Assembly (NCBI RefSeq): GCF_030811715.1
Contig: NZ_JAUSRH010000007.1
Coordinates: 62,001 to 126,000, forward strand
Reading direction: 5' to 3'
Source: Sinomonas atrocyanea
Lineage (GTDB): Bacteria > Actinomycetota > Actinomycetes > Actinomycetales > Micrococcaceae
Length of the DNA: 64,000 bases
The notes beneath the pieces were generated by a model that had not been told where the DNA came from, did not search any database, and saw only the letters and a list, made by a program, of their open reading frames with translations. Made by a program: the position numbers and the translations under genes. Of the stretch, positions 1 to 64,000 are shown piece after piece; the stretch's first letter is position 1; each line of letters starts with the position of its first letter.

Positions 1-1298
1 GCCATGTCGCCCGTGTGGTAGTAGCCGCCGCGGAAGGCGTCGGCGGTCTTCTCGGGGTCGCCGTAGTAGCCCTTCATGAGCCCCACGGGGCGGGGGTCGA
101 GGCGGAGGCAGAGCTCGCCGTCGTCCGCCTCCTCCCCGGTGGCGGGGTCCACGAGCACGACGTCGTAGCCCGGCAGCGGGCGTCCCATCGCACCGACGGT
201 GACGGGCTGGCCCGGGGTGTTGGCGACCTGGACGGTGGTCTCGGTCTGGCCGAAGCCGTCGCGGATGATCACGCCCCAGGCCTTGCGCACCTGCCCGATG
301 ACCTCGGCGTTGAGCGGCTCGCCGGCGGAGACGACCTTCCGCGGCGGGGTCTTGAGCTGGGCGAGGTCGGACTGGATGAGCATGCGCCACACGGTGGGCG
401 GGGCGCAGAAGCTCGTGACGCCCTCGCGGCCCATCTGGTCCATGAGGGCGGAGGCGTCGAAGCGCTCGTAGTTGTAGATGAACACTGTGGCCTCGGCGAT
501 CCAGGGGGTGAAGACGTTGGACCACGCGTGCTTGGCCCAGCCCGGCGAGGCGACGTTGAGGTGCACATCGCCGGGCTCGAGGCCGATCCAGTACATCGTC
601 GAGAGGTGCCCCACGGGGTAGGAGACGTGGGTGTGCTCCACGAGCTTGGCCCGCGAGGTGGTGCCGGAGGTGAAGTAGAGCAGGAGCGTCTCATCGGCCT
701 TGGTCGGGGCGTCCGGGACGAAGTCGGCGCTGGCCTCGGCCGAGCCCGCGTAGTCGAGGGCCTCGCGCGCAGGGGCAGGCTCCGCACCGGCGCCCCCGAC
801 GACGATGAGGCGGTAGGCGCCCGGCACGTCGTCGAACTTGTGCGCGTTCGCCCCGCCGACGGCGACCCAGTGGGCGCCGCCGCGCTCCACGCGGTCCTCG
901 AGGTCCCGGCGGCCCATGAGCGTGGTGGTGGGGATCATGACGACGCCGAGCTTGATCCCGGCGAGCATGAGCTCCCAGAGCTCGATCTGGTTGCCGAGCA
1001 TGATGATCATGCGGTCGCCGCGCCGCACGCCCTGGCCTCGGAGCCACGTGGCCACCTGCGAGGAGCGGGCCGAGAGCTCGGCGAACGTGCGGCGGGTCGA
1101 GCTGCCGTCCTGCTCCACGATCACGAGGGCGGGCTGGCTCCCGCGCACCGGATCGGCGCCGAGGGCGTCGAACCAGTCGAGGGCGAAGTTGAACTCCGCG
1201 AACCGGGGCCAGGCGAACTCCGCGTGGGCGCGGGCGTAGTCCTCGCGGAGCTCGAGCAGCCTGTCGCGGGCAGCCCTGAAGTCGTCGGTGACAGTCAT
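1..1298 (-). CDS. AMP-forming acyl-CoA synthetase (3' end cut by the window edge)
   Basis: Activates a carboxylic acid to its acyl-CoA through an acyl-adenylate. About 432 residues are visible, read leftward, and the C-terminus lies outside the window. The ATP-binding P-loop reads LLYFTSGTTSRAKLVEH (about residue 180). The TTSRAK variant, followed by THVSYPVGHLSTMYWIG and SPGWAKHAWSN, is typical of the medium-chain (ACSM-like) branch. Further on are DGFGQTET and the YYHTGD core motif. The ATG at 1298 is preceded by a purine-rich AAAGGCGAGG. It diverges from the acyl-CoA dehydrogenase across about 90 bp that holds a GTGA-N6-TCAC site. The exact acid cannot be read from sequence. Confidence 0.9.
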   Translation of the reverse strand, partial: MTVTDDFRAARDRLLELREDYARAHAEFAWPRFAEFNFALDWFDALGADPVRGSQPALVIVEQDGSSTRRTFAELSARSSQVATWLRGQGVRRGDRMIIMLGNQIELWELMLAGIKLGVVMIPTTTLMGRRDLEDRVERGGAHWVAVGGANAHKFDDVPGAYRLIVVGGAGAEPAPAREALDYAGSAEASADFVPDAPTKADETLLLYFTSGTTSRAKLVEHTHVSYPVGHLSTMYWIGLEPGDVHLNVASPGWAKHAWSNVFTPWIAEATVFIYNYERFDASALMDQMGREGVTSFCAPPTVWRMLIQSDLAQLKTPPRKVVSAGEPLNAEVIGQVRKAWGVIIRDGFGQTETTVQVANTPGQPVTVGAMGRPLPGYDVVLVDPATGEEADDGELCLRLDPRPVGLMKGYYGDPEKTADAFRGGYYHTGDM

Positions 1299-1318
1299 CG
1301 CCTCGCCTTTCCGTCCTA

Positions 1319-1332
1319 GTGATCTCCGTCAC
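1319..1332. promoter_or_regulatory. GTGA-N6-TCAC palindrome (CRP/GlxR-like site) between divergent acyl-CoA genes
   Basis: GTGA-TCTCCG-TCAC lies between the acyl-CoA synthetase start (1298) and the acyl-CoA dehydrogenase start (1390). It fits the CRP/GlxR family consensus TGTGA-N6-TCACA at its core. Four more perfect cores sit in other intergenic or leader regions here. Binding is inferred; no CRP gene is in the window. Confidence 0.45.
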
Positions 1333-1389
1333 GATGAAATATAGTTGGACATCCTAGGGTTTGAACAGCGCCGCGATGAAGAGGTCCCC

Positions 1390-2592
1390 ATGCTCCACGC
1401 ACCAGCCCCGCTCCGCCCGGCTTCCGCCTCCCCGCTCCCCTTTCCGGACGCGGACCTCATGCATATGGCGGACCTGCTCTCCCCTGCAGAGCGGGAGCGC
1501 TTCGCCGAGCTGCGGGAGGTCCTCCAGCGTGAGGTCCGGCCCCTCACCGCCCCCTTCTGGAACCGCGAGGAGTTCCCCTTCGAGCTCCTCCCGAAGCTCG
1601 CGTCCCTGGGCCTCGGCCGGCTCCAGACGGACGGCTCGTCCCGCCTGTTCCAGGGGCTCGCGTACATGGAGACCGCCCGCGCCGACGTCTCCCTGTCTGC
1701 GCTGGTGGGGATCCACAACGAGCTCGTGGTGGGCATGGTCCACGAGCTCGGCTCCGAGGAGCAGAAGCGGCGCTGGCTGCCGGGCCTCGAGTCGTTCACG
1801 GCCCTCGGCGCATTCGCGCTCACCGAGCCCGAGCACGGCTCGGACATCGCCGGCGGCCTCGCCACGACCGCGACGCGCGACGGCGACGGCTGGGTCCTGC
1901 ACGGGGCGAAGCGATGGATCGGGGCGGGCACCATTGCCGACTTCGTCCTCGTCTGGGCTCGGGACACGGCGGACGGCGCGATCAAGGCGTTCATCGTCGA
2001 GACGGACAGGCCCGGCTTCACGGCCACGAAGATCGCGAACAAGATCGGCCTGCGGATCATGCAGAACGCGGACCTCGTGCTCGACGGGGTCCGGGTGCCC
2101 GAGGCGAACCTTCTGCCCGGCGCCACGGCGTTCGACCGTGCCAACGAGCTCCTGCGGGACTCCCGCGCGTGGGTCGGCTGGCAGGCGGCGGGGATCCAGC
2201 TCGCCGCGTTCGACATCGCCCGCGCGTACGCGCTCGAGCGGGTGCAGTTCGGCAGGCCCCTCGCAGGCTTCCAGCTGATCCAGCAGCAGCTCTCCGAGAT
2301 CCTCGGCAACGCCCAGGCGTCCCTGTCCCTCATGGTCGAGCTCGCCCGCATCCAGGAGGCCGGCCGGCTCGAGATGGCGCAGTCGGCGATGGCGAAGGCG
2401 ACCACCACCCGGCTCGCCCGCGCCTCGGTGGCCATGGGCCGCTCGCTGCTGGGCGGCAACGGCATCACGACCGACTACGAGATGGCGAAGCTGTTCGGCG
2501 ACGCCGAGGTCCTCTACACCTACGAGGGCACCTACGAGATCAACTCGCTCATCGTGGGCCGGGCCGTCACGGGGGCCTCGGCGTTCGTCTGA
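1390..2592 (+). CDS. Acyl-CoA dehydrogenase (glutaryl-CoA dehydrogenase-like)
   Basis: FAD flavoenzyme that introduces the alpha,beta double bond into an acyl-CoA, 400 aa. FALTEPEHGSDIAGG (near residue 140) is the family signature around the flavin. LERVQFGRPLAGFQLIQQQL and LLGGNGITTDYEMAKLFGDAEVLYTYEGTYEINSLIVGRA follow, with the predicted catalytic base Glu in YEGT, the position used by short-chain and glutaryl-CoA dehydrogenases. I chose ATG 1390 because GAAGAGG lies 5-6 nt upstream; an in-frame TTG at 1345 has no such site. It diverges from the acyl-CoA synthetase, which suggests one acyl-CoA degradation unit. Substrate is undetermined; glutaryl-CoA or a short branched chain would fit. 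Confidence 0.9.
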   Translation: MLHAPAPLRPASASPLPFPDADLMHMADLLSPAERERFAELREVLQREVRPLTAPFWNREEFPFELLPKLASLGLGRLQTDGSSRLFQGLAYMETARADVSLSALVGIHNELVVGMVHELGSEEQKRRWLPGLESFTALGAFALTEPEHGSDIAGGLATTATRDGDGWVLHGAKRWIGAGTIADFVLVWARDTADGAIKAFIVETDRPGFTATKIANKIGLRIMQNADLVLDGVRVPEANLLPGATAFDRANELLRDSRAWVGWQAAGIQLAAFDIARAYALERVQFGRPLAGFQLIQQQLSEILGNAQASLSLMVELARIQEAGRLEMAQSAMAKATTTRLARASVAMGRSLLGGNGITTDYEMAKLFGDAEVLYTYEGTYEINSLIVGRAVTGASAFV

Positions 2593-2678
2593 CGATGGCC
2601 CCGGGCCGCCGCCGGCCACTCGCGCCGCATGGCGGAAAGGTCTGGCGCCCGGCGGCGCAGTATGACTACGGTTCCCGT

Positions 2679-2987
2679 ATGGAACAGGACGATCGCGTGC
2701 CGCCGCCGCCGGGCCTTGCGGCATACGACCACGACGCGCCGCTCGATGACGGCTACAGCCAGGGCGAGAACTACGGCCACAACCAGGAGTCCTTCCAGCT
2801 GCACGATGCGCGCCGGTACGCGGACACTCCGCCCGGCGAGCCGCGCGTCGAACTCCCTGCTCCGCCCGAGCCGGCGAGGCCGAAGCGCCGTCCCCACACC
2901 GCGGGCCTGGGCACCTCCGGCGCTGCGGGCATCCCTGATGCCGCCGGCGCCGTGCACACCGGGTTCGGCGACACCGACCGCGACTGA
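2679..2987 (+). CDS. Small Pro-rich hypothetical protein
   Basis: Possible 102-aa protein starting MEQDDRVPPPPG, rich in Pro, Asp and Gly, with an acidic N-terminal half and a short basic PKRRPHTAG stretch near residue 70. No signal peptide, membrane segment or recognised domain. There is no Shine-Dalgarno sequence, but TATGACT lies 18 nt upstream and could be a -10 element. It sits alone between the acyl-CoA dehydrogenase and the MetE-like gene. The amino-acid mix, with few hydrophobic residues, is that of a disordered protein. Function unknown; the ORF may be real because no other frame here looks better. Confidence 0.5.
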   Translation: MEQDDRVPPPPGLAAYDHDAPLDDGYSQGENYGHNQESFQLHDARRYADTPPGEPRVELPAPPEPARPKRRPHTAGLGTSGAAGIPDAAGAVHTGFGDTDRD

Positions 2988-3060
2988 GCGCGTCCTACCG
3001 GCGGGTTCACACACGCGCACACACTCGCGGACGCCAGCCCGGATCGGCAAGACTGGCCCC

Positions 3061-4272
3061 ATGCACAACACCGACTCCATCCAGGTCTCGCACGCCGGAT
3101 CGCTCCCCCGCACGCCCGAGCTGCTCGCGGCGAACGCCGCGCAGGCCGAGAACCCGGACGATTCGGCGGCGTTCGAGGACCTCCTCGCCGGCTCCGTCAA
3201 GGACATCGTCGCGAAGCAGCGCGAGGCGGGGATCACCCTGCCCAACGACGGCGAGTACGGCCACACCATGTCCAACTCCGTGGACTACGGGGCCTGGTGG
3301 AACTACTCCTTCGCCCGCCTCGGCGGCCTCTCGCAGGGCGGGGTGGACCGCTGGCAGATGACCGAGGAGATCCGCTCGGAGCCCGGCCACATCCGCCTCA
3401 CCACGATGCGGGACCGCCGGGACCGGGTCCGGTTCAACGAGGCCTACAACGACCCGAACTCGTTCATCCTCACCGGCCGCAAGTCCGTCGCCCAGCCCAC
3501 GGTCACCGGCCCCATCACGTACATCGGGCAGGAGGCCGTGCAGCGCGACGTCGCCAACCTCAAGGCCGCCCTCGCCGCGAACGGCTACGAGACCGGCTTC
3601 CTCCCCGCGCTCTCCCCCGGCTCCGCGAGCCGGCTCCTCAACGAGTACTACCAGGACGAGGAGGAGCTGGTCTTCGCGTGTGCCGACGCCATGCGCGAGG
3701 AGTACAAGGCCATCATCGACGCGGGCCTCACCGTCCAGATCGATGACCCCTCGATCGCCGAGAACTGGGACATGATCAACCCCGAGCCCAGCCTGGCGGA
3801 CTACCTCAAGTTCACCCAGGTCCGCGTCGAGGCCCTCAACCACGCCATCCGCGGCCTGCCGCAGGAGCAGATCCGGTTCCACCTGTGCTGGGGCTCCTGG
3901 CACGGCCCGCACACCACGGACATCCCGTTCAGGGACCTCGCCGAGACGATGCTCTCCATCAACGCCGGCTCCTACTCGTTCGAGGCGGGCAACGTCCGCC
4001 ACGAGCACGAGTGGAAGGTCTGGCGGGACCTGGACCTGCCCGAGGACAAGACGATCGCCCCGGGCGTGGTCTCGCACGCGACCAACGTGGTGGAGCACCC
4101 GGAGCTGGTCGCGGACCGCATCGAGAACTTCGCGTCGATCGTGGGCCGGGAGCGGGTCATCGCCTCCACCGACTGCGGGCTCGGCGGCCGCGTCCACCCG
4201 CAGATCGCGTGGGCCAAGCTCGAGGCGCTCTCCGAGGGCGCCCGGCTCGCGACCCAGCGGCTCTGGGGCTAG
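3061..4272 (+). CDS. MetE-like (cobalamin-independent methionine synthase C-terminal family) protein
   Basis: A 403-aa stand-alone TIM-barrel protein related to the catalytic half of MetE and to epoxyalkane:coenzyme M transferase. VSHAGSLPRTPELL at the N-terminus, LPNDGEYGHTM, QIDDPSIAE, HLCWGSWHGPH (about residue 280) and STDCGLGGR (about residue 365) are family landmarks. The His-x-Cys and the later Cys are the expected zinc ligands. It has no N-terminal MetE half, so it is unlikely to be a full methionine synthase; it probably moves a methyl or alkyl group between a thiol and an unknown partner. It is followed after 3 nt by the thioesterase gene, so they are co-transcribed. AAGACT 6 nt before the ATG suggests a leaderless start. 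Confidence 0.85.
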   Translation: MHNTDSIQVSHAGSLPRTPELLAANAAQAENPDDSAAFEDLLAGSVKDIVAKQREAGITLPNDGEYGHTMSNSVDYGAWWNYSFARLGGLSQGGVDRWQMTEEIRSEPGHIRLTTMRDRRDRVRFNEAYNDPNSFILTGRKSVAQPTVTGPITYIGQEAVQRDVANLKAALAANGYETGFLPALSPGSASRLLNEYYQDEEELVFACADAMREEYKAIIDAGLTVQIDDPSIAENWDMINPEPSLADYLKFTQVRVEALNHAIRGLPQEQIRFHLCWGSWHGPHTTDIPFRDLAETMLSINAGSYSFEAGNVRHEHEWKVWRDLDLPEDKTIAPGVVSHATNVVEHPELVADRIENFASIVGRERVIASTDCGLGGRVHPQIAWAKLEALSEGARLATQRLWG

Positions 4273-4275
4273 GGC

Positions 4276-5292
4276 ATGGCGCACGACGCCGGCGGCGCGC
4301 CTCCCGCCGCCGTCCCGCCGGCCGCTGCGGGCCCGCGGCAGTCCAACGAGGTCACGCTCCGCTTCCTCGCGGCGCCGACGGACAAGGGCCACTCCGGCTC
4401 CGTCGACGCCGGCACGGTCCTCGAGTGGGTCGACAAGGCGGCGTACGCGGCGGCCGTGGGCTGGGCGAAGACGTACTGCGTGACCGCGTACGTGGGCAAC
4501 ATCCACTTCGCCGACCCCGTCAACGTCGGGGACATGGTCGAGGTCACGGCCACGATCGTGTACACCGGCCGCAGCTCGATGCACATCCGCACCGTGGTGT
4601 CCTCAGGCGACCCGAAGGGCGGCACGCCCACGATGCGCAGCGACTGCCTCGTGATCTTCGTGGCGGTCGGCGAGGACGGGCGCCCGGTCGAGGTCCCCGC
4701 GTGGGTGCCGCGCACCGAGGATGAGCGCGAGGCGGAGGCGCACGCGAAGGCCCGCATCGCGGTGCGGGACGAGATCGTCGCGTCCATGAAGCGCCAGGAG
4801 TACACCGAGGCCGGCACCGCCGAGCGGGTGGTCCTGCGGTTCCTCGCGGCCCCGACCGATGTCAACTGGGGCGGCAAGGTCCACGGCGGCACGGTCATGA
4901 AGTGGATCGACGAGGCGGCGTACGTGTGCGCCTCGCGGTACTGCGGGCGGGACGCCGTCGCGGTGTTCTCCGGCGGGGTCCGGTTCTACCGGCCGCTGCT
5001 CATCGGGGACGTCGTGGAGGTTGAGGCGCGGCTCGTGTACACGGGGACCAAGGGCATGCACATCGCGGTCCACGTCCGCTCGGGCTCGCCCCGCGGGCAC
5101 GAGCTGCACCTCACCACGTACTGCCTCACCGTCATGGTGGCCCGGGACGAGACCGGGACGGCGGTGCCCGTGCCCCGGTGGGAGCCGGTCTCCGACGAGG
5201 ACCGGCGCCTGTGGGAGCACGCCCGCGAGCTGCTTGAGATCCGCGGGAAGGCGCCCGGGGGCCGCCTGCCGAACCACCTGCTCGGGGCATAG
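4276..5292 (+). CDS. Acyl-CoA thioesterase with two hotdog domains
   Basis: Hydrolyses acyl-CoA to free acid and CoA, 338 aa. Two similar hotdog (ACOT/BFIT-type) halves are visible: the first around residues 25-140 with LRFLAAPTDKGHSGSVDAGT and WVDKAAYAAA, the second around 185-300 with LRFLAAPTDVNWGGKVHGGT and WIDEAAYVCA. Asp and Glu/Lys after the Trp-Ile/Val are the usual catalytic region. The HGG motif is intact only in the second half; the first has DAG instead, so the halves may not be equally active. A linker rich in Glu, Ala and Arg joins them. The gene lies 3 nt after the MetE-like gene and is closed by a hairpin at 5303-5332. It could limit acyl-CoA pools made by the neighbouring enzymes. 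Confidence 0.9.
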   Translation: MAHDAGGAPPAAVPPAAAGPRQSNEVTLRFLAAPTDKGHSGSVDAGTVLEWVDKAAYAAAVGWAKTYCVTAYVGNIHFADPVNVGDMVEVTATIVYTGRSSMHIRTVVSSGDPKGGTPTMRSDCLVIFVAVGEDGRPVEVPAWVPRTEDEREAEAHAKARIAVRDEIVASMKRQEYTEAGTAERVVLRFLAAPTDVNWGGKVHGGTVMKWIDEAAYVCASRYCGRDAVAVFSGGVRFYRPLLIGDVVEVEARLVYTGTKGMHIAVHVRSGSPRGHELHLTTYCLTVMVARDETGTAVPVPRWEPVSDEDRRLWEHARELLEIRGKAPGGRLPNHLLGA

Positions 5293-5302
5293 CCCCGCGC
5301 AC

Positions 5303-5332
5303 GGCTCCCCCGCGACTTCCGCGGAGGGAGCC
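5303..5332 (+). terminator. Hairpin terminator after the thioesterase gene
   Basis: GGCTCCCCCGCG (5303-5314) pairs with CGCGGAGGGAGCC (5320-5332) with one bulge, just after the stop codon at 5292. No U-tract follows, as is common at high GC. Confidence 0.6.
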
Positions 5333-5390
5333 CTCCGGATACGCTTCGCCTGTGCCACTTCGGGGGTGGCCTTCTCGGGGAGGAACTGAC

Positions 5391-6542
5391 GTGCGCGTCA
5401 CCACGGTCCGGGGGCACCGCAGCGCCCTCAGAGTCCTGTCTGCCTGCGCCCTGGGCGCCGTCCTGTGGGGTGGGCCGAGCGGCCCGGCGAGCGCCACGAC
5501 GGCGCCCAGCCCGCCGCCGTCGGACGTCGCGACCGCGACCGCCTCGCCCACGGACACCGCCGGGGCAGCGACGGGAGCGCCCACCAGGGAGGCGCCCACC
5601 GGCGGCGCCCCGACGGAATCCGCCAGCCCGTCGGAATCGACCCCGCCGGCCCCGACCGCCGCGCCGACGGAGTCCGCCCCGACCACCGCGGCCGCCTCGC
5701 CGACCGGGACGCCGCCCCCCGACTACGTGGTCAGGGGTGCCATCGGTGCCAAGTACGCCGCGGACGGGGGCGCGTCCGCGCTCGGGGAGCCCCTCGGCAA
5801 CGAGGTGTGCACTGGCCCCCGCGGCGGGTGCTACCAGTGGTTCGCGGAGGGGCTCATCTGGTGGTCCCCGGCCACGGGCGCGCACACCGTGCGCAACGAC
5901 GGCTTCCGCTTCCGGTACGAGCTGGAGAACTGGGCGTGGGGGCCGCTGGGCTACCCCCTCTGGGACATCGAGTGCTCGGCCCCGGGCGGCGGCTGCTACC
6001 AGCGCTTCGAGGGCGGCATCCTGTGGAAGGACCCCAGCGGCGGCCCGGCCACGTGGCCGCACGGCGGGATCGGCGCCAGGTACGCCGCGCTCAACTGGGC
6101 GTGGGGGCCGCTGGGCTACCCCACGGGCGACGAGCAGTGCTACCCCGGCAGCACCACGTGCTGGGAGCCGTTCCGCGGCGGCAGCATCTGGTGGAGCCCG
6201 TCCACGGGTGCCCACATGGTCCGCGGCGCCATCGGCTCGGCGTGGATCGCCGACGGCTGGGACCTCGGGCTGCCGCTGCAGGACGAGCAGTGCTCCGGGC
6301 CCCGCGGGGGCTGCTACCAGTGGTTCCAGGGCGCCGTCTACTGGTGGTCCTCGGGATCGGGCACGCACTACGTCAAGGGCGGCATCAAGGCCGCCTACGA
6401 GCGGCTCAACTGGGCGTGGGGCGGCCTCGGCTACCCGCTCACGAACGAGTACGCCGTGAGCACCGGCTACCGGCAGGACTTCCAGGGCGGCAGCATCGTC
6501 TGGGACCGGCGCAGCGGAGCGACCACGGTGCTCTGGCGCTGA
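5391..6542 (+). CDS. Secreted LGFP-repeat protein
   Basis: Exported surface or secreted protein of 383 aa. GTG 5391 is chosen because GGGGAGGA ends 6 nt upstream. The N-terminus has Arg residues, a hydrophobic core (LRVLSACALGAVLWGG) and a likely cleavage after PASA near residue 35. A Pro/Thr/Ala/Ser-rich linker runs to about residue 115. The rest is five LGFP-type repeats, seen as LGEPLGNE, LGYPLWDIE, LGYPTGDEQ, LGLPLQDEQ and LGYPLTNEY, each followed by a Trp-rich strand such as GLIWWSP or GSIWWSP; paired Cys recur as CTGPRGGC or CSGPRGGC. LGFP repeats are known from cell-wall-associated proteins of Corynebacteriales and from lytic-enzyme C-termini; here no enzyme domain is attached. A carbohydrate- or envelope-binding role is inferred. 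Confidence 0.85.
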   Translation: MRVTTVRGHRSALRVLSACALGAVLWGGPSGPASATTAPSPPPSDVATATASPTDTAGAATGAPTREAPTGGAPTESASPSESTPPAPTAAPTESAPTTAAASPTGTPPPDYVVRGAIGAKYAADGGASALGEPLGNEVCTGPRGGCYQWFAEGLIWWSPATGAHTVRNDGFRFRYELENWAWGPLGYPLWDIECSAPGGGCYQRFEGGILWKDPSGGPATWPHGGIGARYAALNWAWGPLGYPTGDEQCYPGSTTCWEPFRGGSIWWSPSTGAHMVRGAIGSAWIADGWDLGLPLQDEQCSGPRGGCYQWFQGAVYWWSSGSGTHYVKGGIKAAYERLNWAWGGLGYPLTNEYAVSTGYRQDFQGGSIVWDRRSGATTVLWR

Positions 6543-6587
6543 ATCCCGGCACTGGCCCGCTTCCCCTCGGGAGAAGCCTGCGCTAAC

Positions 6588-6607
6588 CTACAACCAAATG
6601 GTTGTAG
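6588..6607. promoter_or_regulatory. 20-bp palindromic operator overlapping the arsR-type start codon
   Basis: CTACAACCA (6588-6596), two A, then TGGTTGTAG (6599-6607): perfect 9-bp arms. The start ATG of the ArsR-family gene (6598-6600) lies in the middle of the palindrome, and TAACCT just upstream (6584-6589) could be the -10. Autorepression of a leaderless transcript is the simple reading. Confidence 0.8.
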
Positions 6608-6978
6608 ATCAGAGCCTCCGAGACCTGTCCGATGCGGAGATCGACCGGATCTTCGCGGCGCTGGCCGATGCGACCCGCAGGGACATCCTGCGGCAGTCGA
6701 TGCTGCACGACCAGTCGGTCTCGGAGCTCGCCCGGAACTACGCCATGAGCTTCGCGGCGGTCCAGAAGCACGTCGCGGTGCTCGAACGGGCACAGCTCGT
6801 CACGAAGGAACGGCGCGGCAGGGAGCAGATCGTGCACTCCAATCCCGCGGCGCTCCGCACGGCGGCCCGCCTCCTCGACGCCTACGAGGCGCTGTGGAGG
6901 GACCGCATCCACCGCATCGAGGCCATCCTCGACGCGGAGACACCGCAGTCAGGCACCGACCAGGGGACCCAGCAATGA
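6598..6978 (+). CDS. ArsR-family HTH transcriptional repressor paired with SRPBCC protein
   Basis: Winged-helix DNA-binding protein, 126 aa. IDRIFAALADATRRDILRQ is the classic start of this ArsR subgroup; SVSELARNYAMSFAAVQKHVAVLERAQLV is the helix-turn-helix with recognition helix around residues 45-65, and TKERRGREQIVHSNP is the wing. No Cys-based metal site is present, so it is unlikely to sense metals. Stop overlaps the next start as ATGA, so the SRPBCC gene is translationally coupled. The 20-bp palindrome over its own start codon is the likely operator. In this widespread ArsR-SRPBCC arrangement the ligand is usually unknown and the partner may bind it. Confidence 0.93.
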   Translation: MVVDQSLRDLSDAEIDRIFAALADATRRDILRQSMLHDQSVSELARNYAMSFAAVQKHVAVLERAQLVTKERRGREQIVHSNPAALRTAARLLDAYEALWRDRIHRIEAILDAETPQSGTDQGTQQ

Positions 6979-7502
6979 CCTTCGTCAGCAGTACCAAGGA
7001 CACCGAGAAGCTCACCTTCACGCTCGTCACCGAGTTCGCCGCCGCGCCGGCCCGGGTCTGGCAGGTGTGGGAGGACCCGCGCCAGCTCGAGCGGTGGTGG
7101 GGCCCGCCCTCGTGGCCCGCCACGTTCGCCACCCACAGCTTCGCCCCAGGGGGCCGCTGCCACTACTACATGACCGGGCCGGACGGCACCACGGCCCACG
7201 GCTGGTGGGAGATCAAGTCCATGGACGCGCCGCACCGCCTCGAGATCGAGGACGGCTTCGCGAACGAGGACGGCTCCCCGACCGACCCCGAGGACAGCAC
7301 GTCCTTCGTGGTGACCTTCGAGGACCTCGGCCCCGGCACGCGCATGACCACCGTCAGCAGGTTCCGCAGCCTCGAGCAGCTCGAGCGCATGGCGGCGATG
7401 GGCATGGAGGAGGGCATGCGGGAGGCCTCCGGCCAGATCGACGCGCTGCTCGCCGAGGACGCCCCGGAGCGGAACCGCGCCGGCGAGCCGGCCGCGGGCT
7501 GA
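6975..7502 (+). CDS. SRPBCC (AHSA1-like) domain protein
   Basis: A 175-aa START/SRPBCC fold protein. EFAAAPARVWQVWEDPRQLERWWGPPSWPATF is the typical first helix and strand of the AHSA1-like group; the family fold makes a deep hydrophobic pocket. GGRCHYYMTGPDGTTAHGWWEIKSMDAPHRLEIEDGF and a C-terminal long helix (SLEQLERMAAMGMEEGMREASGQIDALL) complete the domain at about residue 158, then a disordered tail. It begins inside the arsR-type stop codon and shares its promoter and operator. A ligand-binding or hydrophobic-compound role is inferred; no catalytic residues are recognised. Confidence 0.9.
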   Translation: MTFVSSTKDTEKLTFTLVTEFAAAPARVWQVWEDPRQLERWWGPPSWPATFATHSFAPGGRCHYYMTGPDGTTAHGWWEIKSMDAPHRLEIEDGFANEDGSPTDPEDSTSFVVTFEDLGPGTRMTTVSRFRSLEQLERMAAMGMEEGMREASGQIDALLAEDAPERNRAGEPAAG

Positions 7503-7518
7503 CCACCGGCCCACAGCA

Positions 7519-7557
7519 CGACGGCGCCGGGCCCCCTGAGGCGGCCCGGCGCCGTCG
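7519..7557. terminator. Strong bidirectional terminator hairpin
   Basis: CGACGGCGCCGGGCC (7519-7533) pairs perfectly with GGCCCGGCGCCGTCG (7543-7557) around a 9-nt loop. It lies between the converging SRPBCC and NDH-2 genes and can serve both. Confidence 0.85.
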
Positions 7558-7574
7558 GCCTGTTCCGGCGCGAG

Positions 7575-8837
7575 CTAGCTGTGCGCCCGGTCCGGCCGGC
7601 TCAGGACCACGAACGAGCGGCGGTGGCTGATGTAGTCGCTCGGCCACGTGGCCAGCGCGCGGATCTTCTGCATGCTCCCGGACAGCAGCACCACGTGCAC
7701 GCCGAGCCAGGCGAGGAACGCGAGCGGGCCCGAGAGCAGCTTGCGGTTGGGGCCCGGCCCCACCTCGGCCACGGCCGAGCCGCGCCCCACCATGGCCATG
7801 TAGCCCTTGTCGGAGTAGTGGAACGGCTCGCGGGGGCGGCCCTCGATGTCGGCGAGGATGTTCTTCGCCGCCCACCCGCCGGCCTGCAGCGCGCAGGAGC
7901 CCAGCTGCGGCAGCTTGTTGCCCTTGTCGTCGGTCATGTTCGCCGCATCGCCCAGGACGTAGACGCCCTCCATGCCGGGGGCAGTCAGGTCCGGGTTGAC
8001 GTCGATCCGCCCGCCGCGGCCCTGCGGCAGCCCCGAGCCCGTGACCACCGGGCCGGCCTTGAGGCCGCCGGCCCACACGACGAGGGTGGCAGGGATCTCG
8101 CTGCCGTCCTTGAAGACCACCTTGTCCGGGGCGATCTCGCTCACCGGGACGCCGAGGTGCAGCTCGACGCCCATCCCCTCGAGGCGGCGGGCCGCGTACT
8201 CCTTGGACTTGTCCGAGAACGCGTTGAGCACGTTCGGGATCATGTCCACGAGGTGCACCCGGCACCGGCTGGCGAGCCGCGGGGAGAAGTAGTCGCCGAG
8301 GACGTACTTGACCGTCTCGGCCATCGCCCCCGCCGTCTCGACGCCGGTGGGGCCGCCTCCGATCACCACGAAGTTCAGCTCCGTGCCGTCATCCGCCCGA
8401 TCCGCCGCCTCGAGCGCGTTCGAGAGCGCGCCGCCGAGGCTCACGGCGTCGTCCACCGAGTACAGCGGGAAGGTGCGCTCCTCCGCCCCGGGGGTGTTGA
8501 AGAAGTTCGCCTCGGCGCCGGAGGCGAGCACGAGGAAGCGCCCCTCGTACACCTTGCCGTCCGAGGTGGTGACCCGCTTCCCTGCCGGGTCCACGGAGGT
8601 GACCTCCTCGACCAGCACGCGCACGTTGGGCTGGCTGCGGAAGATGTCGCGCAGGGAGCGGGCCACCTCCGAGACGCCCAGCTGCACGGTCGCCACCTGG
8701 TACAGGAGCGGCTGGAACTGATGGTAGGGATTCTTGTCGATCAGGAGGACCCGCACGCCCTTGCGCCCGAGTGTCCGGGCCGCCGCGACGCCCGCGAACC
8801 CTCCGCCGACCACGATGACTTCGTAGTTCTCGTCCAC
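7575..8837 (-). CDS. ndh: Type II NADH dehydrogenase (NDH-2)
   Basis: Non-proton-pumping NADH:quinone oxidoreductase of the respiratory chain, peripheral on the inner face of the membrane, 420 aa. FAD site: VIVVGGGFAGVAAARTLGRKG at residues 6-25. NADH site: VIGGGPTGVETAGAMAE in the middle. YVLGDAANMTDDKGNKLPQLGSCALQAG is the C-terminal FAD motif, followed by amphipathic segments (LLSGPLAFLAWLGVHVVLLSG) used for membrane attachment. I chose GTG 8837 because TAGTGT lies 7 nt upstream on the minus strand, giving a leaderless start; a longer reading frame extends upstream but has no support. Monocistronic between a hairpin and the divergent PucR gene. Confidence 0.9.
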   Translation of the reverse strand: MDENYEVIVVGGGFAGVAAARTLGRKGVRVLLIDKNPYHQFQPLLYQVATVQLGVSEVARSLRDIFRSQPNVRVLVEEVTSVDPAGKRVTTSDGKVYEGRFLVLASGAEANFFNTPGAEERTFPLYSVDDAVSLGGALSNALEAADRADDGTELNFVVIGGGPTGVETAGAMAETVKYVLGDYFSPRLASRCRVHLVDMIPNVLNAFSDKSKEYAARRLEGMGVELHLGVPVSEIAPDKVVFKDGSEIPATLVVWAGGLKAGPVVTGSGLPQGRGGRIDVNPDLTAPGMEGVYVLGDAANMTDDKGNKLPQLGSCALQAGGWAAKNILADIEGRPREPFHYSDKGYMAMVGRGSAVAEVGPGPNRKLLSGPLAFLAWLGVHVVLLSGSMQKIRALATWPSDYISHRRSFVVLSRPDRAHS

Positions 8838-9039
8838 AGGCGCGACACTACCGAGTCGGCAGCGGGCTGTGAACCGCCCACGCAGCCCTGGCGCGGCGGC
8901 ATGCCTTGTCACCGCGCACAAGACGGACCGCCCCTTCCTGTGCCCCGCCCCACAAGAGGGCGCCCGCGGGGCGCCTAGCATGGTGCGGGTCATGGAAGCC
9001 CCCTTGCGGGGGCAGAGAGCGCGCTTCAAGGAAGAGGCA

Positions 9040-10644
9040 GTGGGCCGAACGATCAACGACATCCTCGCGGAGCTCCCGGCGGGGTGGGCACGACTCGGGC
9101 TTGACGCGGAGGGGGCGGACCCGTCCGTCGGGCGGGTCCTCATGCTGGATGCGGAGGACACCGACGCGCAGCCCGACGTCCGCGCGGCCCTCGTGTGCCT
9201 GGCGGGGGCACGGGGCCGCGCCGCCCTGCCGGCCGTGCAGCGCCTCGTCGACGCGGGGCCCACGGCGCTCGCGGTCAAGGCCTCGGGGGACCAGGCCCCG
9301 GAGCTCGAGGAGCTGTGCAGGGCCGGCGGCGTGGGCCTCCTGCTCATCGCCCCGGAGGCACCGTGGGACCAGATCCTCTCGGTCGCGAAGTCCCGCCTCG
9401 ACGACGCCGAGCCGCAGCCCGCGGCGATGGCGCTCCTCGAAGAGGACCTCTTCGCCCTCGCCCAGACCACCGCGCGGGTCACCTCGAGCCACGTGGTGAT
9501 CGAGGACGCCGCGAACCGGGTCCTCGCGTACTCGACGCTCTCGAACAACATCGACGAGCTCCGCAAGGCCTCCATCCTGACGCGGAGGGGACCGCGCGAG
9601 TACGAGCTCATGCTCAAGGACCTCGGCGCCTACCGCGAGATGCACCGCAGCCGCGGGGTCGTGCGGGTCCCCGCGAGCCCCGACCAGCAGCTGCGCGAGC
9701 GGGCCGCGATCGCCATCTTCGCGGGCGAGCGGATCATGGGCTACATCTGGCTCCAGGAGACCGGTTCGGGCTTCGGCGACGACGTGGTCTACGCCCTGAC
9801 GGGCGCCGCGCGGCGGGCGGCGTCGGAACTGATCCGGTACCGGAACCAGCAGTCCGTCACCATGCACGAGGACCGGATCGGCCGCCTGCTGTCCGGGCCC
9901 GCGGAGGCGGCCGCGAGCGCCAAGACGCTGGGCGTGGCTCTCGACACGCCGTCGTGCCTGCTCCTGGTCGGGCTGTCCCGCCCGGACGCCCTCGCCGAGG
10001 ACGCCGAGCTCGTCCGCGGGCAGCTCGCCGACCTGGTCGCGCTGCACGCGGCCGCGTTCAAGGGCTCCTCGATCGTGGGGCAGCACGAGGGCCACACGGC
10101 CGTCGTCGTGCCCAGCCTCACCACCCGCACGGCGGCTGCCGCGCTGCGCTCGCTCGCGGCCCTGATCGTCGCGGACGCGCGCAGGCACCTCGGGGCAGTG
10201 GCCTTCGTCGCGATCGGCAGGATCGTCCCCGGGGTGACCGCGCTGCACGGCTCGCGGGCGGAGACGGCGGCGGTGCTGGACTGCCTCGTGCGCAACGGCG
10301 AGGCGCAGGTCGCGACGATCGAGGACGTCGAGGCCGACGTCCTGCTCCACGAGGCCATCGCCCGGTTCGCCTCCTCGGGGTTCAGGCATCGCGCGCTCAC
10401 GGACCTGCTGCTGACCGATGTGGAGCTCGCCGAGACGCTCGAGAGCTACTTCAGGGCCTCGATGGACGTCTCCGCCTGCGCCAACGCCATGCAGGTGCAC
10501 CGGAACACCGTCTACTACCGCGTCGGCAAGGCGGAGCGCCTCACCGGCCTGGACCTCGGCAATCCCGCCCACGCCACGATCGTGCAGCTCCACCTCGGGC
10601 TGTGGCACCGCGGGGACCTCGACGGCGCCGGGAGCGGGCGCTGA
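9040..10644 (+). CDS. PucR-family transcriptional regulator
   Basis: 534-aa cytoplasmic regulator. GTG 9040 is chosen because AAGGAAGAGG lies just upstream; in-frame ATGs at 8980 and 8992 have no ribosome site. An N-terminal PucR-type sensory region (TINDILAELPAGWARLGL to about residue 130) is followed by a GGDEF-like/CdaR middle region, and a C-terminal helix-turn-helix: LTDVELAETLESYFRASMDVSACANAMQVHRNTVYYRVGKAERLTGLDL (about 455-505). HRNTVYYRV is the hallmark of this family. The stop overlaps the glutaminase start (TGATG), so this regulator probably controls nitrogen-source use together with glutaminase. Family members often respond to purines, amino acids or GABA; the inducer here is unknown. 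Confidence 0.88.
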   Translation: MGRTINDILAELPAGWARLGLDAEGADPSVGRVLMLDAEDTDAQPDVRAALVCLAGARGRAALPAVQRLVDAGPTALAVKASGDQAPELEELCRAGGVGLLLIAPEAPWDQILSVAKSRLDDAEPQPAAMALLEEDLFALAQTTARVTSSHVVIEDAANRVLAYSTLSNNIDELRKASILTRRGPREYELMLKDLGAYREMHRSRGVVRVPASPDQQLRERAAIAIFAGERIMGYIWLQETGSGFGDDVVYALTGAARRAASELIRYRNQQSVTMHEDRIGRLLSGPAEAAASAKTLGVALDTPSCLLLVGLSRPDALAEDAELVRGQLADLVALHAAAFKGSSIVGQHEGHTAVVVPSLTTRTAAAALRSLAALIVADARRHLGAVAFVAIGRIVPGVTALHGSRAETAAVLDCLVRNGEAQVATIEDVEADVLLHEAIARFASSGFRHRALTDLLLTDVELAETLESYFRASMDVSACANAMQVHRNTVYYRVGKAERLTGLDLGNPAHATIVQLHLGLWHRGDLDGAGSGR

Positions 10645-11600
10645 TGCGCGGGCCGGCCCTCCTCCAGGCCGAGCGGCGCGTCGGGGTCGCCGGGGACGGG
10701 CTCGGGGGTCTCCTCGACGACCTCGTCCGCGAGTTCCGCCCCACCCGGGTCGCGGGGTCGGTGCCCGACCACATCCCGCACCTCGCCGGTGCCGACTTCA
10801 GGAGCTTCGGGCTTGCCGTGGCCACGGTCTCCGGGGAGGTCTTCACCGCTGGAGACGCCGGGGACCCGTTCCTGATCCAGAGCATCTCGAAGGTGTTCTC
10901 CCTCGCCCTGGCCCTCGGGCGCGAGGATGGTCCAGACCTGTGGTCCCGGGTGCTCCGCGAGCCCTCGGGCACGGCCTTCAACTCCCTCGTGCAGCTCGAA
11001 GCCGAGCGGGGCATCCCCCGCAATCCCTTCATCAACGCGGGTGCGCTCGTGGTCACCGACCACCTCATCGACGCCTTCGGGAACGCCAGCGAGGAGGTGC
11101 TCGGGCTGCTCTCCTCCCCCACCGGCCGGAGCGCGGTCAACGTCGAGGCCTTCGAGTCCGAGCTGGCCCGGAGCGAGCGCAACTTCGCCCTGGCGCACTT
11201 CCTCGCCGACCTCGGCAACCTCCGCAATCCCCCGGGCTCGGTGGTCCGCCACTACGTCCGCCAGTGTTCGATCGAGATGTCCTGCGCCGACGTCGCCCGC
11301 GCGGGCCTCTTCCTGGCGAACGACGGCGTCGGCCCCTCCGGGCGGGTCGTCTCCGCGTCCGCCGCCAAGCGGATCGGTGCCGTCATGCTCACCTGCGGGA
11401 TGTACGACGCCGCCGGGGAGTTCGCCTACCGCGTCGGGCTGCCGAGCAAGAGCGGCGTGGGCGGCGGCATCCTCACTGTCGTGCCGGGCATCTGCTCCAT
11501 CTGCGTGTGGAGCCCACGCCTCGATGCCCACGGCAACTCCCTCGCAGGCGCCGCCGCCCTGGCAGAGCTCGCGGAACGGACCGGCTGGTCCATCTTCTGA
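10644..11600 (+). CDS. glsA: Glutaminase A
   Basis: Hydrolyses L-glutamine to glutamate and ammonia, 318 aa, the usual size for the serine-dependent bacterial glutaminase. FLIQSISKVFSLALAL holds the catalytic S-x-x-K pair; NPFINAGALVVTD, the SERNFALAHFLADLGNL segment with its Asn-Arg-Asn-type ligands, Tyr in VRHYVRQCSIEMSC, and LPSKSGVGGGILTVVPG near the C-terminus are family motifs. It overlaps the PucR stop by one base, a sign of translational coupling. The pair looks like a glutamine utilisation switch under local control. No signal peptide, so cytoplasmic. Confidence 0.93.
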   Translation: MRGPALLQAERRVGVAGDGLGGLLDDLVREFRPTRVAGSVPDHIPHLAGADFRSFGLAVATVSGEVFTAGDAGDPFLIQSISKVFSLALALGREDGPDLWSRVLREPSGTAFNSLVQLEAERGIPRNPFINAGALVVTDHLIDAFGNASEEVLGLLSSPTGRSAVNVEAFESELARSERNFALAHFLADLGNLRNPPGSVVRHYVRQCSIEMSCADVARAGLFLANDGVGPSGRVVSASAAKRIGAVMLTCGMYDAAGEFAYRVGLPSKSGVGGGILTVVPGICSICVWSPRLDAHGNSLAGAAALAELAERTGWSIF

Positions 11601-11683
11601 ACCGGCCGTCGGAATCGGCATATTGCCAATCGTTACCGCAGTCCCATGGTCGGCCACAGTGCCCCGTGCTACGTTCGATCGAA

Positions 11684-11763
11684 GAGTAATGAGCGCCAGT
11701 GCCAAGCCCTGACTTAGCTGGCCGGCAACCCTCCAGGTGGCGGGGTGCCTCAGGTGACTACTC
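11684..11763 (+). ncRNA. SAM-IV-type (SAM-I/IV clan) riboswitch
   Basis: P1 pairs GAGTA (11684-11688) with TACTC (11759-11763). Inside are ATGAGCGCCAGTGCCAAGCC, GCTGGCCGGCAACCCTCC and GCGGGGTGCC, which match the conserved SAM-binding core as I know it from actinobacterial SAM-IV RNAs. It sits 42 nt upstream of an operon ending in a homocysteine-forming enzyme (metZ), the expected target. High S-adenosylmethionine should switch the operon off. Confidence 0.85.
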
Positions 11764-11804
11764 GGCATTCGTTTCTCGATACGCAAGCCCGAAGGAGCCC
11801 CGTC

Positions 11805-12125
11805 ATGCCCGATACTGCGACCGAGCAGACCGCGGCGGCAGCCGCGACCACTCCCCTGAACGACCCGGCGGCCCCGGGCGGCCCCGCCGAGGAGAAGCTG
11901 GCGTACCGGCTCCTGACCGGTCCGGACACCCGCGAGTTCTGCGCCCGCATCTCCCAGGCGCTCGCCGACGGGTACGTGCTCCACGGCAGCCCGGCCGCCA
12001 CCTTCAACGGCACGGACGTCATCGTGGCCCAGGCCGTGGTCCTTCCCCACACGGTGGCCCGGGCGGACGCCGCGGTCGCCTCCGCCGTGGACTCCCTCGA
12101 GTACGAGGGCGAGGGCCACGCGTGA
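11805..12125 (+). CDS. DUF1737 protein of the metZ operon
   Basis: 106-aa soluble protein. After an Ala/Thr-rich disordered N-terminus (about 35 residues) comes KLAYRLLTGPDTREFCARISQALADGYVLHGSPAATFNGTDVIVAQAVVLP, a DUF1737 domain. The function of DUF1737 is not known. ATG 11805 follows GAAGGAG by 7 nt. It is the first gene behind the SAM riboswitch and its stop overlaps the rhodanese start (GTGA), so it is made together with the sulfur enzymes. A role in sulfur transfer or methionine synthesis is an inference from this position. Confidence 0.85.
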   Translation: MPDTATEQTAAAAATTPLNDPAAPGGPAEEKLAYRLLTGPDTREFCARISQALADGYVLHGSPAATFNGTDVIVAQAVVLPHTVARADAAVASAVDSLEYEGEGHA

Positions 12126-12535
12126 GCTACGCCGGCGACCTCACCCCGCAGGAGGCCTGGTCCAAGCTCGCGAGCGGCGAGGCCGTGCTCGTCGACGTGC
12201 GCACCGAGGAGGAGTGGGCGCACGTGGGCATCCCGGACACCAAGGGCACCGAGAACGATCCGCTCTTCATCCCCTGGGTGTTCGCGGGCGGGATCCCGAA
12301 CCCGGACTTCGTGATGGAGCTCGAGCTCCAGGGGCCGGAAGACCGGGCCACGCCGCTGCTGTTCCTGTGCCGCTCGGGCCACCGCTCGGCCGCCGCGGCC
12401 GCCGTGGCCACGAACCTCGGGTTCACCGCGTACAGCGTCCTGGAGGGCTTCGAGGGCGTGCCCGGGCCCGACGGGGAGCGCAACGTCAACGGCTGGAAGA
12501 ACCGCGGGCTGCCGACGAATCTGGGACAGGACTGA
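12122..12535 (+). CDS. Rhodanese-like sulfurtransferase
   Basis: Single rhodanese domain, 137 aa. LTPQEAWSKLASGEAVLVDVRTEEEWAHVGIPDT is the N-terminal half and LLFLCRSGHRSAAAAAVATNLGF carries the active-site Cys in the CRSGHRS loop. That loop has the six-residue shape used for sulfane sulfur. The domain ends with a YSVLEGFEGVPGPDGERNVNGWKNRGLP tail common in this subgroup. It starts inside the DUF1737 stop (GTGA) and precedes metZ by 8 nt, so it may deliver or remove sulfide or persulfide for homocysteine formation under riboswitch control. Confidence 0.9.
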   Translation: MSYAGDLTPQEAWSKLASGEAVLVDVRTEEEWAHVGIPDTKGTENDPLFIPWVFAGGIPNPDFVMELELQGPEDRATPLLFLCRSGHRSAAAAAVATNLGFTAYSVLEGFEGVPGPDGERNVNGWKNRGLPTNLGQD

Positions 12536-12543
12536 AGAATTCC

Positions 12544-13752
12544 GTGAGCTTTGACATCGACGCCGCCAGCTGGAGCGAGGACACGCAGGCGGTGCGCGGG
12601 GGACTCCTGCGCTCAGATTTCCAGGAGACGTCCGAGGCGGTCTTCCTCACCTCGGGGTTCGTCTACTCCTCGGCCGAGGCCGCCGAGCGCGCCTTCACCG
12701 GCGAGGAGGAGCGCTTCGTCTACTCGCGCTACGGCAACCCCTCCGTCGCGACCTTCCAGGAGCGGCTCCGACTGCTCGAGGGCACCGAGGCGTGCTTCGC
12801 CACGGCGTCCGGGATGTCCGCGGTGTTCACCGCGCTCGCGGCCCTGCTGGGGGCCGGGGACAGGGTCGTCGCCGCGCGCAGCCTGTTCGGCTCGTGCTTC
12901 GTGATCCTGAACGAGATCCTGCCCCGCTGGGGCGTGGAGACCGTGTTCGTGGACGGCCCCGACCTCGACCAGTGGCGCGAGGCGCTCTCCGTGCCCACGA
13001 CGGCCGTGTTCTTCGAGTCACCGTCGAATCCGATGCAGGAGCTCGTGGACATCCAGGCCGTCGCGGACCTCGCGCACGCCGCGGGCGCGAAGGTCGTCGT
13101 CGACAATGTCTTCGCCACTCCCCTGCTCCAGCGCAGCCTCGACTTCGGCGCGGATGTGGTCGTGTACTCCGGCACCAAGCACATCGACGGCCAGGGCCGC
13201 GTGCTCGGCGGGGCCGTGCTGGGCACGAAGGAGTTCATCGACGGGCCGGTGAAGAACCTCATGCGGCACACCGGCCCGGCGCTCTCCGCCTTCAACGCCT
13301 GGGTGCTCGCCAAGGGCCTCGAGACGATGGGGCTGCGGGTGCGGCACTCGTCCGCGAGCGCCCTGGCCATCGCCGAATGGCTCGAGGCGCGCCCGGAGGT
13401 CCGCTGGGTCAAGTACCCGCATCTGGCCTCGCACCCGCAGTACGAGCTCGCGAAGAAGCAGATGAGCGCCGGCGGGACCGTCCTGACGTTCGAGCTGGAC
13501 GCCCCCGAGGGCCGGGGCAAGGAGGCAGCGTTCCGGCTGCTCAACGGCCTGCGGGTCATCGACATCTCCAACAACCTCGGCGATTCCAAGTCGCTCATCA
13601 CCCACCCCGCCACGACCACCCATCGGGCCATGGGGCCCGAGGGGCGCGCGGCCATCGGCCTCGGCGACGGCGTGGTGCGGCTCTCCGTGGGACTCGAGGA
13701 CGTCGGGGACCTGATCGGGGACCTCGAGCGCGCGCTCACCCACGGCGGCTGA
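12544..13752 (+). CDS. metZ: O-succinylhomoserine sulfhydrylase (PLP enzyme)
   Basis: Makes homocysteine from an activated homoserine and sulfide using pyridoxal phosphate, 402 aa. YSRYGNPSVATFQERLRLLEG, ATASGMSAVFTALAALL, VFFESPSNPMQELVDI, VVDNVFATPLLQRSL and VVYSGTKHIDGQGRVLGGA (PLP Lys in SGTKH) are clear Cys/Met-metabolism PLP motifs; SLGDSKSLITHPATTTH appears as NLGDSKSLITHPATTTH. The GDSKSLITHPA ending and length favour MetZ over cystathionine gamma-synthase. GTG 12544 is the start; the ribosome site is weak, so translation may depend on the upstream rhodanese gene. Third gene behind the SAM riboswitch. Confidence 0.9.
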   Translation: MSFDIDAASWSEDTQAVRGGLLRSDFQETSEAVFLTSGFVYSSAEAAERAFTGEEERFVYSRYGNPSVATFQERLRLLEGTEACFATASGMSAVFTALAALLGAGDRVVAARSLFGSCFVILNEILPRWGVETVFVDGPDLDQWREALSVPTTAVFFESPSNPMQELVDIQAVADLAHAAGAKVVVDNVFATPLLQRSLDFGADVVVYSGTKHIDGQGRVLGGAVLGTKEFIDGPVKNLMRHTGPALSAFNAWVLAKGLETMGLRVRHSSASALAIAEWLEARPEVRWVKYPHLASHPQYELAKKQMSAGGTVLTFELDAPEGRGKEAAFRLLNGLRVIDISNNLGDSKSLITHPATTTHRAMGPEGRAAIGLGDGVVRLSVGLEDVGDLIGDLERALTHGG

Positions 13753-13757
13753 GCGGC

Positions 13758-14204
13758 ATGCGGCACTTCGACATCGTCATCACCACGCCCCTCTCGCCCG
13801 GTGAGGCGTGGGCGCGGGTGCTCGATCTGCGGGGCCATGACCGCTTCATCCCGTTCACCCGCATCACCGAAGGCCTCGCCACGGCCGACGAGCTCCACCC
13901 CGGGCACCTCTTCACCGGACGCACCGCCGTGGGACCCGTGGGCTTCGACGACGTCATGACCATCGAATCGATCACCCCGCCCACCGAGGCTGCGCCCGGC
14001 CGGGCCCGGATCGTCAAGGGCGGCCCGCTCGTGCTCGGGGCCGTCGACCTCACCGTCACCGCGCACGACGGCGGCTCGACCGTGCGCTGGTCGCAGGACC
14101 TGGGCGTGGCGCGCCTCGGGCGCGCAGCGAGCTGGGTGGCCGGCGCCGTGGCGCCGCTGCTCTACCGCCCGCTGCTCAAGCGCCTCCTGCGGCACGGCGG
14201 CTGA
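13758..14204 (+). CDS. SRPBCC-family protein
   Basis: 148-aa START-like protein. MRHFDIVITTPLSPGEAWARVLDLRGHDRFIPFTRITEG is the first strand-helix region; STVRWSQDLGVARLGRAASWVAGAVAPLLYRPLLKRLL forms the last strand and a long C-terminal helix with a basic end that could lie on a membrane. It begins 5 nt after metZ, so it may be the last gene of the riboswitch operon. It is not closely similar to the AHSA1-like protein at 6975. Ligand and role are unknown. Confidence 0.8.
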   Translation: MRHFDIVITTPLSPGEAWARVLDLRGHDRFIPFTRITEGLATADELHPGHLFTGRTAVGPVGFDDVMTIESITPPTEAAPGRARIVKGGPLVLGAVDLTVTAHDGGSTVRWSQDLGVARLGRAASWVAGAVAPLLYRPLLKRLLRHGG

Positions 14205-14269
14205 ACGATCCGAGACCCCGGTGGGTGAGCGGCGCCGGACTGCCGGTCGCCGTGCCGGAGAATAGGCGC

Positions 14270-14725
14270 ATGGACACACCCGGGCGGGACCTCAGAGTGC
14301 CTCCGCAGCCCGGCGCCCGGCACGGGATCACCGTTCCCGCGGCGGAACTCGTGGAGCGGTTCAGCCGATCGAGCGGCCCGGGCGGGCAGGGCGTCAACAC
14401 GACCGACAGCCGCGTGGAGCTCCTCTTCGAGCCCGGCACCAGCGTGGCGTTCACCGACGCCCAGCGCGAGCGCGTCCTCACGCGGCTGGCGGGCCGGCTC
14501 GTGGGCGGCCGGCTGAGCATCGTGGCCTCCGGCGAGCGCTCCCAGCTGCGCAACCGGGAGGAGGCCCGCGTCCGGCTCGTCGCACTGCTCTCCGAGGCGC
14601 TCCTGCCGCCGGGGCCCGTCCGCCGGGCCACCCGGCCCACCAGGGGCTCGCAGGTCCGCCGCCTCGAGTCCAAGAAGCGCCGCGGCGAGACCAAGGCGGC
14701 CCGGCGCCGCCTCCCTCCCCCGTAG
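14270..14725 (+). CDS. arfB: ArfB/YaeJ-like peptidyl-tRNA hydrolase (class I release factor domain)
   Basis: Rescues stalled ribosomes by hydrolysing peptidyl-tRNA, 151 aa. The catalytic GGQ is in SSGPGGQGVNTTDSRVEL (residues 38-55). RRATRPTRGSQVRRLESKKRRGETKAARRR is the basic C-terminal tail that enters the mRNA channel in ArfB. No codon-recognition domain is present, unlike RF1/RF2. ATG 14270 is chosen because the family starts just before the GITVPAAELVERFSRSSG segment. It is transcribed alone between the metZ operon and the MFS promoter. Confidence 0.9.
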   Translation: MDTPGRDLRVPPQPGARHGITVPAAELVERFSRSSGPGGQGVNTTDSRVELLFEPGTSVAFTDAQRERVLTRLAGRLVGGRLSIVASGERSQLRNREEARVRLVALLSEALLPPGPVRRATRPTRGSQVRRLESKKRRGETKAARRRLPPP

Positions 14726-14736
14726 CAACTGCACCC

Positions 14737-14792
14737 TTGACAGTGACCCAGGCCACGCCTAGCGTGAAAAAGGGGGTATATCCTATAGGAAA
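14737..14792 (+). promoter_or_regulatory. Promoter and TCCTATAGGA operator (site 1) of the first MFS gene
   Basis: TTGACA (14737-14742), 17 nt, TAGCGT (14760-14765). The palindrome TCCTATAGGA lies at 14781-14790 within ATCCTATAGGAAA, roughly 10-20 nt past the expected start point. AGGAGG (14794-14799) then serves the GTG at 14805. The same 13-mer occurs at 16249-16261 and 24622-24634. The GntR regulator encoded at 19403 is the likely binder. Confidence 0.8.
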
Positions 14793-14804
14793 CAGGAGGC
14801 TATC

Positions 14805-16127
14805 GTGGCCGAAGCTGTCCACGGCGCCATCGGCAGGAAGCGCTGGACGCGCTTGATCCCCGTGGCGATCATCGTCTACATCATCTCGTTCATGGACCGG
14901 ACCAACATCGGATTCGCCCTGAACGGACTCCAGAAGGACCTGGGCATCGACGCTGCACAGCAGGGTCTGGCCGCAGGCATCTTCTTCATCGGCTACCTCA
15001 CGCTCCAGATCCCCGGCGGCCACCTGGCCGAGCGCTGGAGCGCGAAGAAGTTCGTCGGCATCATGATCCTCGTCTGGGGCGTGCTGGCGGTCCTCGGCGG
15101 CTTCATCCAGAACTTCGGGGAGCTGCTCGTCGTCCGCTTCTTCCTCGGCGTGGCGGAAGCCGGCATCTGGCCGGCAATCCTGGTCCTCATCAGCCACTGG
15201 TTCCCCGCGGCCGAGCGCGCCCGCGCCTACGCCTTCTGGATGATGAACATCGCCATCGCCTCGATCATCACCGCGCCCCTGTCCGGGTGGATCCTCTCCT
15301 TCTCGGACTGGCGCTGGCTGTTCATCATCGAGGGCATCTTCCCGTTCGTCATCGCCGCCCCCATCTGGTGGCTGATGATCGCCGACCGCCCGCGCGACGC
15401 CAAGTGGTGCTCGCCCGAGGAGCGCGCCTACATCGAGGAGGGGCTCGCGGCGGACGAGGCCGCGTCCCCGCACGTGGAGCACGTGAGCATCAGGCACGTC
15501 TTCGCCAACAGTGCCGTCTGGCGCCTGACGATCGTGTACTTCCTGATCCAGATCGGCTTCTACGGCCTGAACATCTGGCTCCCGAAGGTCGTCAAGACGA
15601 TCACGTCCGGCTCATCGCTCGAGGTCGGGTTCGTCACCGCGATCCCGTACGTGCTGGCCATGTTCGCCCTCTGGTACAACGCCAAGGCGGCGGACCGCTC
15701 CGGCCGCTACTCGACGCACGTGCTGCTCTCCATGGCCGTCGGCGCCGTGGCCCTGGTCATCTCCGTGGCCACAGGCAGCGCCATGCCGATCCTCGCAGTG
15801 ACGTTCATCAGCATCGCCATGGCGGGCGCCCTGGCCTACGACGGCCCCTTCTGGGCCTCGGCCTCGCGCGCCATGCCCGTGGTCGTCGCGGGAAGCGCCA
15901 TGGGCCTGATCAACGCCGTCGGCAACCTCGGCGGGTTCGTGGGCCCCTACGTCGGAGGGTTCCTCCAGGACGTGACCCATGGGAGCTTCATGGCGACCTC
16001 GGTCTTCCTCGCCACCTGCCTGCTCGCGGCCGGCCTGGTGATGCTCACCCTGCGCAAGGGCGGGGACCGGCCGACGGCGGAGGCCGCCCCGCACGCCGCA
16101 GCCTCCCCCTCCGAACGGCGGGGCTGA
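14805..16127 (+). CDS. MFS transporter, anion:cation symporter family
   Basis: 440-aa integral membrane protein with about 12 predicted helices. VYIISFMDRTNIGFALNGLQKDLG is the typical ACS-family first helix with DRTNIG; GVAEAGIWPAILVLISHWFPAAERARA and a second-half GLINAVGNLGGFVGPYVGG are diagnostic. ACS members carry organic anions such as hexonates, tartrate, phthalate or galactarate, so the substrate is probably a sugar acid. GTG 14805 has a perfect AGGAGG. It has its own promoter and operator and ends at a hairpin (16158-16198), so it is a separate unit from the kinase operon although both share the operator sequence. Confidence 0.9.
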   Translation: MAEAVHGAIGRKRWTRLIPVAIIVYIISFMDRTNIGFALNGLQKDLGIDAAQQGLAAGIFFIGYLTLQIPGGHLAERWSAKKFVGIMILVWGVLAVLGGFIQNFGELLVVRFFLGVAEAGIWPAILVLISHWFPAAERARAYAFWMMNIAIASIITAPLSGWILSFSDWRWLFIIEGIFPFVIAAPIWWLMIADRPRDAKWCSPEERAYIEEGLAADEAASPHVEHVSIRHVFANSAVWRLTIVYFLIQIGFYGLNIWLPKVVKTITSGSSLEVGFVTAIPYVLAMFALWYNAKAADRSGRYSTHVLLSMAVGAVALVISVATGSAMPILAVTFISIAMAGALAYDGPFWASASRAMPVVVAGSAMGLINAVGNLGGFVGPYVGGFLQDVTHGSFMATSVFLATCLLAAGLVMLTLRKGGDRPTAEAAPHAAASPSERRG

Positions 16128-16157
16128 GGCGGGCCCGGAACGACGCGGAAGCGTGTG

Positions 16158-16198
16158 CGCCCCCGCAGGGCCCGTCGCCGACGGGAGCTGCGGGGGCG
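16158..16198 (+). terminator. Hairpin terminator after the first MFS gene
   Basis: CGCCCCCGCAG (16158-16168) pairs perfectly with CTGCGGGGGCG (16188-16198). The 19-nt loop itself contains CCGTCGCCGACGG, which folds too. Confidence 0.75.
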
Positions 16199-16222
16199 TT
16201 CGCGTCGGTCGTGGACCCAGAC

Positions 16223-16261
16223 TTGACGCAGGTCACCCTGCTTCAAATATCCTATAGGAAA
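16223..16261 (+). promoter_or_regulatory. Promoter and TCCTATAGGA operator (site 2) of the kinase operon
   Basis: TTGACG (16223-16228) is followed at 16-19 nt by AAATAT/TATCCT as the -10. The 13-mer ATCCTATAGGAAA (16249-16261) overlaps that -10, a classic repressor position. Confidence 0.8.
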
Positions 16262-16312
16262 GAGGCCCGAGGGTTTGGGCGTCGCAGGTGACTCAATGTC
16301 GAGGAGAAGCAC

Positions 16313-18043
16313 ATGACCCGGCTGTGGAATGATCCGGCCTCGTTCGCCGATGACATGGTGGACGGATTCGTGCGCGCCAACACGCGCTGGGTGCGCAGGG
16401 TGACGGGCGGGGTGTCCCGCTCGACCCGGTCCCCGGAGCCCGAGGTTGCGCTCGTGATCGGCGGCGGCTCCGGCCACTACCCGGCGTTCGGCGGCCTCGT
16501 GGGCCCCGGCCTCGCCCACGGCGCGGCGATGGGCAACCTCTTCGCCTCCCCGTCCGCCCATCAGGTCGAGGGCGTGATCCGCGCGAGCGAGCAGGGCCGC
16601 GGCGCGCTCCTGAGCTTCGGCAACTACGCCGGCGACGTGCTGCACTTCGGCGCGGCGCAGGAGGCCGTGCGCGCCGACGGCATCGACTGCCGCACGGTCA
16701 CCGTCACCGACGACATCTTCAGCGCCCCGCCGGCCGAGGCCGAGCGCCGCCGCGGGATCGCCGGCGACCTCACCGTCTTCAAGGCCGCCGGCGCCGCCGC
16801 GGCCCAGGGCTACGGGATCGACGACGTCGAACGCGTGGCCATCGCCGCCAACGCCCGCACGCGTTCCATGGGCGTGGCCTTCACCGGCTGCACCCTCCCG
16901 GGCGCCGAGGAACCCCTGTTCACGGTGCCCGAGGGCAAGATGGCCGTCGGCCTGGGCATCCACGGCGAGCCGGGGATCGACATCACCGACATCCCGAGCG
17001 CGGACGGCCTCGCCGAGCTGTTCGTCCGGCACCTCCTGGACCCCGCCGAGATCCCCGACGGCGCCTCGGTCCGCGGCGGCCGCGTGGTGCCCATCCTCAA
17101 CGGCCTCGGCTCCGTCAAGAACGAGGAGCTCTACGTGGTCTACGCGCGCATCGCGGACCTCCTCGAGGAGGCCGGGCTGACGCTCGTGGACCCGCAGGTC
17201 GGCGAGTTCTGCACGAGCTTCGACATGGCCGGCGCCTCCCTGACGCTCTTCTGGGTCGACGACGAGCTCGAGCGCCTCTGGCTCGCCCCCGCCGACACCC
17301 CCGCCTTCCGCACCGGCTCGATGGACACCTCCGCGCTCGAGGCCGTCACCGCCTCCGGCGAGGACGAGGCGGAGGCCGAGCTGCCGCCGTCGTCCGAGGA
17401 GTCCCGCCAGGCCGCGCGCCTCATCGGCGAGGCGCTCGCCGCGGTGCGGGAGCTGATCGGCGAGCAGGCAGCGGAGCTCGGCCGCATCGACGCGATCGCG
17501 GGCGACGGCGACCACGGCATCGGCATGCAGCGCGGCACGGTGGCCGCCGCGGAGGCTGCCGCCGCGCTGGCCGAGCAGGGAGCGGGCGCCGAGAGCCTCC
17601 TCGTCCGCTGCGGCGACGCCTGGTCCGACCGTGCCGGCGGCACCTCCGGGGCGCTCTGGGGCCTGATCCTCAAGACCGTCGGCTCGCGCCTCGGGGACAC
17701 CGAGCCGCCGACGGCGCCCTCCGTCGCCGCAGGGGTCTCCGCGGCCAGGGACGCGGTCATGGACTACGGCAAGGCGAAGGTGGGCGACAAGACGATGGTC
17801 GACGCGCTCGTCCCGTTCGCCGACACGCTCGCCGAGCGGGTGGAGGCGGGCGAGAGCCTCGCCGAGGCCTGGCAGCGCGCGGCCTCCGCCGCAGCCCAGG
17901 CCGCCGAGGCGACCGCGGACCTCATGCCCGGCATGGGCCGCGCCCGCTCCCACGGCGCCAAGTCCCTCGGCACGCCGGACCCCGGAGCGGTCTCCCTGGC
18001 CCTCATCGTCGAGCGCGTCCACGCGGTCCTCTCGGCCCGCTGA
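16313..18043 (+). CDS. Dihydroxyacetone-kinase-type ketose kinase, fused DhaK-DhaL (erythrulose kinase candidate)
   Basis: ATP-dependent kinase of 576 aa with both domains in one chain. DhaK half (about 1-330): VIGGGSGHYPAFGGLVG, GNYAGDVLHFG and GLGIHGEPGIDI, whose His binds the substrate carbonyl covalently. DhaL half (about 365-575): DAIAGDGDHGIGMQRG holds the Mg-ATP Asp residues, then DRAGGTSGALWG. Fused enzymes of this type include glycerone kinases and the tetrulose kinases LerK and DerK of erythritol/threitol catabolism. The RpiB-like and TPI-like genes downstream match the tetrulose-phosphate isomerases DerI/EryI and LerI/EryH, so L-erythrulose is the best substrate guess. Good ribosome site (GAGGAGAAG). 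First gene of a four-gene operon. Confidence 0.88.
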   Translation: MTRLWNDPASFADDMVDGFVRANTRWVRRVTGGVSRSTRSPEPEVALVIGGGSGHYPAFGGLVGPGLAHGAAMGNLFASPSAHQVEGVIRASEQGRGALLSFGNYAGDVLHFGAAQEAVRADGIDCRTVTVTDDIFSAPPAEAERRRGIAGDLTVFKAAGAAAAQGYGIDDVERVAIAANARTRSMGVAFTGCTLPGAEEPLFTVPEGKMAVGLGIHGEPGIDITDIPSADGLAELFVRHLLDPAEIPDGASVRGGRVVPILNGLGSVKNEELYVVYARIADLLEEAGLTLVDPQVGEFCTSFDMAGASLTLFWVDDELERLWLAPADTPAFRTGSMDTSALEAVTASGEDEAEAELPPSSEESRQAARLIGEALAAVRELIGEQAAELGRIDAIAGDGDHGIGMQRGTVAAAEAAAALAEQGAGAESLLVRCGDAWSDRAGGTSGALWGLILKTVGSRLGDTEPPTAPSVAAGVSAARDAVMDYGKAKVGDKTMVDALVPFADTLAERVEAGESLAEAWQRAASAAAQAAEATADLMPGMGRARSHGAKSLGTPDPGAVSLALIVERVHAVLSAR

Positions 18044-18130
18044 CCGGCTGCCGGACCAGGACCACCGCAGGCCCAGAACGCCACAGACCCAGACCACCAC
18101 AGACGCAGTACCCACGACGAAGGAGCACGC

Positions 18131-18589
18131 ATGCCCGCATGGCGCATCGTGGTCGGCTCGGATGACGCCGGCTTCGACTACAAGGAAGTCATCAAGAAGG
18201 ACCTCGAGGACAGCGGGCTGGTCGCCTCCGTGGCCGACGTGGGGGTGGATGCCGACGGGCACACCAACTACCCCACCATCGCCACGACCGCCGCCGAGAT
18301 GGTGGCCCGGGGCGAGGCCGACCGCGCGATCCTCGTGTGCGGCACCGGCCTCGGCGTCGCCGTCGCGGCGAACAAGGTCAAGGGCATCCGGGCGGTGACG
18401 GCCCACGACAGCTTCTCGGTGGAGCGCAGCGTGCTGTCCAACAACGCCCAGGTGCTGTGCATGGGCCAGCGCGTCATCGGGATCGAGCAGGCGCGCAGGA
18501 ATGTGCGCGAGTGGCTCACGTACGTCTTCGACGAGACGAGCGCCTCCAACGACAAGGTCCGCGAGATCTGCAGCTACGAAGGGCTATGA
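18131..18589 (+). CDS. RpiB/LacAB-family sugar-phosphate isomerase (D-erythrulose-4-phosphate isomerase candidate)
   Basis: 152-aa isomerase. VGSDDAGFDYKEVIKKDLED at the N-terminus, LVCGTGLGVAVAANKVKGIRAVTAHD (active Cys and anion-binding loop) and NNAQVLCMGQRVIG are RpiB landmarks. In erythritol and threitol pathways the homologue EryI/DerI turns D-erythrulose 4-phosphate into D-erythrose 4-phosphate. A plain ribose-5-phosphate isomerase is possible but less likely beside the kinase and TPI homologue. AAGGAGC precedes the ATG by 7 nt. Its stop overlaps the next start (ATGA). Confidence 0.88.
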   Translation: MPAWRIVVGSDDAGFDYKEVIKKDLEDSGLVASVADVGVDADGHTNYPTIATTAAEMVARGEADRAILVCGTGLGVAVAANKVKGIRAVTAHDSFSVERSVLSNNAQVLCMGQRVIGIEQARRNVREWLTYVFDETSASNDKVREICSYEGL

Positions 18590-19410
18590 GCGTGACGGCG
18601 TTCCCGCCCGTCCTCCTCGGCACGAGCACCAAGATGTACTTCACCCACGAGCGCACGCTCGCGTGGTGCCGGTCGGTCGCCGAGATCGCCCGGCGGCACC
18701 CCGCGACCGCGGGCGGGAGCGCGGGACTGTTCGTGGTCCCGGGCTACCTCTCGGTGGCGGCGGCGCTGGGGGCGCTCGACGGCGCCGCCATGGTCGGCGC
18801 GCAGGACCTCGCCACCGAGGACTTCGGCCCGTTCACCGGTGAGGTCAGCGGGGCCCAGCTCGCCGAGCTCGGCTGCTCCCTCGTGGAGGTCGGGCATGCC
18901 GAGCGGCGGCGCCTGTTCGGCGAGGACGACGCCGTGGTGCGCGCCAAGACTGCCGCGGCGCTGCGCAACGGGCTCGTCCCGCTCGTGTGCGTGGGCGAGG
19001 CCCACCGCCTCGAACCGGCGGCGGCCGCGCAGGAATGCATCCGGCAGCTCGACGACGCCCTGGCCTCGGCCGGGGCGTCCGGCCTGTCCGGCCGAGTGAT
19101 CGCCGCCTACGAGCCCCAGTGGGCGATCGGCGCACCACAGCCGGCGGACCCGGACTACATCCGCGCGGTGTGCGCGCCCCTGCGCGACCACGTCCGGGCA
19201 CTGCCCGGGCGCGAGGGCTCGGCTGTCATCTACGGCGGCAGCGCCGGCCCCGGCCTCCTCACCCAGATCGCCGACTCGGCAGACGGCCTGTTCCTCGGCC
19301 GCTTCGCCCACGATCCCGCGGCGGTGGAGGCCATCCTCGACGAGGTCGCCGCCCTCGTCGGCACAGGCGGGACTGGTACCATCAAGGACTCAGGAGGAGC
19401 CCATGTCTGA
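18586..19410 (+). CDS. Triose-phosphate-isomerase-like protein (L-erythrulose-1-phosphate isomerase candidate)
   Basis: TIM-fold isomerase, 274 aa. GTSTKMYFTHERTLAWC replaces the usual G-N-W-K; this STKMY form is, as I know the family, typical of the LerI/EryH branch rather than of glycolytic TpiA. The catalytic Lys is kept. VEVGHAERRRLFGEDD holds the electrophilic His and AYEPQWAIGAPQPADP the catalytic Glu; YGGSAGPGLL is the phosphate loop. In known pathways this branch converts L-erythrulose 1-phosphate to D-erythrulose 4-phosphate. It overlaps rpiB-like upstream by 4 nt and the GntR gene downstream by 8 nt. Confidence 0.88.
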   Translation: MSVTAFPPVLLGTSTKMYFTHERTLAWCRSVAEIARRHPATAGGSAGLFVVPGYLSVAAALGALDGAAMVGAQDLATEDFGPFTGEVSGAQLAELGCSLVEVGHAERRRLFGEDDAVVRAKTAAALRNGLVPLVCVGEAHRLEPAAAAQECIRQLDDALASAGASGLSGRVIAAYEPQWAIGAPQPADPDYIRAVCAPLRDHVRALPGREGSAVIYGGSAGPGLLTQIADSADGLFLGRFAHDPAAVEAILDEVAALVGTGGTGTIKDSGGAHV

Positions 19411-20125
19411 GACCGTCTACCCCCTCGCCGGGGCCGCAGCCCTCGAGCGCCGGGGGCTGCGTGACCGCGTCTACGATCTGGTCCTCGACATGCTCATGAC
19501 GGCGGACCTGGCCCCCGGGACGCGGCTCTCCATCGACGCGATCGCCCGGGACCTCAAGGTCTCCCCCACGCCCGTCCGCGAGGCCCTCGTCCAGCTCGAG
19601 CGCACCGGACTCGTGACCCGGGAGGCCCTCAAGGGCTACCGCGTCGCCCCGCCGCTCGCCGAGGATCACCTCGAGGCGCTCTTCGATGCCCGCCTCGTGC
19701 TCGAGGGCGGCGCCACGGAACTCGCGGCCCGGCACGCGGAGACGCTCGTGCCCCGCCTGGAGCAGGCCCTCGCCGCGCACATCGAGATGACGCGCGTCGT
19801 CGACGAGGCCGTGGCGCACGGCGAGAAGCTCTCGCTGGCGCTGATGCGCGACTACTACGCGGTCGACTGGAACTTCCACCACCTCATCTTCGAGGGCACG
19901 CAGAATCCGTTCCTGATCGACATGTCCGAGGCCATCTCGACCCGCGTCCACCGCATGCGCCAGACCGTCAAGTCCGGGGTGAGCGACGCGGACGAGGCCG
20001 TGGTCGAGCATGGCGCCATCCTCGAGGCCTTCCGCTCCGGGGAGGGCGCCGCCGCTGCCCGCGCCATGCGCGCCCACATCGAGCGGGTCCGCGAGCGGGC
20101 CCGCCGGGACGTCGCCTCCTCCTGA
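19403..20125 (+). CDS. GntR-family (FCD) regulator of the locus
   Basis: 240-aa regulator. The winged HTH covers residues 10-75: RDRVYDLVLDMLMTADLAPGTRLSIDAIARDLKVSPTPVREALVQLERTGLV. The FCD ligand domain follows with FDARLVLEGGATELAARH and the metal-binding set in DWNFHHLIFEGTQNPF and VEHGAILEAFRSGEGAAAARAMRAHI. AGGAGGAG lies 5 nt before the ATG; the gene starts inside the end of the TPI-like gene. As the only regulator in the 14.7-24.65 kb locus it probably binds ATCCTATAGGAAA found before each of the three transcription units, including its own. The ligand is presumably a pathway acid or sugar phosphate. Confidence 0.9.
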   Translation: MSETVYPLAGAAALERRGLRDRVYDLVLDMLMTADLAPGTRLSIDAIARDLKVSPTPVREALVQLERTGLVTREALKGYRVAPPLAEDHLEALFDARLVLEGGATELAARHAETLVPRLEQALAAHIEMTRVVDEAVAHGEKLSLALMRDYYAVDWNFHHLIFEGTQNPFLIDMSEAISTRVHRMRQTVKSGVSDADEAVVEHGAILEAFRSGEGAAAARAMRAHIERVRERARRDVASS

Positions 20126-20169
20126 CGCCGGCTGCTCCCCGCGGCTCCAGCTCCCCCGCAACCCACGCA

Positions 20170-20213
20170 CGACGCCGGGCCGGTCACCTCACGAGGTGAC
20201 AGGCCCGGCGTCG
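20170..20213. terminator. Hairpin terminator after the GntR gene
   Basis: CGACGCCGGGCC (20170-20181) pairs with GGCCCGGCGTCG (20202-20213). An inner stem GTCACCT/AGGTGAC extends it, so the whole is one long interrupted hairpin. Confidence 0.85.
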
Positions 20214-20246
20214 TCCTCGCCTCCGGCCACCCGGCGACGAACGGCA

Positions 20247-20280
20247 GGCGCCCCCAGACCCTCGAGGGTCTGGGGGCGCC
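20247..20280. terminator. Perfect 34-bp palindrome terminator of the left-going operon
   Basis: A perfect palindrome with 17-nt arms: GGCGCCCCCAGACCCTC on the left and its exact complement on the right, with TCGA at the centre. It lies 14 bp from the end of the left-going MFS gene. Together with the hairpin at 20170 it separates the two converging operons. Confidence 0.85.
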
Positions 20281-20294
20281 ATGGGCCGTGCGGG

Positions 20295-21671
20295 TCAGTG
20301 GACCGGGGTAAACTCCTCGGCCCCGAGCAGCTCGTCCGACTTCGCGCCCTTGAAGAACTTGGTTGCGAAGACCATCGCGGCGGCGAGGAAGGCGAAGACG
20401 CCCAGGGACACCACGCCCCACTCGCCGCTCTTGGTGGGCAGCGCGTCGTTGAACGCGGTCCGCATGAGCGGGGCCACGAAGCCGCCGAGGTTGCCCAGGG
20501 AGTTGATGAGGCCGATGCCGGCCGCGGCGGCGGCGCCGGTGAGGAAGGCCGTGGGGTAGGCCCACGTGATCGGTCCGACGGTGAGGAAGCTCGCCACCGC
20601 GAGGGTGATGAACAGGATGCCGAGGAGCGGCAGGTTGTTCGCGCCGGCCCAGGCGGAGCCGATGATGAACACGCCGGTTCCGACGTAGAGCAGGCTGCCC
20701 CAGTTGCGCCGGCGGGCCACCGTGTGGGCCGCCTTGCCGAGGAAGTAGCAGGCGAACAGGCCCACGAGCCACGGGATGGCGGAGACGAGGCCGACCTCCC
20801 AGCCGACCTTCTTGCCCAGCAGGCCCGCGACCTCCTGCGGGAGGTAGAACGTGGTGCCGTAGACCGCGATCTGGAGGGCGAAGTAGATGACCGTGAAGTA
20901 CCAGACCTTCCAGTTCGCCATCGCGCGCCAGATGCCGCTCGGGCCGTCCTCGGTGCGGGCACGGTCCTCGACCGCCATCGCGTTCGAGAGGGCGAGCTTC
21001 TCCTCGTCGGAGAGGAACTTCGCCTTGGCCGGGCTGTTCGTGAGGAGGAACAGCGCCGCGATGCCGGCGATGACGGCGAGCAGGCCCTCGCCGAAGAACA
21101 TGACCTGCCAGCCGCGGGCGAAGCCCAGGGAGTCGCCGAAGCTGATGAGTCCGCCGGAGAGCGGCGCTCCGATCATCTGCGAGAACGGCTGGGCGAGGTA
21201 GAAGATCGCGAACATCTGCACGCGGACCTTGTTCGGGAACCACTCGGACAGGAACATGATCACGCCCGGGAAGAGGCCGGCCTCGGTCACGCCGAGGAGG
21301 AAGCGCAGCACGTTGAACATGACGTCGTCCGTGGTGAAGGCGAACGCTGCCGCGACGATGCCCCACGTGATGGAGATGCGCGCGAGCCAGAAGCGTGCGC
21401 CGAAGCGCTTCAGGAGCAGGTTGCTGGGCACCTCGAAGAGGGCGTAGCCGATGAAGAAGATGCCGGCGCCGAGGGCGAACGCGGCGTCGCCGACGCCCCG
21501 GTCCGCCCTGAGGGCCGCCTGGGCGAATCCCACGTTAGTGCGGTCGAGGAAGGCGACGAAATAGAGGATGACCAGCATCGGCATCAGGTGCCGTGCGGCC
21601 TTCGCGATGGCGGATTTCAGCGCAATGTCATGCGCCGAGGGCGCGGCCGTCCGCGGAGCGGGCAGGGTCAC
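20295..21671 (-). CDS. MFS transporter, anion:cation symporter family (second of the locus)
   Basis: 458-aa membrane protein, about 12 helices. MLVILYFVAFLDRTNVGFAQAALRAD, GVTEAGLFPGVIMFLSEWFPNKVRVQMF and GIGLINSLGNLGGFVAPLMRTAF mark the ACS family. GTG 21671 follows AAAGGAGAG. Last gene of the left-going operon; a 34-aa membrane protein is encoded just before it. It is only distantly similar to the MFS at 14805, so the two may import different related acids or one may be an exporter. Under the same operator sequence as the rest of the locus. Confidence 0.9.
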   Translation of the reverse strand: MTLPAPRTAAPSAHDIALKSAIAKAARHLMPMLVILYFVAFLDRTNVGFAQAALRADRGVGDAAFALGAGIFFIGYALFEVPSNLLLKRFGARFWLARISITWGIVAAAFAFTTDDVMFNVLRFLLGVTEAGLFPGVIMFLSEWFPNKVRVQMFAIFYLAQPFSQMIGAPLSGGLISFGDSLGFARGWQVMFFGEGLLAVIAGIAALFLLTNSPAKAKFLSDEEKLALSNAMAVEDRARTEDGPSGIWRAMANWKVWYFTVIYFALQIAVYGTTFYLPQEVAGLLGKKVGWEVGLVSAIPWLVGLFACYFLGKAAHTVARRRNWGSLLYVGTGVFIIGSAWAGANNLPLLGILFITLAVASFLTVGPITWAYPTAFLTGAAAAAGIGLINSLGNLGGFVAPLMRTAFNDALPTKSGEWGVVSLGVFAFLAAAMVFATKFFKGAKSDELLGAEEFTPVH

Positions 21672-21734
21672 GTCAGCTCTCCTTTGAGATGAACCTAGGG
21701 GTTGGGTGTCGTTGATGGAACGGGAACGGTGGTG

Positions 21735-21839
21735 CTAGCGGCCCTGCAGGAGCGTGACGACGCCGACGGCGACGAACACGATCCCGATGGCCAGGAAGGC
21801 GAGGCGGGACTTCGACCAGGGGCCGATGATGGATTTCAC
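21735..21839 (-). CDS. 34-aa single-pass membrane microprotein
   Basis: Short ORF between the SDR and MFS genes of the left-going operon. It starts at GTG 21839; GGAG lies 7 nt upstream and just past the SDR stop. The product is 34 residues: a basic N-terminus (VKSIIGPWSKSR) and one hydrophobic helix, LAFLAIGIVFVAVGVVTLL, ending QGR. That is the layout of a small transmembrane protein, N-terminus inside. It is 63 nt ahead of the MFS gene, so an accessory role for that transporter is an inference. Many annotations would miss it because of its size. Confidence 0.7.
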   Translation of the reverse strand: MKSIIGPWSKSRLAFLAIGIVFVAVGVVTLLQGR

Positions 21840-21853
21840 GCGGGTGCTCCGTC

Positions 21854-22621
21854 TCAGTGCATGTACAGGCCGCCGTCGACGTTCAGGGTCTGGCCCGTCA
21901 CGAAGCCGGCGTCCTCGCTGATGAGGTAGGCGATGGCCGCGGCGATGTCCCGCGGGGTCCCGATGCGCGGCAGCACGCCGTCGGCCGCCATCTTCTCCTT
22001 GCGCTCGTCCGTGAGCGTGCCGCCCATGATGTCCGTGTCGATCGGCCCGGGCGAGATCGCGTTGGCGGTGATGCCGTGCTGGCCGAGCTCGCGGGCGATG
22101 CTGCGCGTGAACCCGATGACGCCGGCCTTGGCCGCGGAGTACACGGTCTTGCTGTAGGTCCCGCCGCCGCGCTGGGCGGAGACCGAGGACAGGCTGACCA
22201 CGCGGCCCACGCCGTTCTTGACCATGGACTCGACGGCGCGGCGGGTGGCGTAGTGGACGCCGTTCATGTTGATGCCCATCACGCGGTTCCACTCCTCCGC
22301 GGTGACCTCGAGGTAGGGCACCGGCGAGGAGACGCCGGCGAGATTGACGAGGGCAACGATCTGGGGCAGCTCGCCCTCGAGCTCGTCGAACGCCGCGCGG
22401 ACCTGGGCCTCGTCCGAGACGTCGGCGCCGGCGCCGGCAGCCTGGACGCCGTGCTCGAGGGCGATCTCCTCGGCCACGCGCTTGGCGGCCTCGGCCTCGA
22501 CATCGATGATGCCGATGTTCCAGCCGCGCTCGGCGAGGTAGTGGGCGGAGGCGCGGCCGATGCCGCGCGGGGAGGCCGCGCCGGTCAGGACGACGGTGCG
22601 GGATGCGGGGAAGTCAGTCAT
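21854..22621 (-). CDS. Short-chain dehydrogenase/reductase
   Basis: Classical NAD(P)-dependent SDR, 255 aa. VVLTGAASPRGIGRASAHYLAERG is the glycine-rich nucleotide site; IIDVEAEAAKRV has an acidic residue after the second strand, which favours NAD+. LVNLAGVS replaces the usual NNAG; the catalytic Ser is in VVSLSSVSAQRG and YSAAK is the YxxxK pair. ISPGPIDTDIMGG and NVDGGLYMH close the fold. AGGAGAT precedes the ATG. Third gene of the left-going operon. It probably oxidises a secondary alcohol of the imported polyol or sugar acid, or epimerises it with the neighbouring dehydrogenase. Confidence 0.88.
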   Translation of the reverse strand: MTDFPASRTVVLTGAASPRGIGRASAHYLAERGWNIGIIDVEAEAAKRVAEEIALEHGVQAAGAGADVSDEAQVRAAFDELEGELPQIVALVNLAGVSSPVPYLEVTAEEWNRVMGINMNGVHYATRRAVESMVKNGVGRVVSLSSVSAQRGGGTYSKTVYSAAKAGVIGFTRSIARELGQHGITANAISPGPIDTDIMGGTLTDERKEKMAADGVLPRIGTPRDIAAAIAYLISEDAGFVTGQTLNVDGGLYMH

Positions 22622-22637
22622 GCGGATCTCCTGGTCT

Positions 22638-23615
22638 TCAGTGGGCAGCCGCGGCGGGCGCCGGCTGGATGGGGGCGGGGCCGAGCTCGTCCATGAGCTT
22701 CTTGATGGCCACATAGGCCTTGTTGCGGTAGGCGACGAGCTCCGGGGTGCGCTCCGCGGGGACGTCGAGGTAGCCGGCGCCGGACTTGGTGCCGAACTTG
22801 CCGGCGTCCACGAGCTCCTTGAGGGACTCCGGGGTGGCGAACCGCTCGGGCCAGCGGGTCTGCAGCGACGCGTAGCAGAACGCGTACACGTCCAGGCCGG
22901 CCATGTCCGCGATCGCGAACGGCCCGAAGACGGGCAGGCGGAAGCCGAACGTGGTGCGCACGATCGTGTCGATGTCCTCCGGGGTCGCGATGCCCTCCTC
23001 GACGATCTGCGTGGCCTCGTGGAACAGCGCGTACTGGAGGCGGTTGAGCACGAACCCGGTCGCGTCCTTCACCCGGGCCGTCTCCTTGCCGGTGGAGGCG
23101 ACGAGGTCCTCGACGAGCGGGATCACGGCCTCGTCCGTCCCGGCGTGGGGGATGAGCTCGACGCCGGGAATGAACGGAGCCGGGTTGGAGAAGTGCACGC
23201 CGAGGAACCGCTCCGGGTTCGTGACGGCCTCCGCGAGCGAGGCGATGAGGATCGTCGAGGTGTTGGAGCCGATGACAGCGTCCGGCCGCGCCGCCGCGCT
23301 GATGCGGCGGAGGGTCTCGTGCTTGATCTCGATCTTCTCGGGCACAGCCTCCTCGATGAAGTCCGCGTCGGCCACCGCTTCCTCGATCGAGGCGGCAGGC
23401 GAGAGGTGCGCCTCGAGGCGCGCGACGGCGTCGTCCGGGAAGAGCCCGTCCGCCACGAACTGGCGGGCCTCGGCCAGGAGCCGCTCGTAGTTGTTGGTGG
23501 CGATCTCCTCGGAGATGTCCGCGATCTTGACAGTGGCGCCGGCGAGCGCGAGGACCTGGGCGATCCCGCCGCCCATGTATCCGGAGCCGACGACGGCAAC
23601 GGTGATGTCAGGCAT
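22638..23615 (-). CDS. 3-hydroxyacyl-CoA-dehydrogenase-family sugar-acid dehydrogenase (L-gulonate 3-dehydrogenase-like)
   Basis: NAD-dependent dehydrogenase, 325 aa. VAVVGSGYMGGGIAQVLALAGATVKIADI is the Rossmann motif with Asp at the end of strand 2. SNTSTILIASLAEAV, RFLGVHFSNPAPFIPGVELI (catalytic His in the HFSNP motif), ATGFVLNRLQYALFHEA and FGPFAIADMAGLDVY follow the order of beta-hydroxyacyl-CoA dehydrogenases. No thiolase or hydratase is near, and the gene sits in a sugar operon, so the lambda-crystallin/L-gulonate 3-dehydrogenase branch fits better. Such an enzyme would make a 3-oxo acid ready for decarboxylation. Second gene of the operon, 9 nt after the TIM-barrel gene. Confidence 0.85.
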   Translation of the reverse strand: MPDITVAVVGSGYMGGGIAQVLALAGATVKIADISEEIATNNYERLLAEARQFVADGLFPDDAVARLEAHLSPAASIEEAVADADFIEEAVPEKIEIKHETLRRISAAARPDAVIGSNTSTILIASLAEAVTNPERFLGVHFSNPAPFIPGVELIPHAGTDEAVIPLVEDLVASTGKETARVKDATGFVLNRLQYALFHEATQIVEEGIATPEDIDTIVRTTFGFRLPVFGPFAIADMAGLDVYAFCYASLQTRWPERFATPESLKELVDAGKFGTKSGAGYLDVPAERTPELVAYRNKAYVAIKKLMDELGPAPIQPAPAAAAH

Positions 23616-23624
23616 GTGGTTCTC

Positions 23625-24563
23625 CTAGCCCTTGGGGAGCAGAGTGCGGATGTACTTCTGGTTCGTCGCGCAGACGCCGAGGCTGTCGCCGCCGTAGTGC
23701 TCCGTGAGGATGATCCCGTCGAAGCCGGCCGCGATGGCGTCGCGGAACACCTGGCGGTAGTTGATGAGGCCCATCTCCATGGTCGAGGGCACTGAGGTGG
23801 CCCAGCTGCCGTCCCCGGCCTCGTCGCGCGTGTAGTTCTTCACGTGCCAGTAGTTGGCGTACGGGAGGGTCTTGTCGAAGAGGTAGCGCCAGTCCTCGAC
23901 CGGCCGGTGCAGCCGGATGAGGTTGGCGACGTCCGGGTTGATGCCCACGTTGTCCAGGCCCACCTCCTCGATGAAGCGCACCGCGCTGTCGGCCGTGCCC
24001 ACGTAGGTGTCCTCGTACATCTCGAGCGACATCCGCAGGCCGACGTCCGCGGCGTGCTTGCCGAGCTCGCGGATGCGCCCGACGGCGGTGTCCCAGACTT
24101 CGCGGTCGTCGGGGTCCTTGGGGCCCTCGGCGGTCCAGAACCACAGGGCCTTGCGCTGGGCCTCGCTGAAGGGCTGGTGGAGGCCGGTCGAGAAGACCTG
24201 CATGCCCCACTCGGCCGCGGCGTCGATGGTCCGGTGGGCGTAGGCGAGGTTGCGCTCCTCGTGGCCGGGCATGATCACGCTCTGGCGCTGGAGGTGGACC
24301 GACGGGATGCCCACGCCGTGGGACTTGGCGATGGCCAGGAACTCGTCCCTGCGAGCGGGCTCGAGGTCGGCCGGGCGGACGTGGCTGTCCGCCAGCTCGG
24401 CGAGGTTGAAGCCGACGTCGGCGATCTGGGCGAACATGTCGTCCCAGACCTCGGGCGATGCATCATGCATCGCCACTCCCGTGCGGCGGTCCACCGCCTG
24501 GAATCCGTGGAGGCAGGTCGCGATCGGCCATGACTCTGCCGTGAACGCTGGTTGGTTCGACAT
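23625..24563 (-). CDS. Xylose-isomerase-like TIM-barrel sugar-phosphate isomerase/epimerase family protein
   Basis: 312-aa protein of the AP-endonuclease-2 superfamily. Likely metal-site segments are SVHLQRQSV, MSLEMYEDTYVG (Glu), VGINPDVANLIRL (Asp), YWHVKNYT (His) and GIILTEHYGGDSLGV (Glu). The family includes isomerases, epimerases, dehydratases and decarboxylases such as the one acting on 3-oxo-isoapionate. First gene of the left-going operon, 60 nt from operator site 3. Paired with a 3-oxo-acid-forming dehydrogenase and with an erythrulose kinase route, decarboxylation of a 3-oxo C5 acid to erythrulose is the chemistry I would test first. Isomerase or epimerase activity is the alternative. 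Confidence 0.82.
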   Translation of the reverse strand: MSNQPAFTAESWPIATCLHGFQAVDRRTGVAMHDASPEVWDDMFAQIADVGFNLAELADSHVRPADLEPARRDEFLAIAKSHGVGIPSVHLQRQSVIMPGHEERNLAYAHRTIDAAAEWGMQVFSTGLHQPFSEAQRKALWFWTAEGPKDPDDREVWDTAVGRIRELGKHAADVGLRMSLEMYEDTYVGTADSAVRFIEEVGLDNVGINPDVANLIRLHRPVEDWRYLFDKTLPYANYWHVKNYTRDEAGDGSWATSVPSTMEMGLINYRQVFRDAIAAGFDGIILTEHYGGDSLGVCATNQKYIRTLLPKG

Positions 24564-24601
24564 GGTGCTCCGTTGCAGCTGATGGGTGAGGAAACGCTGC
24601 C

Positions 24602-24649
24602 GTGAGGCAGCTCACGAAAAGATCCTATAGGAAATATGCTTGCTGTCAA
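24602..24649 (-). promoter_or_regulatory. Promoter, TCCTATAGGA operator (site 3) and GTGA-N6-TCAC site of the left-going operon
   Basis: On the minus strand TTGACA (24649-24644), 16 nt, TAGGAT (24627-24622). The 13-mer ATCCTATAGGAAA (24622-24634 on the plus strand) covers the -10. GTGA-GGCAGC-TCAC (24602-24615) lies at the expected transcription start, a position that suits repression more than activation. Confidence 0.8.
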
Positions 24650-24664
24650 CGGCCCGATCGATCG

Positions 24665-24908
24665 GCATGAGGAGTCACGTACGCACCCTCGAGGAGTCAC
24701 CTACGCACGCCTGAGAAGTCACCCACGCACGCTCGAGGAGTCAGGGACCCCGCAACACGGCGGACGTGACCCCTCAACACGGCGGACATGACCCCTCAAC
24801 ACGGCGGACATGACCCCTCAACACGGCGGACATGACCCCTCAACGGGCGGAGGTGACCCCTCAACCTGACGGAGGTGACCCCGCAACGGGACGAAGGTGA
24901 CTCCTCAA
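24665..24908. repeat. 22-bp-period repeat array that inverts in the middle (4 + 7 units)
   Basis: This fills most of the gene-free stretch 24650-24946. Four units of the GAGGAGTCAC type have GAGTC-equivalents at 24672, 24694, 24716 and 24738 (22-bp steps). Seven reversed units of the TGACCCCTCAAC type have GAC at 24768, 24790, 24812, 24834, 24855, 24877 and 24899. Four central units carry CTCAACACGGCGGACATGAC almost unchanged. The same architecture is seen at 42166-42352. Confidence 0.9.
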
Positions 24909-24946
24909 GGCGGGCGAGGCGGGGTGGCGCGCGGGGACGCGTGGCG

Positions 24947-26047
24947 TCAGGGGATGTCCCACCCGCCGTCGCGCTGCTGCGTCGCCTCGACGGCGGCGTG
25001 CACGACGCCGGCCAGCCCCTCCCCGTCGGACGCGGTCTCGCGCTGGGCGCGCTCCCCCGAACCGCGGGCGAGCACGCCGCGCACGGCCCTCTCGGCCCCG
25101 GCGAGCTCGCCGGTTTCGCGGAGCACCGGCCCCACGTGCTCGAGCAGGGCGCCGAGCGCGTCCTCGGCGGGGACGGGCCGACCCGAACGCGGGTCCACGA
25201 GGTCGCCGTTGAGCCCGGAGCGGCTGGCCCGCCACGCGGCCAGGCGCAGCACGGCGCCCGGGGTCCCGAGCGGCGCGCGGCCCTCGGCGGCCTCGCGCGC
25301 CGCGGTCTCCACGAGGCCGCGGACGAGGACCGCGACGAGGGCCGAGTCGGCGGCGTTGAGGCACACGTCGGAGGCGCGCACCTCCACCGTCGGGTGCCGG
25401 CGCGAGAGGCGGGCGTCGAAGTACACCATGCCCGCGTCGAGGATGCTGCCCGTGCCCACCATGGACCCGACGAGCCGGTTGTACACCTCGGCCGAGCCGA
25501 ACGGCTCCTGCGGACCGGAGGTGGGCCACCGGTTCCACACCTGGGTGCGGAAGCTCGCGTAGCCCGTGTTCGCCCCGTGCCAGAACGGCGAGTTCGCGCT
25601 CAGCGCCGCGAGCAGGGGCAGCCACTCGCGGATCCGGTCGAGCACCCCCACGCCCTCTTCGGCGGAGGAGATGGACACGTGCACGTGCAGCCCGCAGGTG
25701 AGCTGCTCGAGCGCGGTCAGGCGGTACTCCTCGGCCATGGCCGCGAACCGGTCCCCCTCGCTGAGGTGGGTCGCGGAGCTCAGCGGCGAGGTCCCGAGGG
25801 CAGCGATGCGGGCGCCGACCTGCCGCGCCGCCCGGTCCAAGGCACGCCGGCCGTGGTAGAGCTGGCCGAGCAGCTCCTCGTGCGTCAGGCAGGGCTCCGT
25901 CTGGACCTCCACCTGCTCGAGCTTGAACTCGCGCTCCACATCCCGCGGACGGCCCATGACCGCCAGCACCCGGTCCACGAGCGGCTGGGGCGCACCCGTC
26001 TCGGGGTCCACGATCAGCAGCTCTTCCTCCGCCCCAAAGCTCCGCAT
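24947..26047 (-). CDS. Carboxylate-amine ligase of the GCS2/YbdK family
   Basis: ATP-dependent ligase related to glutamate-cysteine ligase, 366 aa. RSFGAEEELLIVDPETG is the family opening; FKLEQVEVQTEPCLTHEEL, LTCGLHVHVSI and NSPFWHGANTGYASFRTQVWNRWP carry metal and ATP ligands. ATG 26047 is chosen over 26056 because CAGAAT lies 7 nt upstream on the minus strand (leaderless layout) and relatives begin MRxFGxEEE. YbdK proteins have weak glutamate-cysteine ligase activity; the true product is not known, and actinobacteria use mycothiol rather than glutathione. Monocistronic; its 3' end abuts the inverted repeat array. Confidence 0.88.
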   Translation of the reverse strand: MRSFGAEEELLIVDPETGAPQPLVDRVLAVMGRPRDVEREFKLEQVEVQTEPCLTHEELLGQLYHGRRALDRAARQVGARIAALGTSPLSSATHLSEGDRFAAMAEEYRLTALEQLTCGLHVHVSISSAEEGVGVLDRIREWLPLLAALSANSPFWHGANTGYASFRTQVWNRWPTSGPQEPFGSAEVYNRLVGSMVGTGSILDAGMVYFDARLSRRHPTVEVRASDVCLNAADSALVAVLVRGLVETAAREAAEGRAPLGTPGAVLRLAAWRASRSGLNGDLVDPRSGRPVPAEDALGALLEHVGPVLRETGELAGAERAVRGVLARGSGERAQRETASDGEGLAGVVHAAVEATQQRDGGWDIP

Positions 26048-26136
26048 ACCGGCCATTCTGCCAACCCGCGCCGCCCGGGGGACATCCCCCGCGCCGCGCG
26101 CGGCGTCAGAGCAGGGCCCGGCCCTACGCTGGGTGC

Positions 26137-26790
26137 ATGGATGCCCGCACCTGGTCCCTCGTGTTCGACCTCCTCGGGGTGTTCTTCTTCGCTGTGTCGG
26201 GCTGCCTCCTGGCCGTGCAGAAGAACTTCGACATCGTGGGCTCGCTCCTGCTCGGCTCCCTCACCGGGCTCGGCGGCGGCGTGATCCGCGACCTCGTGCT
26301 GGGCCGCTTCCCGAACTCGTTCGCCGAGCCCGTCTACCTCGCCCCGCCCGTGCTGGCGGCCGCGGTGGTCTACTTCCTCATGCCCGCGGTGCAGAAGGCG
26401 CGCCGGACGCTCCTGACCTTCGACGCCGCGGGGCTGGCGCTGTTCTGCATCACGGGCACGGTGACGGCCCTGAGCTACCGGGTGAACCCGGTCTCCGCGG
26501 CGCTGCTCGGGACGGTGACCGCGATCGGCGGGGGCCTGATGCGGGACACTGTGGCCAATGTGCGGCCCGGGCTCTTCGACCGCCACGACCTCTACGCCAT
26601 CCCGGCCATGGTGGGCGCCGGCGCGGTCGCCGCCCTGTGGGCGCTCGGGCTGTACTCGACGGCCGCCGGAGTCATCGTGGCGGTGGTCGTCTTCGCCTTC
26701 CGGATCCTCGCCCTGCGCCTGCGGTGGCGGGTCCCGCTCGCGGCCTCCAGCCGGCACCGCAGCGGCGGCGAGGCGTCCGTGCGCGAGTGA
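26137..26790 (+). CDS. TRIC-type (UPF0126/YicG family) membrane channel protein
   Basis: 217-aa membrane protein with seven hydrophobic helices. The two inverted halves each contain the family motif: GLGGGVIRDLVLGRFP near residue 46 and AIGGGLMRDTVANVRP near residue 133. VFDLLGVFFFAVSGCLLAVQKNFDIVG is the first helix pair. Prokaryotic TRIC proteins are trimeric channels for monovalent cations. TACGCT lies 6 nt before the ATG and there is no ribosome site, so a leaderless mRNA is likely. Divergent from the GCS2-type ligase. Confidence 0.92.
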   Translation: MDARTWSLVFDLLGVFFFAVSGCLLAVQKNFDIVGSLLLGSLTGLGGGVIRDLVLGRFPNSFAEPVYLAPPVLAAAVVYFLMPAVQKARRTLLTFDAAGLALFCITGTVTALSYRVNPVSAALLGTVTAIGGGLMRDTVANVRPGLFDRHDLYAIPAMVGAGAVAALWALGLYSTAAGVIVAVVVFAFRILALRLRWRVPLAASSRHRSGGEASVRE

Positions 26791-26836
26791 GCGCGGGGCT
26801 TGACGCGCTCCCCACCCGAGGGAGTTGGCTAGGACC

Positions 26837-27835
26837 ATGACGCAGACACGAACCCTCGGCACCGCCTCCCCGCTCACCGTCTCCTCCCTCGGCCTCGGCT
26901 GCATGGGCATGTCCGAGTTCTACGGCACCCCCGACGAGGCCGCGGGCCTCGCGACCATCCACCGGGCGCTCGAACTCGGCATCACGTTCCTGGACACCGC
27001 GGACATGTACGGGCCGTTCACGAACGAGCTGCTCGTGGGGCGGGCGATCGCGGGCCGCCGCGACGAGGTCCAGCTGGCCACGAAGTTCGGCAACGTCCGC
27101 GGACCGAACGGCGAGCGCCTGGGCATCAGCGGCACCCCCGAGTACGTCCACCAGGCCTGCGACGCGTCCCTGCAGCGCCTCGGCGTGGACCACATCGACC
27201 TCTACTACCAGCACCGCGTGGACCCCAAGGTGCCCATCGAGGACACCGTGGGCGCGATGGCCGAGCTCGTCCAGGCCGGGAAGGTCCGGCACCTCGGGCT
27301 CTCCGAGGCCTCCGCGGCGACGATCCGGCGCGCGCACGCCGTCCACCCGATCACCGCCCTCGAGACCGAGTACTCGCTGTTCACCCGCGACCTCGAGGAC
27401 GAGATCCTGCCCACCATCCGGGAGCTGGGGATCGGCCTCGTGCCGTACTCGCCGCTGGGCCGGGGCATCCTGACCGGCCAGATCACCGCCGAGTCCCTCG
27501 CGAAGGAGGGCGATGCCCGCAGCAGCCGCTACTTCCCGCGCTTCCAGGGCGAGGCGCTCGAGGCGAACCTCAGGCTCGTGGACAAGGTCAAGGAGATCGC
27601 CGCGGCGAAGGGGGTCACGGCGGGGCAGATCGCCCTGGCCTGGGTCCTCGCCCAGGGCGAGGACGTGGTCCCGATCCCCGGCACCAAGCGCGTGAAGTAC
27701 CTCGAGGAGAACGCCGCGGCCAGGGACGTGGAGCTGAGCCGGGACGAGCTCGAGGCACTCGAGCGCGCGGTGCCGCGGGACGCCGTCGTCGGCTCCCGCT
27801 ACGGCGACATGAGCAGCATCGACACCACCCGCTGA
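26837..27835 (+). CDS. Aldo/keto reductase
   Basis: NADPH-dependent carbonyl reductase with a TIM barrel, 332 aa. [31 protein letters not shown] (catalytic Asp and Tyr), [15 protein letters not shown] (Lys), [18 protein letters not shown] (His), [13 protein letters not shown] and [13 protein letters not shown] form the usual tetrad and loops; [20 protein letters not shown] binds the cofactor phosphate. It belongs to the AKR13-like group. ATG 26837 has AGGA only 2 nt upstream and GAGGGAG farther up. Closed by a hairpin at 27848. Physiological substrate unknown. Confidence 0.92.
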
Positions 27836-27847
27836 CCGGCGCACGAC

Positions 27848-27880
27848 GGCGGCCCCGCACCTTCTCGGTGCGGGGCCGCC
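27848..27880. terminator. Hairpin terminator (near-identical copy at 45434)
   Basis: GGCGGCCCCGCACC (27848-27861), loop TTCTC, GGTGCGGGGCCGCC (27867-27880): a perfect 14-bp stem between two converging genes. The same stem with GCACGAC in front recurs at 45434-45466, differing in one loop base. Confidence 0.9.
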
Positions 27881-27897
27881 GCTGGTTCGGGCTGGCG

Positions 27898-29010
27898 TCA
27901 GCCGTTGTCCCCCGCCGGGGTCGAGGAGGCGGTGTAGCCCTCGAGCTTGAGGGCCGCCTGGGCGTACTTCTGGGTGAAGGTGTCCGAGACCTTGATCTTG
28001 GACGTGTCCACGCCGATCGTCTTCTCCTCCTCGAAGATCGTCTTCGGGCCGCCCTCGGGCATGATCCCGTCCGGCAGGAACTGCGCCTTGTCCTGGTCGA
28101 GCGCCTTCACGTACTGGTCCTTGGTGATGGTGGCGTTCTGGACGTAGGACTGCGGCAGCTTGTCCGCGATGTCCGCCGCGGAGTGGGTGCTGATCCAATG
28201 CATCGTGTCCACGAGCGCGTCGACGACCTTCTGGGCGGCGTCCTCGTGGGACTTCACCCAGTCCGCCTGGGCCAGGAGCCCGGCCGAGGGGAGCGTGCCG
28301 CCCAGCGCGGCCTTCGCGCCGTCCGCCGTGGCCAGGTCGATTGCCGGGACCGCGAGGTTTTTGGCCTCCAGCGCCCCGACGGTGGGCTGCGTGGTCATGA
28401 CGCAGTCGGCCGAGCCGCGCTGGATCGCCGCGATCGCGGTGGCACCGGCGCCCACGGCGATGGTGTGGTAGTCGTTCTTCGAAATGCCGGCCTTGGACGC
28501 GATGAACTGGGTGAGCTCGTCGGTGCCGGAGCCGAGGTCCGTCACGCCGACGGTCTTGCCCTTGAGGTCCGCGCCGGTGTGGACGTTGGCCTTGGGGCTG
28601 CACATGATGCGCTCGCCCGGCGCTCCGGAGAGCTGGACGAGGTTGATGACGTTCTTGCCCTTGGACTGGAAGTCGACGGTGTGGATGTACCAGGCGCCGG
28701 CCATGTCGACCTGGCCCGAGGCCATCGCGTCCTCGGCGCCGACGCCGCCCTGCTGCTCCGTGGAGAGCTCCACCTTGACCCCGTACTTCTGGTAGTACCC
28801 CAGCTGCTGGGCGAGCTGGTACGGGAGGTAGATCTGCTTGTCGATGCCGCCGACCATGAGCTTGACCGTGGGCATGTTCGCGCTGTCCGCGCTGGAGCCG
28901 CCGCCGGCGGTGCTCCCGCTCGAGGCGGTGCTGCCCCCGCCGCAGGCGGACAGGCTGAGCGCCACGGCTCCGGCGGCGGCTGCGGCGTAGATGCTGCGCT
29001 TCATCTTCAT
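27898..29010 (-). CDS. ABC transporter substrate-binding lipoprotein (SsuA/TauA/NitT-like)
   Basis: Extracytoplasmic binding protein, 370 aa, anchored by a lipid: KRSIYAAAAAGAVALSLSACGGGS has a lipobox with Cys near residue 21. A Ser/Gly-rich linker is followed by a periplasmic-binding-protein-2 fold, VKLMVGGIDKQIYLPYQLAQQLGYYQKYGVKVEL, then AMASGQVDMAGAWY and KGKTVGVTDLGSGTDELTQFIA. The family takes up sulfonates, nitrate, taurine or thiamine precursors; no residue here settles which. I prefer ATG 29010 to 29022 because AGAGG directly abuts the latter. First gene region downstream of a shared promoter? No: it is the last gene of the importer operon, after ATPase and permease. Confidence 0.87.
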   Translation of the reverse strand: MKMKRSIYAAAAAGAVALSLSACGGGSTASSGSTAGGGSSADSANMPTVKLMVGGIDKQIYLPYQLAQQLGYYQKYGVKVELSTEQQGGVGAEDAMASGQVDMAGAWYIHTVDFQSKGKNVINLVQLSGAPGERIMCSPKANVHTGADLKGKTVGVTDLGSGTDELTQFIASKAGISKNDYHTIAVGAGATAIAAIQRGSADCVMTTQPTVGALEAKNLAVPAIDLATADGAKAALGGTLPSAGLLAQADWVKSHEDAAQKVVDALVDTMHWISTHSAADIADKLPQSYVQNATITKDQYVKALDQDKAQFLPDGIMPEGGPKTIFEEEKTIGVDTSKIKVSDTFTQKYAQAALKLEGYTASSTPAGDNG

Positions 29011-29071
29011 TGTTGTACGCATCCTCTGTGTTATTCCTGATGGAATTTCCGGGTGAAAAAGGGAAGAAATA

Positions 29072-29952
29072 CTAGATGGCCTGCGCCTCGGAGCGGTTCG
29101 GCGGCCGCCATTTGAGGAGGGACTTCTCCAGGAGGCTGATCAGGAATTCCGCACCGAGGGTGATGACGGCGATGATGACCATGCAGGCGAAGACCGTATT
29201 CGGGTCGAAAGTTCCCTGGGCCTGGCTGATGATCAGCCCGACGCCCTGCTGGGCCCCGAGCACCTCGGCGACGAGCGCGCCGATGATCGCGAAGCCGAAG
29301 GCCGTGTGGAGGCTCGCGATGATCCACGTCATGGCGGACGGGATGGTCACGTGGAGGGCCACCTGCAACGGCGAGGCGCCGAGGACCCGCACGTTGGCGA
29401 TGAGGTTCTGGTCGACCTCGCGGACGCCCTGGAACGCGTTGAAGAACACCACGAAGAACACGAGCACCGCCGCGAGGAGGATCTTCGGGAAGACGCCGAG
29501 GCCGAACGCCACGATGAAGATCGAGCCGAGCACGATCCTGGGGATCGAGTTCACGATCCGGATGTAGGGGCCGATGACGGCGGAGAGGTACTTGTTCGAG
29601 CCCAGCAGGATGCCGAGGACCACTCCGACCAGGGTGCCGAGCAGGAACCCGAGGAAGGCCTCCTGGACCGTGACCCACAGGTTCTCCCAGATGGTGCCGA
29701 AGGCGGTGCCCTCGGTGAACAGCTTCACGAGGCTGTTCCAGATCTCCGACGGCTGGCCGAAGAAGAACTTGTCGACCCAGCCCTCCTCGGTGAACCACTG
29801 CCAGCCGCCGACCACGGCCACGGCGAGGGCGATCCGGCCCGTCCAGATGAGCGTCCTGCGGCGGCGGAAGGACTTCCGTGCGGCCGCCTGGAGCTCGGCT
29901 CCCTGGTCCTTGCGCGCCTCGGGGGCGCGCACCTTCTCCTGTGCCATGGCCG

Positions 29953-29956
<4 letters not shown>
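29072..29956 (-). CDS. ABC transporter permease (SsuC/TauC-like)
   Basis: 294-aa inner-membrane subunit with about six helices. A basic N-terminus (SFRRRRTLIWTGRIALAVAVVGGWQWF) leads into the first helix. NLWVTVQEAFLGFLLGTLVGVVLGILLG and VRVLGASPLQVALHVTIPSAMTWIIASLHTAFGFAIIGALVAE hold the BPD-transport signature with the EAA-type loop contacting the ATPase. The start overlaps the ATPase stop (ATGA), so the two are coupled. Operon order is ATPase, permease, binding protein. Confidence 0.92.
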
Positions 29957-30828
<872 letters not shown>

Positions 30829-30884
30829 GCCTGCTCCGAATTTGCAGGGACGCCTTTGTCTGGTGGATCCTTAATCCATGCCCC

Positions 30885-30898
30885 GTGAAATGGATCAC
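30885..30898. promoter_or_regulatory. GTGA-N6-TCAC site between the importer and the two-component system
   Basis: GTGA-AATGGA-TCAC, followed by AT, sits 57 bp from the ATPase start (30828) and 122 bp from the sensor kinase start (31021). The 192-bp intergenic region holds no other gene that I can see. Confidence 0.5.
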
Positions 30899-31020
30899 AT
30901 CGGCTGCTCCGAGAGTAGAAAAGCGCCGCGTCCCACAGCCAGCCTTGCGCGTCTTGCGAGGGTTATCAGCGTTAATTCAGGTTTCGAGCCTTCTGCTCAT
31001 TCGGAGCAGGGCGTCCTGCG

Positions 31021-32634
31021 GTGAAGCGTGCCCGGGACTGGTGGGGTGCCCGTCCGCTGGCCTCGCAGATCCTCGTGTGGACTTTGGGCCTGCTCGTCGT
31101 CACGGCGGCGCTCGGGGCCCTGGTGGCCGGGCAGATCGTCGGCCAGATCCTCGACGACCAGTTCCGGCTCCGGGCGCTCGGCGTCGCCGAGTCCGTGGCC
31201 CAGATGCCCGAGGTCGCCGCAGACCTGGCCGCTGGCGATCCGGACCACCAGATCCAGGCCCTCGCCGAACAGGTGAGGACCCGGGCCAAGACCGACTACG
31301 TGGTGGTCTCCGACCGGAACGGCATCCGGTTCTCGCACCCCACGCCCTCGCTCATCGGCAAGCAGCTCGAAGAGCCCGTCGCGGTGCTCGACGGCCAGAC
31401 GCATGTGGGGACCGACCACGGGAGCCTCGGCGACTCGGCGAACGCCAAGGCCCCCGTCCTCGACGGGTCCGGGAAGGTCATCGGCCAGGTGTCCGTCGGC
31501 ATCCTGGAGACAGCGGTGACCACCGAGTTCGGCCAGGACGCCGACACGATCGCCGCCTACTGGGCGCTCATCCTGGTCCTCGGCGGCGCGGGTTCGTTCC
31601 TGCTCGCGCGGACCATCAAGCGGGCCACCTTCGGCCTCGAGCCGGCGGAGATCGCCTCGCTCCTGCAGGACCGCGAGGCGCTCCTGCACGGCATCCGCGA
31701 GGGCATGGTGGGCCTCGACGACGCCGGCCGGGTCACCGTGATCAACAACGAGGCACGCCGGCTCCTGCACCTCGGGGACACAGCCCTGGGCCGGCCCATC
31801 GAGGAGCTCACCCCGCCCGGCCGCCTCCGCGACGTCCTCACCGGCGATGCCCCGGGCACCGACCAGACGGTCATCACCGACGACGCCCTCCTCGTGGCCA
31901 ACCGGATGCCCGTGAGCGTGGGCGGCCGCAGCGTGGGCGCTGTCGTGACGCTGCGCGACCGCACGGAGGTCGAGGCACTCGTCCGCGACCTGCGCTCGCT
32001 CGAGGGGCTCATGGAGGCCCTCCGCGCCCAGGAGCACGAGTACGCCAACCGCCTGCACACCGTGGGGGGCCTCCTGGACCTCGGCGAGCCCGAGCAGGCC
32101 CGCACGTTCATCTCCGGCATTGCGGACTCGTCCCGGTCCCTCGGCGAGGGCCTGCGGGCGCGGATCGAGCCGCCCGAGCTCGCGGCGCTCATCCTCGCCA
32201 AGATCACCATCGCCGCCGAGCAGGACGTGCATCTGGCCGTCTCCGAGGACTCTCGCCTGCGCGAGCCCGGCCTCGGCACGCAGGACCTCCTCACGATCGT
32301 GGGGAACCTCCTCGACAACGCGGTCGACGCCGTCTCCGGCCTCCCGGGGCCGCGGGAGGTCACGCTCACGCTCGACGACTCGTCCGGGGTGTTCGTCTCG
32401 GTGACCGACAGCGGCCCGGGGGTGCCCGCGGAGGCGGTGGACGACGTCGTGCGCGACGGCTACACGACCAAGCCGGGGAAGGCGGGGAAGCCCGACCTGC
32501 GGCGCGGGATCGGGCTCGCGCTCGTGACGCGGATCGTGCGGCGCGCGGGTGGCACGATGGACGTGTTCGCCGGACCCGGCGGGCGGTTCGAGGTGTGGAT
32601 TCCGAGGGGCGAGGACGGGGAGGCGCGGCCGTGA
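31021..32634 (+). CDS. CitA/DcuS-type sensor histidine kinase
   Basis: 537-aa membrane sensor. Two helices (about residues 15-40, LVWTLGLLVVTAALGALVAGQIV, and 180-205, WALILVLGGAGSFLLARTI) flank an extracytoplasmic PAS fold with TDYVVVSDRNGIRFSHPTPSLIGKQ, the ligand motif of citrate/fumarate sensors. A cytoplasmic PAS follows (DREALLHGIREGMVGLDDAG). RAQEHEYANRLHTVGGLLDLGE is the H-box of the CitA group, NLLDNAVDAV the N-box, SVTDSGPGVPAE and GIGLALVTRIVRRAGG the ATP-binding G-boxes. GTG start overlaps none; stop overlaps the response regulator (GTGA). Divergent from the ABC importer, hence a carboxylate-like signal is likely. Confidence 0.93.
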   Translation: MKRARDWWGARPLASQILVWTLGLLVVTAALGALVAGQIVGQILDDQFRLRALGVAESVAQMPEVAADLAAGDPDHQIQALAEQVRTRAKTDYVVVSDRNGIRFSHPTPSLIGKQLEEPVAVLDGQTHVGTDHGSLGDSANAKAPVLDGSGKVIGQVSVGILETAVTTEFGQDADTIAAYWALILVLGGAGSFLLARTIKRATFGLEPAEIASLLQDREALLHGIREGMVGLDDAGRVTVINNEARRLLHLGDTALGRPIEELTPPGRLRDVLTGDAPGTDQTVITDDALLVANRMPVSVGGRSVGAVVTLRDRTEVEALVRDLRSLEGLMEALRAQEHEYANRLHTVGGLLDLGEPEQARTFISGIADSSRSLGEGLRARIEPPELAALILAKITIAAEQDVHLAVSEDSRLREPGLGTQDLLTIVGNLLDNAVDAVSGLPGPREVTLTLDDSSGVFVSVTDSGPGVPAEAVDDVVRDGYTTKPGKAGKPDLRRGIGLALVTRIVRRAGGTMDVFAGPGGRFEVWIPRGEDGEARP

Positions 32635-33329
32635 TCAGGGTGCTCGTGGTCGACGACGACTTCCGGGTGGCGCGGCTGCACGCCGCCCAGGTGGCCCGCG
32701 TGCCCGGGTACGAGTGCGTGGGCGAGGCGCACACCGCCGCAGAGGCGCGCGCGGCGATCGTCCGCGACCGCCCTGACCTCGTGCTGCTCGACGTGTACCT
32801 GCCCGACGAGGACGGCATCGCCCTGCTGAGCTCCCTGCGCGAGGCGGGGCACGACGTGGACGTCATCATCATCACCGCCGCGCGGGACATCGCGACCGTG
32901 CGCGCCGCGATGCGCGGCGGGGCGGTGCACTACCTCGTGAAGCCGTTCGGGTTCGAGCAGCTCGCGGGCCAGCTCGGGGCGTACCGGCGGTGGCGCGCCG
33001 ACGCGGAGTCCCGCAGCAGGACCGGCATCACGGGCCAGAACGACGTCGACGCGCTCTTCGCGTCCCAGCGCGCCGCCGCGGCGGCCGGGACAGGAGCCGG
33101 CCCGGGGTCCGCGCGGCGCCTGCCGCCGACCATGCAGAAGGTGTTCGACGCCGTCCTCGCCGCCGACCGCCCGCTCGGCGCCCAGGATGTCTCCGACCTC
33201 ATCGGGATCTCGCGCCCCACCGCCCAGCGCTACCTGAGCGAGCTCGAGCGGAAGGGCCGGCTCACGCTGCACCTCGAGTACGGGGCGACCGGCCGGCCGG
33301 TCAACACGTACGTCGCCGGCGCCGGCTGA
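32631..33329 (+). CDS. CitB/DctR-type response regulator
   Basis: 232-aa partner of the kinase just upstream; its GTG overlaps the kinase stop. Receiver domain residues 1-120: VLVVDDDFRVARLHAA (acidic pocket), LVLLDVYLPDEDGI (phospho-Asp), IIITAARD (Thr switch) and YLVKPFGFEQL (Lys). A linker of about 45 residues leads to an HTH: VFDAVLAADRPLGAQDVSDLIGISRPTAQRYLSELERKGRLTLHLEYGATGRPVNTY, characteristic of the CitB family. Probable targets are the divergent importer operon and its own operon. Confidence 0.93.
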   Translation: MIRVLVVDDDFRVARLHAAQVARVPGYECVGEAHTAAEARAAIVRDRPDLVLLDVYLPDEDGIALLSSLREAGHDVDVIIITAARDIATVRAAMRGGAVHYLVKPFGFEQLAGQLGAYRRWRADAESRSRTGITGQNDVDALFASQRAAAAAGTGAGPGSARRLPPTMQKVFDAVLAADRPLGAQDVSDLIGISRPTAQRYLSELERKGRLTLHLEYGATGRPVNTYVAGAG

Positions 33330-33335
33330 CGGGGA

Positions 33336-34580
33336 TCAGCCGGCCTCATCGACGTTGCGCCGCCGGCCGGCGAGGTAGCCGAACACCGAGGCCCCGACGC
33401 CGATGGCCAGGAACGCCCAGCCGGCGAGGGAGAAGCTGCCCGTGGACTGGTGGATCTGGGCCACGAGGAGCGTGCCGAGGGACCCGACCCCGTAGCCGAT
33501 GCCCTGCATCATGCCCGAGAGGTTCACGGCGGTGTGGCCGTGCCGAGTGCGGAGCATGATCATGGTCAGGGCGGCCGCGGTGAGGGCCCCCTGACCGAGG
33601 CCCAGGAGCGCGATCCAGACCCAGATGAGCTGGAGCGGCCCGAGGACGCTGAGGGCGAACCCGACGGAGGTCATCACGGCCAGCGTGACGTTGAGGGCGC
33701 GCTGGTCCCACAGCCGCGCGGCGAGGCTCGGCGCGAAGAGGGAGCCGAGCATCTGCAGCACGATCGAGGCCGAGACCATGAGCCCGGCCGTGGCGCCGTC
33801 GATCCCGCGCTCGCGCAGGATCGGGGACAGCCAGGCGAACACGCTGAAGGACGTCATGGCCTGGAAGAGCATGTACAGGGTCACGTGCCACGCGGTGGGC
33901 GAGCGCCACACCCCCGGCCCGCCGGCGGCCACGTGCCCGGCCGGGACGCGCCGGTGGCGGGCGCGCACGGCCACGGGCACGAAGAGCACGGCGACGGCCA
34001 GGGCCGGGAACGCCCAGAAGAGCAGGGCAGAGCTCCAGGACCCCGTGGCCTCGAACACCGGGTAGGTGAACCCGGCGCCCAGCGCGGCGGAGGCGACGAT
34101 CGCCGCGGTGTAGAGGCCGCCCATGAGCCCTAGCCGGTGGGGGAAGTCCTGCTTGACCTCGCTCGGCAGGATCACGTTGCACAGCGCGATCGCGGCCCCG
34201 CACAGCGCGGTGCCGAGGATAAGCCCCGGGAGGTGCCCGGCCGGACCCCACTCGGAGGGCCGGACCAGGAGCCCCGCGGTGAGCACGGCCATGGCCCCGA
34301 GGAGCACGCGCTTCGAGCCGAACCTGCGGGAGAGCACCGGGGCCAGAGGGGCGAAGACGCCCAGCAGGGTCACGGGCGCGGTGGTGAGCAGGGAGACGCC
34401 CCACTCGGGCACCGAGCCGCTGGCCCGGATCTCCGTGAGCACGGCCCCGAAGCTGGAGAACGCGGTGCGCAGGTTGAGGCCGATGAGCACGAGGCACAGC
34501 CCCAGGAAGGCGAGGCGGGCCCGGCTGGGCGGTGCGGCACGGTGGGGGCGTGCCTCGGGTGCGTCGGTCGCTCGTGCCAT
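33336..34580 (-). CDS. CynX/NimT-family MFS transporter
   Basis: 414-aa membrane protein with about 12 helices. LAFLGLCLVLIGLNLRTAFSSFGAVLTEI is the characteristic first helix (GLNLR...S..P/G), and SGMMQGIGYGVGSLGTLLVAQI the tenth. CynX-like carriers move small anions such as cyanate, nitroimidazoles or unknown drugs. TACGCT lies 7 nt ahead of the ATG on the minus strand, a leaderless layout. It converges on the response regulator gene with only 6 bp between stops, so antisense overlap of transcripts is likely. Confidence 0.88.
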   Translation of the reverse strand: MARATDAPEARPHRAAPPSRARLAFLGLCLVLIGLNLRTAFSSFGAVLTEIRASGSVPEWGVSLLTTAPVTLLGVFAPLAPVLSRRFGSKRVLLGAMAVLTAGLLVRPSEWGPAGHLPGLILGTALCGAAIALCNVILPSEVKQDFPHRLGLMGGLYTAAIVASAALGAGFTYPVFEATGSWSSALLFWAFPALAVAVLFVPVAVRARHRRVPAGHVAAGGPGVWRSPTAWHVTLYMLFQAMTSFSVFAWLSPILRERGIDGATAGLMVSASIVLQMLGSLFAPSLAARLWDQRALNVTLAVMTSVGFALSVLGPLQLIWVWIALLGLGQGALTAAALTMIMLRTRHGHTAVNLSGMMQGIGYGVGSLGTLLVAQIHQSTGSFSLAGWAFLAIGVGASVFGYLAGRRRNVDEAG

Positions 34581-34690
34581 GGGTCAGAGCGTAGCGGTCG
34601 GACCACAGCGGTTTCGACTCAGCCCGTCCTGCGAGACGCCGGCCAGCCGGACACCCCCGCGGCCGCCGCGCTGGCGCTTACGCTGGGTCC

Positions 34691-35464
34691 ATGAGGATCG
34701 CCGTGGTGAGTGGAACGGGGACGGCCGGGTCGCGGGTTGCAGCGCTGGCCGACGAACAGGGCCACGACGTGGTGGTGATGACCCGCAGCGCCGGGGTCAA
34801 CCTCGTCACCGGCGAGGGGCTCGCCGAGGCGCTCGACGGCGCCGACGTGGCCATCGACGCCTCGAGCCCCACTCCGCCGGATGAGAGCATGAGCCGCTTC
34901 GACGCCGTCGTGCGCTCGGCGCGGAACCTCGTGGACGCGTGCGTCGAGGCCGAGGTGCGGCGGCTCGTCCTGCTCTCCATCGCGAACATCGAGAAGCCGG
35001 AGTTCGACGCCTTCACCTACTACGTTGCCAAGCGCGACCAGGAGGAGGCGGTGCGGGACAGCGGGCTCGAGGTCTCCGTGGTCCGTTCGGCCCAGTGGTT
35101 CGAGTTCGCCGAGCGCTCGAGCGCGGTGGACTACGCCGAGGACCACGTCACCGTGCAGGACTGGTACGTCCAGCCCATCGCGGTCGCCGCGGTGGCCGAG
35201 GTCCTGCTCCGCGAGGCCACCCGCAGGAGGGCCCGGGACGTGACCATCGCCGGGCCGGAGGCGGTGCGGCTGCCCGAGCTCGTGCGCCGGCTGCTGCTGG
35301 CCCGGCACGATCCACGCCCGGTGGTCACGGTGGACCCACCGCTGCCGGGGTTCGCCGACGGAGCGCTCCTGGCCCCCGCGGGCGCGGAGATCCTCGGCCC
35401 CGGCGTGAACGGGTGGATCGCGGACCGCGCCGACGCCGACGCCGAGCCGGGCGGAGCCGAGTAA
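34691..35464 (+). CDS. NmrA-like NAD(P)-binding protein
   Basis: Atypical SDR of 257 aa. IAVVSGTGTAGSRVAALADEQGHDVVVMTRS is the nucleotide site (G-x-G-x-x-G), ADVAIDASSPTPPDE and LVLLSIANIEKPEFDAFTYYVAKRDQEEAV keep a YxxxK-like Tyr-Lys pair, VVRSAQWFEFAE and VQPIAVAAVAEVL are NmrA-type segments. Such proteins act as redox sensors or reductases; no partner is evident. TACGCT is 6 nt upstream of the ATG (leaderless). Divergent from the CynX-like gene; the two promoters share about 110 bp. Confidence 0.87.
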   Translation: MRIAVVSGTGTAGSRVAALADEQGHDVVVMTRSAGVNLVTGEGLAEALDGADVAIDASSPTPPDESMSRFDAVVRSARNLVDACVEAEVRRLVLLSIANIEKPEFDAFTYYVAKRDQEEAVRDSGLEVSVVRSAQWFEFAERSSAVDYAEDHVTVQDWYVQPIAVAAVAEVLLREATRRRARDVTIAGPEAVRLPELVRRLLLARHDPRPVVTVDPPLPGFADGALLAPAGAEILGPGVNGWIADRADADAEPGGAE

Positions 35465-35546
35465 CCTGCCGGCCGCCGGGATCGGTGGCACCAGCGGGCT
35501 GCTCCCGGATCCAGCCGGGACGCCCGCCCGAGCGAAAGGACCCCGC

Positions 35547-36041
35547 ATGCCCGTGCCCGCCAGCCTGGAGGAGTTCGTGATCCGATGGGACGCGTTCCGC
35601 GCGGGCCTCGGCTTCGAGGAGATCACGGACACCCTCGCCATCGAGCCGCACGCGTGCGACGGCGCGTCCCTCGCCATGCGCATGCCGCTCGCCCCGCGCC
35701 TGCGGCAGGCGGGCGGGATGTTCGCGGCCACGGCGCTGTTCGGCGCGGCGGACGTCACGGGGACGTTCCTGGCCATGCAGGTCGTGGAGCCTGGCCACTT
35801 CCCACTGGCCGTGCAGTCGAGCCTGAACTTCATCGACAACTCCCGGGTGGGGCCGGCGATCGCGACGGCGCGGATCGTGCGGGCGGGCCGCACCATCGTG
35901 GTGGCCTCGGTGGACGTGGCCGACGCCGGCGGGAAGGTCCTCGCCACCTCGGCCTTCACCTACGTCCCCAAGCCGTCCGCGGGCCGGACCCCCGAGGGCG
36001 AAGAGCTCGAGCTGGAGAGCGCCCCCGCCCCGCAGGACTAG
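35547..36041 (+). CDS. PaaI/DUF4442-type hotdog thioesterase
   Basis: 164-aa single hotdog protein. MRMPLAPRLRQAGGMFAATALFGAADVTGTFLAMQV holds the central helix region with Gly-Gly and Asp, and SSLNFIDNSRVGPAIATARIVRAGRTIVVASVDVADAGGKVLATSAFTY the long strands of the fold. The FIDNSRVG segment replaces the usual Asn-Phe-Leu-Arg strand of PaaI. AGCGAAAGGA lies 10 nt before the ATG. An acyl-CoA thioesterase role is likely from the fold; the acyl group is unknown. Confidence 0.8.
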   Translation: MPVPASLEEFVIRWDAFRAGLGFEEITDTLAIEPHACDGASLAMRMPLAPRLRQAGGMFAATALFGAADVTGTFLAMQVVEPGHFPLAVQSSLNFIDNSRVGPAIATARIVRAGRTIVVASVDVADAGGKVLATSAFTYVPKPSAGRTPEGEELELESAPAPQD

Positions 36042-36094
36042 ACGGATCCGCGCGGACTGTTGAGGTGACCGCGCCCCACTGGTAGGCATGGGCC

Positions 36095-39000
36095 ATGCGG
36101 TCCCCCACGGTGGAAGCGATCCAGCCGCCGTTCAGCGCGGTCATCTTCGACCTCGACGGCGTGGTCACGGACACCGCCGCCGTGCACGAGGCCGCGTGGC
36201 GCGAGCTCTTCGACGCGGTCCTGCGCGACCCGCGCGTAGGCGCGGGCGCGGACACAGCCCCCTTCCGGCACGAGGACTACCTCGGCTACGTGGACGGGCG
36301 CCCCCGCCAGGAAGGGGTGGCCACCTTCCTGGGCTCCCGCGGGATCACGCTGCCCGCCGGCAGCGAAGGCGACGGGCCCGGGGCCTGGACCGTCCACGGT
36401 CTGGGGGCCCGCAAGAACGAGCTCTTCGCCCGGCACCTGGCCGCCTCCGGGGTCCAGGCCTTCCCCGAGTCCGCCGACCTCGTGGCCCGGCTGCGCGCCG
36501 GGCGCATCCCGGTGGCGCTCGCGACCTCGAGCCGCAACGCCCACGCCGTACTCGCGGCGGCGCACCTGCAGGACGCGTTCGACCTGGTCCTGGACGGGAA
36601 CGAGGCCGCCGAGCTCGGCCTCCCCGGCAAGCCGGACCCGGCCCTCTTCCTCGAGGCCGCCCGGCGCCTGGGCGTGGACCCGGCGCGGGCCGTGGTGATC
36701 GAGGACGCCGAGGCCGGGGTGCAGGCCGGCCGCCGGGGCGGGTTCGGGCTCGTGGTGGGGATCGACCGGGCCGGGCGGCGCACCGAGCTCGAGGAGGCGG
36801 GCGCCGACCTCGTCCTCGGCGACGTGGGCGAGTTGGACCTCGGCCTCGTGCTCGCCGACCCGTGGACGCTCGTCTACGAGGGCTTCGACGCCGGCCACGA
36901 GGGGCACCGGGAGGCCCTGACCACCCTCGGGAACGGGTACATCGGCGTGCGCGGCGCCGCCCCCGAATCGGCCCACGGCGGCACCGGGTACCCGGGGACC
37001 TACCTGAGCGGGGTGTACAACCGGGTGGTGAACCTGGTCCAGGACCAGGAGACCGAGGACGAGCACCTGGTCAATGCCCCGAACTGGCTCCCCGTGGACC
37101 TGCGGATCGCCGGCGGCGAGTGGTGGTCCCGGGGCGGCCTCACGGTCCGCCGCGAGCGCCGCGTGCTGGACCTCGGTGCCGCGGTCCTGCACCGGCAGGT
37201 GGACCTCGAGGACGACGCCGGCCGGCGGCTCCGGGTGGAGCAGCGGCGGTTCGTCTCGATGGCGGAACAGCAGCTCATGGCGCTCGAGACCACGGTCACG
37301 GCCCAGGGCTGGAGCGGCGAGGCGGAGCTGCGCAGCGGGGTGGACGTGGACGTGGCGAACGAGAACGTGCTCGAGGACGCCCTCCTGGCCCGCCGGCACC
37401 TGCGCGACGTGACCCCCGCCGGCGGCGACGCGGAGGCGGGGGCCGGGGCCGGCGTCGTGATCGAGGCGGAGACGCTCCAGAGCGGGATCCGGATCGCGGT
37501 GGCCCTGCGCCACACGGTGGACGGGCAGGTGCCGGCGGAGGCGACCGGCGGCCAGGTGGGCGGCCTGCACTACCGCGAGTTCACCCTGCGGCTCGCGGAC
37601 GGGGTCCCGGTGCGGGTGGCCAAGACCTGCGCGTACGCGACCTCGCGGGACCGCGCCGTCTCCTCGCCCCGGACCGGGGCGGTCGCGGTGCTCGAGCGGT
37701 CGCGGGGCGGGTTCGACGAGCTCGCGGCCGCGCACACGGCCGTGTGGGGGCGCGTGCGGCGGCTGTTCACGGTGGGGATCGACGCCGCCAAGGACGTCCA
37801 GCCCGTGGTCAACCTGCACGTGTTCCACCTGCTGCAGACGCTCTCGCCCATCGTCACGGAGCTGGACGTGGGTGTGCCCGCCCGGGGCCTGCACGGCGAG
37901 GGCTACCGCGGGCACGTGTTCTGGGACGAGCTGTTCGTCCTGCCCCTGATCACCTCCCGGATCCCGGCCGTGTCCCGCTCCCTCATCGCCTACCGGTGGC
38001 GACGCCTCCCGGCCGCGAGGCACGCGGCGGCCGAGGCAGGGCTCAAGGGGGCGCTCTTCCCATGGCAGAGCGGCAGCGACGGGCGGGAGGAGACGCCGCG
38101 GTGGCTGTTCAACCGCCGCTCCGGGCACTGGATCCCGGACGTCTCGCGGCTGCAGCGGCACGTGGGGCTCGCGGTCGCGTTCAGCGCCTGGCAGTACTTC
38201 GAGGCGACCCAGGACCGCTTCTGGCTGCTGCGGCACGGAGCCGAGCTCGTGGTCGAGGTCGCCAGGCTGTTCGCCTCGCTCGCCGAGCACGATCCCGCCG
38301 AGGACCGCTTCCACGTGCGCGGCGTCATGGGTCCGGACGAGTACCACACCGGCTACCCGGGCCGGGACGCGCCGGGGCTCGACGACAACGCCTACACGAA
38401 CGTCATGGCCGCGTGGACCTGCCAGCAGGCCTGCCGGATCCTCACGGTCGTCGAGGGCCACGACCGCGAGGACCTCGTGGCCCGCCTCGCGATCGATCCG
38501 GAGGAGGTCCGGCGCTGGGAGCACCTGAGCCGGCGGATGGCGGTGCCGTTCCACGGCGACGGGATCATCAGCCAGTTCGCCGGCTACGGGGACCTGGCCG
38601 AGCTGGACTGGGAGGGGTACCGGGAGAAGTACCACAACATCGAACGGCTGGACCTGATCCTCGAGGCCGAGGGGGACACGACCAACCGGTACCGGCTCGC
38701 CAAGCAGGCGGACACGCTCATGCTGCTCTACCTGCTCGGCGAGGAGGAGCTCCAGGCCGTACTGGCACGACTGGGCTACACCGTGACCGCGTCCCAGCTG
38801 GACCGGACGGTGGACTACTACCTCGCCCGCACGGCACACGGCTCGACGCTCAGCCGCGTGGCGCATGCCTCGGTGCTGGCCAGCATGGACCCCGAGCGGG
38901 CGTGGGAGACGTTCCGCGAGGTCCTCGACGCCGACCTGGACGACACCCAGGGCGGGACGACCCAGACGGGCATCCACCTGGGCGCGATGGCGGGCTCGAT

Positions 39001-39283
39001 CGACGTGGTGCAGCGCAGCTTCGCGGGCCTGCGCCTCACGGGCAACGCGCTCGTGTTCGCCCCGCGGCTGCCGCGCGAGGTGCGCTCGGTCTCCTTCCGC
39101 GTGCGCTACCGGGACCAGCTCCTCGACGTGCACCTGACCCATGCCGCGCTCGAGGTGGCCTCGGCGCCGGGGGACGCCGCTCCCGTCCGCGTCCGGGTCG
39201 GGCCGGAGGACGCCCTGCTCCACCCGGGCACCGCCCACCGGTTCGGCGTCCCGCCGCTCACGGAGGACACCACGAGCGCTTAG
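36095..39283 (+). CDS. Fusion of beta-phosphoglucomutase (HAD) and GH65 disaccharide phosphorylase
   Basis: 1062-aa two-part enzyme. Residues 1-245 are a HAD phosphatase-fold mutase: AVIFDLDGVVTDTAAVHEAAW (nucleophile Asp and acid/base Asp), ATSSRNAHAVL, GKPDPALFLEAARRLGV and VVIEDAEAGVQAG. Residues from about 260 are a GH65 phosphorylase: EGHREALTTLGNGYIGVRGA, a central barrel with GHVFWDELFVLPLI and GVMGPDEYHTGYPGRD, where Glu is the general acid, and GTTQTGIHLGAMAGSIDVVQRSF. GH65 enzymes split maltose, trehalose or kojibiose with phosphate to beta-glucose 1-phosphate, and the mutase part makes glucose 6-phosphate, so the protein would run both steps. In mycobacteria the two parts are neighbouring genes. 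Confidence 0.93.
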   Translation: MRSPTVEAIQPPFSAVIFDLDGVVTDTAAVHEAAWRELFDAVLRDPRVGAGADTAPFRHEDYLGYVDGRPRQEGVATFLGSRGITLPAGSEGDGPGAWTVHGLGARKNELFARHLAASGVQAFPESADLVARLRAGRIPVALATSSRNAHAVLAAAHLQDAFDLVLDGNEAAELGLPGKPDPALFLEAARRLGVDPARAVVIEDAEAGVQAGRRGGFGLVVGIDRAGRRTELEEAGADLVLGDVGELDLGLVLADPWTLVYEGFDAGHEGHREALTTLGNGYIGVRGAAPESAHGGTGYPGTYLSGVYNRVVNLVQDQETEDEHLVNAPNWLPVDLRIAGGEWWSRGGLTVRRERRVLDLGAAVLHRQVDLEDDAGRRLRVEQRRFVSMAEQQLMALETTVTAQGWSGEAELRSGVDVDVANENVLEDALLARRHLRDVTPAGGDAEAGAGAGVVIEAETLQSGIRIAVALRHTVDGQVPAEATGGQVGGLHYREFTLRLADGVPVRVAKTCAYATSRDRAVSSPRTGAVAVLERSRGGFDELAAAHTAVWGRVRRLFTVGIDAAKDVQPVVNLHVFHLLQTLSPIVTELDVGVPARGLHGEGYRGHVFWDELFVLPLITSRIPAVSRSLIAYRWRRLPAARHAAAEAGLKGALFPWQSGSDGREETPRWLFNRRSGHWIPDVSRLQRHVGLAVAFSAWQYFEATQDRFWLLRHGAELVVEVARLFASLAEHDPAEDRFHVRGVMGPDEYHTGYPGRDAPGLDDNAYTNVMAAWTCQQACRILTVVEGHDREDLVARLAIDPEEVRRWEHLSRRMAVPFHGDGIISQFAGYGDLAELDWEGYREKYHNIERLDLILEAEGDTTNRYRLAKQADTLMLLYLLGEEELQAVLARLGYTVTASQLDRTVDYYLARTAHGSTLSRVAHASVLASMDPERAWETFREVLDADLDDTQGGTTQTGIHLGAMAGSIDVVQRSFAGLRLTGNALVFAPRLPREVRSVSFRVRYRDQLLDVHLTHAALEVASAPGDAAPVRVRVGPEDALLHPGTAHRFGVPPLTEDTTSA

Positions 39284-39285
39284 CA

Positions 39286-39300
39286 TTCTGCTATGCAGAA
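39286..39300. promoter_or_regulatory. IclR-type operator TTCTGC-N3-GCAGAA, copy 1 (over the iclR-type start)
   Basis: TTCTGC-TAT-GCAGAA, flanked by A and C. The start ATG (39293-39295) of the regulator gene lies in its centre, and TAGCAT (39281-39286) overlapping the GH65 stop codon is the -10. The second copy is at 40078. Confidence 0.85.
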
Positions 39301-40069
39301 CATGAGAATCGTGAAGCGGCCCGAGTACGCGGTCGACTCGGTCGACAACGCGCTGCGGATCCTGCTCTTGCTGCAGGAGCGCGAGTGGCTGCGGATCGCC
39401 GACGCCGCGCGAGAGCTCGGGGTCGCCCCGTCCACCGCCCACCGCCTCATGTCCACGCTCGTGTTCCGCGGCTTCGCCCTCCAGGACGACCAGCGCCGGT
39501 ACACCGCCGGCCCGAGCCTCGCCGCCGGGCCCGCCCAGCGGCACGTGCGCGGCCTCGTCGCGGCGGCGCGGCCACGGCTCGAAGCCCTCGCGGCGCAGAC
39601 CGGCGAGACCGTGAACCTCGTGGAGCGCGTGGGGGCCACCGTGCGCTTCCTCTCCACCGCCGAGGGCCCCCAGCTGCTGCGGGTCGGGGACCGGACGGGA
39701 ACCGTCCTGCCGGCGCGGACCGCGTCCGGCGGGCTCGCGGCCCTCGCCGCTCTGCCCGACGCGGTGGTGGACCAGCTCTACACGGGCCGCGGGGCGCAGC
39801 TGGGCGGCCACTCCCTCACCCCTGCCGAGCTCGCGGACCTCCGCCGCGAGCTCGCCGAGGTCCGCGGGCGCGGGTACTCGCGCAACCTGGGCCGCACCGA
39901 GCCCGAGATCGCCGCGGTGGGCGCCGCGCTCGCCCTGCCCGGCCGGCCCGGGACCCTCGCCGTGACGCTCAGCGCACCGATCTCCCGGGCCGCCGCCCTC
40001 GAGCGGCCCGAGACGGTCGCCGCCCTGGAGGCCGCCTGCAGCGCCCTCCGGGCCGAGCTCGCCCCCTGA
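39293..40069 (+). CDS. IclR-family regulator next to the aromatic monooxygenase
   Basis: 258-aa regulator. The winged HTH spans about residues 14-75: VDSVDNALRILLLLQEREWLRIADAARELGVAPSTAHRLMSTLVFRGFALQDDQRRYTAGPSL. The effector-binding GAF-like domain contains AAQTGETVNLVERVGATVRFL and LPARTASGGLAALAAL, weaker than usual after the YSRNLGRTEPEIAAVGAAL segment. ATG 39293 is favoured because TAGCAT stands 6 nt before it; ATG 39302 is possible. Operators over its own start and before the monooxygenase suggest autoregulation and control of that enzyme by an aromatic acid. Confidence 0.92.
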   Translation: MQNMRIVKRPEYAVDSVDNALRILLLLQEREWLRIADAARELGVAPSTAHRLMSTLVFRGFALQDDQRRYTAGPSLAAGPAQRHVRGLVAAARPRLEALAAQTGETVNLVERVGATVRFLSTAEGPQLLRVGDRTGTVLPARTASGGLAALAALPDAVVDQLYTGRGAQLGGHSLTPAELADLRRELAEVRGRGYSRNLGRTEPEIAAVGAALALPGRPGTLAVTLSAPISRAAALERPETVAALEAACSALRAELAP

Positions 40070-40077
40070 GCCGGGTA

Positions 40078-40092
40078 TTCTGCAGAGCAGAA
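40078..40092. promoter_or_regulatory. IclR-type operator TTCTGC-N3-GCAGAA, copy 2 (before the monooxygenase)
   Basis: TTCTGC-AGA-GCAGAA, again flanked by A and C, 9 bp after the regulator's stop and 134 bp before the monooxygenase start. Confidence 0.85.
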
Positions 40093-40136
40093 CAGATTCG
40101 CCGTCCCGGTGATGCCTGTCACTACCCTCGGTGGTG

Positions 40137-40166
40137 GGCCCCGCGGGCAGTGCCGCCCGCGGGGCC
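40137..40166 (+). terminator. GC-rich hairpin between operator and monooxygenase start
   Basis: GGCCCCGCGGGC (40137-40148), 6-nt loop, GCCCGCGGGGCC (40155-40166): a perfect 12-bp stem. It could end the regulator transcript, or, because it lies downstream of operator copy 2, act as an attenuator in the monooxygenase leader. Confidence 0.6.
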
Positions 40167-40225
40167 GACAAGGACCGCGGGGCCGACGGGGGCCCTCGCG
40201 CCCGTGCGAGCAACGAGGAGCGTCT

Positions 40226-42154
40226 GTGCAGTTCTACCTTGACGGCTACCGTCCCGGAGACCCCGAAGACCGGCCCGCGGCCCCCGGCACCGAGCCGGCC
40301 GCCGGCAGCGGCGCACTGCCCGAGGAGGTGGACGTGCTCGTGGTGGGCACGGGCCCCGCGGGCGTGGTCCTCGCCGCCCAGCTCGCCGAGTTCCCCGGCA
40401 TCACCACCCGCGTGGTGGAGCGCCGCGGCGGCCCGCTCGAGATCGGCCAGGCCGACGGGGTCGCGTGCCGCACAGTGGAGATGTTCACCGCGTTCGGCCT
40501 CTCCGAGAAGCTCCTCCGGGAGGCGTACTGGGTCAACGAGACGGTGTTCTGGGGGCCGGCCGACGGCGGGATCGCCCGCACCGGCCGCATCCAGGACGTC
40601 GCCGAGGGCCTGTCCGAGTACCCGCACGTGATCGTCAACCAGGCCCGCATGCAGGACTACCTCCTCGAGAAGATGCGCTCCTCCCCCTCCCGGCTCGTGC
40701 CGGACTATGGGCTCGAGGTCACCGACGTCGAGGTCCTCCCCGAGGGCGGCGACCACCCCGTGAAGGTGACGCTCCGGGGCGAGGGCGGGGACACCGCCGT
40801 CGTGCGCGCGAAGTACGTGGTGGGGTGCGACGGCGCGCGGTCCGCGGTGCGGAAGTCGCTCGGGATCGAGCTGCGCGGCGACGCGCGCAACCACGCGTGG
40901 GGCGTCATGGACGTGCTCGCGGTGACGGACTTCCCGGACATCCGGCTCAAGTCCGTGATCCAGGGCCCGTCCGGCGGGAACATCCTCATCATCCCGCGCG
41001 AGGGCGGCTACCTGATCCGCTTCTACGTGGACCTCGGCGACCTCGAGCCCGGCGACCGCGAGGCGCGCAGGCGGTTCACGCGGGAGTCGATCGTCGAGGC
41101 GGCGCAGGAGGTCCTGCACCCGTACACGCTCGAGGTGAAGGACACCGCGTGGTGGTCCGTGTACGAGGTGGGGCAGCGCATCGCGGACCGGTTCGACGAC
41201 GTGGCCGACGCCGAGCGCGGCACGCGCACCCCGCGCGTCTTCATCGCGGGGGACGCCTGCCACACCCACAGCGCCAAGGCCGGCCAGGGCATGAACGTCT
41301 CGATGCAGGACGGCTTCAACCTGGGCTGGAAGCTGGCCGCGGTGCTCGAGGGCCGCAGCCCGGAGTCGCTGCTGGACACCTATGCCGGGGAGCGCCGCGC
41401 GATCGCTCAGGAGCTCATCGACTTCGACCTGCGCTTCTCCACCATGATGGCGGCCAAGCCGAAGGACCCGGCCCACCCGGAGGCCGGCGGCGTCGACGCT
41501 GCGGAGAAGCAGCGCATCTTCACCGAGGCGGGCCGCTTCACGGCCGGTTTCGCCACCGAGTACGCGCCGGGGCCGCTCACCGGCTCGGGCGAGCACCAGT
41601 CAGTCGCCGCGGGGTTCCCGGTCGGGCAGCGCTTCTACTCGGCGCCGGTGGTCCGGGTCGCGGATGCGAAGGGGATCGGCCTCGGGCACGTGGCCCGGGC
41701 GGATGGGCGGTGGCGGATCTACGCGTTCGCCGACGCCGGGGACCCGCACTCCCCCGAGTCCGGCATCGCCCGGTTCTGCCGCTTCCTCGCCGAGGCTGAG
41801 GGCTCGCCCGTGCGGCGTTTCACGCCCGACGGCGCGGACCCGGACGCCGTGTTCGACGTGCGCGCGGTGTTCCAGCAGGGCCACCGGGACCTCGCGGTGG
41901 AGAAGCTGCCGGAGTTCCTCAAGCCCCGCAAGGGCCGGTTCGGGCTCGTGGACTACGAGAAGATGTTCGCCCCGGATCTCCAGGCCGGCCGGGACATCTT
42001 CGACGAGCGCGGGATCGACCGCGAGCGCGGCGCCGTCGTGGTGGCCCGGCCGGACCAGTACGTGGCGCAGGTCCTGCCGCTCGACGCGCACGCCGAACTC
42101 GGCGAGTTCTTCGCCGGGATCCTGCTCCCGGCGGTCCAGCCCGCGCGCGCGTAG
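40226..42154 (+). CDS. FAD-dependent aromatic ring monooxygenase (3-hydroxybenzoate 4-monooxygenase/phenol hydroxylase type)
   Basis: Hydroxylates a phenolic acid with NAD(P)H and O2, 642 aa. VLVVGTGPAGVVLAAQLAEF binds ADP of FAD; VVGCDGARSAVRKSLGI is the DG motif; RVFIAGDACHTHSAKAGQGMNVSMQDGFNLGWKLAAVLEG is the GD motif. The C-terminal thioredoxin-like domain (from about residue 450, GFPVGQRFYSAPVVRVADAKGIGLGH) is found only in the phenol hydroxylase/MobA branch. Length and QADGVACRTVEMFTAFGLSEKLLREAYW resemble MobA, which makes protocatechuate. GTG 40226 follows ACGAGGAG by 5 nt. Likely induced through the IclR gene upstream. Confidence 0.9.
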   Translation: MQFYLDGYRPGDPEDRPAAPGTEPAAGSGALPEEVDVLVVGTGPAGVVLAAQLAEFPGITTRVVERRGGPLEIGQADGVACRTVEMFTAFGLSEKLLREAYWVNETVFWGPADGGIARTGRIQDVAEGLSEYPHVIVNQARMQDYLLEKMRSSPSRLVPDYGLEVTDVEVLPEGGDHPVKVTLRGEGGDTAVVRAKYVVGCDGARSAVRKSLGIELRGDARNHAWGVMDVLAVTDFPDIRLKSVIQGPSGGNILIIPREGGYLIRFYVDLGDLEPGDREARRRFTRESIVEAAQEVLHPYTLEVKDTAWWSVYEVGQRIADRFDDVADAERGTRTPRVFIAGDACHTHSAKAGQGMNVSMQDGFNLGWKLAAVLEGRSPESLLDTYAGERRAIAQELIDFDLRFSTMMAAKPKDPAHPEAGGVDAAEKQRIFTEAGRFTAGFATEYAPGPLTGSGEHQSVAAGFPVGQRFYSAPVVRVADAKGIGLGHVARADGRWRIYAFADAGDPHSPESGIARFCRFLAEAEGSPVRRFTPDGADPDAVFDVRAVFQQGHRDLAVEKLPEFLKPRKGRFGLVDYEKMFAPDLQAGRDIFDERGIDRERGAVVVARPDQYVAQVLPLDAHAELGEFFAGILLPAVQPARA

Positions 42155-42165
42155 GGCCCTCCCCG

Positions 42166-42352
42166 TTGAGGAGTCACCTCCGCCCGCTCAAGGAGTCACC
42201 TCCGCGTGCTCAAGGAGTCGCCTCCGCCCGCTCCAGGAGCCAACGTCCTGACGCTGACTCCTCAACGCTCCGGACCTGACTCCTCAACGTGCAGTTCATG
42301 ACTTCTCAACGCGTCGGAGGTGACTCCTCAAGGGGCCGGACGTGGCTCCTCA
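42166..42352. repeat. 22-bp-period repeat array that inverts in the middle (4 + 5 units)
   Basis: Four units of the TTGAGGAGTCACCTCCG type have GAGTC-equivalents at 42171, 42193, 42215 and 42237; five reversed units have GACTC-equivalents at 42256, 42278, 42300, 42322 and 42344, all at 22-bp steps. The 17-mer at 42166-42182 is the exact reverse complement of 42315-42331. The array fills the gap between two converging stop codons. Confidence 0.92.
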
Positions 42353-42369
42353 GCGGGCACGGGCGGCCT

Positions 42370-43212
42370 TTACAGCGCCGCGCTGATCCGCTCCCCCTCG
42401 GCCTCGAGCCAGGCGAGCCGGCGCAGGATCCCTTCCCCCACGCCGTCCTCCCACATCCGCGCCCAGCCGCCCCCGAGCGTCTGGGCGCGGTGGCGCATGA
42501 GGTGCCACGACCGCTCGGTCCGTCGCACCGCGGTGGGGATGAGGCGGGCGCGCGCGGCGTCGTCGAGCCCGTAGGCGTCGGCGACGAGGCGGGTGCGCAC
42601 GACGGCGTCGACTCGCCGGAGCGCCCCGCTGCGGTCCCGCTCGGGAGAGAGGGGCGCCCAGTGCAGGCACAGGTTCACCACCTCGTCGACGCGGGTGGCG
42701 GGCCGGACCAGGTCGAAGTCGATGAAGGCCACGGCCTCGCCGCCGCGGAACACGACGTTCTCGGGGGTGATGTCCAGGTGCCCGATCAGCTCCGGGGAGG
42801 CGTCCGGCTCGGGCGGCATGCCGGGCAGTTCGGGCGGGGCGACCGGCTCGAGGAGGCGGGCCGGGGGCGCGAAGCCGGCCACGGCGTCGTCGTACGCGCG
42901 CAGGAGGCGCGCCACCGAGGCGAGCCGGGAATCGTCGGCGAGCCACGCCGGGTGCGGGCGGCCGGCAACCTCCCCCTCGATGAAGGTCAGGACCTCGCGG
43001 CCCCGGCCGTCGAGCCCGAGGAAGCGCGGCGCCCCGTCGAAGCCGACGGCCTCGAGGTGCGCCAGCACGGCGTGGACGAGCGGCGAGTGCGGCCCTAGCG
43101 GGCGGCGCACCGTGTCCCCCACGCGCACGATCCCCTCGGTGACGTCCCCGCCGGCAAGCGGGATTTCCGGGCGGTCGGACGGAGCGTCGCGGTGATGGGT
43201 CGGAGCCGAAAT
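42370..43212 (-). CDS. Aminoglycoside-phosphotransferase-fold kinase
   Basis: Small-molecule kinase of the APH fold, about 280 aa. LAGGDVTEGIVRVGDTVRRP and GREVLTFIEGEV form the N-lobe; LIGHLDITPENVVFRGGEAVAFIDFDLVRPATRVDEVVNLCLHWAPL is the catalytic loop (HxDxxxxN) and the DFD metal site. The substrate is unknown; such genes are usually not true resistance genes. The start is uncertain. The conserved N-terminus allows ATT 43212, which has GAGGAG with a 6-nt gap, or GTG 43293, which would add a Thr/Ser-rich stretch read from the His-rich gene. It follows the His-rich gene directly. Confidence 0.8.
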   Translation of the reverse strand: MSAPTHHRDAPSDRPEIPLAGGDVTEGIVRVGDTVRRPLGPHSPLVHAVLAHLEAVGFDGAPRFLGLDGRGREVLTFIEGEVAGRPHPAWLADDSRLASVARLLRAYDDAVAGFAPPARLLEPVAPPELPGMPPEPDASPELIGHLDITPENVVFRGGEAVAFIDFDLVRPATRVDEVVNLCLHWAPLSPERDRSGALRRVDAVVRTRLVADAYGLDDAARARLIPTAVRRTERSWHLMRHRAQTLGGGWARMWEDGVGEGILRRLAWLEAEGERISAAL

Positions 43213-43222
43213 CCCGTTCTCC

Positions 43223-43519
43223 TCAGTGCTCGTCGTAGTGGTGCTCGTGCTCGGCGTGCTTGTGGCCGTCGTGGACGTAGTCGACGTGGTCACCGTGCTG
43301 GATCTCCTCGTGGCCGCAGCCTGGCCCGTGCCGGTGGTCCTGGGCGCTGTGCTCGGCGACGTGCTCGTGCTCGTCGTAGTGGTCTCCGTGGAGGAAGTGG
43401 CGGTGGTCGTCGTGCACGTAGTCGACGTGGTCGCCGTGCTCCACCGCCTCGTGGCCGCAGCCGTCTCCGTGCTCGTGGTCGGAGATCCGGTGTGACTCGT
43501 GGACGTGCGTCTTGGTCAT
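43223..43519 (-). CDS. His-rich repeat protein, likely metal-binding
   Basis: 98-aa protein in which about one residue in four is His. Two similar halves: HEHGDGCGHEAVEHGDHVDYVHDDHRHFLHGDHYDEH and HRHGPGCGHEEIQHGDHVDYVHDGHKHAEHEHHYDEH. Each has a GCGHE turn followed by EHGDHVDYVHD/H clusters of His, Asp and one Cys, suited to binding zinc, nickel or copper. No signal peptide or membrane helix. ATG 43519 is favoured by AAGGGG about 9 nt upstream. It is followed at once by the phosphotransferase gene. A metal buffer or chaperone role is inferred from composition alone. Confidence 0.85.
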   Translation of the reverse strand: MTKTHVHESHRISDHEHGDGCGHEAVEHGDHVDYVHDDHRHFLHGDHYDEHEHVAEHSAQDHRHGPGCGHEEIQHGDHVDYVHDGHKHAEHEHHYDEH

Positions 43520-43637
43520 CTGTGCCAGCCCCTTCGCCGTGCCTGGTGACGTTCCGGCGGCTCGCCGGGCGCCTGGAGCCAAGCCTACGGAGGGGGCGCC
43601 GCGCGAGGCCAGAGGGGGCGCGCACCGTCACACAGAC

Positions 43638-43728
43638 TTCCGCAATGCGAAAATGGAATTTCCTCTTGCGAAATCCGAAGTGAGGGTCCTACTCTGGGTA
43701 CACCAATCCAGAACGTGAGGCAGCTCAC
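43638..43728 (+). promoter_or_regulatory. Promoter with two operator-like sites before the MFS gene
   Basis: TTGCGA (43666-43671), 18 nt, TACTCT (43690-43695). Upstream, TTCCGC-AAT-GCGAAA (43638-43652) has the 6-3-6 shape of IclR sites with one mismatch; GTGA-GGCAGC-TCAC (43715-43728) lies just past the expected start. The remaining 320 bp to the TTG at 44050 form a long leader in which I see no gene or riboswitch. Confidence 0.6.
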
Positions 43729-44049
43729 TCAGCCGCCTCGCCGACACAGAAATGGCAATCCGATGAATCCCTCTGCTGGCGCCGCGCTGAAGGCGAGTTC
43801 GGTGCGCGCCGGGAAGTGCAGGCACCGTCGCCGCCTTCCCCAGACTCTGATCGTCCGTGGACGCCCCAGACCGACAGGCCGTCCGCGGCCGCCCTTCGGT
43901 CTCGCCTGACGCCACTTTCGACGCAGAGCACTCCACCGCAGCTGAACCATCGGCGGCACCGCCTCGGCGGGCCTGCCGCGCACGGGCCGGAGCGCACCAC
44001 GCCCGGCCCCGTGCAGTGAGTCCTTCTCTTCATTGCCCAGGAGCTTCCT

Positions 44050-45405
44050 TTGCTGTCTCAAGCATCCAAGAACACCCACCACGAGCCTTCGGTCAAGGCG
44101 GTGCGTCCGCGTGGCAAGGCCCGCTGGAGCGTCGCGCTGCTGATGGGCTTCGGCATCCTCATCAACTACGTGGACCGCCTCTCGATCTCCGTCACCCAGG
44201 GCCCGCTCACCAAGGAGTTCGGCCTGACCGCGATCGAGTTCGGCGTCCTCTCCTCGGCGTTCCTGTGGTCGTACGCGATCATGCAGATCCCCTCCGGGAT
44301 GCTGCTGGACCGCTTCGGGGTCAAGAAGGTCTGGGGCGCCAGCGCCGTGCTGTGGACCGTGGCCTCCGTCCTGACGGCCATCGCCTCCGGCGCCTGGGTG
44401 ATCGTCCTCGCCCGAGTCTTTCTCGGCGTCGCCGAGGCGCCCGCCTTCCCCGGGGCGATGAAGGCGACCGGGCTGTGGTTCCCGCGGCACGAGCGCGGGC
44501 TCTGCACGGCGATCTTCGACAGCGGGACGCGCCTGGCGAACGTCCTGGGCCTGCCGCTCATCGCGTTCACCGTCGCCACGTGGGGCTGGCGCGAGGCCTT
44601 CTGGCTCCAGGCGGTCCTCTCCCTCGTGTTCCTGGGCGCCTTCCTCTGGCGCTACACCGGCCCCAAGCACAAGCTCGCCAAGGGCACGCTCTCGGCCGAG
44701 GAGTACCGCTACATCATCGACGGCGGCGCGACAAGCGAGGACGTGCGCCCCGCGAGCGACTGGAGGACCATCGGGTACCTGCTGCGCCAGCGCAAGGTGT
44801 GGGGGCTCTCGCTGGGCCTGGCCGGCGCGGGCTACGTGCTGTGGATGCTCCTGACCTGGCTGCCCGGCTACATGCAGACGAGCATGAACCAGAGCGTGCT
44901 CCAGAGCGGCATCTACGCGGCCGTCCCCGCCCTGGCGATGTTCGTCTCAGAGCTCACGATCGGCGGCTGGTGGGTGGACCGCGTGATCGGCCGCGGCGCT
45001 AACCCGGACAGGATCCGCAAGGGCGTGCTCGTCGCCGGCATGATCGTGGCCCTCTTCACCGTGGGCGCCGCGTTCAGCAACTCTCCCCTCGTGGCGATCA
45101 CGTGGATTGCCATCGGCAGCGCCGGGATCGCCCTCGTCTACGTGACCAGCAATTCGCTCCCGGCCCTGATCGCCCCCGAGGGCAGCGCGGGCTCCCTCGC
45201 GGCGATCGTCAACTGCGTGAACCTGCTCGCGGGCGTCGCGGCCCCGATCGTCACCGGCTTCATCGTCGACGCGACCGGGCACTTCGTCTATGCGTTCATC
45301 ATCGGCGGCATCGCCCTCATCGGCGGCCTGGCCTCGTACCTGCTCCTCATGGGCCGGATCGAGCCGATCCCCGCACCGCCCGTGACCGTCGCGGCAGAGG
45401 ACTGA
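44050..45405 (+). CDS. MFS transporter, anion:cation symporter family
   Basis: 451-aa membrane protein, about 12 helices. VALLMGFGILINYVDRLSISVTQGPLTKEFG is the ACS first helix (NYVDR), GVAEAPAFPGAMKATGLWFPRHERGLCTAIFDSGTRL the loop 4-5 signature, and LWMLLTWLPGYMQTSMNQSVLQSG is typical of hexuronate/glucarate or phthalate carriers. TTG 44050 is chosen: AGGAG ends exactly 6 nt before it. The next in-frame start is GTG 44101, inside the N-terminal basic region. It has its own promoter far upstream and a terminator at 45434. Substrate is probably an organic acid, possibly the aromatic acid used by the nearby monooxygenase. Confidence 0.9.
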   Translation: MLSQASKNTHHEPSVKAVRPRGKARWSVALLMGFGILINYVDRLSISVTQGPLTKEFGLTAIEFGVLSSAFLWSYAIMQIPSGMLLDRFGVKKVWGASAVLWTVASVLTAIASGAWVIVLARVFLGVAEAPAFPGAMKATGLWFPRHERGLCTAIFDSGTRLANVLGLPLIAFTVATWGWREAFWLQAVLSLVFLGAFLWRYTGPKHKLAKGTLSAEEYRYIIDGGATSEDVRPASDWRTIGYLLRQRKVWGLSLGLAGAGYVLWMLLTWLPGYMQTSMNQSVLQSGIYAAVPALAMFVSELTIGGWWVDRVIGRGANPDRIRKGVLVAGMIVALFTVGAAFSNSPLVAITWIAIGSAGIALVYVTSNSLPALIAPEGSAGSLAAIVNCVNLLAGVAAPIVTGFIVDATGHFVYAFIIGGIALIGGLASYLLLMGRIEPIPAPPVTVAAED

Positions 45406-45433
45406 CCGGCGCGTTCACCGCACCACGCACGAC

Positions 45434-45466
45434 GGCGGCCCCGCACCTTCCCGGTGCGGGGCCGCC
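45434..45466. terminator. Hairpin terminator (near-identical copy at 27848)
   Basis: GGCGGCCCCGCACC (45434-45447), loop TTCCC, GGTGCGGGGCCGCC (45453-45466), between converging genes. Confidence 0.9.
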
Positions 45467-45472
45467 GCTGCG

Positions 45473-46363
45473 TCACGCCGCCTGCAGGGCGTCCTCGACG
45501 CGCTCCATGACGGTCTCGAACCGCCGGAGCAGGACCTCCTGCCGGCTCGCCGGCCAGTGCGAGTAGACGAGGCCGATGCTGACCACCCCGCGCGGGGGAA
45601 CCTCGAAGTGGGCGTAGAGCTCGCCGTCCGGGGAGCGGCCCAGCTCGGTGCCCTCGCCAGCCTCGACCTCCTCGACCGAGTCCGGAACGAGGAACACGGC
45701 GGCGCTGATCTGGCCGAGCAGGAACTCCTGTGCACCCTTCCCGAGCCGCTCCACGGGCAGCAGTCCCGCGGTCTCGGCGGAGAGCAGTCCGTCGCTGAGG
45801 ACGAAGACGAAGCCGCCCGGAGTGCTCACGAGGGCGCCGTTGAGCTCGACGGATTCGGCGTTGCCCTGCGGGACGATCATGAACCCGGGCAGCAGGACCG
45901 ACTCGTCCATGTACAGCTCGCGGTTGAAGGCCGGGTCCGACGCCGCGGCGAGCTCGAGCGCCGCACGCATCATGAGCGGCTCGGCCTTGGCCTCCACGGA
46001 CAGCAGCGGGTCCTCCCAGGCCGCCTCCTCGGACTCCTGGGCCATCTCCTCGAGCGCCTGCTCGGCCGCGGGCATGTGCCGCAGGACGAGGCGCGCGGAC
46101 TCCTCGGCGCCGAACAGCACCGCGCCGGCGCCGAGCAGCGCGACCACGGCATCCCGGGTGGAAACCTGCGGGCCCAGCTGCCCCTCGAGCAGCTCGACCA
46201 CGCGCAGCGCCCCCGCTTGGTCCAGGACGCAGCCTGCGGCCTCGCCGGTGCGGCGGCCGGGCGGGAGCGCGCAGGCCTCGGCGAGCACGGCGGCGAGCCC
46301 GTCGGGCACGCCCGCGCCGACGAGCCGCAGTGCCAGGGTCAGGCCCGGTGGAGTGGTAGGCAT
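45473..46363 (-). CDS. Hypothetical protein, 296 aa
   Basis: I do not recognise the family with confidence. The protein is acidic and Ala/Glu/Leu-rich. The N-terminal half has helices such as VPDGLAAVLAEACALPPGR and an acidic stretch HMPAAEQALEEMAQESEEAAWEDPLLSVE. The C-terminal half looks like alternating strands, LPGFMIVPQGNAESVELNGALVSTPGGFVFVLSDGLLS, then DGELYAHFEVPPRGVVSIGLVYSHWPASRQEVLLRRFETVMERVEDAL. No signal peptide, membrane helix or metal motif. GGGAGG lies 8 nt before the ATG. It stands alone between a terminator and the REP-like repeat; soluble, probably cytoplasmic. Confidence 0.75.
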   Translation of the reverse strand: MPTTPPGLTLALRLVGAGVPDGLAAVLAEACALPPGRRTGEAAGCVLDQAGALRVVELLEGQLGPQVSTRDAVVALLGAGAVLFGAEESARLVLRHMPAAEQALEEMAQESEEAAWEDPLLSVEAKAEPLMMRAALELAAASDPAFNRELYMDESVLLPGFMIVPQGNAESVELNGALVSTPGGFVFVLSDGLLSAETAGLLPVERLGKGAQEFLLGQISAAVFLVPDSVEEVEAGEGTELGRSPDGELYAHFEVPPRGVVSIGLVYSHWPASRQEVLLRRFETVMERVEDALQAA

Positions 46364-46448
46364 CCATCAATCCTCCCGGGGCCCGCGGGGCAGGGTCAAC
46401 TGAGGAGGCGCCGGATGACGGCTGCGCGGCGGTTACGCAGAGCCGGCA

Positions 46449-46496
46449 CCCGGTGGTTGAGCGGTGTCGAAACCCGGTGGTTGAGCGAAGTCGAAA
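46449..46496. repeat. Two tandem 24-bp copies of an actinobacterial REP-like sequence
   Basis: CCCGGTGGTTGAGCG with GTGTCGAAA or AAGTCGAAA occurs at 46449-46472 and 46473-46496, differing at two positions. Reverse complements of the form GGTTTCGAC-CTCAACCACC are familiar intergenic repeats in this group. It marks the edge of the lower-GC patch 46.57-47.7 kb. Confidence 0.8.
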
Positions 46497-46570
46497 CCCG
46501 CGCTCGACGGCCGCCCCGCCCCCTGCGGCACAAGGTCACCCCTTCGCCTTGGGGCGGTCTGAAGACTTGG

Positions 46571-47482
46571 CTAACCGGCTCTGAATCTGTCCCACGCCAT
46601 CTCGAGCAGGTCTTGCCGCGGACGGTGGCCCCTAGACCGGGGAACGGACATCAGCGGACGTCCGTGCATTTCCTGCAGACCATACTTAAGCATCGGACCG
46701 TCGACTTCCTGAAGGAGATCTGCCTTGATCTGAACCACTAGATCGGGCCGCACACCGAGTAGGTGCGCATCGAAGGCCGCATGGTGGATCTTGCACATGG
46801 CCATCCCATTCACGACTGACGCAATACCCTCTTCATCACGGTCCGGCACGATGTGTGCCGCATCCAGCAATGGAGCGTGGCCAAGGTTGCACACTGCGCA
46901 CCGTTGGTTATATGCAAGCAGGACCTGGCTCCGGAAAATACCTTGGAAAAGGCGATGACGCTTCGTGACATCGAGGTATCTCCTGATGTGTTCCTCCGCA
47001 TAGCTGTCGGAACCAAGCTCTGCGGCGTCCGCGCTCACCAAGAACTGGTGCTGGTCATATTCCTCGCCGACCACGTAGACAGGGAAGTAGGGCTGAAATA
47101 ATCCCTTTGAGATTCCCACGAACCAGATGAGCGGAACTCGTTGTTCCATTGCTGCCCGAAGTGCACGGTTGGTCGCCTCTAGCGGATCAGTCCCGTTCCA
47201 CTTGTACCGAAGCAGAATGTCTGTGCCGTAGACCCCATCGTCGTAAGGCCGCTCCGCCCCCTCCGGACGATACGTCGTCGTGATCGAGAGAGCGGCACCG
47301 AAGCCCGCAGGTTTCCAGATGCCCTTTACGCGGTCCTTCAACGGCAGGCGCTCCCCATTTAGCGTGAAGTCTCGGAGTTCCGCCCACGGCAGCGCGCCCG
47401 CTCCGTCATGAGTTCGGACAGCGAGCCATTCCATGACTTGCGCCCGAATGGAATCCTCTTCCAGCCCAAACCTCGTGATCAT
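46571..47482 (-). CDS. HNH endonuclease with PUA/SRA-like N-terminal domain
   Basis: Predicted restriction nuclease, 303 aa. RVKGIWKPAGFGAALSITTTY, YDDGVYGTDILLRYKWNGTDPLEATNRALRAAMEQRVPLIWFVGI and FPVYVVGEEYD form an N-terminal domain seen in many actinobacterial HNH nucleases, possibly a modified-base reader. RCAVCNLGHAPLLDAAHIVPDRDEEG and NGMAMCKIHHAAFDAHLLG form the HNH core with CxxC and CxxH zinc ligands. It starts in the stop of the 61-aa gene (ATGA). GC is clearly lower than in neighbours, and no methyltransferase is nearby, which would fit a modification-dependent nuclease acquired by transfer. Cellular role as defence is inferred. Confidence 0.88.
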   Translation of the reverse strand: MITRFGLEEDSIRAQVMEWLAVRTHDGAGALPWAELRDFTLNGERLPLKDRVKGIWKPAGFGAALSITTTYRPEGAERPYDDGVYGTDILLRYKWNGTDPLEATNRALRAAMEQRVPLIWFVGISKGLFQPYFPVYVVGEEYDQHQFLVSADAAELGSDSYAEEHIRRYLDVTKRHRLFQGIFRSQVLLAYNQRCAVCNLGHAPLLDAAHIVPDRDEEGIASVVNGMAMCKIHHAAFDAHLLGVRPDLVVQIKADLLQEVDGPMLKYGLQEMHGRPLMSVPRSRGHRPRQDLLEMAWDRFRAG

Positions 47483-47664
47483 GAGGCGACCACCCCGAAC
47501 CGCCCCCGCGCAAGGACGCGCTCGTCTTCGCACACTTTTCCGGAATGCTCCTCGCACTCGAAACCGCATGCAGTGAAGCGCCGTGGGAGCAGTTCGGGGC
47601 GCAGAGTCTCGCGAAAACCGTCGGGCCTGCGGCCGTCTTCCTTTGTTCCCCGAAACATGCTCAT
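47479..47664 (-). CDS. 61-aa Cys-containing small protein coupled to the HNH nuclease
   Basis: Starts at ATG 47664, 7 nt after a TAGGCT -10 on the minus strand, and ends in ATGA overlap with the HNH gene. The sequence is basic, with RRFTACGFECEEHSGKVCEDER carrying three Cys and a His that could make a small zinc site. No family is recognised. Because the HNH gene has only a weak ribosome site (GGTGG), this ORF may act as a leader for coupled translation, as an antitoxin-like partner, or both. The start TAGGCT-N7-ATG and overlap support that it is translated. Confidence 0.6.
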   Translation of the reverse strand: MSMFRGTKEDGRRPDGFRETLRPELLPRRFTACGFECEEHSGKVCEDERVLARGRFGVVAS

Positions 47665-47729
47665 AGGGCTCAGCCTATTAGCTGACTCCGACGTTCCTGG
47701 GCGGCACAGCCGTCTGCCCGGCTAAAGGG

Positions 47730-47930
47730 CTACCCCTGCCCCGCCTTCTTCTTCCGCTCCGCCTCCTCGCGGTGCCGGCGGATCTGCTCGTGGATGAGCT
47801 GCTCCTCCTCGGTGAAGCGGAGGGCGTTGGCGTCGTCGCCGGAGTCGCCGGGGCCGTCGGCCTCCTGGCGCGAGGGGTATTCGACCTCGTCGTCCGCCGG
47901 CTCTTGGCCGGGGTCGCGCTGCTCAGTCAT
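47730..47930 (-). CDS. 66-aa highly charged small protein
   Basis: MTEQRDPGQEPADDEVEY, an acidic disordered N-terminal half, is followed by a charged helix ALRFTEEEQLIHEQIRRHREEAERKKKAGQG. Likely soluble with a single amphipathic or coiled-coil helix. TACAGT lies 6 nt before the ATG on the minus strand, so leaderless. Divergent from the NmrA-like gene. No function can be given. Confidence 0.75.
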   Translation of the reverse strand: MTEQRDPGQEPADDEVEYPSRQEADGPGDSGDDANALRFTEEEQLIHEQIRRHREEAERKKKAGQG

Positions 47931-48002
47931 GGCGACACTGTAGACCCGCTTCGCGCTCTTGTGGAGATAGCGCCCAACCGCTGTGCGGCTACGCTCAGAA
48001 GC

Positions 48003-48848
48003 ATGGACGGCTCCCCTACCCTCGGCATCACCGGCGTCACGGGCACGATCGGCGGGCACGTGGCGCGCCTCCTCTCCGAGCGCGGCGAGCCCCTGGTGCT
48101 GCTCCCCCGGGACCCGGCGAAGGCACCCGAGCTGCCGCGCGCCGTCGTGCGCCCCGCCGACTACGGCGACCGGCGCCTCTGCGAGCGCTCGCTCGAGGGC
48201 GTCGAGACCCTGCTCATGGTCTCCGGCCGCGAGAGCGAGACCCGCCTGGACGAGCACCGCAGTTTCGTCGACGCCGCCGCGGCGGCGGGGGTGCGGCACG
48301 TGGTCTACACCTCGTTCATGGGCGCCGCCCCGGACGCGACCTTCACCCTGGCCCGGGACCACTTCGCCACCGAGGAGTACATCAAGTCCGCCGGCCTCGG
48401 CTACACGTTCCTGCGCGACTGCCTCTACGCGGACTTCCTCGAGGCGATGGTGGGGGACGACGGCGTGCTCCGCGGCCCCGCGGGCAACGGCGCCGCCGCG
48501 GTGGTCGCCCAGGCAGACGTGGCGCGCTGCGCCGCCGAAGTGCTCCTCGACCCTGCCTCCCACGCGGGCGTCACGTACACGCTCACGGGGCCCGAGGCCC
48601 TCACCATGGGCCAGATCGCGCACATCATCTCCGCGGTCCGCGGACGCACCGTCACCTTCCACAACGAGACGGTCGCCGAGGCCTACGAGTCCCGGAAGAA
48701 GTGGCCGGCCCCGGACTGGCAGTACGACGCCTGGGTCTCCACCTACACCGCGATCGCCGCCGGGGAGATGGAGCACGTCAGCGACGACGTCGAGACCATC
48801 ACCGGCCGCCGCGCGATGAGCCTCAAAGAGGTGCTGCTGGCGCGGTAG
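48003..48848 (+). CDS. NmrA/azoreductase-like NAD(P)-binding protein
   Basis: Atypical SDR of 281 aa. LGITGVTGTIGGHVARLLSERGEPLVLLPRDPAKAPEL is the cofactor site with Arg following strand 2, which suggests NADPH. VETLLMVSGRESETRLDEHRSFVDAAAAAGVRHVVYTSFMGAAPDATFTLARDHFATEEYIKSAG and FLRDCLYADFL are typical of the NAD(P)H azoreductase (QOR2/YtfG-like) group. The usual active-site Tyr-Lys pair is not evident. TACGCT stands 7 nt before the ATG (leaderless). Reduces quinones or acts as a redox sensor in relatives. Confidence 0.88.
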   Translation: MDGSPTLGITGVTGTIGGHVARLLSERGEPLVLLPRDPAKAPELPRAVVRPADYGDRRLCERSLEGVETLLMVSGRESETRLDEHRSFVDAAAAAGVRHVVYTSFMGAAPDATFTLARDHFATEEYIKSAGLGYTFLRDCLYADFLEAMVGDDGVLRGPAGNGAAAVVAQADVARCAAEVLLDPASHAGVTYTLTGPEALTMGQIAHIISAVRGRTVTFHNETVAEAYESRKKWPAPDWQYDAWVSTYTAIAAGEMEHVSDDVETITGRRAMSLKEVLLAR

Positions 48849-48917
48849 GCGAATGTGCCCTTCTGGCGCGCCCGTGCCGGCGGTACGGTTACGGCAGGAG
48901 CGGCGGAAGGATCGGCC

Positions 48918-49220
48918 ATGACTCGCTTCCTCATCACCTACCACGGCATGCCCTACCCCGCGCGCGAGGTCATCGAGCCCTTGCGGCGCGCCCTGCGCGA
49001 ATGGACGGAGAAGTCCCTCGGGAGCGCCCTCGTGGACTTCGGCACGCCGCTGCTCCTCGGCGGCCAGCTCTCGGACGGGCAGGCCACGGACGCCGTGCAG
49101 ATCGACGGCTACACGATCATCGAGGCCCGCGACCTCGCCGACGCCCGGGCGCTGCTCGCCGACCACCCCTACCTCGCCCGCGGCGGGACCATCCAGATCA
49201 ACGAGTGCGTCGAGATCTGA
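48918..49220 (+). CDS. YCII-like protein, tandem copy 1
   Basis: 100-aa YCII/DGPF-like ferredoxin-fold protein: MTRFLITYHGMPYPAREVIEPLRRALREWTEKSLGSALVDFGTPLLLGGQL, then a GYTIIEARDLADARALLADHPYLARGGTIQINECVEI end that is a hallmark of the family. Good ribosome site (GGAAGGA). Followed 35 bp on by a paralogue of exactly the same length. The family resembles muconolactone isomerase folds but its activity is mostly unknown. Confidence 0.85.
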   Translation: MTRFLITYHGMPYPAREVIEPLRRALREWTEKSLGSALVDFGTPLLLGGQLSDGQATDAVQIDGYTIIEARDLADARALLADHPYLARGGTIQINECVEI

Positions 49221-49255
49221 CCCGGGCCGGCGCCGAGCAGCGGAAGGAGCCCGTC

Positions 49256-49558
49256 ATGACGCGCTTCCTCATCACCTACCACGACCTGCCCTACCCAGAG
49301 ATGGAGGAGGTGGCCGGGGAGCGGCGCGACTTCCGGGCGTGGGCGGAGAAGGCCCTCGGCACGGCGATGGTGGACTTCGGCGCGCCGCTCTTCGTGGTGG
49401 GCCAGCTCGCCAAGGGCGAACCCGGCGCCCAGATGGAGGTGGACGGGTACTCGATCGTCGAGGCCCGCTCGGCCTCCGAGGTGCGGGCGCTCCTGGCGAA
49501 CCACCCGTTCCTCGCCCTCGGCGCCACCATCCAGATCAACGAGTGCCTCGAGGTCTGA
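49256..49558 (+). CDS. YCII-like protein, tandem copy 2
   Basis: 100 aa, roughly half identical to the gene just upstream: MTRFLITYHDLPYPEMEEVAGERRDFRAWAEKALGTAMVDFGAPLFVVGQL and GYSIVEARSASEVRALLANHPFLALGATIQINECLEV align without gaps. GGAAGGAG precedes the ATG. The His9, Asp42 and Glu98-type positions are kept in both. It is the product of a local duplication; sequence differences cluster in residues 12-30 and 53-62. Confidence 0.85.
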   Translation: MTRFLITYHDLPYPEMEEVAGERRDFRAWAEKALGTAMVDFGAPLFVVGQLAKGEPGAQMEVDGYSIVEARSASEVRALLANHPFLALGATIQINECLEV

Positions 49559-49577
49559 GCGCCGGCCGCCCCGGGGG

Positions 49578-50357
49578 TCAGTTCAGGGCCGGGGTGTCCT
49601 CGGGGATGACGCCGGAGCCGTAGAGGTCCTCGGCAAGGTCGCGGAGCGCCCGCAGCGCCACCCGCTGGGTGAAGGGCCCGTAGGAGATGCGCGCGACTCC
49701 GAGCTCCTGCATCTGGGCGGCCGGCAGCGCGCCGGGGGCGCCGATCACGGACAGCTTCCCCGCCCCGAGCCCCTCCACGAGGGGCTCGATGACCTCGCGG
49801 GTGAGCGCACCGGGGACGAACACCAGGGCGGCGCCGGCGTCGAGGAAGGCCCGCCCCCGCCGGATGGCGTCCTGGATGCTCTCCCCGACGGGGCGGCCGC
49901 CGCTCCGCACGAACGCGTCCGTCCGGGCGTTGAGCTGGAACTCGATCCCCTCGCCCTCGGCGGCCGCGGTGATCGCCTGCACCCGGGCCACGGCCTCCTC
50001 GAAGGGCCGGAGCCGGTCCTCGACGTTGGCGCCGACGACGCCGAGGCCGATCGCCCGGCGGATCGTCTCGGCGGGGTCGTCGTACCCGTCGTCGAGATCG
50101 GCGGTCACGGGCAGGTCGACGGCGTCGACGATCGCCTTCACGCCCGCGAGCGCGGTCTCGAGCGGCATCCCGCCGTCCGCGTACCCGTAGGAAGCCGCGA
50201 TCGAGTGGCCCGCCGTGGCGATGGCCTTCGTCTCGGGCAGCCCGGCGATGGTGGCCGCGCTGACGGCGTCCCAGACGTTGACGACGCGGAGGATCTCCGG
50301 GGCCTCGTGCAGCGCCCTGAGGGTCTGCGCGCGCTCGGCAGTGGTGTTCGCAGCCAT
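49578..50357 (-). CDS. Isocitrate lyase/PEP mutase superfamily protein
   Basis: 259-aa TIM-barrel protein. RVVNVWDAVSAATIAGLPETKAIATAGHSIAASYGYADGG, VTADLDDGYDDPAETIRRAIGLGVVGANVEDRL (metal-binding Asp and Glu) and FQLNARTDAFVR are superfamily motifs. The catalytic Cys loop of isocitrate lyase (KKCGH) is absent; only a short region follows DRL. It is therefore more likely a carboxyphosphonoenolpyruvate-mutase-like lyase or hydrolase of unknown substrate. AAGGAG precedes the ATG by 7 nt. Confidence 0.87.
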   Translation of the reverse strand: MAANTTAERAQTLRALHEAPEILRVVNVWDAVSAATIAGLPETKAIATAGHSIAASYGYADGGMPLETALAGVKAIVDAVDLPVTADLDDGYDDPAETIRRAIGLGVVGANVEDRLRPFEEAVARVQAITAAAEGEGIEFQLNARTDAFVRSGGRPVGESIQDAIRRGRAFLDAGAALVFVPGALTREVIEPLVEGLGAGKLSVIGAPGALPAAQMQELGVARISYGPFTQRVALRALRDLAEDLYGSGVIPEDTPALN

Positions 50358-50477
50358 GCTTCTTCTCCTTCTCGAGACCGATCGGCACCACCAGCCTCCG
50401 GCATGGGAGGGCCGGGGCGCCAGCGGCGTCGCACGGTGGGGGCGATACGCTCTAGGGAAAGAAGGAGGCCAGAGAGC

Positions 50478-50807
50478 GTGATCCGGCGATTCCACGGCTG
50501 GCGCCCCACGACGCGCCGCGGACGGAATGCCCTCTTCTCCCTCGGCCTGATCGCGGTCTCCCCGATCCTCGGCTTCGTCGCCGCGGAGGCCGCCGTCAGC
50601 GTGCTGGGGGTGCCACCCTCCGACGCCGGCAGCTACCTCCTGTTCGCGATCGCGCTCACCACCGCCTTCATCGCCGGCGCCCACTGGGTGGCCGTCCTCC
50701 TCGGCGAGCGCTCGGAGCTGGTCCTGATGCTCGCGGTGGCCCTGACCGCGGCCGCCATCGCCGCCTTCCTCTACATCCCGCTCTCCAACTGGGGCCCGCT
50801 CTTCTAG
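50478..50807 (+). CDS. 109-aa membrane protein
   Basis: A basic start (VIRRFHGWRPTTRRGRN) is followed by three predicted helices: ALFSLGLIAVSPILGFVAAEAAV, YLLFAIALTTAFIAGAHWVAVLL and LVLMLAVALTAAAIAAFLYI. AAGGAGG lies 9 nt before the GTG. No family recognised. Divergent from the PEP-mutase-like gene. Confidence 0.75.
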   Translation: MIRRFHGWRPTTRRGRNALFSLGLIAVSPILGFVAAEAAVSVLGVPPSDAGSYLLFAIALTTAFIAGAHWVAVLLGERSELVLMLAVALTAAAIAAFLYIPLSNWGPLF

Positions 50808-50881
50808 AGCCGCTCGAGACCGGTGCACCAGTTGTTACCGATCAGTAGCTTCCGCGGGGGTGCGGCGCTACCCTCGTGTGC

Positions 50882-52462
50882 ATGACCTCCCGGACGACGA
50901 CGCCCGCCCCCTCCGCGCACCCCTCGCCTTCCGCCGGGGCCGCCGCCCCGGCCTTCGCCGACCTGGCCGCCCTCGCCACGGGCACCGGCCCCGAGATCGA
51001 GGTGAGGGCCCCGGGCGACGGCCGGCCGCTCGGCGTCGTGCGCCAGGCCTCCGCCGCCGAGATCGGGGCGGCCGTGGCCCGGGCGCGCGCCGCCCAGAAG
51101 GCCTGGGCGAGGACGCCCGCGAAGGTGCGGGCCGGCGTCGGCCGCCGCTTCGCCTCGCTCGTGCTCGACCGGCGCGACGAGATCCTCGACGTCATCGAGG
51201 CCGAGACCGGCAAGGCCCGGCTCGCGGCGCTCGAGGAGGTCATGGACGCCTCCCGCACCGCGGCCTACTACGCGCACACCGCCCCCGGGCTGCTCCGCCC
51301 GCGCCGGCGCGGCGGCGCGTTCCCCGTGCTGACCCAGACCACCGAACGCCGCCACCCCAAGGGCGTAGTCGGCGTCATCACTCCGTGGAACTACCCCTTC
51401 ACGCTCCCGGCGAGCGACTCCGTTCCCGCCCTCCTCGCCGGCAACGCGGTGGTGATCAAGCCGGACGAGAAGACGCCGTTCAGCGCCCTGCTCACCCTCT
51501 CGCTCCTGCGCGAGGCGGGCCTGCCAGACGGCGTGGCCCAGGTGGTGGTGGGCGCCCGGGACGAGGCCGGCCCCGCGGTGGTGGAGGCGGCGGACTACAT
51601 CATGTTCACCGGCTCGAGCGCGACGGGGCGCAAGGTCGCGGCGCGCTGCGGCGAGCGGCTCATCGGCTTCTCCGCCGAGCTGGGCGGGAAGAACCCCCTC
51701 CTCGTGCTCGCCGACGCGGACGTCCCCGCCGCCGCGGCGGGCGCCGCCCGGGCGTGCTTCGCCAACGCCGGGCAGCTGTGCATCGGCCCCGAGCGGATCT
51801 ACGTGCACGAGGCCGTCAGGACGCAGTTCACCGAGGCGTTCCTCGACGAGGTCGGGCGCATGCGCGTGGCCGCCGGAGCGGGCTGGGACGCCGAGATGGG
51901 CTCGCTGATCTCCGAGGCCCAGCTGGAGAAGGTCCGGGCCCACGTCGAGGACGCGGTGGCCCGCGGCGCCCGGATCCTCGCCGGCGGCACGGCCCGGCCC
52001 GAGCTGGGCCCGTACTTCTTCGACCCCACCGTGCTCGCGGACGTGCCGGAGGGGGCGGCCCTGTGCCGGGAGGAGACCTTCGGCCCGGTCGTGGCGATCT
52101 ACCCGGTGGCCTCGGACGAGGAGGCGATCGCCCGGGCCAACGACAGCGAGCTGGGGCTCAACGCGAGCCTGTGGACCCGGCCGTCCCGCGGCGCGGAGCT
52201 CGGGGCGCGCCTCGAGGCCGGCACGGTCAACGTCAACGAGGGCTACGCGGCGTCCTGGGGCTCCCTCGCCGCGCCGATGGGCGGCTGGAAGGCCTCGGGG
52301 GTGGGCAGGCGGCACGGGGCCGAGGGCCTGCTGAAGTACACCGAGGCGCAGACCGTCTCGGTGCAGCGGCTCCTGCGCTTCGCGCCGCTGCCCGGGATGT
52401 CCAACGAGCGCTACGCGGACCTGCTCACCGGCGCCGTGCGCGTGCTGAACCGCTTCCGCTGA
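50882..52462 (+). CDS. gabD2: Succinate-semialdehyde dehydrogenase-type aldehyde dehydrogenase
   Basis: NAD(P)-dependent aldehyde dehydrogenase, 526 aa. GVVGVITPWNYPFTLPASDSVPALLAGNAVVIKPDEKTPFSAL is the cofactor region; FTGSSATGRKVAARCGERL the nucleotide loop; FSAELGGKNPLLVLADAD holds the general base Glu; CFANAGQLCIGPERIYVH the catalytic Cys. PDEKTP instead of PSE and a long C-terminal segment favour the GabD2 type known from mycobacteria. TACCCT stands 7 nt before the ATG. The GntR gene downstream, 35 bp away, may control it. GABA or glutamate breakdown is the likely pathway. Confidence 0.88.
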   Translation: MTSRTTTPAPSAHPSPSAGAAAPAFADLAALATGTGPEIEVRAPGDGRPLGVVRQASAAEIGAAVARARAAQKAWARTPAKVRAGVGRRFASLVLDRRDEILDVIEAETGKARLAALEEVMDASRTAAYYAHTAPGLLRPRRRGGAFPVLTQTTERRHPKGVVGVITPWNYPFTLPASDSVPALLAGNAVVIKPDEKTPFSALLTLSLLREAGLPDGVAQVVVGARDEAGPAVVEAADYIMFTGSSATGRKVAARCGERLIGFSAELGGKNPLLVLADADVPAAAAGAARACFANAGQLCIGPERIYVHEAVRTQFTEAFLDEVGRMRVAAGAGWDAEMGSLISEAQLEKVRAHVEDAVARGARILAGGTARPELGPYFFDPTVLADVPEGAALCREETFGPVVAIYPVASDEEAIARANDSELGLNASLWTRPSRGAELGARLEAGTVNVNEGYAASWGSLAAPMGGWKASGVGRRHGAEGLLKYTEAQTVSVQRLLRFAPLPGMSNERYADLLTGAVRVLNRFR

Positions 52463-52483
52463 GGGGGCTGGCCGGGCCGGTCT

Positions 52484-52491
52484 GATATATC
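52484..52491. promoter_or_regulatory. GATATATC palindrome overlapping the GntR promoter
   Basis: TCTGATATATCTGG lies at 52481-52494, directly before the GTG at 52498. The palindrome overlaps the presumed -10 (TATATC, 6 nt from the start). CTGATATAT recurs at 56780-56788 before purU. Confidence 0.5.
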
Positions 52492-52497
52492 TGGTAC

Positions 52498-53145
52498 GTG
52501 GGAACTGCCAACGGTGCCGGCCGTACGCTGGCCGAGCACGCGTACGTGGAGCTGCGGGAGCGCATCATCGACATGCGGCTCCCGCCGGGGTCCGCGCTGG
52601 ACGAGGACGCCCTCATGCGGGAGCTCGGTGTGGGCCGCACCCCCATGCGCGAGGCCGTGAAGCGGCTCGAGTCCGATCGGATGCTCACCGTCTACCCCCG
52701 CCGGGGGACCATCATCTCCGAGGTGAACATCAAGGACCTGCGCGCCATCTCGGACGCGCGCCGGGTGCTCGAGGCCTTCGCCGCGCGCAAGGCCGCCGAG
52801 CACGTGACCAATGACGACCGGGCCGTCCTGCGGGCGTGCCTGGCCGAGCTCGCGCATGAGGGCACGGGGTCGAACCAGGAGGCGATGACGCTCGACGAGC
52901 GCATCCACCGCGCCATCTACGCCACCATGCGCAACTCGTACGTCGAGGCGACGCTCGTCCAGTACTTCAGCCTGTCCCAGCGGATGTGGAACTTCGTGCT
53001 GGCCGGCCTCGCGCCGATCACCGGCAACGTCCACGAGCACGCCGAGCTCCTGAAGGCCATCATCGACGGCGATCCCGAGCGGGCGGCCAAGCTCGCCGAG
53101 GAGCACGTGACGCACTTCGAGGATCTGGTCCGCGCCGCGCTCTGA
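52498..53145 (+). CDS. GntR-family (FCD) transcriptional regulator
   Basis: 215-aa regulator. HTH: LAEHAYVELRERIIDMRLPPGSALDEDALMRELGVGRTPMREAVKRLESDRMLTVYPRRGTIISEV (residues 10-75). The FCD domain contains DERIHRAIYATMRNSYVEATL and HEHAELLKAIIDGDPERAAKLAEEHVTHF, keeping the Asp/His metal set. It starts at GTG 52498 with no ribosome site, so leaderless. The nearest targets are gabD2 upstream and the dimethylglycine oxidase/purU pair downstream; a shared CTGATATAT element supports the second as well. Confidence 0.9.
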   Translation: MGTANGAGRTLAEHAYVELRERIIDMRLPPGSALDEDALMRELGVGRTPMREAVKRLESDRMLTVYPRRGTIISEVNIKDLRAISDARRVLEAFAARKAAEHVTNDDRAVLRACLAELAHEGTGSNQEAMTLDERIHRAIYATMRNSYVEATLVQYFSLSQRMWNFVLAGLAPITGNVHEHAELLKAIIDGDPERAAKLAEEHVTHFEDLVRAAL

Positions 53146-53183
53146 GCCTCTTCTTCGGACGACGGCGGGGCCGGCGGACGACG

Positions 53184-53229
53184 GCGGGCCCCGCCTCACC
53201 GGGGACGGTTCCGGTGGGGCGGGGCCCGC
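53184..53229. terminator. Long hairpin terminator between GntR and dimethylglycine oxidase genes
   Basis: A 19-nt arm at 53184-53202 (starting GCGGGCCCCGCC) pairs with 53211-53229 with one G-U, around an 8-nt loop, between converging genes. Confidence 0.88.
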
Positions 53230-53247
53230 TGTGTGCCGCCGGGGAGG

Positions 53248-56714
<3,467 letters not shown>

Positions 56715-56779
56715 GGGGGCGTCCTTTCAAGGTGATGCGGGGTGGCCCGCTGCTACGCACCGACCAGCTGTTCATACAA

Positions 56780-56788
56780 CTGATATAT
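56780..56788. promoter_or_regulatory. CTGATATAT element before purU
   Basis: Shares nine bases with the GntR promoter element at 52482-52490; read on the minus strand it gives TTATATATCAG, 66 nt before the purU start, where the promoter of the purU-dimethylglycine oxidase operon should be. Confidence 0.4.
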
Positions 56789-56850
56789 AAGACGGTAGTG
56801 GGGTCGCTCACGTTGGGTCAAGGGGTGCGAGGGGCCTCTTCCCCGCCGGG

Positions 56851-59148
56851 CTAGGAGCGCGTCTCGAAGCGGACCGTGACGGCCTTGTAGCCGGGAGTAC
56901 TGGACTCGCGGGCGACGAGGTCCTTGTGGACCAGGACGTTGGCTTCGGGGTAGTAGGCGGCCGCGCACCCTCTGGCTGTGGGGTAGGCGACGAGCCTGAA
57001 CGACTGGGCGCGGCGCTCGTCCCCGTTGAACACCGAGACGACGTCGACGAGTTCCCGGTCGGCGAAGCCCAGCTCCGCCAGGTCCTCCGGGTTCACCAGC
57101 ACCACCTTGCGGGCGTTGGAGATGCCGCGGTAGCGGTCATCGAGGCCGTAGATCGTGGTGTTGTACTGGTCATGGCTCCTGAGGGTCTGCAGGATCAGGT
57201 GCCCGGGCGGGGCCGTGAGGCACTCCAGCGGGGACACGGTGAACCTTGCCCTGCCGATGTCTGTGGCGAAGGTGCGGGTGTCCCGTGGCGGGGAGGGCAG
57301 GACGAAGCCGTCCCTGCCCCGCACGCGGGCGTTGAAGTCCTCGAAGCCGGGGATGACCCGGGAGATGTGGTCGCGGATCACGTCGTAGTCCTCCGCCATG
57401 GCGCGCCAGTCGATCGGGTGGTCCTCGCCGAGGGCAGCCTGGGCCATGCGGGCGACGATGACGGGCTCGGCGAGGAGGTGCTCGGAGACCGGGCGCAGCC
57501 GGCCCTGGCTGCGGTGGACGACGGACATGGAGTCCTCTACGGTGACGAACTGGCGCCCCCGCGGGTGCCTGTCGTCGAGGTCGGTCCGGCCCAAGGTGGG
57601 CAGGATCAGCGAGGTGCGCCCGTGGGCGACGTGCGAGAGGTTCGGCTTGGTCGAGACGTGCACCGTCAGGCCAGTGCGCTTCAGGCCGGCCCTCGTGCTC
57701 TCGGTGTCCGAGGCTGCGGAGAGGAAGTTGCCGCCCATGGAGACGAACACGTCCACGTCCCCGGCCTCGAGCGCGTGCTGGGTCTCTACCGACTCGTAGC
57801 CGTGGTCACGCGGGAACGGAATCCCGAACTCGGCCTCGAGCGCGGCGATGAACTTCTCGGTGGGCTTCTCCCAGATCCCCATCGTCCGGTCGCCCTGGAC
57901 GTTCGAGTGTCCGCGCACCGGGCACGCCCCCGCCCCGGGCTTCCCGAAGTTCCCCTGGAGCAGGAGCAGGTTCACGATCTCCTTGAGCGTGTTCACCGAG
58001 TGCGGCTGCTGCGTCAGCCCCAGCGCCCAGCAGATGATCGTCGCCTTCGAAGCGATCATCATGTCCGCGACCGTCTCGATCTGGGCCCGCGACAGCCCAG
58101 TTGCCCGTTCCGTCGCCTCCCAGTCGAGGGTGCGCCGGGCGGCGGCATACTCGGCGAAGCCGAGGGTCTGTGCCTCGACGAAGGAACGGTCGACGACGGA
58201 GCCTGGGTCACGATCCTCGGCCGCGAGGAGGAGGTGGCCGAGGGCCTGGAACAGGGCCAGATCCCCGCCGACCTTGATCTTGAGGAACTCGTCCGCGATC
58301 GAGACCCCGTCCCCGATCACCCCGCGCGGGGTCTGGGGGTCCTTGAAGTTCAGCAGCCCGGCCTCAGGCAGCGGGTTCACCGCCACGACCTTCCCGCCGT
58401 TCCCCTTGCACTCGGCCAGCGCCGAGAGCATGCGAGGGTGGTTCGTCCCCGGGTTCTGCCCCACCACCAGCACCAGCTCGGAGTGGTGGATGTCCTCCAG
58501 GGACACCGTGCCCTTGCCCACCCCGATGGTGGGGCCGAGCGCGAATCCGGAGGACTCGTGGCACATGTTCGAGCAGTCCGGGAGGTTGTTCGTGCCCAGC
58601 GACCGGGCGAAGAGCTGGTACAGGAACGCCGTCTCGTTCGCAGTGCGCCCCGAGGTGTAGAAGACGCAGCGATCAGGAGTCGTGGCCCGGAGGTGCTCGG
58701 CGATGAGGTCGAAGGCCTTCCCCCACGACACGGGCGAGTAGTGCCTCTCCCCCGGCCGGATCACCATCGGCTCGGTGATCCGGCCACGGGAGCCGAGCCA
58801 GAACTCGCTCCTGCCCTCGAGCTCGGCGATCGGGTGCGCCGCCCACCACTCGGGGGTGACCGTGCGCACGGTGGACTCCTCGGCAATCGCCTTCGCGCCG
58901 TTCTCGCAGAACTCCGCCGGCTTCCGCCGCCCGGTGGTCGATTCAGGCCATGCGCACCCAGGGCAGTCGAAGCCGCTGCGCTGGTTGATCCGCAGCATCC
59001 CCCGCATCGTCCGGGCAGCGCCGGCCTGGGCGAAGCCCCGCTGGAGGGCCACCGCGACCGCCTTCACCCCCGCCGCGGCGGTCTTGGGCTCATGCACCTC
59101 GAGGGCGCCCTCATCGACATCGTCCAGATCGGGATTCTTCGTGAACAA
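56851..59148 (-). CDS. Molybdopterin oxidoreductase, FdhF/YdeP family
   Basis: 765-aa cytoplasmic molybdoenzyme. GFDCPGCAWPESTTGRRKPAEFCENGAKAIAEE is an N-terminal Cys set for an iron-sulfur cluster. VSWGKAFDLIAEHLRA, DCSNMCHESSGFALGPTIGVGKG (Cys as possible Mo ligand), VLVVGQNPGTNHPRML, GNFGKPGAGACPVRGHSNVQGDRTMG and GHLILQTLRSHDQYNTTIYGLDDRYRG bind the cofactor. TTG 59148 is chosen: AAAGG is 7 nt upstream and relatives begin near this point. Formate is the natural substrate guess because PurU makes it and HPS/PHI handle formaldehyde next door, but YdeP-type proteins are not all formate dehydrogenases. Confidence 0.87.
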   Translation of the reverse strand: MFTKNPDLDDVDEGALEVHEPKTAAAGVKAVAVALQRGFAQAGAARTMRGMLRINQRSGFDCPGCAWPESTTGRRKPAEFCENGAKAIAEESTVRTVTPEWWAAHPIAELEGRSEFWLGSRGRITEPMVIRPGERHYSPVSWGKAFDLIAEHLRATTPDRCVFYTSGRTANETAFLYQLFARSLGTNNLPDCSNMCHESSGFALGPTIGVGKGTVSLEDIHHSELVLVVGQNPGTNHPRMLSALAECKGNGGKVVAVNPLPEAGLLNFKDPQTPRGVIGDGVSIADEFLKIKVGGDLALFQALGHLLLAAEDRDPGSVVDRSFVEAQTLGFAEYAAARRTLDWEATERATGLSRAQIETVADMMIASKATIICWALGLTQQPHSVNTLKEIVNLLLLQGNFGKPGAGACPVRGHSNVQGDRTMGIWEKPTEKFIAALEAEFGIPFPRDHGYESVETQHALEAGDVDVFVSMGGNFLSAASDTESTRAGLKRTGLTVHVSTKPNLSHVAHGRTSLILPTLGRTDLDDRHPRGRQFVTVEDSMSVVHRSQGRLRPVSEHLLAEPVIVARMAQAALGEDHPIDWRAMAEDYDVIRDHISRVIPGFEDFNARVRGRDGFVLPSPPRDTRTFATDIGRARFTVSPLECLTAPPGHLILQTLRSHDQYNTTIYGLDDRYRGISNARKVVLVNPEDLAELGFADRELVDVVSVFNGDERRAQSFRLVAYPTARGCAAAYYPEANVLVHKDLVARESSTPGYKAVTVRFETRS

Positions 59149-59218
59149 CGGGCAGCCTTTCAGCGGTCCAGGGGCTTCGGGGAGGAGGTCAGCGAGCGGG
59201 GGATGCCGCGGGTCGCGG

Positions 59219-59842
59219 TCAGACGATGGCCGCCTTGAGCCTGCGGGCAGCCTCGGCAGGATCGTCGGCGCCGTAGATGGAGCCGCCGGCCACGGCGACG
59301 TCCGCGCCGGCGCGCTGGACGGAGGCGATCGTGTCCGCATTCACCCCGCCGGCCACCGAGAACGGAACACGGGCCACCTCGCCGGCGGTCAGCAGAACGC
59401 TGAGGTCATAGCCGGGCTTGGCCTGCTCGTCGAGCCCGGCGTGGAACTCCACGTACTTGGCCCCGAGCTGGCGTGCCTCCTTGGCGCGGGCGACCTTGTC
59501 GGAAACGCCGATGAGATCCACGACTACGCCCTTGTTGTGGGCGCGGGCGGCCTTGACGGCGCCCGCGATGGTCGAGTCGTCGGCACCGCCGAGCACCGAG
59601 ACGAGGTCGGCCCCGGCCTTGAAGGCGAGCTCGGCCTCGAGCTCGCCGGCGTCCATGGTCTTGAGGTCGGCGAAGACGACCTTGTCCGGATGCGCTTCCT
59701 TGACCGCGGTGACAGCCGAGAGTCCCGCGTTCTTCACGAGCGGTGTGCCGAGCTCGATGATGTCGACGTGGTCCGCGACCTGCGCGGCCAGCGTGAGCGC
59801 CTCGTCGACGGTGAGCACGTCCATGGCGACCTGCAGCTTCAT
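59219..59842 (-). CDS. hxlA: 3-hexulose-6-phosphate synthase
   Basis: Condenses formaldehyde with ribulose 5-phosphate, first step of the RuMP cycle; 207 aa. MKLQVAMDVLTVDEALTLAAQVADHVDIIELGTPLVKNAG, VVFADLKTMDAGELEAELAFKAGADLVSVLGGADDSTI, KYVEFHAGLDEQA and FSVAGGVNADTIASVQRAGADVAVAGGSIYGADDP follow the orotidine-decarboxylase superfamily pattern with the D-x-K-x-x-D catalytic motif (ADLKTMD). 3-keto-L-gulonate-6-phosphate decarboxylase is close in sequence, but the partner isomerase gene upstream decides for HPS. Likely protects from and uses formaldehyde made by dimethylglycine oxidation. Confidence 0.92.
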   Translation of the reverse strand: MKLQVAMDVLTVDEALTLAAQVADHVDIIELGTPLVKNAGLSAVTAVKEAHPDKVVFADLKTMDAGELEAELAFKAGADLVSVLGGADDSTIAGAVKAARAHNKGVVVDLIGVSDKVARAKEARQLGAKYVEFHAGLDEQAKPGYDLSVLLTAGEVARVPFSVAGGVNADTIASVQRAGADVAVAGGSIYGADDPAEAARRLKAAIV

Positions 59843-59892
59843 AGTGTTCTTCCTTCTGTTGTGCTGGGTGCGGGTGGGGGGCTTGAAAAGGG

Positions 59893-60489
59893 CTATTCGA
59901 TGTTGGCGTGGCGCAGCCACAGCTCCTCGGCCGGCGTCCCATCTGCCTCCCAGAGGCTCTGGAAGACGGCCTCGGTCGCCACGAGCAGCACCTGCTCGAA
60001 GAGGCTTCCGGAGTACTGCTGCGAGGCACTGTCGCCGTGGTCGGTCTTGCGTGCGGCGGGGACGGTCACCACCGCGTCCGCCCGCTGGCCCAGCGGCGAC
60101 TCGCGATCGGTGGTGAACGCCGCAATCCGGGCACCGACCGCGGCAGCGGTGCTCGCCGCCTTCACCACGCTGGAGGTCGTTCCGGACCCCGAGGCGGCGA
60201 TGAGCAAATCTCCCGAGCGGACGGCCGGCGTCGTGGTGTCCCCGGCGACGTGAACGTCGAGGCCGAGGTGCATCAGCCGCATCGCGGCCATGCGGAGCAC
60301 GAGTCCGCTGCGTCCTGCACCGGCCAGGAAGATCCGCGGCGTGTCCGAGATCAGCTGCGCCACCGCGGCCAGTTCCCCGCGGTGCAGCGCGCTGGCCGCT
60401 CTGAAGACCTCGCCCTGGACGAGGCCCAGGCTCCGGTGGACGCCGTCTGCGGTGACCCGGCGCAGCGGTGAAAGGGTTTCAGCACTCAT
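59893..60489 (-). CDS. hxlB: 6-phospho-3-hexuloisomerase
   Basis: Second RuMP step, to fructose 6-phosphate; 198 aa with one SIS domain. ISDTPRIFLAGAGRSGLVLRMAAMRLMHLGLDVHVAGDTTTPAVRSGDLLIAASGSGTTSSVVKAA is the SIS core with its phosphate-binding Ser loops; SASQQYSGSLFEQVLLVATEAVFQ is the C-terminal PHI motif. GGAGGATCC precedes the ATG. First gene of the left-going operon with hxlA and the molybdoenzyme; divergent from the LuxR-type regulator. Confidence 0.93.
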   Translation of the reverse strand: MSAETLSPLRRVTADGVHRSLGLVQGEVFRAASALHRGELAAVAQLISDTPRIFLAGAGRSGLVLRMAAMRLMHLGLDVHVAGDTTTPAVRSGDLLIAASGSGTTSSVVKAASTAAAVGARIAAFTTDRESPLGQRADAVVTVPAARKTDHGDSASQQYSGSLFEQVLLVATEAVFQSLWEADGTPAEELWLRHANIE

Positions 60490-60629
60490 GGATCCTCCAA
60501 CCTGTTGGGGGCCGCGCACGCGGCCGAGGGGGCTGGATCCAGCATTCCGCCACCCAGAAGGGCGGGGAACTGCCTTCTCGGACGGTCTTGCCCACCCCTT
60601 CGGGTAGGTGGTGGGCCTAGACTGGCGCG

Positions 60630-61967
60630 ATGCAGTCCCCCTTCGGCGGCTTTCCCGCCCACGATGCTGCGCCCGGCGAAGCCCTGGCCCTCCTGGAATC
60701 GGCCACCACGTTGGCAGAGGCCCCGCTCCTGCGGATCGCTGAGGCGCTCCGCAGAGCCCTTGCCCCCTACGTGCGCTGCTCCGCGCTCGTCATCTTCACC
60801 GAGGACTGCACGGGGCGGCCGCAGAAGAAGGCCGGGGCCGAGCACATCATCAGCCACGCCACCCTGGAGGAGCTCGACGCCATCCGCTCCTCGCTCCCCG
60901 ATCTCGTGCCACGCAGGAGTGAGGAGCTGATCGCGGGCGAGCGACGCACAGTCCTGGCAGCGCGGTCGGCGACGAACGCACTGCTCGTCCTGACGGATCC
61001 ACAGCCCACCGGGCAGGGACCCGAGCACGGTCGCCCTCTTGGCGAGCATGCGGGCGGGGTGTTCTCGCGGCTATGGCACCTCGCAGCGGTGCGGATCCGC
61101 GACAAGGTGGCCGAGGCAACGCCCTCGTACTTGCGGGAGTCCAGGGCGGCGTCCGCCGAACGCGCGCGCCTGACCGCCGAGCTCACCGACGCCCACTCGA
61201 CCACCCTCGAGACGATTCTGGCCGCCCTACGGTCATCGCACCATTCCGACGAGGCGGCCAGGCGCACGGCAACCGACGTCGCCGCCACAGCCCTCGTGCG
61301 GCTTCGCGCCTCCGCCGACCGGACGGCGGCTCTGCTGGAGGAACCCGTGGCCATGGCCTTCGAGCGCCTCCGCGGGGACCTGCGCCCACTCGAGAGGTTC
61401 AGCGGCATCTCCCTGCAGTTCGTCGAACCACCCGTCGACGGACGGGCGCTGCCCGGCGAAGTGGCACATGCCGCGCGGGCCATCGTCCGCGCGCTCGTAC
61501 TGGCCATGGTCGAGCAGGACGACGTCCACCGTGTTCGGATCCAGTGGGGATGCGACGGCACGAACCTGCTCGTGGACATCCGGGACGACGGCAAGGGCAG
61601 CCTCTCCCTCGCGGAGGACGGCCTCCGTCGCATCGAACAACGTGTCCAGGCCCTCGACGGGCAGCTGCGGCTGGAGGTCATGGAGGGCTGGGGCGCCGAC
61701 GTGTTCGTCTCCCTCCCCCTCGACCCGCCGTCACCGCGGCACTCCCACGGTGACGCGGCACGATGGGGCCTCGGGGAACGCGAGGAAGAGGTCCTCCGGC
61801 TCCTGGCGGCTGGGCTGCGCAACCGAGACATCGCCCGGGAGCTGAAGGTCTCCGAGAACACGGTCAAGTTCCACCTGCGCAATCTGTTCCGCAAGCTCGG
61901 GGTCAGCTCGCGCGCCGAGGCGGTGGCCCTCACCAGAGGCAGCCCGTCCGCACCCAAAGTGATCTAG
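60630..61967 (+). CDS. LuxR-type regulator with GAF-like, HisKA3-like and HATPase-like parts
   Basis: 445-aa soluble protein. Residues 15-165 look like a GAF-type sensor ([30 protein letters not shown]). [30 protein letters not shown] aligns with the dimerisation helix of NarL-type kinases, but the phospho-accepting His (ELHD) is Thr (ELTD). An ATPase-like fold follows with [35 protein letters not shown]. The end is a Lux[59 protein letters not shown] one-piece sensor-regulator is implied. TAGACT is 6 nt before the ATG. Divergent from hxlBA; formaldehyde or C1 status is the likely signal. Confidence 0.85.
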
Positions 61968-61972
61968 CTCAC
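61959..61972. promoter_or_regulatory. GTGA-N6-TCAC site at the end of the LuxR gene
   Basis: GTGA-TCTAGC-TCAC spans the LuxR stop codon and lies 75 bp before the remnant ATG at 62048, where it could have served the lost formaldehyde dehydrogenase operon. Confidence 0.45.
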
Positions 61973-62047
61973 AAAGATTGGCGGGAGCGCAGTGGGCTGT
62001 GGGCATCATGTCCCATCTACCCCCACACGACCGACTGGAGGTTCCCC

Positions 62048-62243
62048 ATGACCGAAACCGCCCTTGGGACGCAGATCCATGAGGTGAGGGGCGTGGTGGT
62101 GCGCTCGAAGGGTGCCCCGGCGGCGGTGGAGACGATCCTGGTGCCGGATCCGGGCCCGCACGGTCAACACCGGCCACGGCGACCCGACCACGATCGGCAC
62201 CGAGGCCCCCCACCTGCAGGAATGGATCGACCGCGGCCACTGA
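62048..62243 (+). pseudogene. Deletion scar: start of mycothiol-dependent formaldehyde dehydrogenase joined to the end of an MBL-fold hydrolase
   Basis: GGAGG and ATG 62048 open a frame whose first 37 codons (MTETALGTQIHEVRGVVVRS, then KGAPAAVETILVPDPGP, to 62158) match the N-terminus of S-(hydroxymethyl)mycothiol dehydrogenase (mscR). From 62157 in the next frame, RTVNTGHGDPTTIGTEAP and HLQEWIDRGH, then TGA (62241-62243), match the C-terminus of the metallo-beta-lactamase-fold hydrolase usually encoded just after mscR. The middle of both genes is gone and the frames do not agree. The original frame runs on into the IclR gene but makes no sense. About 1.6-1.8 kb would be missing if the usual lengths applied. 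Terminator of the old operon remains at 62253. Confidence 0.82.
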
Positions 62244-62252
62244 CCGCCAGCC

Positions 62253-62279
62253 CCCCCCCAGGCACGCTGCCTGTGGGGC
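62253..62279 (+). terminator. Residual terminator hairpin behind the scar
   Basis: CCCCCCCCAGGCA pairs with TGCCTGTGGGGCG around CGC; follows the old MBL stop by 10 nt. Confidence 0.65.
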
Positions 62280-62317
62280 GGCTCACTCGAAAGCACACGG
62301 TCTGGCAGAATCAGCCC

Positions 62318-63145
62318 ATGGGGAACCCATTAGTGTCTGATGACCCAGACGAGGCGCGCTCCACCAACGGCGTGCAGGCCGTGGAACGGGTCGTCAGGGC
62401 CTTGGAAATCCTCGCCCAGGAGGGCAGCGCCACGGTGGGCGACATGGCCGAGCGCATGGCTGTCCACAAGTCCACGGCCTCGCGCATCCTCGGCGCCCTC
62501 GAGTCCCACGGCTTTGTGCAGCAGAGCAGCCGGCGCGGCAAGTACCAGCTCGGAGTCGGCCTCCTGCGGATCGCGAGCTCCATCCCCCGCCGCCTCAGCC
62601 TTGTCCACGCCGCACGGCCTGTGCTCGAGGACCTCGCCCAGCAGTATGGCGAGACCGTAAACCTCGCGGTGCGCCGCGACGTCTATGCAGTGAACGTGGA
62701 CCAGGCGATGGGCTCAGCCAACCTCGCGAGCTTCGACTGGATCGGCAGCCTGACCCCTCTCCACTCGACGTCCAGCGGCAAGGTCTTCCTCGCCTACCTC
62801 CCCGCGAACGAGCGGGAGCAGCTCCTCCAGCGGGTCGAACTGACCTCCTTCACGCCGCGCACGCTCGGCCGAGAAGGGCTCGTGAAGGAGCTGCCCGGCA
62901 TCGTGCGCCAGGGCTACGCCTCGACGCACGGCGAACTGGAGGAGGGCCTCAACGCGATCGCGGCGCCCGTCTTCGGGCACACGGGCGACGTGATCGGCGC
63001 CGTGAGCCTCTCGGGCCCCGCCTTCCGCTTCGACCCGGCCACAGATCCCGGGATGGTGGACGCGGTGGTCAGGGCAGGGGCGGAGATCACCGAGCTCATG
63101 GGTGGTCCGGCCTCCCAGGATCGGTCCCGGGAGGCCGGACGCTGA
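62318..63145 (+). CDS. IclR-family transcriptional regulator
   Basis: 275-aa regulator. HTH: QAVERVVRALEILAQEGSATVGDMAERMAVHKSTASRILGALESHGFVQQSSRRGKYQLGVGLL (about residues 20-85). The effector domain follows with QYGETVNLAVRRDVYAVNVDQAMG, LTPLHSTSSGKVFLAYLP, GYASTHGELEEGLNAIAAPVFGHTGDVIGAVSLSGP, all typical. CAGAAT stands 6 nt before the ATG, so leaderless. It converges with the aldehyde dehydrogenase gene (8 bp between stops). It may regulate the choline/betaine to dimethylglycine genes beyond the window or the C1 module. Confidence 0.92.
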   Translation: MGNPLVSDDPDEARSTNGVQAVERVVRALEILAQEGSATVGDMAERMAVHKSTASRILGALESHGFVQQSSRRGKYQLGVGLLRIASSIPRRLSLVHAARPVLEDLAQQYGETVNLAVRRDVYAVNVDQAMGSANLASFDWIGSLTPLHSTSSGKVFLAYLPANEREQLLQRVELTSFTPRTLGREGLVKELPGIVRQGYASTHGELEEGLNAIAAPVFGHTGDVIGAVSLSGPAFRFDPATDPGMVDAVVRAGAEITELMGGPASQDRSREAGR

Positions 63146-63152
63146 GCTTGGC

Positions 63153-64000
63153 CTAGCGGCCGCCTTCTCCTGTCCCCGCCTCTGCGGCGTCTGCGCCGAA
63201 CCACCCGCTGGGTGCGGGGCTGAGGTTCTGCCAGACGTGCTTGGCCTCGCGGTACTCGTCGAGGCCGGCCCGGCCGAGCTCCCGGCCGATCCCGGACTTG
63301 CCGAAGCCGCCCCACTCGGCCTGCGGGACGTAGGGGTGGTAGTCGTTGATCCACACGGTCCCGTGCCGGAGGGCACCCGCCACGCGCTGGGCCCGGGAGG
63401 CATCGGAGGTCCACACCGCTCCCGCCAGCCCGTACTCGGTGTCGTTCGCGATCGCGATGGCCTCGGCCTCGTCACGGAACGTTTCCACCGTCAGCACGGG
63501 ACCGAAGGATTCCTCCCGGACCACGCTCATGCCTGCACGGCAGGCGCCGAGCACGGTCGGCGGGTAGAAGAAGCCCTCCGCGAGCGGTCCCTCATCCGGG
63601 ATGTAGCCGCCGCACAGGAGCTCGGCGCCCTCGGCGATGCCCGCCTGGACGTACGCATGCACCTGTTCCCTGTGCTTGGCTGAGATGAGCGGTCCGGTCT
63701 CGGCCTGGGGATCGAAGGGGCCGCCCATCCGGATTGCCCTGGCCCGCTCGACGACCACGGCCACGAAGCGCTCCGCCACCGACTCCTCGATGACGAGCCG
63801 GGCCCCGGCGGAGCAGACCTGGCCGGAGTGCAGGAAGACGGCTGTCAGGGCATTGTCGACCGCGGCATCCCAGTCTGCATCGGCGAAGACGACATTCGGG
63901 TTCTTCCCGCCGAGCTCGAAGGCCACGCGCTTGACCGTCTTCGCGGCAGCCTCCATGATCGTCTGCCCGGTGGAGAGCCCCCCGGTGAGCGAGACGAGGT
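63153..64000 (-). CDS. Betaine-aldehyde-type aldehyde dehydrogenase (5' part beyond the window)
   Basis: Only the C-terminal 282 residues are present, reading in from the right edge. LVSLTGGLSTGQTIMEAAAK and KRVAFELGGKNPNVVFADADWDAAVDNAL (general base Glu) precede FLHSGQVCSAGARLVIEESV with the catalytic Cys. ESFGPVLTVETFRDEAEAIAIANDTEYGLAGAVWTSD and WINDYHPYVPQAEWGGFGKSGIGRELG are typical of BetB-like enzymes. Betaine aldehyde to glycine betaine would lead on to dimethylglycine, fitting the oxidase at 53 kb. Other amino-aldehydes are possible. Confidence 0.85.
   Translation of the reverse strand, partial: LVSLTGGLSTGQTIMEAAAKTVKRVAFELGGKNPNVVFADADWDAAVDNALTAVFLHSGQVCSAGARLVIEESVAERFVAVVVERARAIRMGGPFDPQAETGPLISAKHREQVHAYVQAGIAEGAELLCGGYIPDEGPLAEGFFYPPTVLGACRAGMSVVREESFGPVLTVETFRDEAEAIAIANDTEYGLAGAVWTSDASRAQRVAGALRHGTVWINDYHPYVPQAEWGGFGKSGIGRELGRAGLDEYREAKHVWQNLSPAPSGWFGADAAEAGTGEGGR

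Follow-up and report, generated by a model that had tools for sequence, protein, structure and literature searches.

A putative route from a five-carbon aldonic acid through erythrulose to erythrose 4-phosphate in a Sinomonas atrocyanea gene cluster

Several described pathways resemble parts of the one proposed here. Carter and colleagues are said to have described in 2018 a D-apionate branch in which decarboxylation gives L-erythrulose, which is then taken up by LerK, LerI, and DerI. The D-apiose/D-apionate pathway (Carter et al. 2018, Nat Chem Biol 14:696) is summarised in excerpts of PMC6302742. In another route, L-gulonate 3-dehydrogenase (lambda-crystallin) is followed by decarboxylation of 3-dehydro-L-gulonate to L-xylulose (excerpt of PMC12435205). 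The erythritol/threitol pathway uses EltD/DthD, LerK, LerI, and DerI (excerpts of PMC10733421 and PMC12780249), and the oxidative pentose routes I and II run via 2-keto-3-deoxypentonate (excerpt of PMC6336799).

The cluster analysed here lies in a window of 64,000 nucleotides (the whole stretch of DNA under study) from S. atrocyanea. In our reading, to which we give a probability of about 0.7, it would encode a catabolic route in which C3 oxidation of a five-carbon aldonic acid and loss of CO2 yield erythrulose, which is carried on to erythrose 4-phosphate. Families, gene order, conservation, and the kinship of the kinase and of the triosephosphate isomerase (TPI) homologue are read from sequence, and we infer every reaction. 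The pentonate would be imported by ACS-type MFS carriers or made internally. A 3HCDH-fold dehydrogenase (HCDH; 22638..23615, minus strand; PF02737 and PF00725), the proposed pentonate 3-dehydrogenase, would use NAD(P)+ to oxidise the C3 hydroxyl, giving a beta-keto acid. This would be split into erythrulose and CO2 by a metal-dependent, xylose-isomerase-like TIM barrel (TIMb; 23625..24563, minus strand; PF01261, 95.4 bits), the proposed 3-oxo-pentonate decarboxylase. A LerK-like DhaK-DhaL fusion (16313..18043, plus strand), as L-erythrulose 1-kinase, would form L-erythrulose 1-phosphate, which a LerI-like TPI homologue of the STKMY type (18586..19410, plus strand) would isomerise to D-erythrulose 4-phosphate. 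An RpiB/LacAB isomerase, DerI-like by context (18131..18589, plus strand), would convert the latter to D-erythrose 4-phosphate, which enters the pentose phosphate pathway; its stop overlaps the start of the TPI homologue by 4 bp. All these genes, and two MFS carriers, had been named in the initial annotation; every one is an intact frame of the expected family in Pfam and NCBIfam.

The cluster resembles the D-apionate branch (ApnO, OiaC, LerK, LerI, DerI) in having a PF01261 barrel proposed to decarboxylate a beta-keto acid, a kinase and a TPI homologue that are LerK/LerI-like by clade, and an RpiB homologue that is close by identity. It differs in that a 3HCDH dehydrogenase (PdxA in relatives) takes the place of ApnO, in that TIMb is weakly similar to OiaC-like barrels and has no ApnO beside it, and in that the neighbours in relatives are pentose rather than apiose genes. 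An ApnO elsewhere in the same genome is ruled out by the lack of any match to the ApnO domain (PF16896), which is present in 21 of 394 genomes of the class. Of the 18 ApnO/OiaC-type loci that were fetched, 13 have the genes for an ApnO-domain protein and an OiaC-like barrel side by side, and seven have one for an ApnL-like lactonase nearby.

With the L-gulonate route, as excerpted, the proposed one would share a 3HCDH-fold enzyme acting at C3 of an aldonate and a decarboxylation that yields a ketose with one carbon fewer, but the former leads from C6 to C5. The animal 3-dehydro-L-gulonate decarboxylase is not known to be related to TIMb. The erythritol/threitol pathway has the same kind of lower module and, in the excerpts, is entered by oxidation of a polyol, unlike the window cluster with its proposed acid oxidation and decarboxylation. 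A free pentonate is a proposed common point with the oxidative pentose routes as excerpted; unlike them, the cluster has no dehydratase, and C3 oxidation and loss of CO2 would deliver a C4 sugar as erythrose 4-phosphate. Because decarboxylation of D-apionate to L-erythrulose and its further use by LerK, LerI, and DerI are reportedly already published, the suggestion that the whole route is undescribed has to be narrowed to the upper module. A literature search (titles and starts of abstracts) gave no paper on pentonate 3-oxidation to erythrulose among the matches listed.

The kinase scores 742 bits with NF011049 (cut-off 492). In its tree it belongs to a clade (support 95) with nine of nine kinases of ApnO clusters and apart from its paralogue in the same genome; 12 of 36 kinases from HCDH clusters and five of six from PdxA clusters lie outside this clade. 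The TPI homologue has the motif STKMYF in place of the GNWKMN of canonical TPIs, from which it is separated in a clade (support 99) with all ten homologues of ApnO clusters, and a third clade, on the side of the canonical TPIs, unites L191 with six cluster sequences (L119, L122, L125–L128). The genome has its own glycolytic TPI elsewhere (C16; 296.6 versus 164.4 bits), and on this and the tree we reject 18586..19410 as a TPI proper. The protein is similar to the solved LerI 11ef (E = 1e-31) and closer to 3s6d, a "putative TPI" (E = 1e-42). Judged by the trees, the DhaK-DhaL protein and the TPI homologue are akin to those of actinobacterial ApnO/OiaC-type clusters. The RpiB homologue is 62–79% identical to those of ApnO clusters, a comparison by sequence identity. 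It scores 202 bits (cut-off 168) with TIGR02133, the actinobacterial "ribose-5-phosphate isomerase", as does, above the same cut-off, the RpiB homologue of a second cluster in the same genome (L009), and 135 bits with the DerI model NF051858 (cut-off 240), which is named for rhizobial members. The trees uphold the LerK-like and LerI-like parts of the set first assigned to this module, and its DerI part is an assignment by context.

Five residues of HCDH (S120, H141, E153, N191, and R226) do not vary among the 22 aligned sequences; the first four correspond to the Ser/His/Glu/Asn catalytic set of HAD. The protein aligns with the FHMPC dehydrogenase 4om8 (E = 1.5e-47), and its longer basic loop before GP is aligned to a Lys in 4om8 and is absent from 3mog. 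The FHMPC dehydrogenase model NF042925 gives 214.8 bits (cut-off 500), and the best 3-hydroxyacyl-CoA dehydrogenase models give 222 (cut-off 508), 215 (427), and 191 (408) bits. Lambda-crystallin (3ado) matches with E = 1.8e-32, ranked below many hydroxyacyl-CoA dehydrogenases. A role in beta-oxidation is rejected on the acyl-CoA model scores and the longer loop, and the sequence supports a 3-hydroxy-acid dehydrogenase not acyl-CoA-like in appearance. This agrees with the initial description of an L-gulonate 3-dehydrogenase-like enzyme, against which activity on 3-hydroxyacyl-CoA would have counted: the catalytic residues are kept, the loop is common with a non-CoA enzyme, and scores with the acyl-CoA models fall far below their cut-offs.

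The close solved relative of TIMb is 5tnv (E = 1.7e-77), labelled "AP endonuclease, family protein 2" in a listing that gives no function beyond this family name. It is almost identical to the barrel of L125, which stands beside homologues of HCDH, GntP, the kinase, RpiB, and the TPI homologue. Residues E181, D211, H240, and E288 are invariant in 17 of 17 aligned TIMb sequences and align to the same residues in nine of nine OiaC-like barrels (called OiaC by their context beside ApnO-domain proteins). TIMb and the barrel next to ApnO-domain proteins also have N214 and K242 in common. Overall similarity is low: the best local match is 33% over 94 residues (E = 2e-8), and eight of 13 OiaC-like barrels match TIMb below E = 1e-3. 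The D-tagatose/D-psicose 3-epimerase model NF051856 gives 31.7 bits (cut-off 300), so that identity as a hexose 3-epimerase, which would have told against the initial annotation, is rejected at the sequence level.

TIMb and HCDH are associated beyond chance. Of 80 loci retrieved with HCDH as the query, 79 contain TIMb, and in 77 the two genes are neighbours, co-oriented and no more than 300 bp apart. The kinase has a homologue in 73 of these loci. A LerI-type gene is present within 67; of the 13 loci lacking one, 12 were tested, and all 12 genomes have a copy elsewhere (49–59% identity). Similarly, RpiB lies within 57 loci, and the ten genomes tested out of the other 23 all have a copy elsewhere (63–77%). 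In some relatives HCDH is replaced by a PdxA-family dehydrogenase with a TCT carrier, a replacement that takes four changes on the TIMb tree; a GntP carrier occurs together with HCDH in five loci. The two MFS carriers of the window have the D-galactonate transporter model TIGR00893 as their best NCBIfam match, below its cut-off of 395 bits. One (14805..16127, plus strand; PF07690, 211 bits) scores 284.5 bits and has a 92% identical homologue within the cluster of L011; the other (20295..21671, minus strand, adjoining a short-chain dehydrogenase) scores 247.2 bits and has homologues in 68 of the 80 loci. The interchange of ACS-MFS, GntP, and TCT carriers among relatives supports an acid as the imported substrate, as first suggested, but three relatives (L127, L225, and L226) have ABC sugar-type transporters instead.

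That the acid has five carbons, an assumption of the initial annotation, gains from the neighbours in relatives, and the acid itself is still inferred. Within the window cluster itself we recognised neither a pentose gene nor one for a lactonase or an aldose dehydrogenase. In L085 and L224 the gene order is araB-araD-araA-TIMb-HCDH (AraA of L085: 768 bits versus 622), and GH51 occurs in both as well as in L123, L128, L225, and L226. In a sister subtype, a GH3 gene directly precedes TIMb in six of nine loci; the coupled GH3 (two were scanned) is a xylosidase/arabinosidase and is accompanied by a xylitol-oxidase homologue, the FAD oxidase of L227 being related to xylitol oxidase 2vfr (E = 3.5e-121). 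Members of Microbacterium probably often carry pentose glycosidases, and mere proximity might therefore be accidental; links internal to operons weigh more. For the window, L-arabinonate is a first guess, held loosely. Enzymes of the HCDH fold use (3S)-hydroxy acids as substrates, and the L-pentonates with this centre are L-arabinonate and L-ribonate, a stereochemical argument that draws on general knowledge of the family. Moreover, an L-pentonate is needed to give L-erythrulose and hence to employ LerI, and two relatives have the TIMb-HCDH pair as part of an araBDA operon. The sister subtype, in which LerI is missing from four of nine genomes that were read, may be a version leading from D-xylonate to D-erythrulose. 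A lack of LerI within the locus does not by itself indicate a D-substrate: this rule fails for Rathayibacter, whose LerI sits elsewhere, so LerI presence can be judged on whole genomes only. Nor does GH51 simply imply L-arabinonate and LerI, since L123 and L226 have GH51 arabinofuranosidases and a single TPI-family gene per genome.

A wider picture is possible, if short of probable, in which plant- and soil-associated bacteria have a general route from pentose to pentonate and, by C3 oxidation, to tetrulose and erythrose 4-phosphate. In it a 3HCDH (3S: L-arabinonate, D-xylonate) or a PdxA (3R: L-lyxonate, L-xylonate) would feed one decarboxylase, the presence of LerI would mark L-series substrates, and the Agrococcus locus L040 would have both dehydrogenases with one decarboxylase. 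If the proposed pathway is right, pentoses and pentonates would have a further entry to central metabolism, via erythrose 4-phosphate, different from xylulose 5-phosphate, 2-oxoglutarate, or pyruvate plus glycolaldehyde. Functions would be gained for a 3HCDH subgroup that databases match best to models of 3-hydroxyacyl-CoA dehydrogenases, for the TIM barrel with solved relative 5tnv, and for copies called "triosephosphate isomerase" and "ribose-5-phosphate isomerase" that are probably neither. Unrelated dehydrogenases swapping before one barrel also make for clear and cheap predictions.

Other readings alter the role of the barrel or the substrate. PF01261 includes many isomerases and epimerases, and PdxA-type dehydrogenases themselves give decarboxylated products. 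TIMb might thus be an isomerase or epimerase (OtnI-like on 2-/3-oxo acids, or a tetrulose 3-epimerase), with CO2 lost spontaneously or in the dehydrogenase. The invariant Glu/Asp/His/Glu residues would suit this, as would an LtnD-like dehydrogenase in 17 and a DUF1537 kinase in 19 of the 80 loci; yet TIMb is retained with both dehydrogenase versions, the psicose epimerase score is low, and the barrel beside ApnO-domain proteins is a weak homologue sharing all six residues listed above, so we regard it as unlikely. The same Glu/Asp/His/Glu positions, with the ApnO-cluster kind of kinase and TPI homologue, could instead indicate that the C5 acid is branched. Isoapionate (2-C-hydroxymethyl-tetronate), for example, would be oxidised directly by HCDH to 3-oxo-isoapionate, which TIMb would decarboxylate as an OiaC analogue, by-passing ApnO. 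In L045 a gene for an ApnL-like lactonase (NF049900, 210 bits, cut-off 750) does precede the TIMb-HCDH operon. However, the araBDA, GH51, GH3, and xylitol-oxidase links point to ordinary pentoses, and among 19 TIMb genomes six encode a PF16896 protein as well, which is easier to understand if each module has its own acid; this makes the branched acid quite improbable.

The initial annotation had also stated that no polyol dehydrogenase of the classical threitol pathways is present. This is unsafe, since it overlooked a short-chain dehydrogenase/reductase within the cluster (SDR; 21854..22621, minus strand; PF13561, 218.5 bits), 16 bp from HCDH. The SDR is FabG-like and reaches no family cut-off among the matches listed (best 25 of 225 families). 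Were it to make L-erythrulose from a tetritol, the cluster would serve erythritol or L-threitol, with HCDH and TIMb as a side module. Tetritol dehydrogenase with LerK, LerI, and DerI is a known arrangement (EltD in the excerpt of PMC10733421), and the second cluster of the genome (L009) also combines SDR, kinase, and RpiB. We consider it very unlikely all the same, given the ACS carriers, an SDR score of 156.8 bits with the GolD/DthD model (cut-off 286), and the distribution of the gene: present in 68 of the 80 loci, it has no homologue of at least 48% identity in 25 of 101 HCDH loci drawn from three samples, and neither the GntP loci nor the PdxA loci L114, L119, L120, and L231 yielded one. 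In the pentonate route the SDR would be an accessory oxidoreductase that supplies the pathway with material from either the free pentose or an epimer. Finally, a tetronate oxidised at C3 and decarboxylated would give dihydroxyacetone for the DhaK-DhaL protein, the TPI homologue acting as TPI. Both folds and the tetronate-type LtnD-like and DUF1537 genes would fit, but the RpiB homologue is left without a task, the TPI homologue groups away from canonical TPIs in a genome with a normal TPI, the glycerone kinase equivalog TIGR02361 gives 369 bits (cut-off 575), and relatives show pentose links; a tetronate seems highly improbable.

Inositol-like genes (named from sequence) adjoin the TIMb-HCDH pair in the Clavibacter locus L039 and, being absent at Clavibacter L042, are taken as chance. 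The cluster also contains a GntR/FCD transcriptional regulator (19403..20125, plus strand; PF07729 and PF00392), unnamed in the initial annotation, which may sense the acid and has homologues in 77 of the 80 HCDH-fetched loci.

The window cluster consists of two convergent runs of genes, and Pfam and NCBIfam confirm the families of its products. The plus-strand run codes for an MFS carrier (14805-16127), a DhaK-DhaL kinase (16313-18043), an RpiB homolog (18131-18589), a TPI homolog (18586-19410) whose frame overlaps the RpiB stop by 4 bp, and a GntR/FCD regulator (19403-20125). The minus-strand run codes for a PF01261 TIM barrel (TIMb, 23625-24563), a 3HCDH-fold dehydrogenase (HCDH, 22638-23615; its closest relatives among the matches listed are from Sinomonas, with 95% identity), an SDR (21854-22621), and a second MFS carrier (20295-21671). 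All genes named in the initial annotation are thus present, but it had left out the SDR. Also on the minus strand, at 27898-30828, three frames (27898-29022, 29072-29956, and 29953-30828) resemble the binding protein, permease, and ATPase of an ABC transporter, judging from sequence.

Genome contigs were searched with HCDH and the best 80 of at least 403 confirmed relatives were kept as loci, some of which end at contig ends. TIMb is present in 79 of these 80, the exception (L046) beginning near a contig end, and in 77 it adjoins HCDH, with both genes on one strand and no more than 300 bp apart. In the same set (best 80 of at least 403) one finds the GntR regulator in 77 loci, the kinase in 73, the SDR and the second MFS carrier in 68 each, the TPI homolog in 67, and RpiB in 57; TIMb, HCDH, kinase, RpiB, and TPI homolog are all present in 49. 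The 13 loci lacking the TPI homolog have a copy elsewhere in the genome in all 12 cases examined (L071 left out); these copies are 49-59% identical, versus 36-46% for canonical TPIs, and that of G599 has a TGA within the aligned stretch. Similarly, for the 23 loci lacking RpiB, a copy lies elsewhere (63-77% identity) in all 10 genomes examined. In an independent sample of 394 genomes of the class, TIMb was found in 19, with a nearby kinase in 16, RpiB in 15, TPI homolog in 14, HCDH in 12, a PdxA-family protein in three, and neither dehydrogenase in four. The SDR appears to be accessory, because it is absent (at 48% identity or more) from 25 of 101 HCDH loci in three samples.

The PdxA-family proteins provide an example of replacement by an unrelated family. 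In G375 (L114) and G427 (L231), the gene directly after TIMb codes for a PdxA-family protein, and TctC and TctA homologs come next; in relatives, HCDH, SDR, and MFS occupy this place. The protein of L114 matches PF04166 (262 bits) and falls below the PdxA equivalog cut-off (242 for 290). Plasmids of Sinorhizobium, Shinella, and Rhizobium also carry together PdxA, a TCT carrier, a TIMb homolog, and the kinase. An Agrococcus metagenome-assembled genome (L040:5290-17451) has on one strand kinase, RpiB, TPI, GntR, TIMb, HCDH, SDR, and MFS plus PdxA, TctC, and TctA, that is, two unrelated dehydrogenases behind a single TIMb. A tree of TIMb covering 53 of 103 rows, of which six have long branches, requires four changes of the HCDH/PdxA label. 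A GntP permease, which in L125 scores 345 bits (cut-off 293), is encoded in five other loci (L016, L046, L086, L125, and L126), and these have no SDR. The presence in the same place of carriers of three acid-transporting families and of two unrelated 3-hydroxy-acid dehydrogenase families is the best evidence that an acid would be oxidized at C3. Counting against this, ABC sugar-type transporter genes lie near L127, L225, and L226; some relatives may thus import a sugar or oligosaccharide and oxidize it inside the cell. In L010 (6440-8969), TIMb is closely preceded by a DUF1537-type gene (acid sugar kinase) and by a gene for an LtnD-like dehydrogenase, which scores 244 bits with NF043037 (cut-off 350). 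Such genes are found, respectively, in 19 and 17 of the 80 HCDH loci (best of at least 403), and close copies of those of L010 (81-85% identity) occur elsewhere in the S. atrocyanea genome (L174:8269-10650). The cells may also use a C4 acid.

The protein sequences bear on these proposed roles. Residues S120, H141, E153, and N191 of HCDH occur in every one of the 22 sequences aligned and are spaced as in 3-hydroxyacyl-CoA dehydrogenase by its reference numbering. HCDH scores below the cut-off of every acyl-CoA model and below that of FHMPC dehydrogenase (214.8 versus 500). Its loop is three residues longer, with an invariant R226 that aligns with a Lys of the non-CoA enzyme 4om8 and is absent from 3mog. 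All 17 sequences of a first TIMb alignment keep E181, D211, H240, and E288; another set of 17 shows two departures, Gln at 240 in one row and a gap at 288 in another. The same four residues are found in all nine non-redundant barrels resembling OiaC, the decarboxylase of the D-apionate route, and N214 and K242 are likewise shared, despite low similarity overall: the best local match reaches 33% over 94 residues, and eight of 13 barrels match with E < 1e-3. A solved relative of TIMb, 5tnv (E = 1.7e-77), is near-identical to the barrel of L125 (E = 2.6e-198), whose cluster also contains HCDH, GntP, kinase, RpiB, and TPI homologs.

The D-apionate pathway is the closest parallel. Its feature is the ApnO-domain protein (PF16896), present in 21 of the 394 genomes of the class, whereas the S. 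atrocyanea genome has none. In the 18 of these 21 loci that were fetched, an OiaC-like PF01261 barrel adjoins the ApnO-domain protein in 13, and kinase, RpiB, TPI homolog, and an ApnL-like lactonase are found in 10, 11, 10, and seven, respectively; ApnO, OiaC-like barrel, kinase, RpiB, and TPI occur together in nine. The ApnL model NF049900, scanned on one locus (L171), gives 193 bits for a cut-off of 750, and the names ApnO and OiaC are used here by family and context. These loci look like the D-apionate pathway through 3-oxo-isoapionate and L-erythrulose, whose enzymes were reportedly described by Carter et al. in 2018. Thus, the lower arm and the principle of β-keto acid decarboxylation are already known, and the upper module of the window differs from that of apionate. 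The interpretation first proposed, C3 oxidation of a pentonate and decarboxylation to erythrulose, holds in outline, but it had only half recognized this strong parallel. Part of PMC6302742 summarizes the D-apionate pathway.

The lower module was initially annotated as the LerK/LerI/DerI set, functions described in PMC10733421. Besides the window copy (164.4 bits), the genome has one other TPI-family gene, on contig 16, which is canonical (296.6 bits). A quick, midpoint-rooted tree (68 of 105 rows) unites ten canonical TPIs, including that of this genome, in a single clade (support 99) and puts the window homolog in a separate one (support 99) with all ten TPI homologs of ApnO-domain clusters. 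A third clade (support 98), which the midpoint root places with the canonical TPIs, comprises L191 plus six rows from clusters (L119, L122, L125-L128); most of its members have a GTSWKM-like motif. Such a motif is also present in 11ef, a solved L-erythrulose-1-phosphate isomerase that the window homolog matches with E = 1e-31. A quick kinase tree (55 of 101 sequences) places the window kinase in one clade (support 95) with all nine ApnO-cluster kinases. Outside it are 12 of 36 HCDH-cluster kinases, five of six PdxA-cluster kinases, and the paralog from a second cluster of the same genome. These two assignments agree with the trees, but the label DerI is given by context: the RpiB homolog passes the model for actinobacterial ribose-5-phosphate isomerase with 202 bits (cut-off 168), and its 135 bits with the DerI model fall short of the cut-off of 240.

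Pentose genes beside the TIMb-HCDH pair in relatives point to possible substrates. Microbacterium sorbitolivorans (L085) has, on one strand, araB-araD-araA-TIMb-HCDH-GH51 arabinofuranosidase-FAD oxidase, with scores above cut-off for AraA (768/622 bits), the L-ribulose-5-phosphate 4-epimerase subfamily (373/251), and ArfA (697/625); the label araB, for an FGGY kinase, follows from its place. The order araB-araD-araA-TIMb-HCDH recurs in G455 (L224), with GH51 following on the other strand. Both belong to the 30 loci read from a sample of the genus, where TIMb was present in 44 of 198 genomes. A second subtype comprises nine loci (L215-L223) with TIMb 49-57% identical to that of L085. GH3 directly precedes TIMb in six of the nine, and of the four loci read, three have called frames overlapping by 4 bp and the fourth by 11 bp; two GH3 proteins scanned score 966 and 1040 bits with the β-xylosidase/α-L-arabinosidase model, just under its cut-off of 1050. 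Kinase, RpiB, and HCDH follow TIMb. In L227, L232, and L233 (about 6900-15200), GH3 xylosidase/arabinosidase, TIMb, kinase, RpiB, HCDH, and an FAD oxidase homologous to xylitol oxidase form one run (solved relatives in L227: 8ot8 and xylitol oxidase 2vfr), a candidate pathway of xylose or xylitol oxidation to erythrulose. Reading at 20 kb covered nine second-subtype genomes, those of L123 (class sample) and of eight among the loci L215-L223: four have a single TPI-family gene (G239, G493, G409, and G450), four a LerI-type copy elsewhere (G558, G472, G553, and G545), and one a TPI homolog within the locus (G477, L228). In L127 and L089, GH39, an aldo-keto reductase, and an SDR lie beside the pair. 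In one Clavibacter (L039:2503-9977), the pair follows genes that, by sequence, resemble those of inositol catabolism (PfkB kinase, aldehyde dehydrogenase, IolB-like).

By their family stereochemistry, 3HCDH enzymes oxidize 3S hydroxyls and PdxA enzymes 3R. On this basis, our hypothesis is that the LerI-bearing type of the window would act on L-arabinonate or L-ribonate, the LerI-less type on D-xylonate, and the PdxA type on L-xylonate or L-lyxonate. L123 and L226, with GH51 and no LerI in the genome, do not match this mapping in a simple way, and a further caution is that Microbacterium genomes probably often encode pentose glycosidases. Related C5 acids and threonate arise by in vitro oxidation of vitamin C derivatives, according to PMC6225978. 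Among the matches listed in the literature searched, which leaves most subscription journals outside, no pentonate route of the proposed kind was found.

The same genome has a second tetrulose-type cluster outside the window (L009:4919-11399, i.e., C7:144918-151398), coding for the N-terminal half of a transketolase, an MFS carrier, a PF01261 barrel, an SDR, a DhaK-DhaL kinase, and an RpiB homolog. No LerI-type gene is among them, and the cluster may serve for D-threitol or D-erythrulose. Its neighbors include genes for an NMT1-like binding protein and an ABC ATPase.
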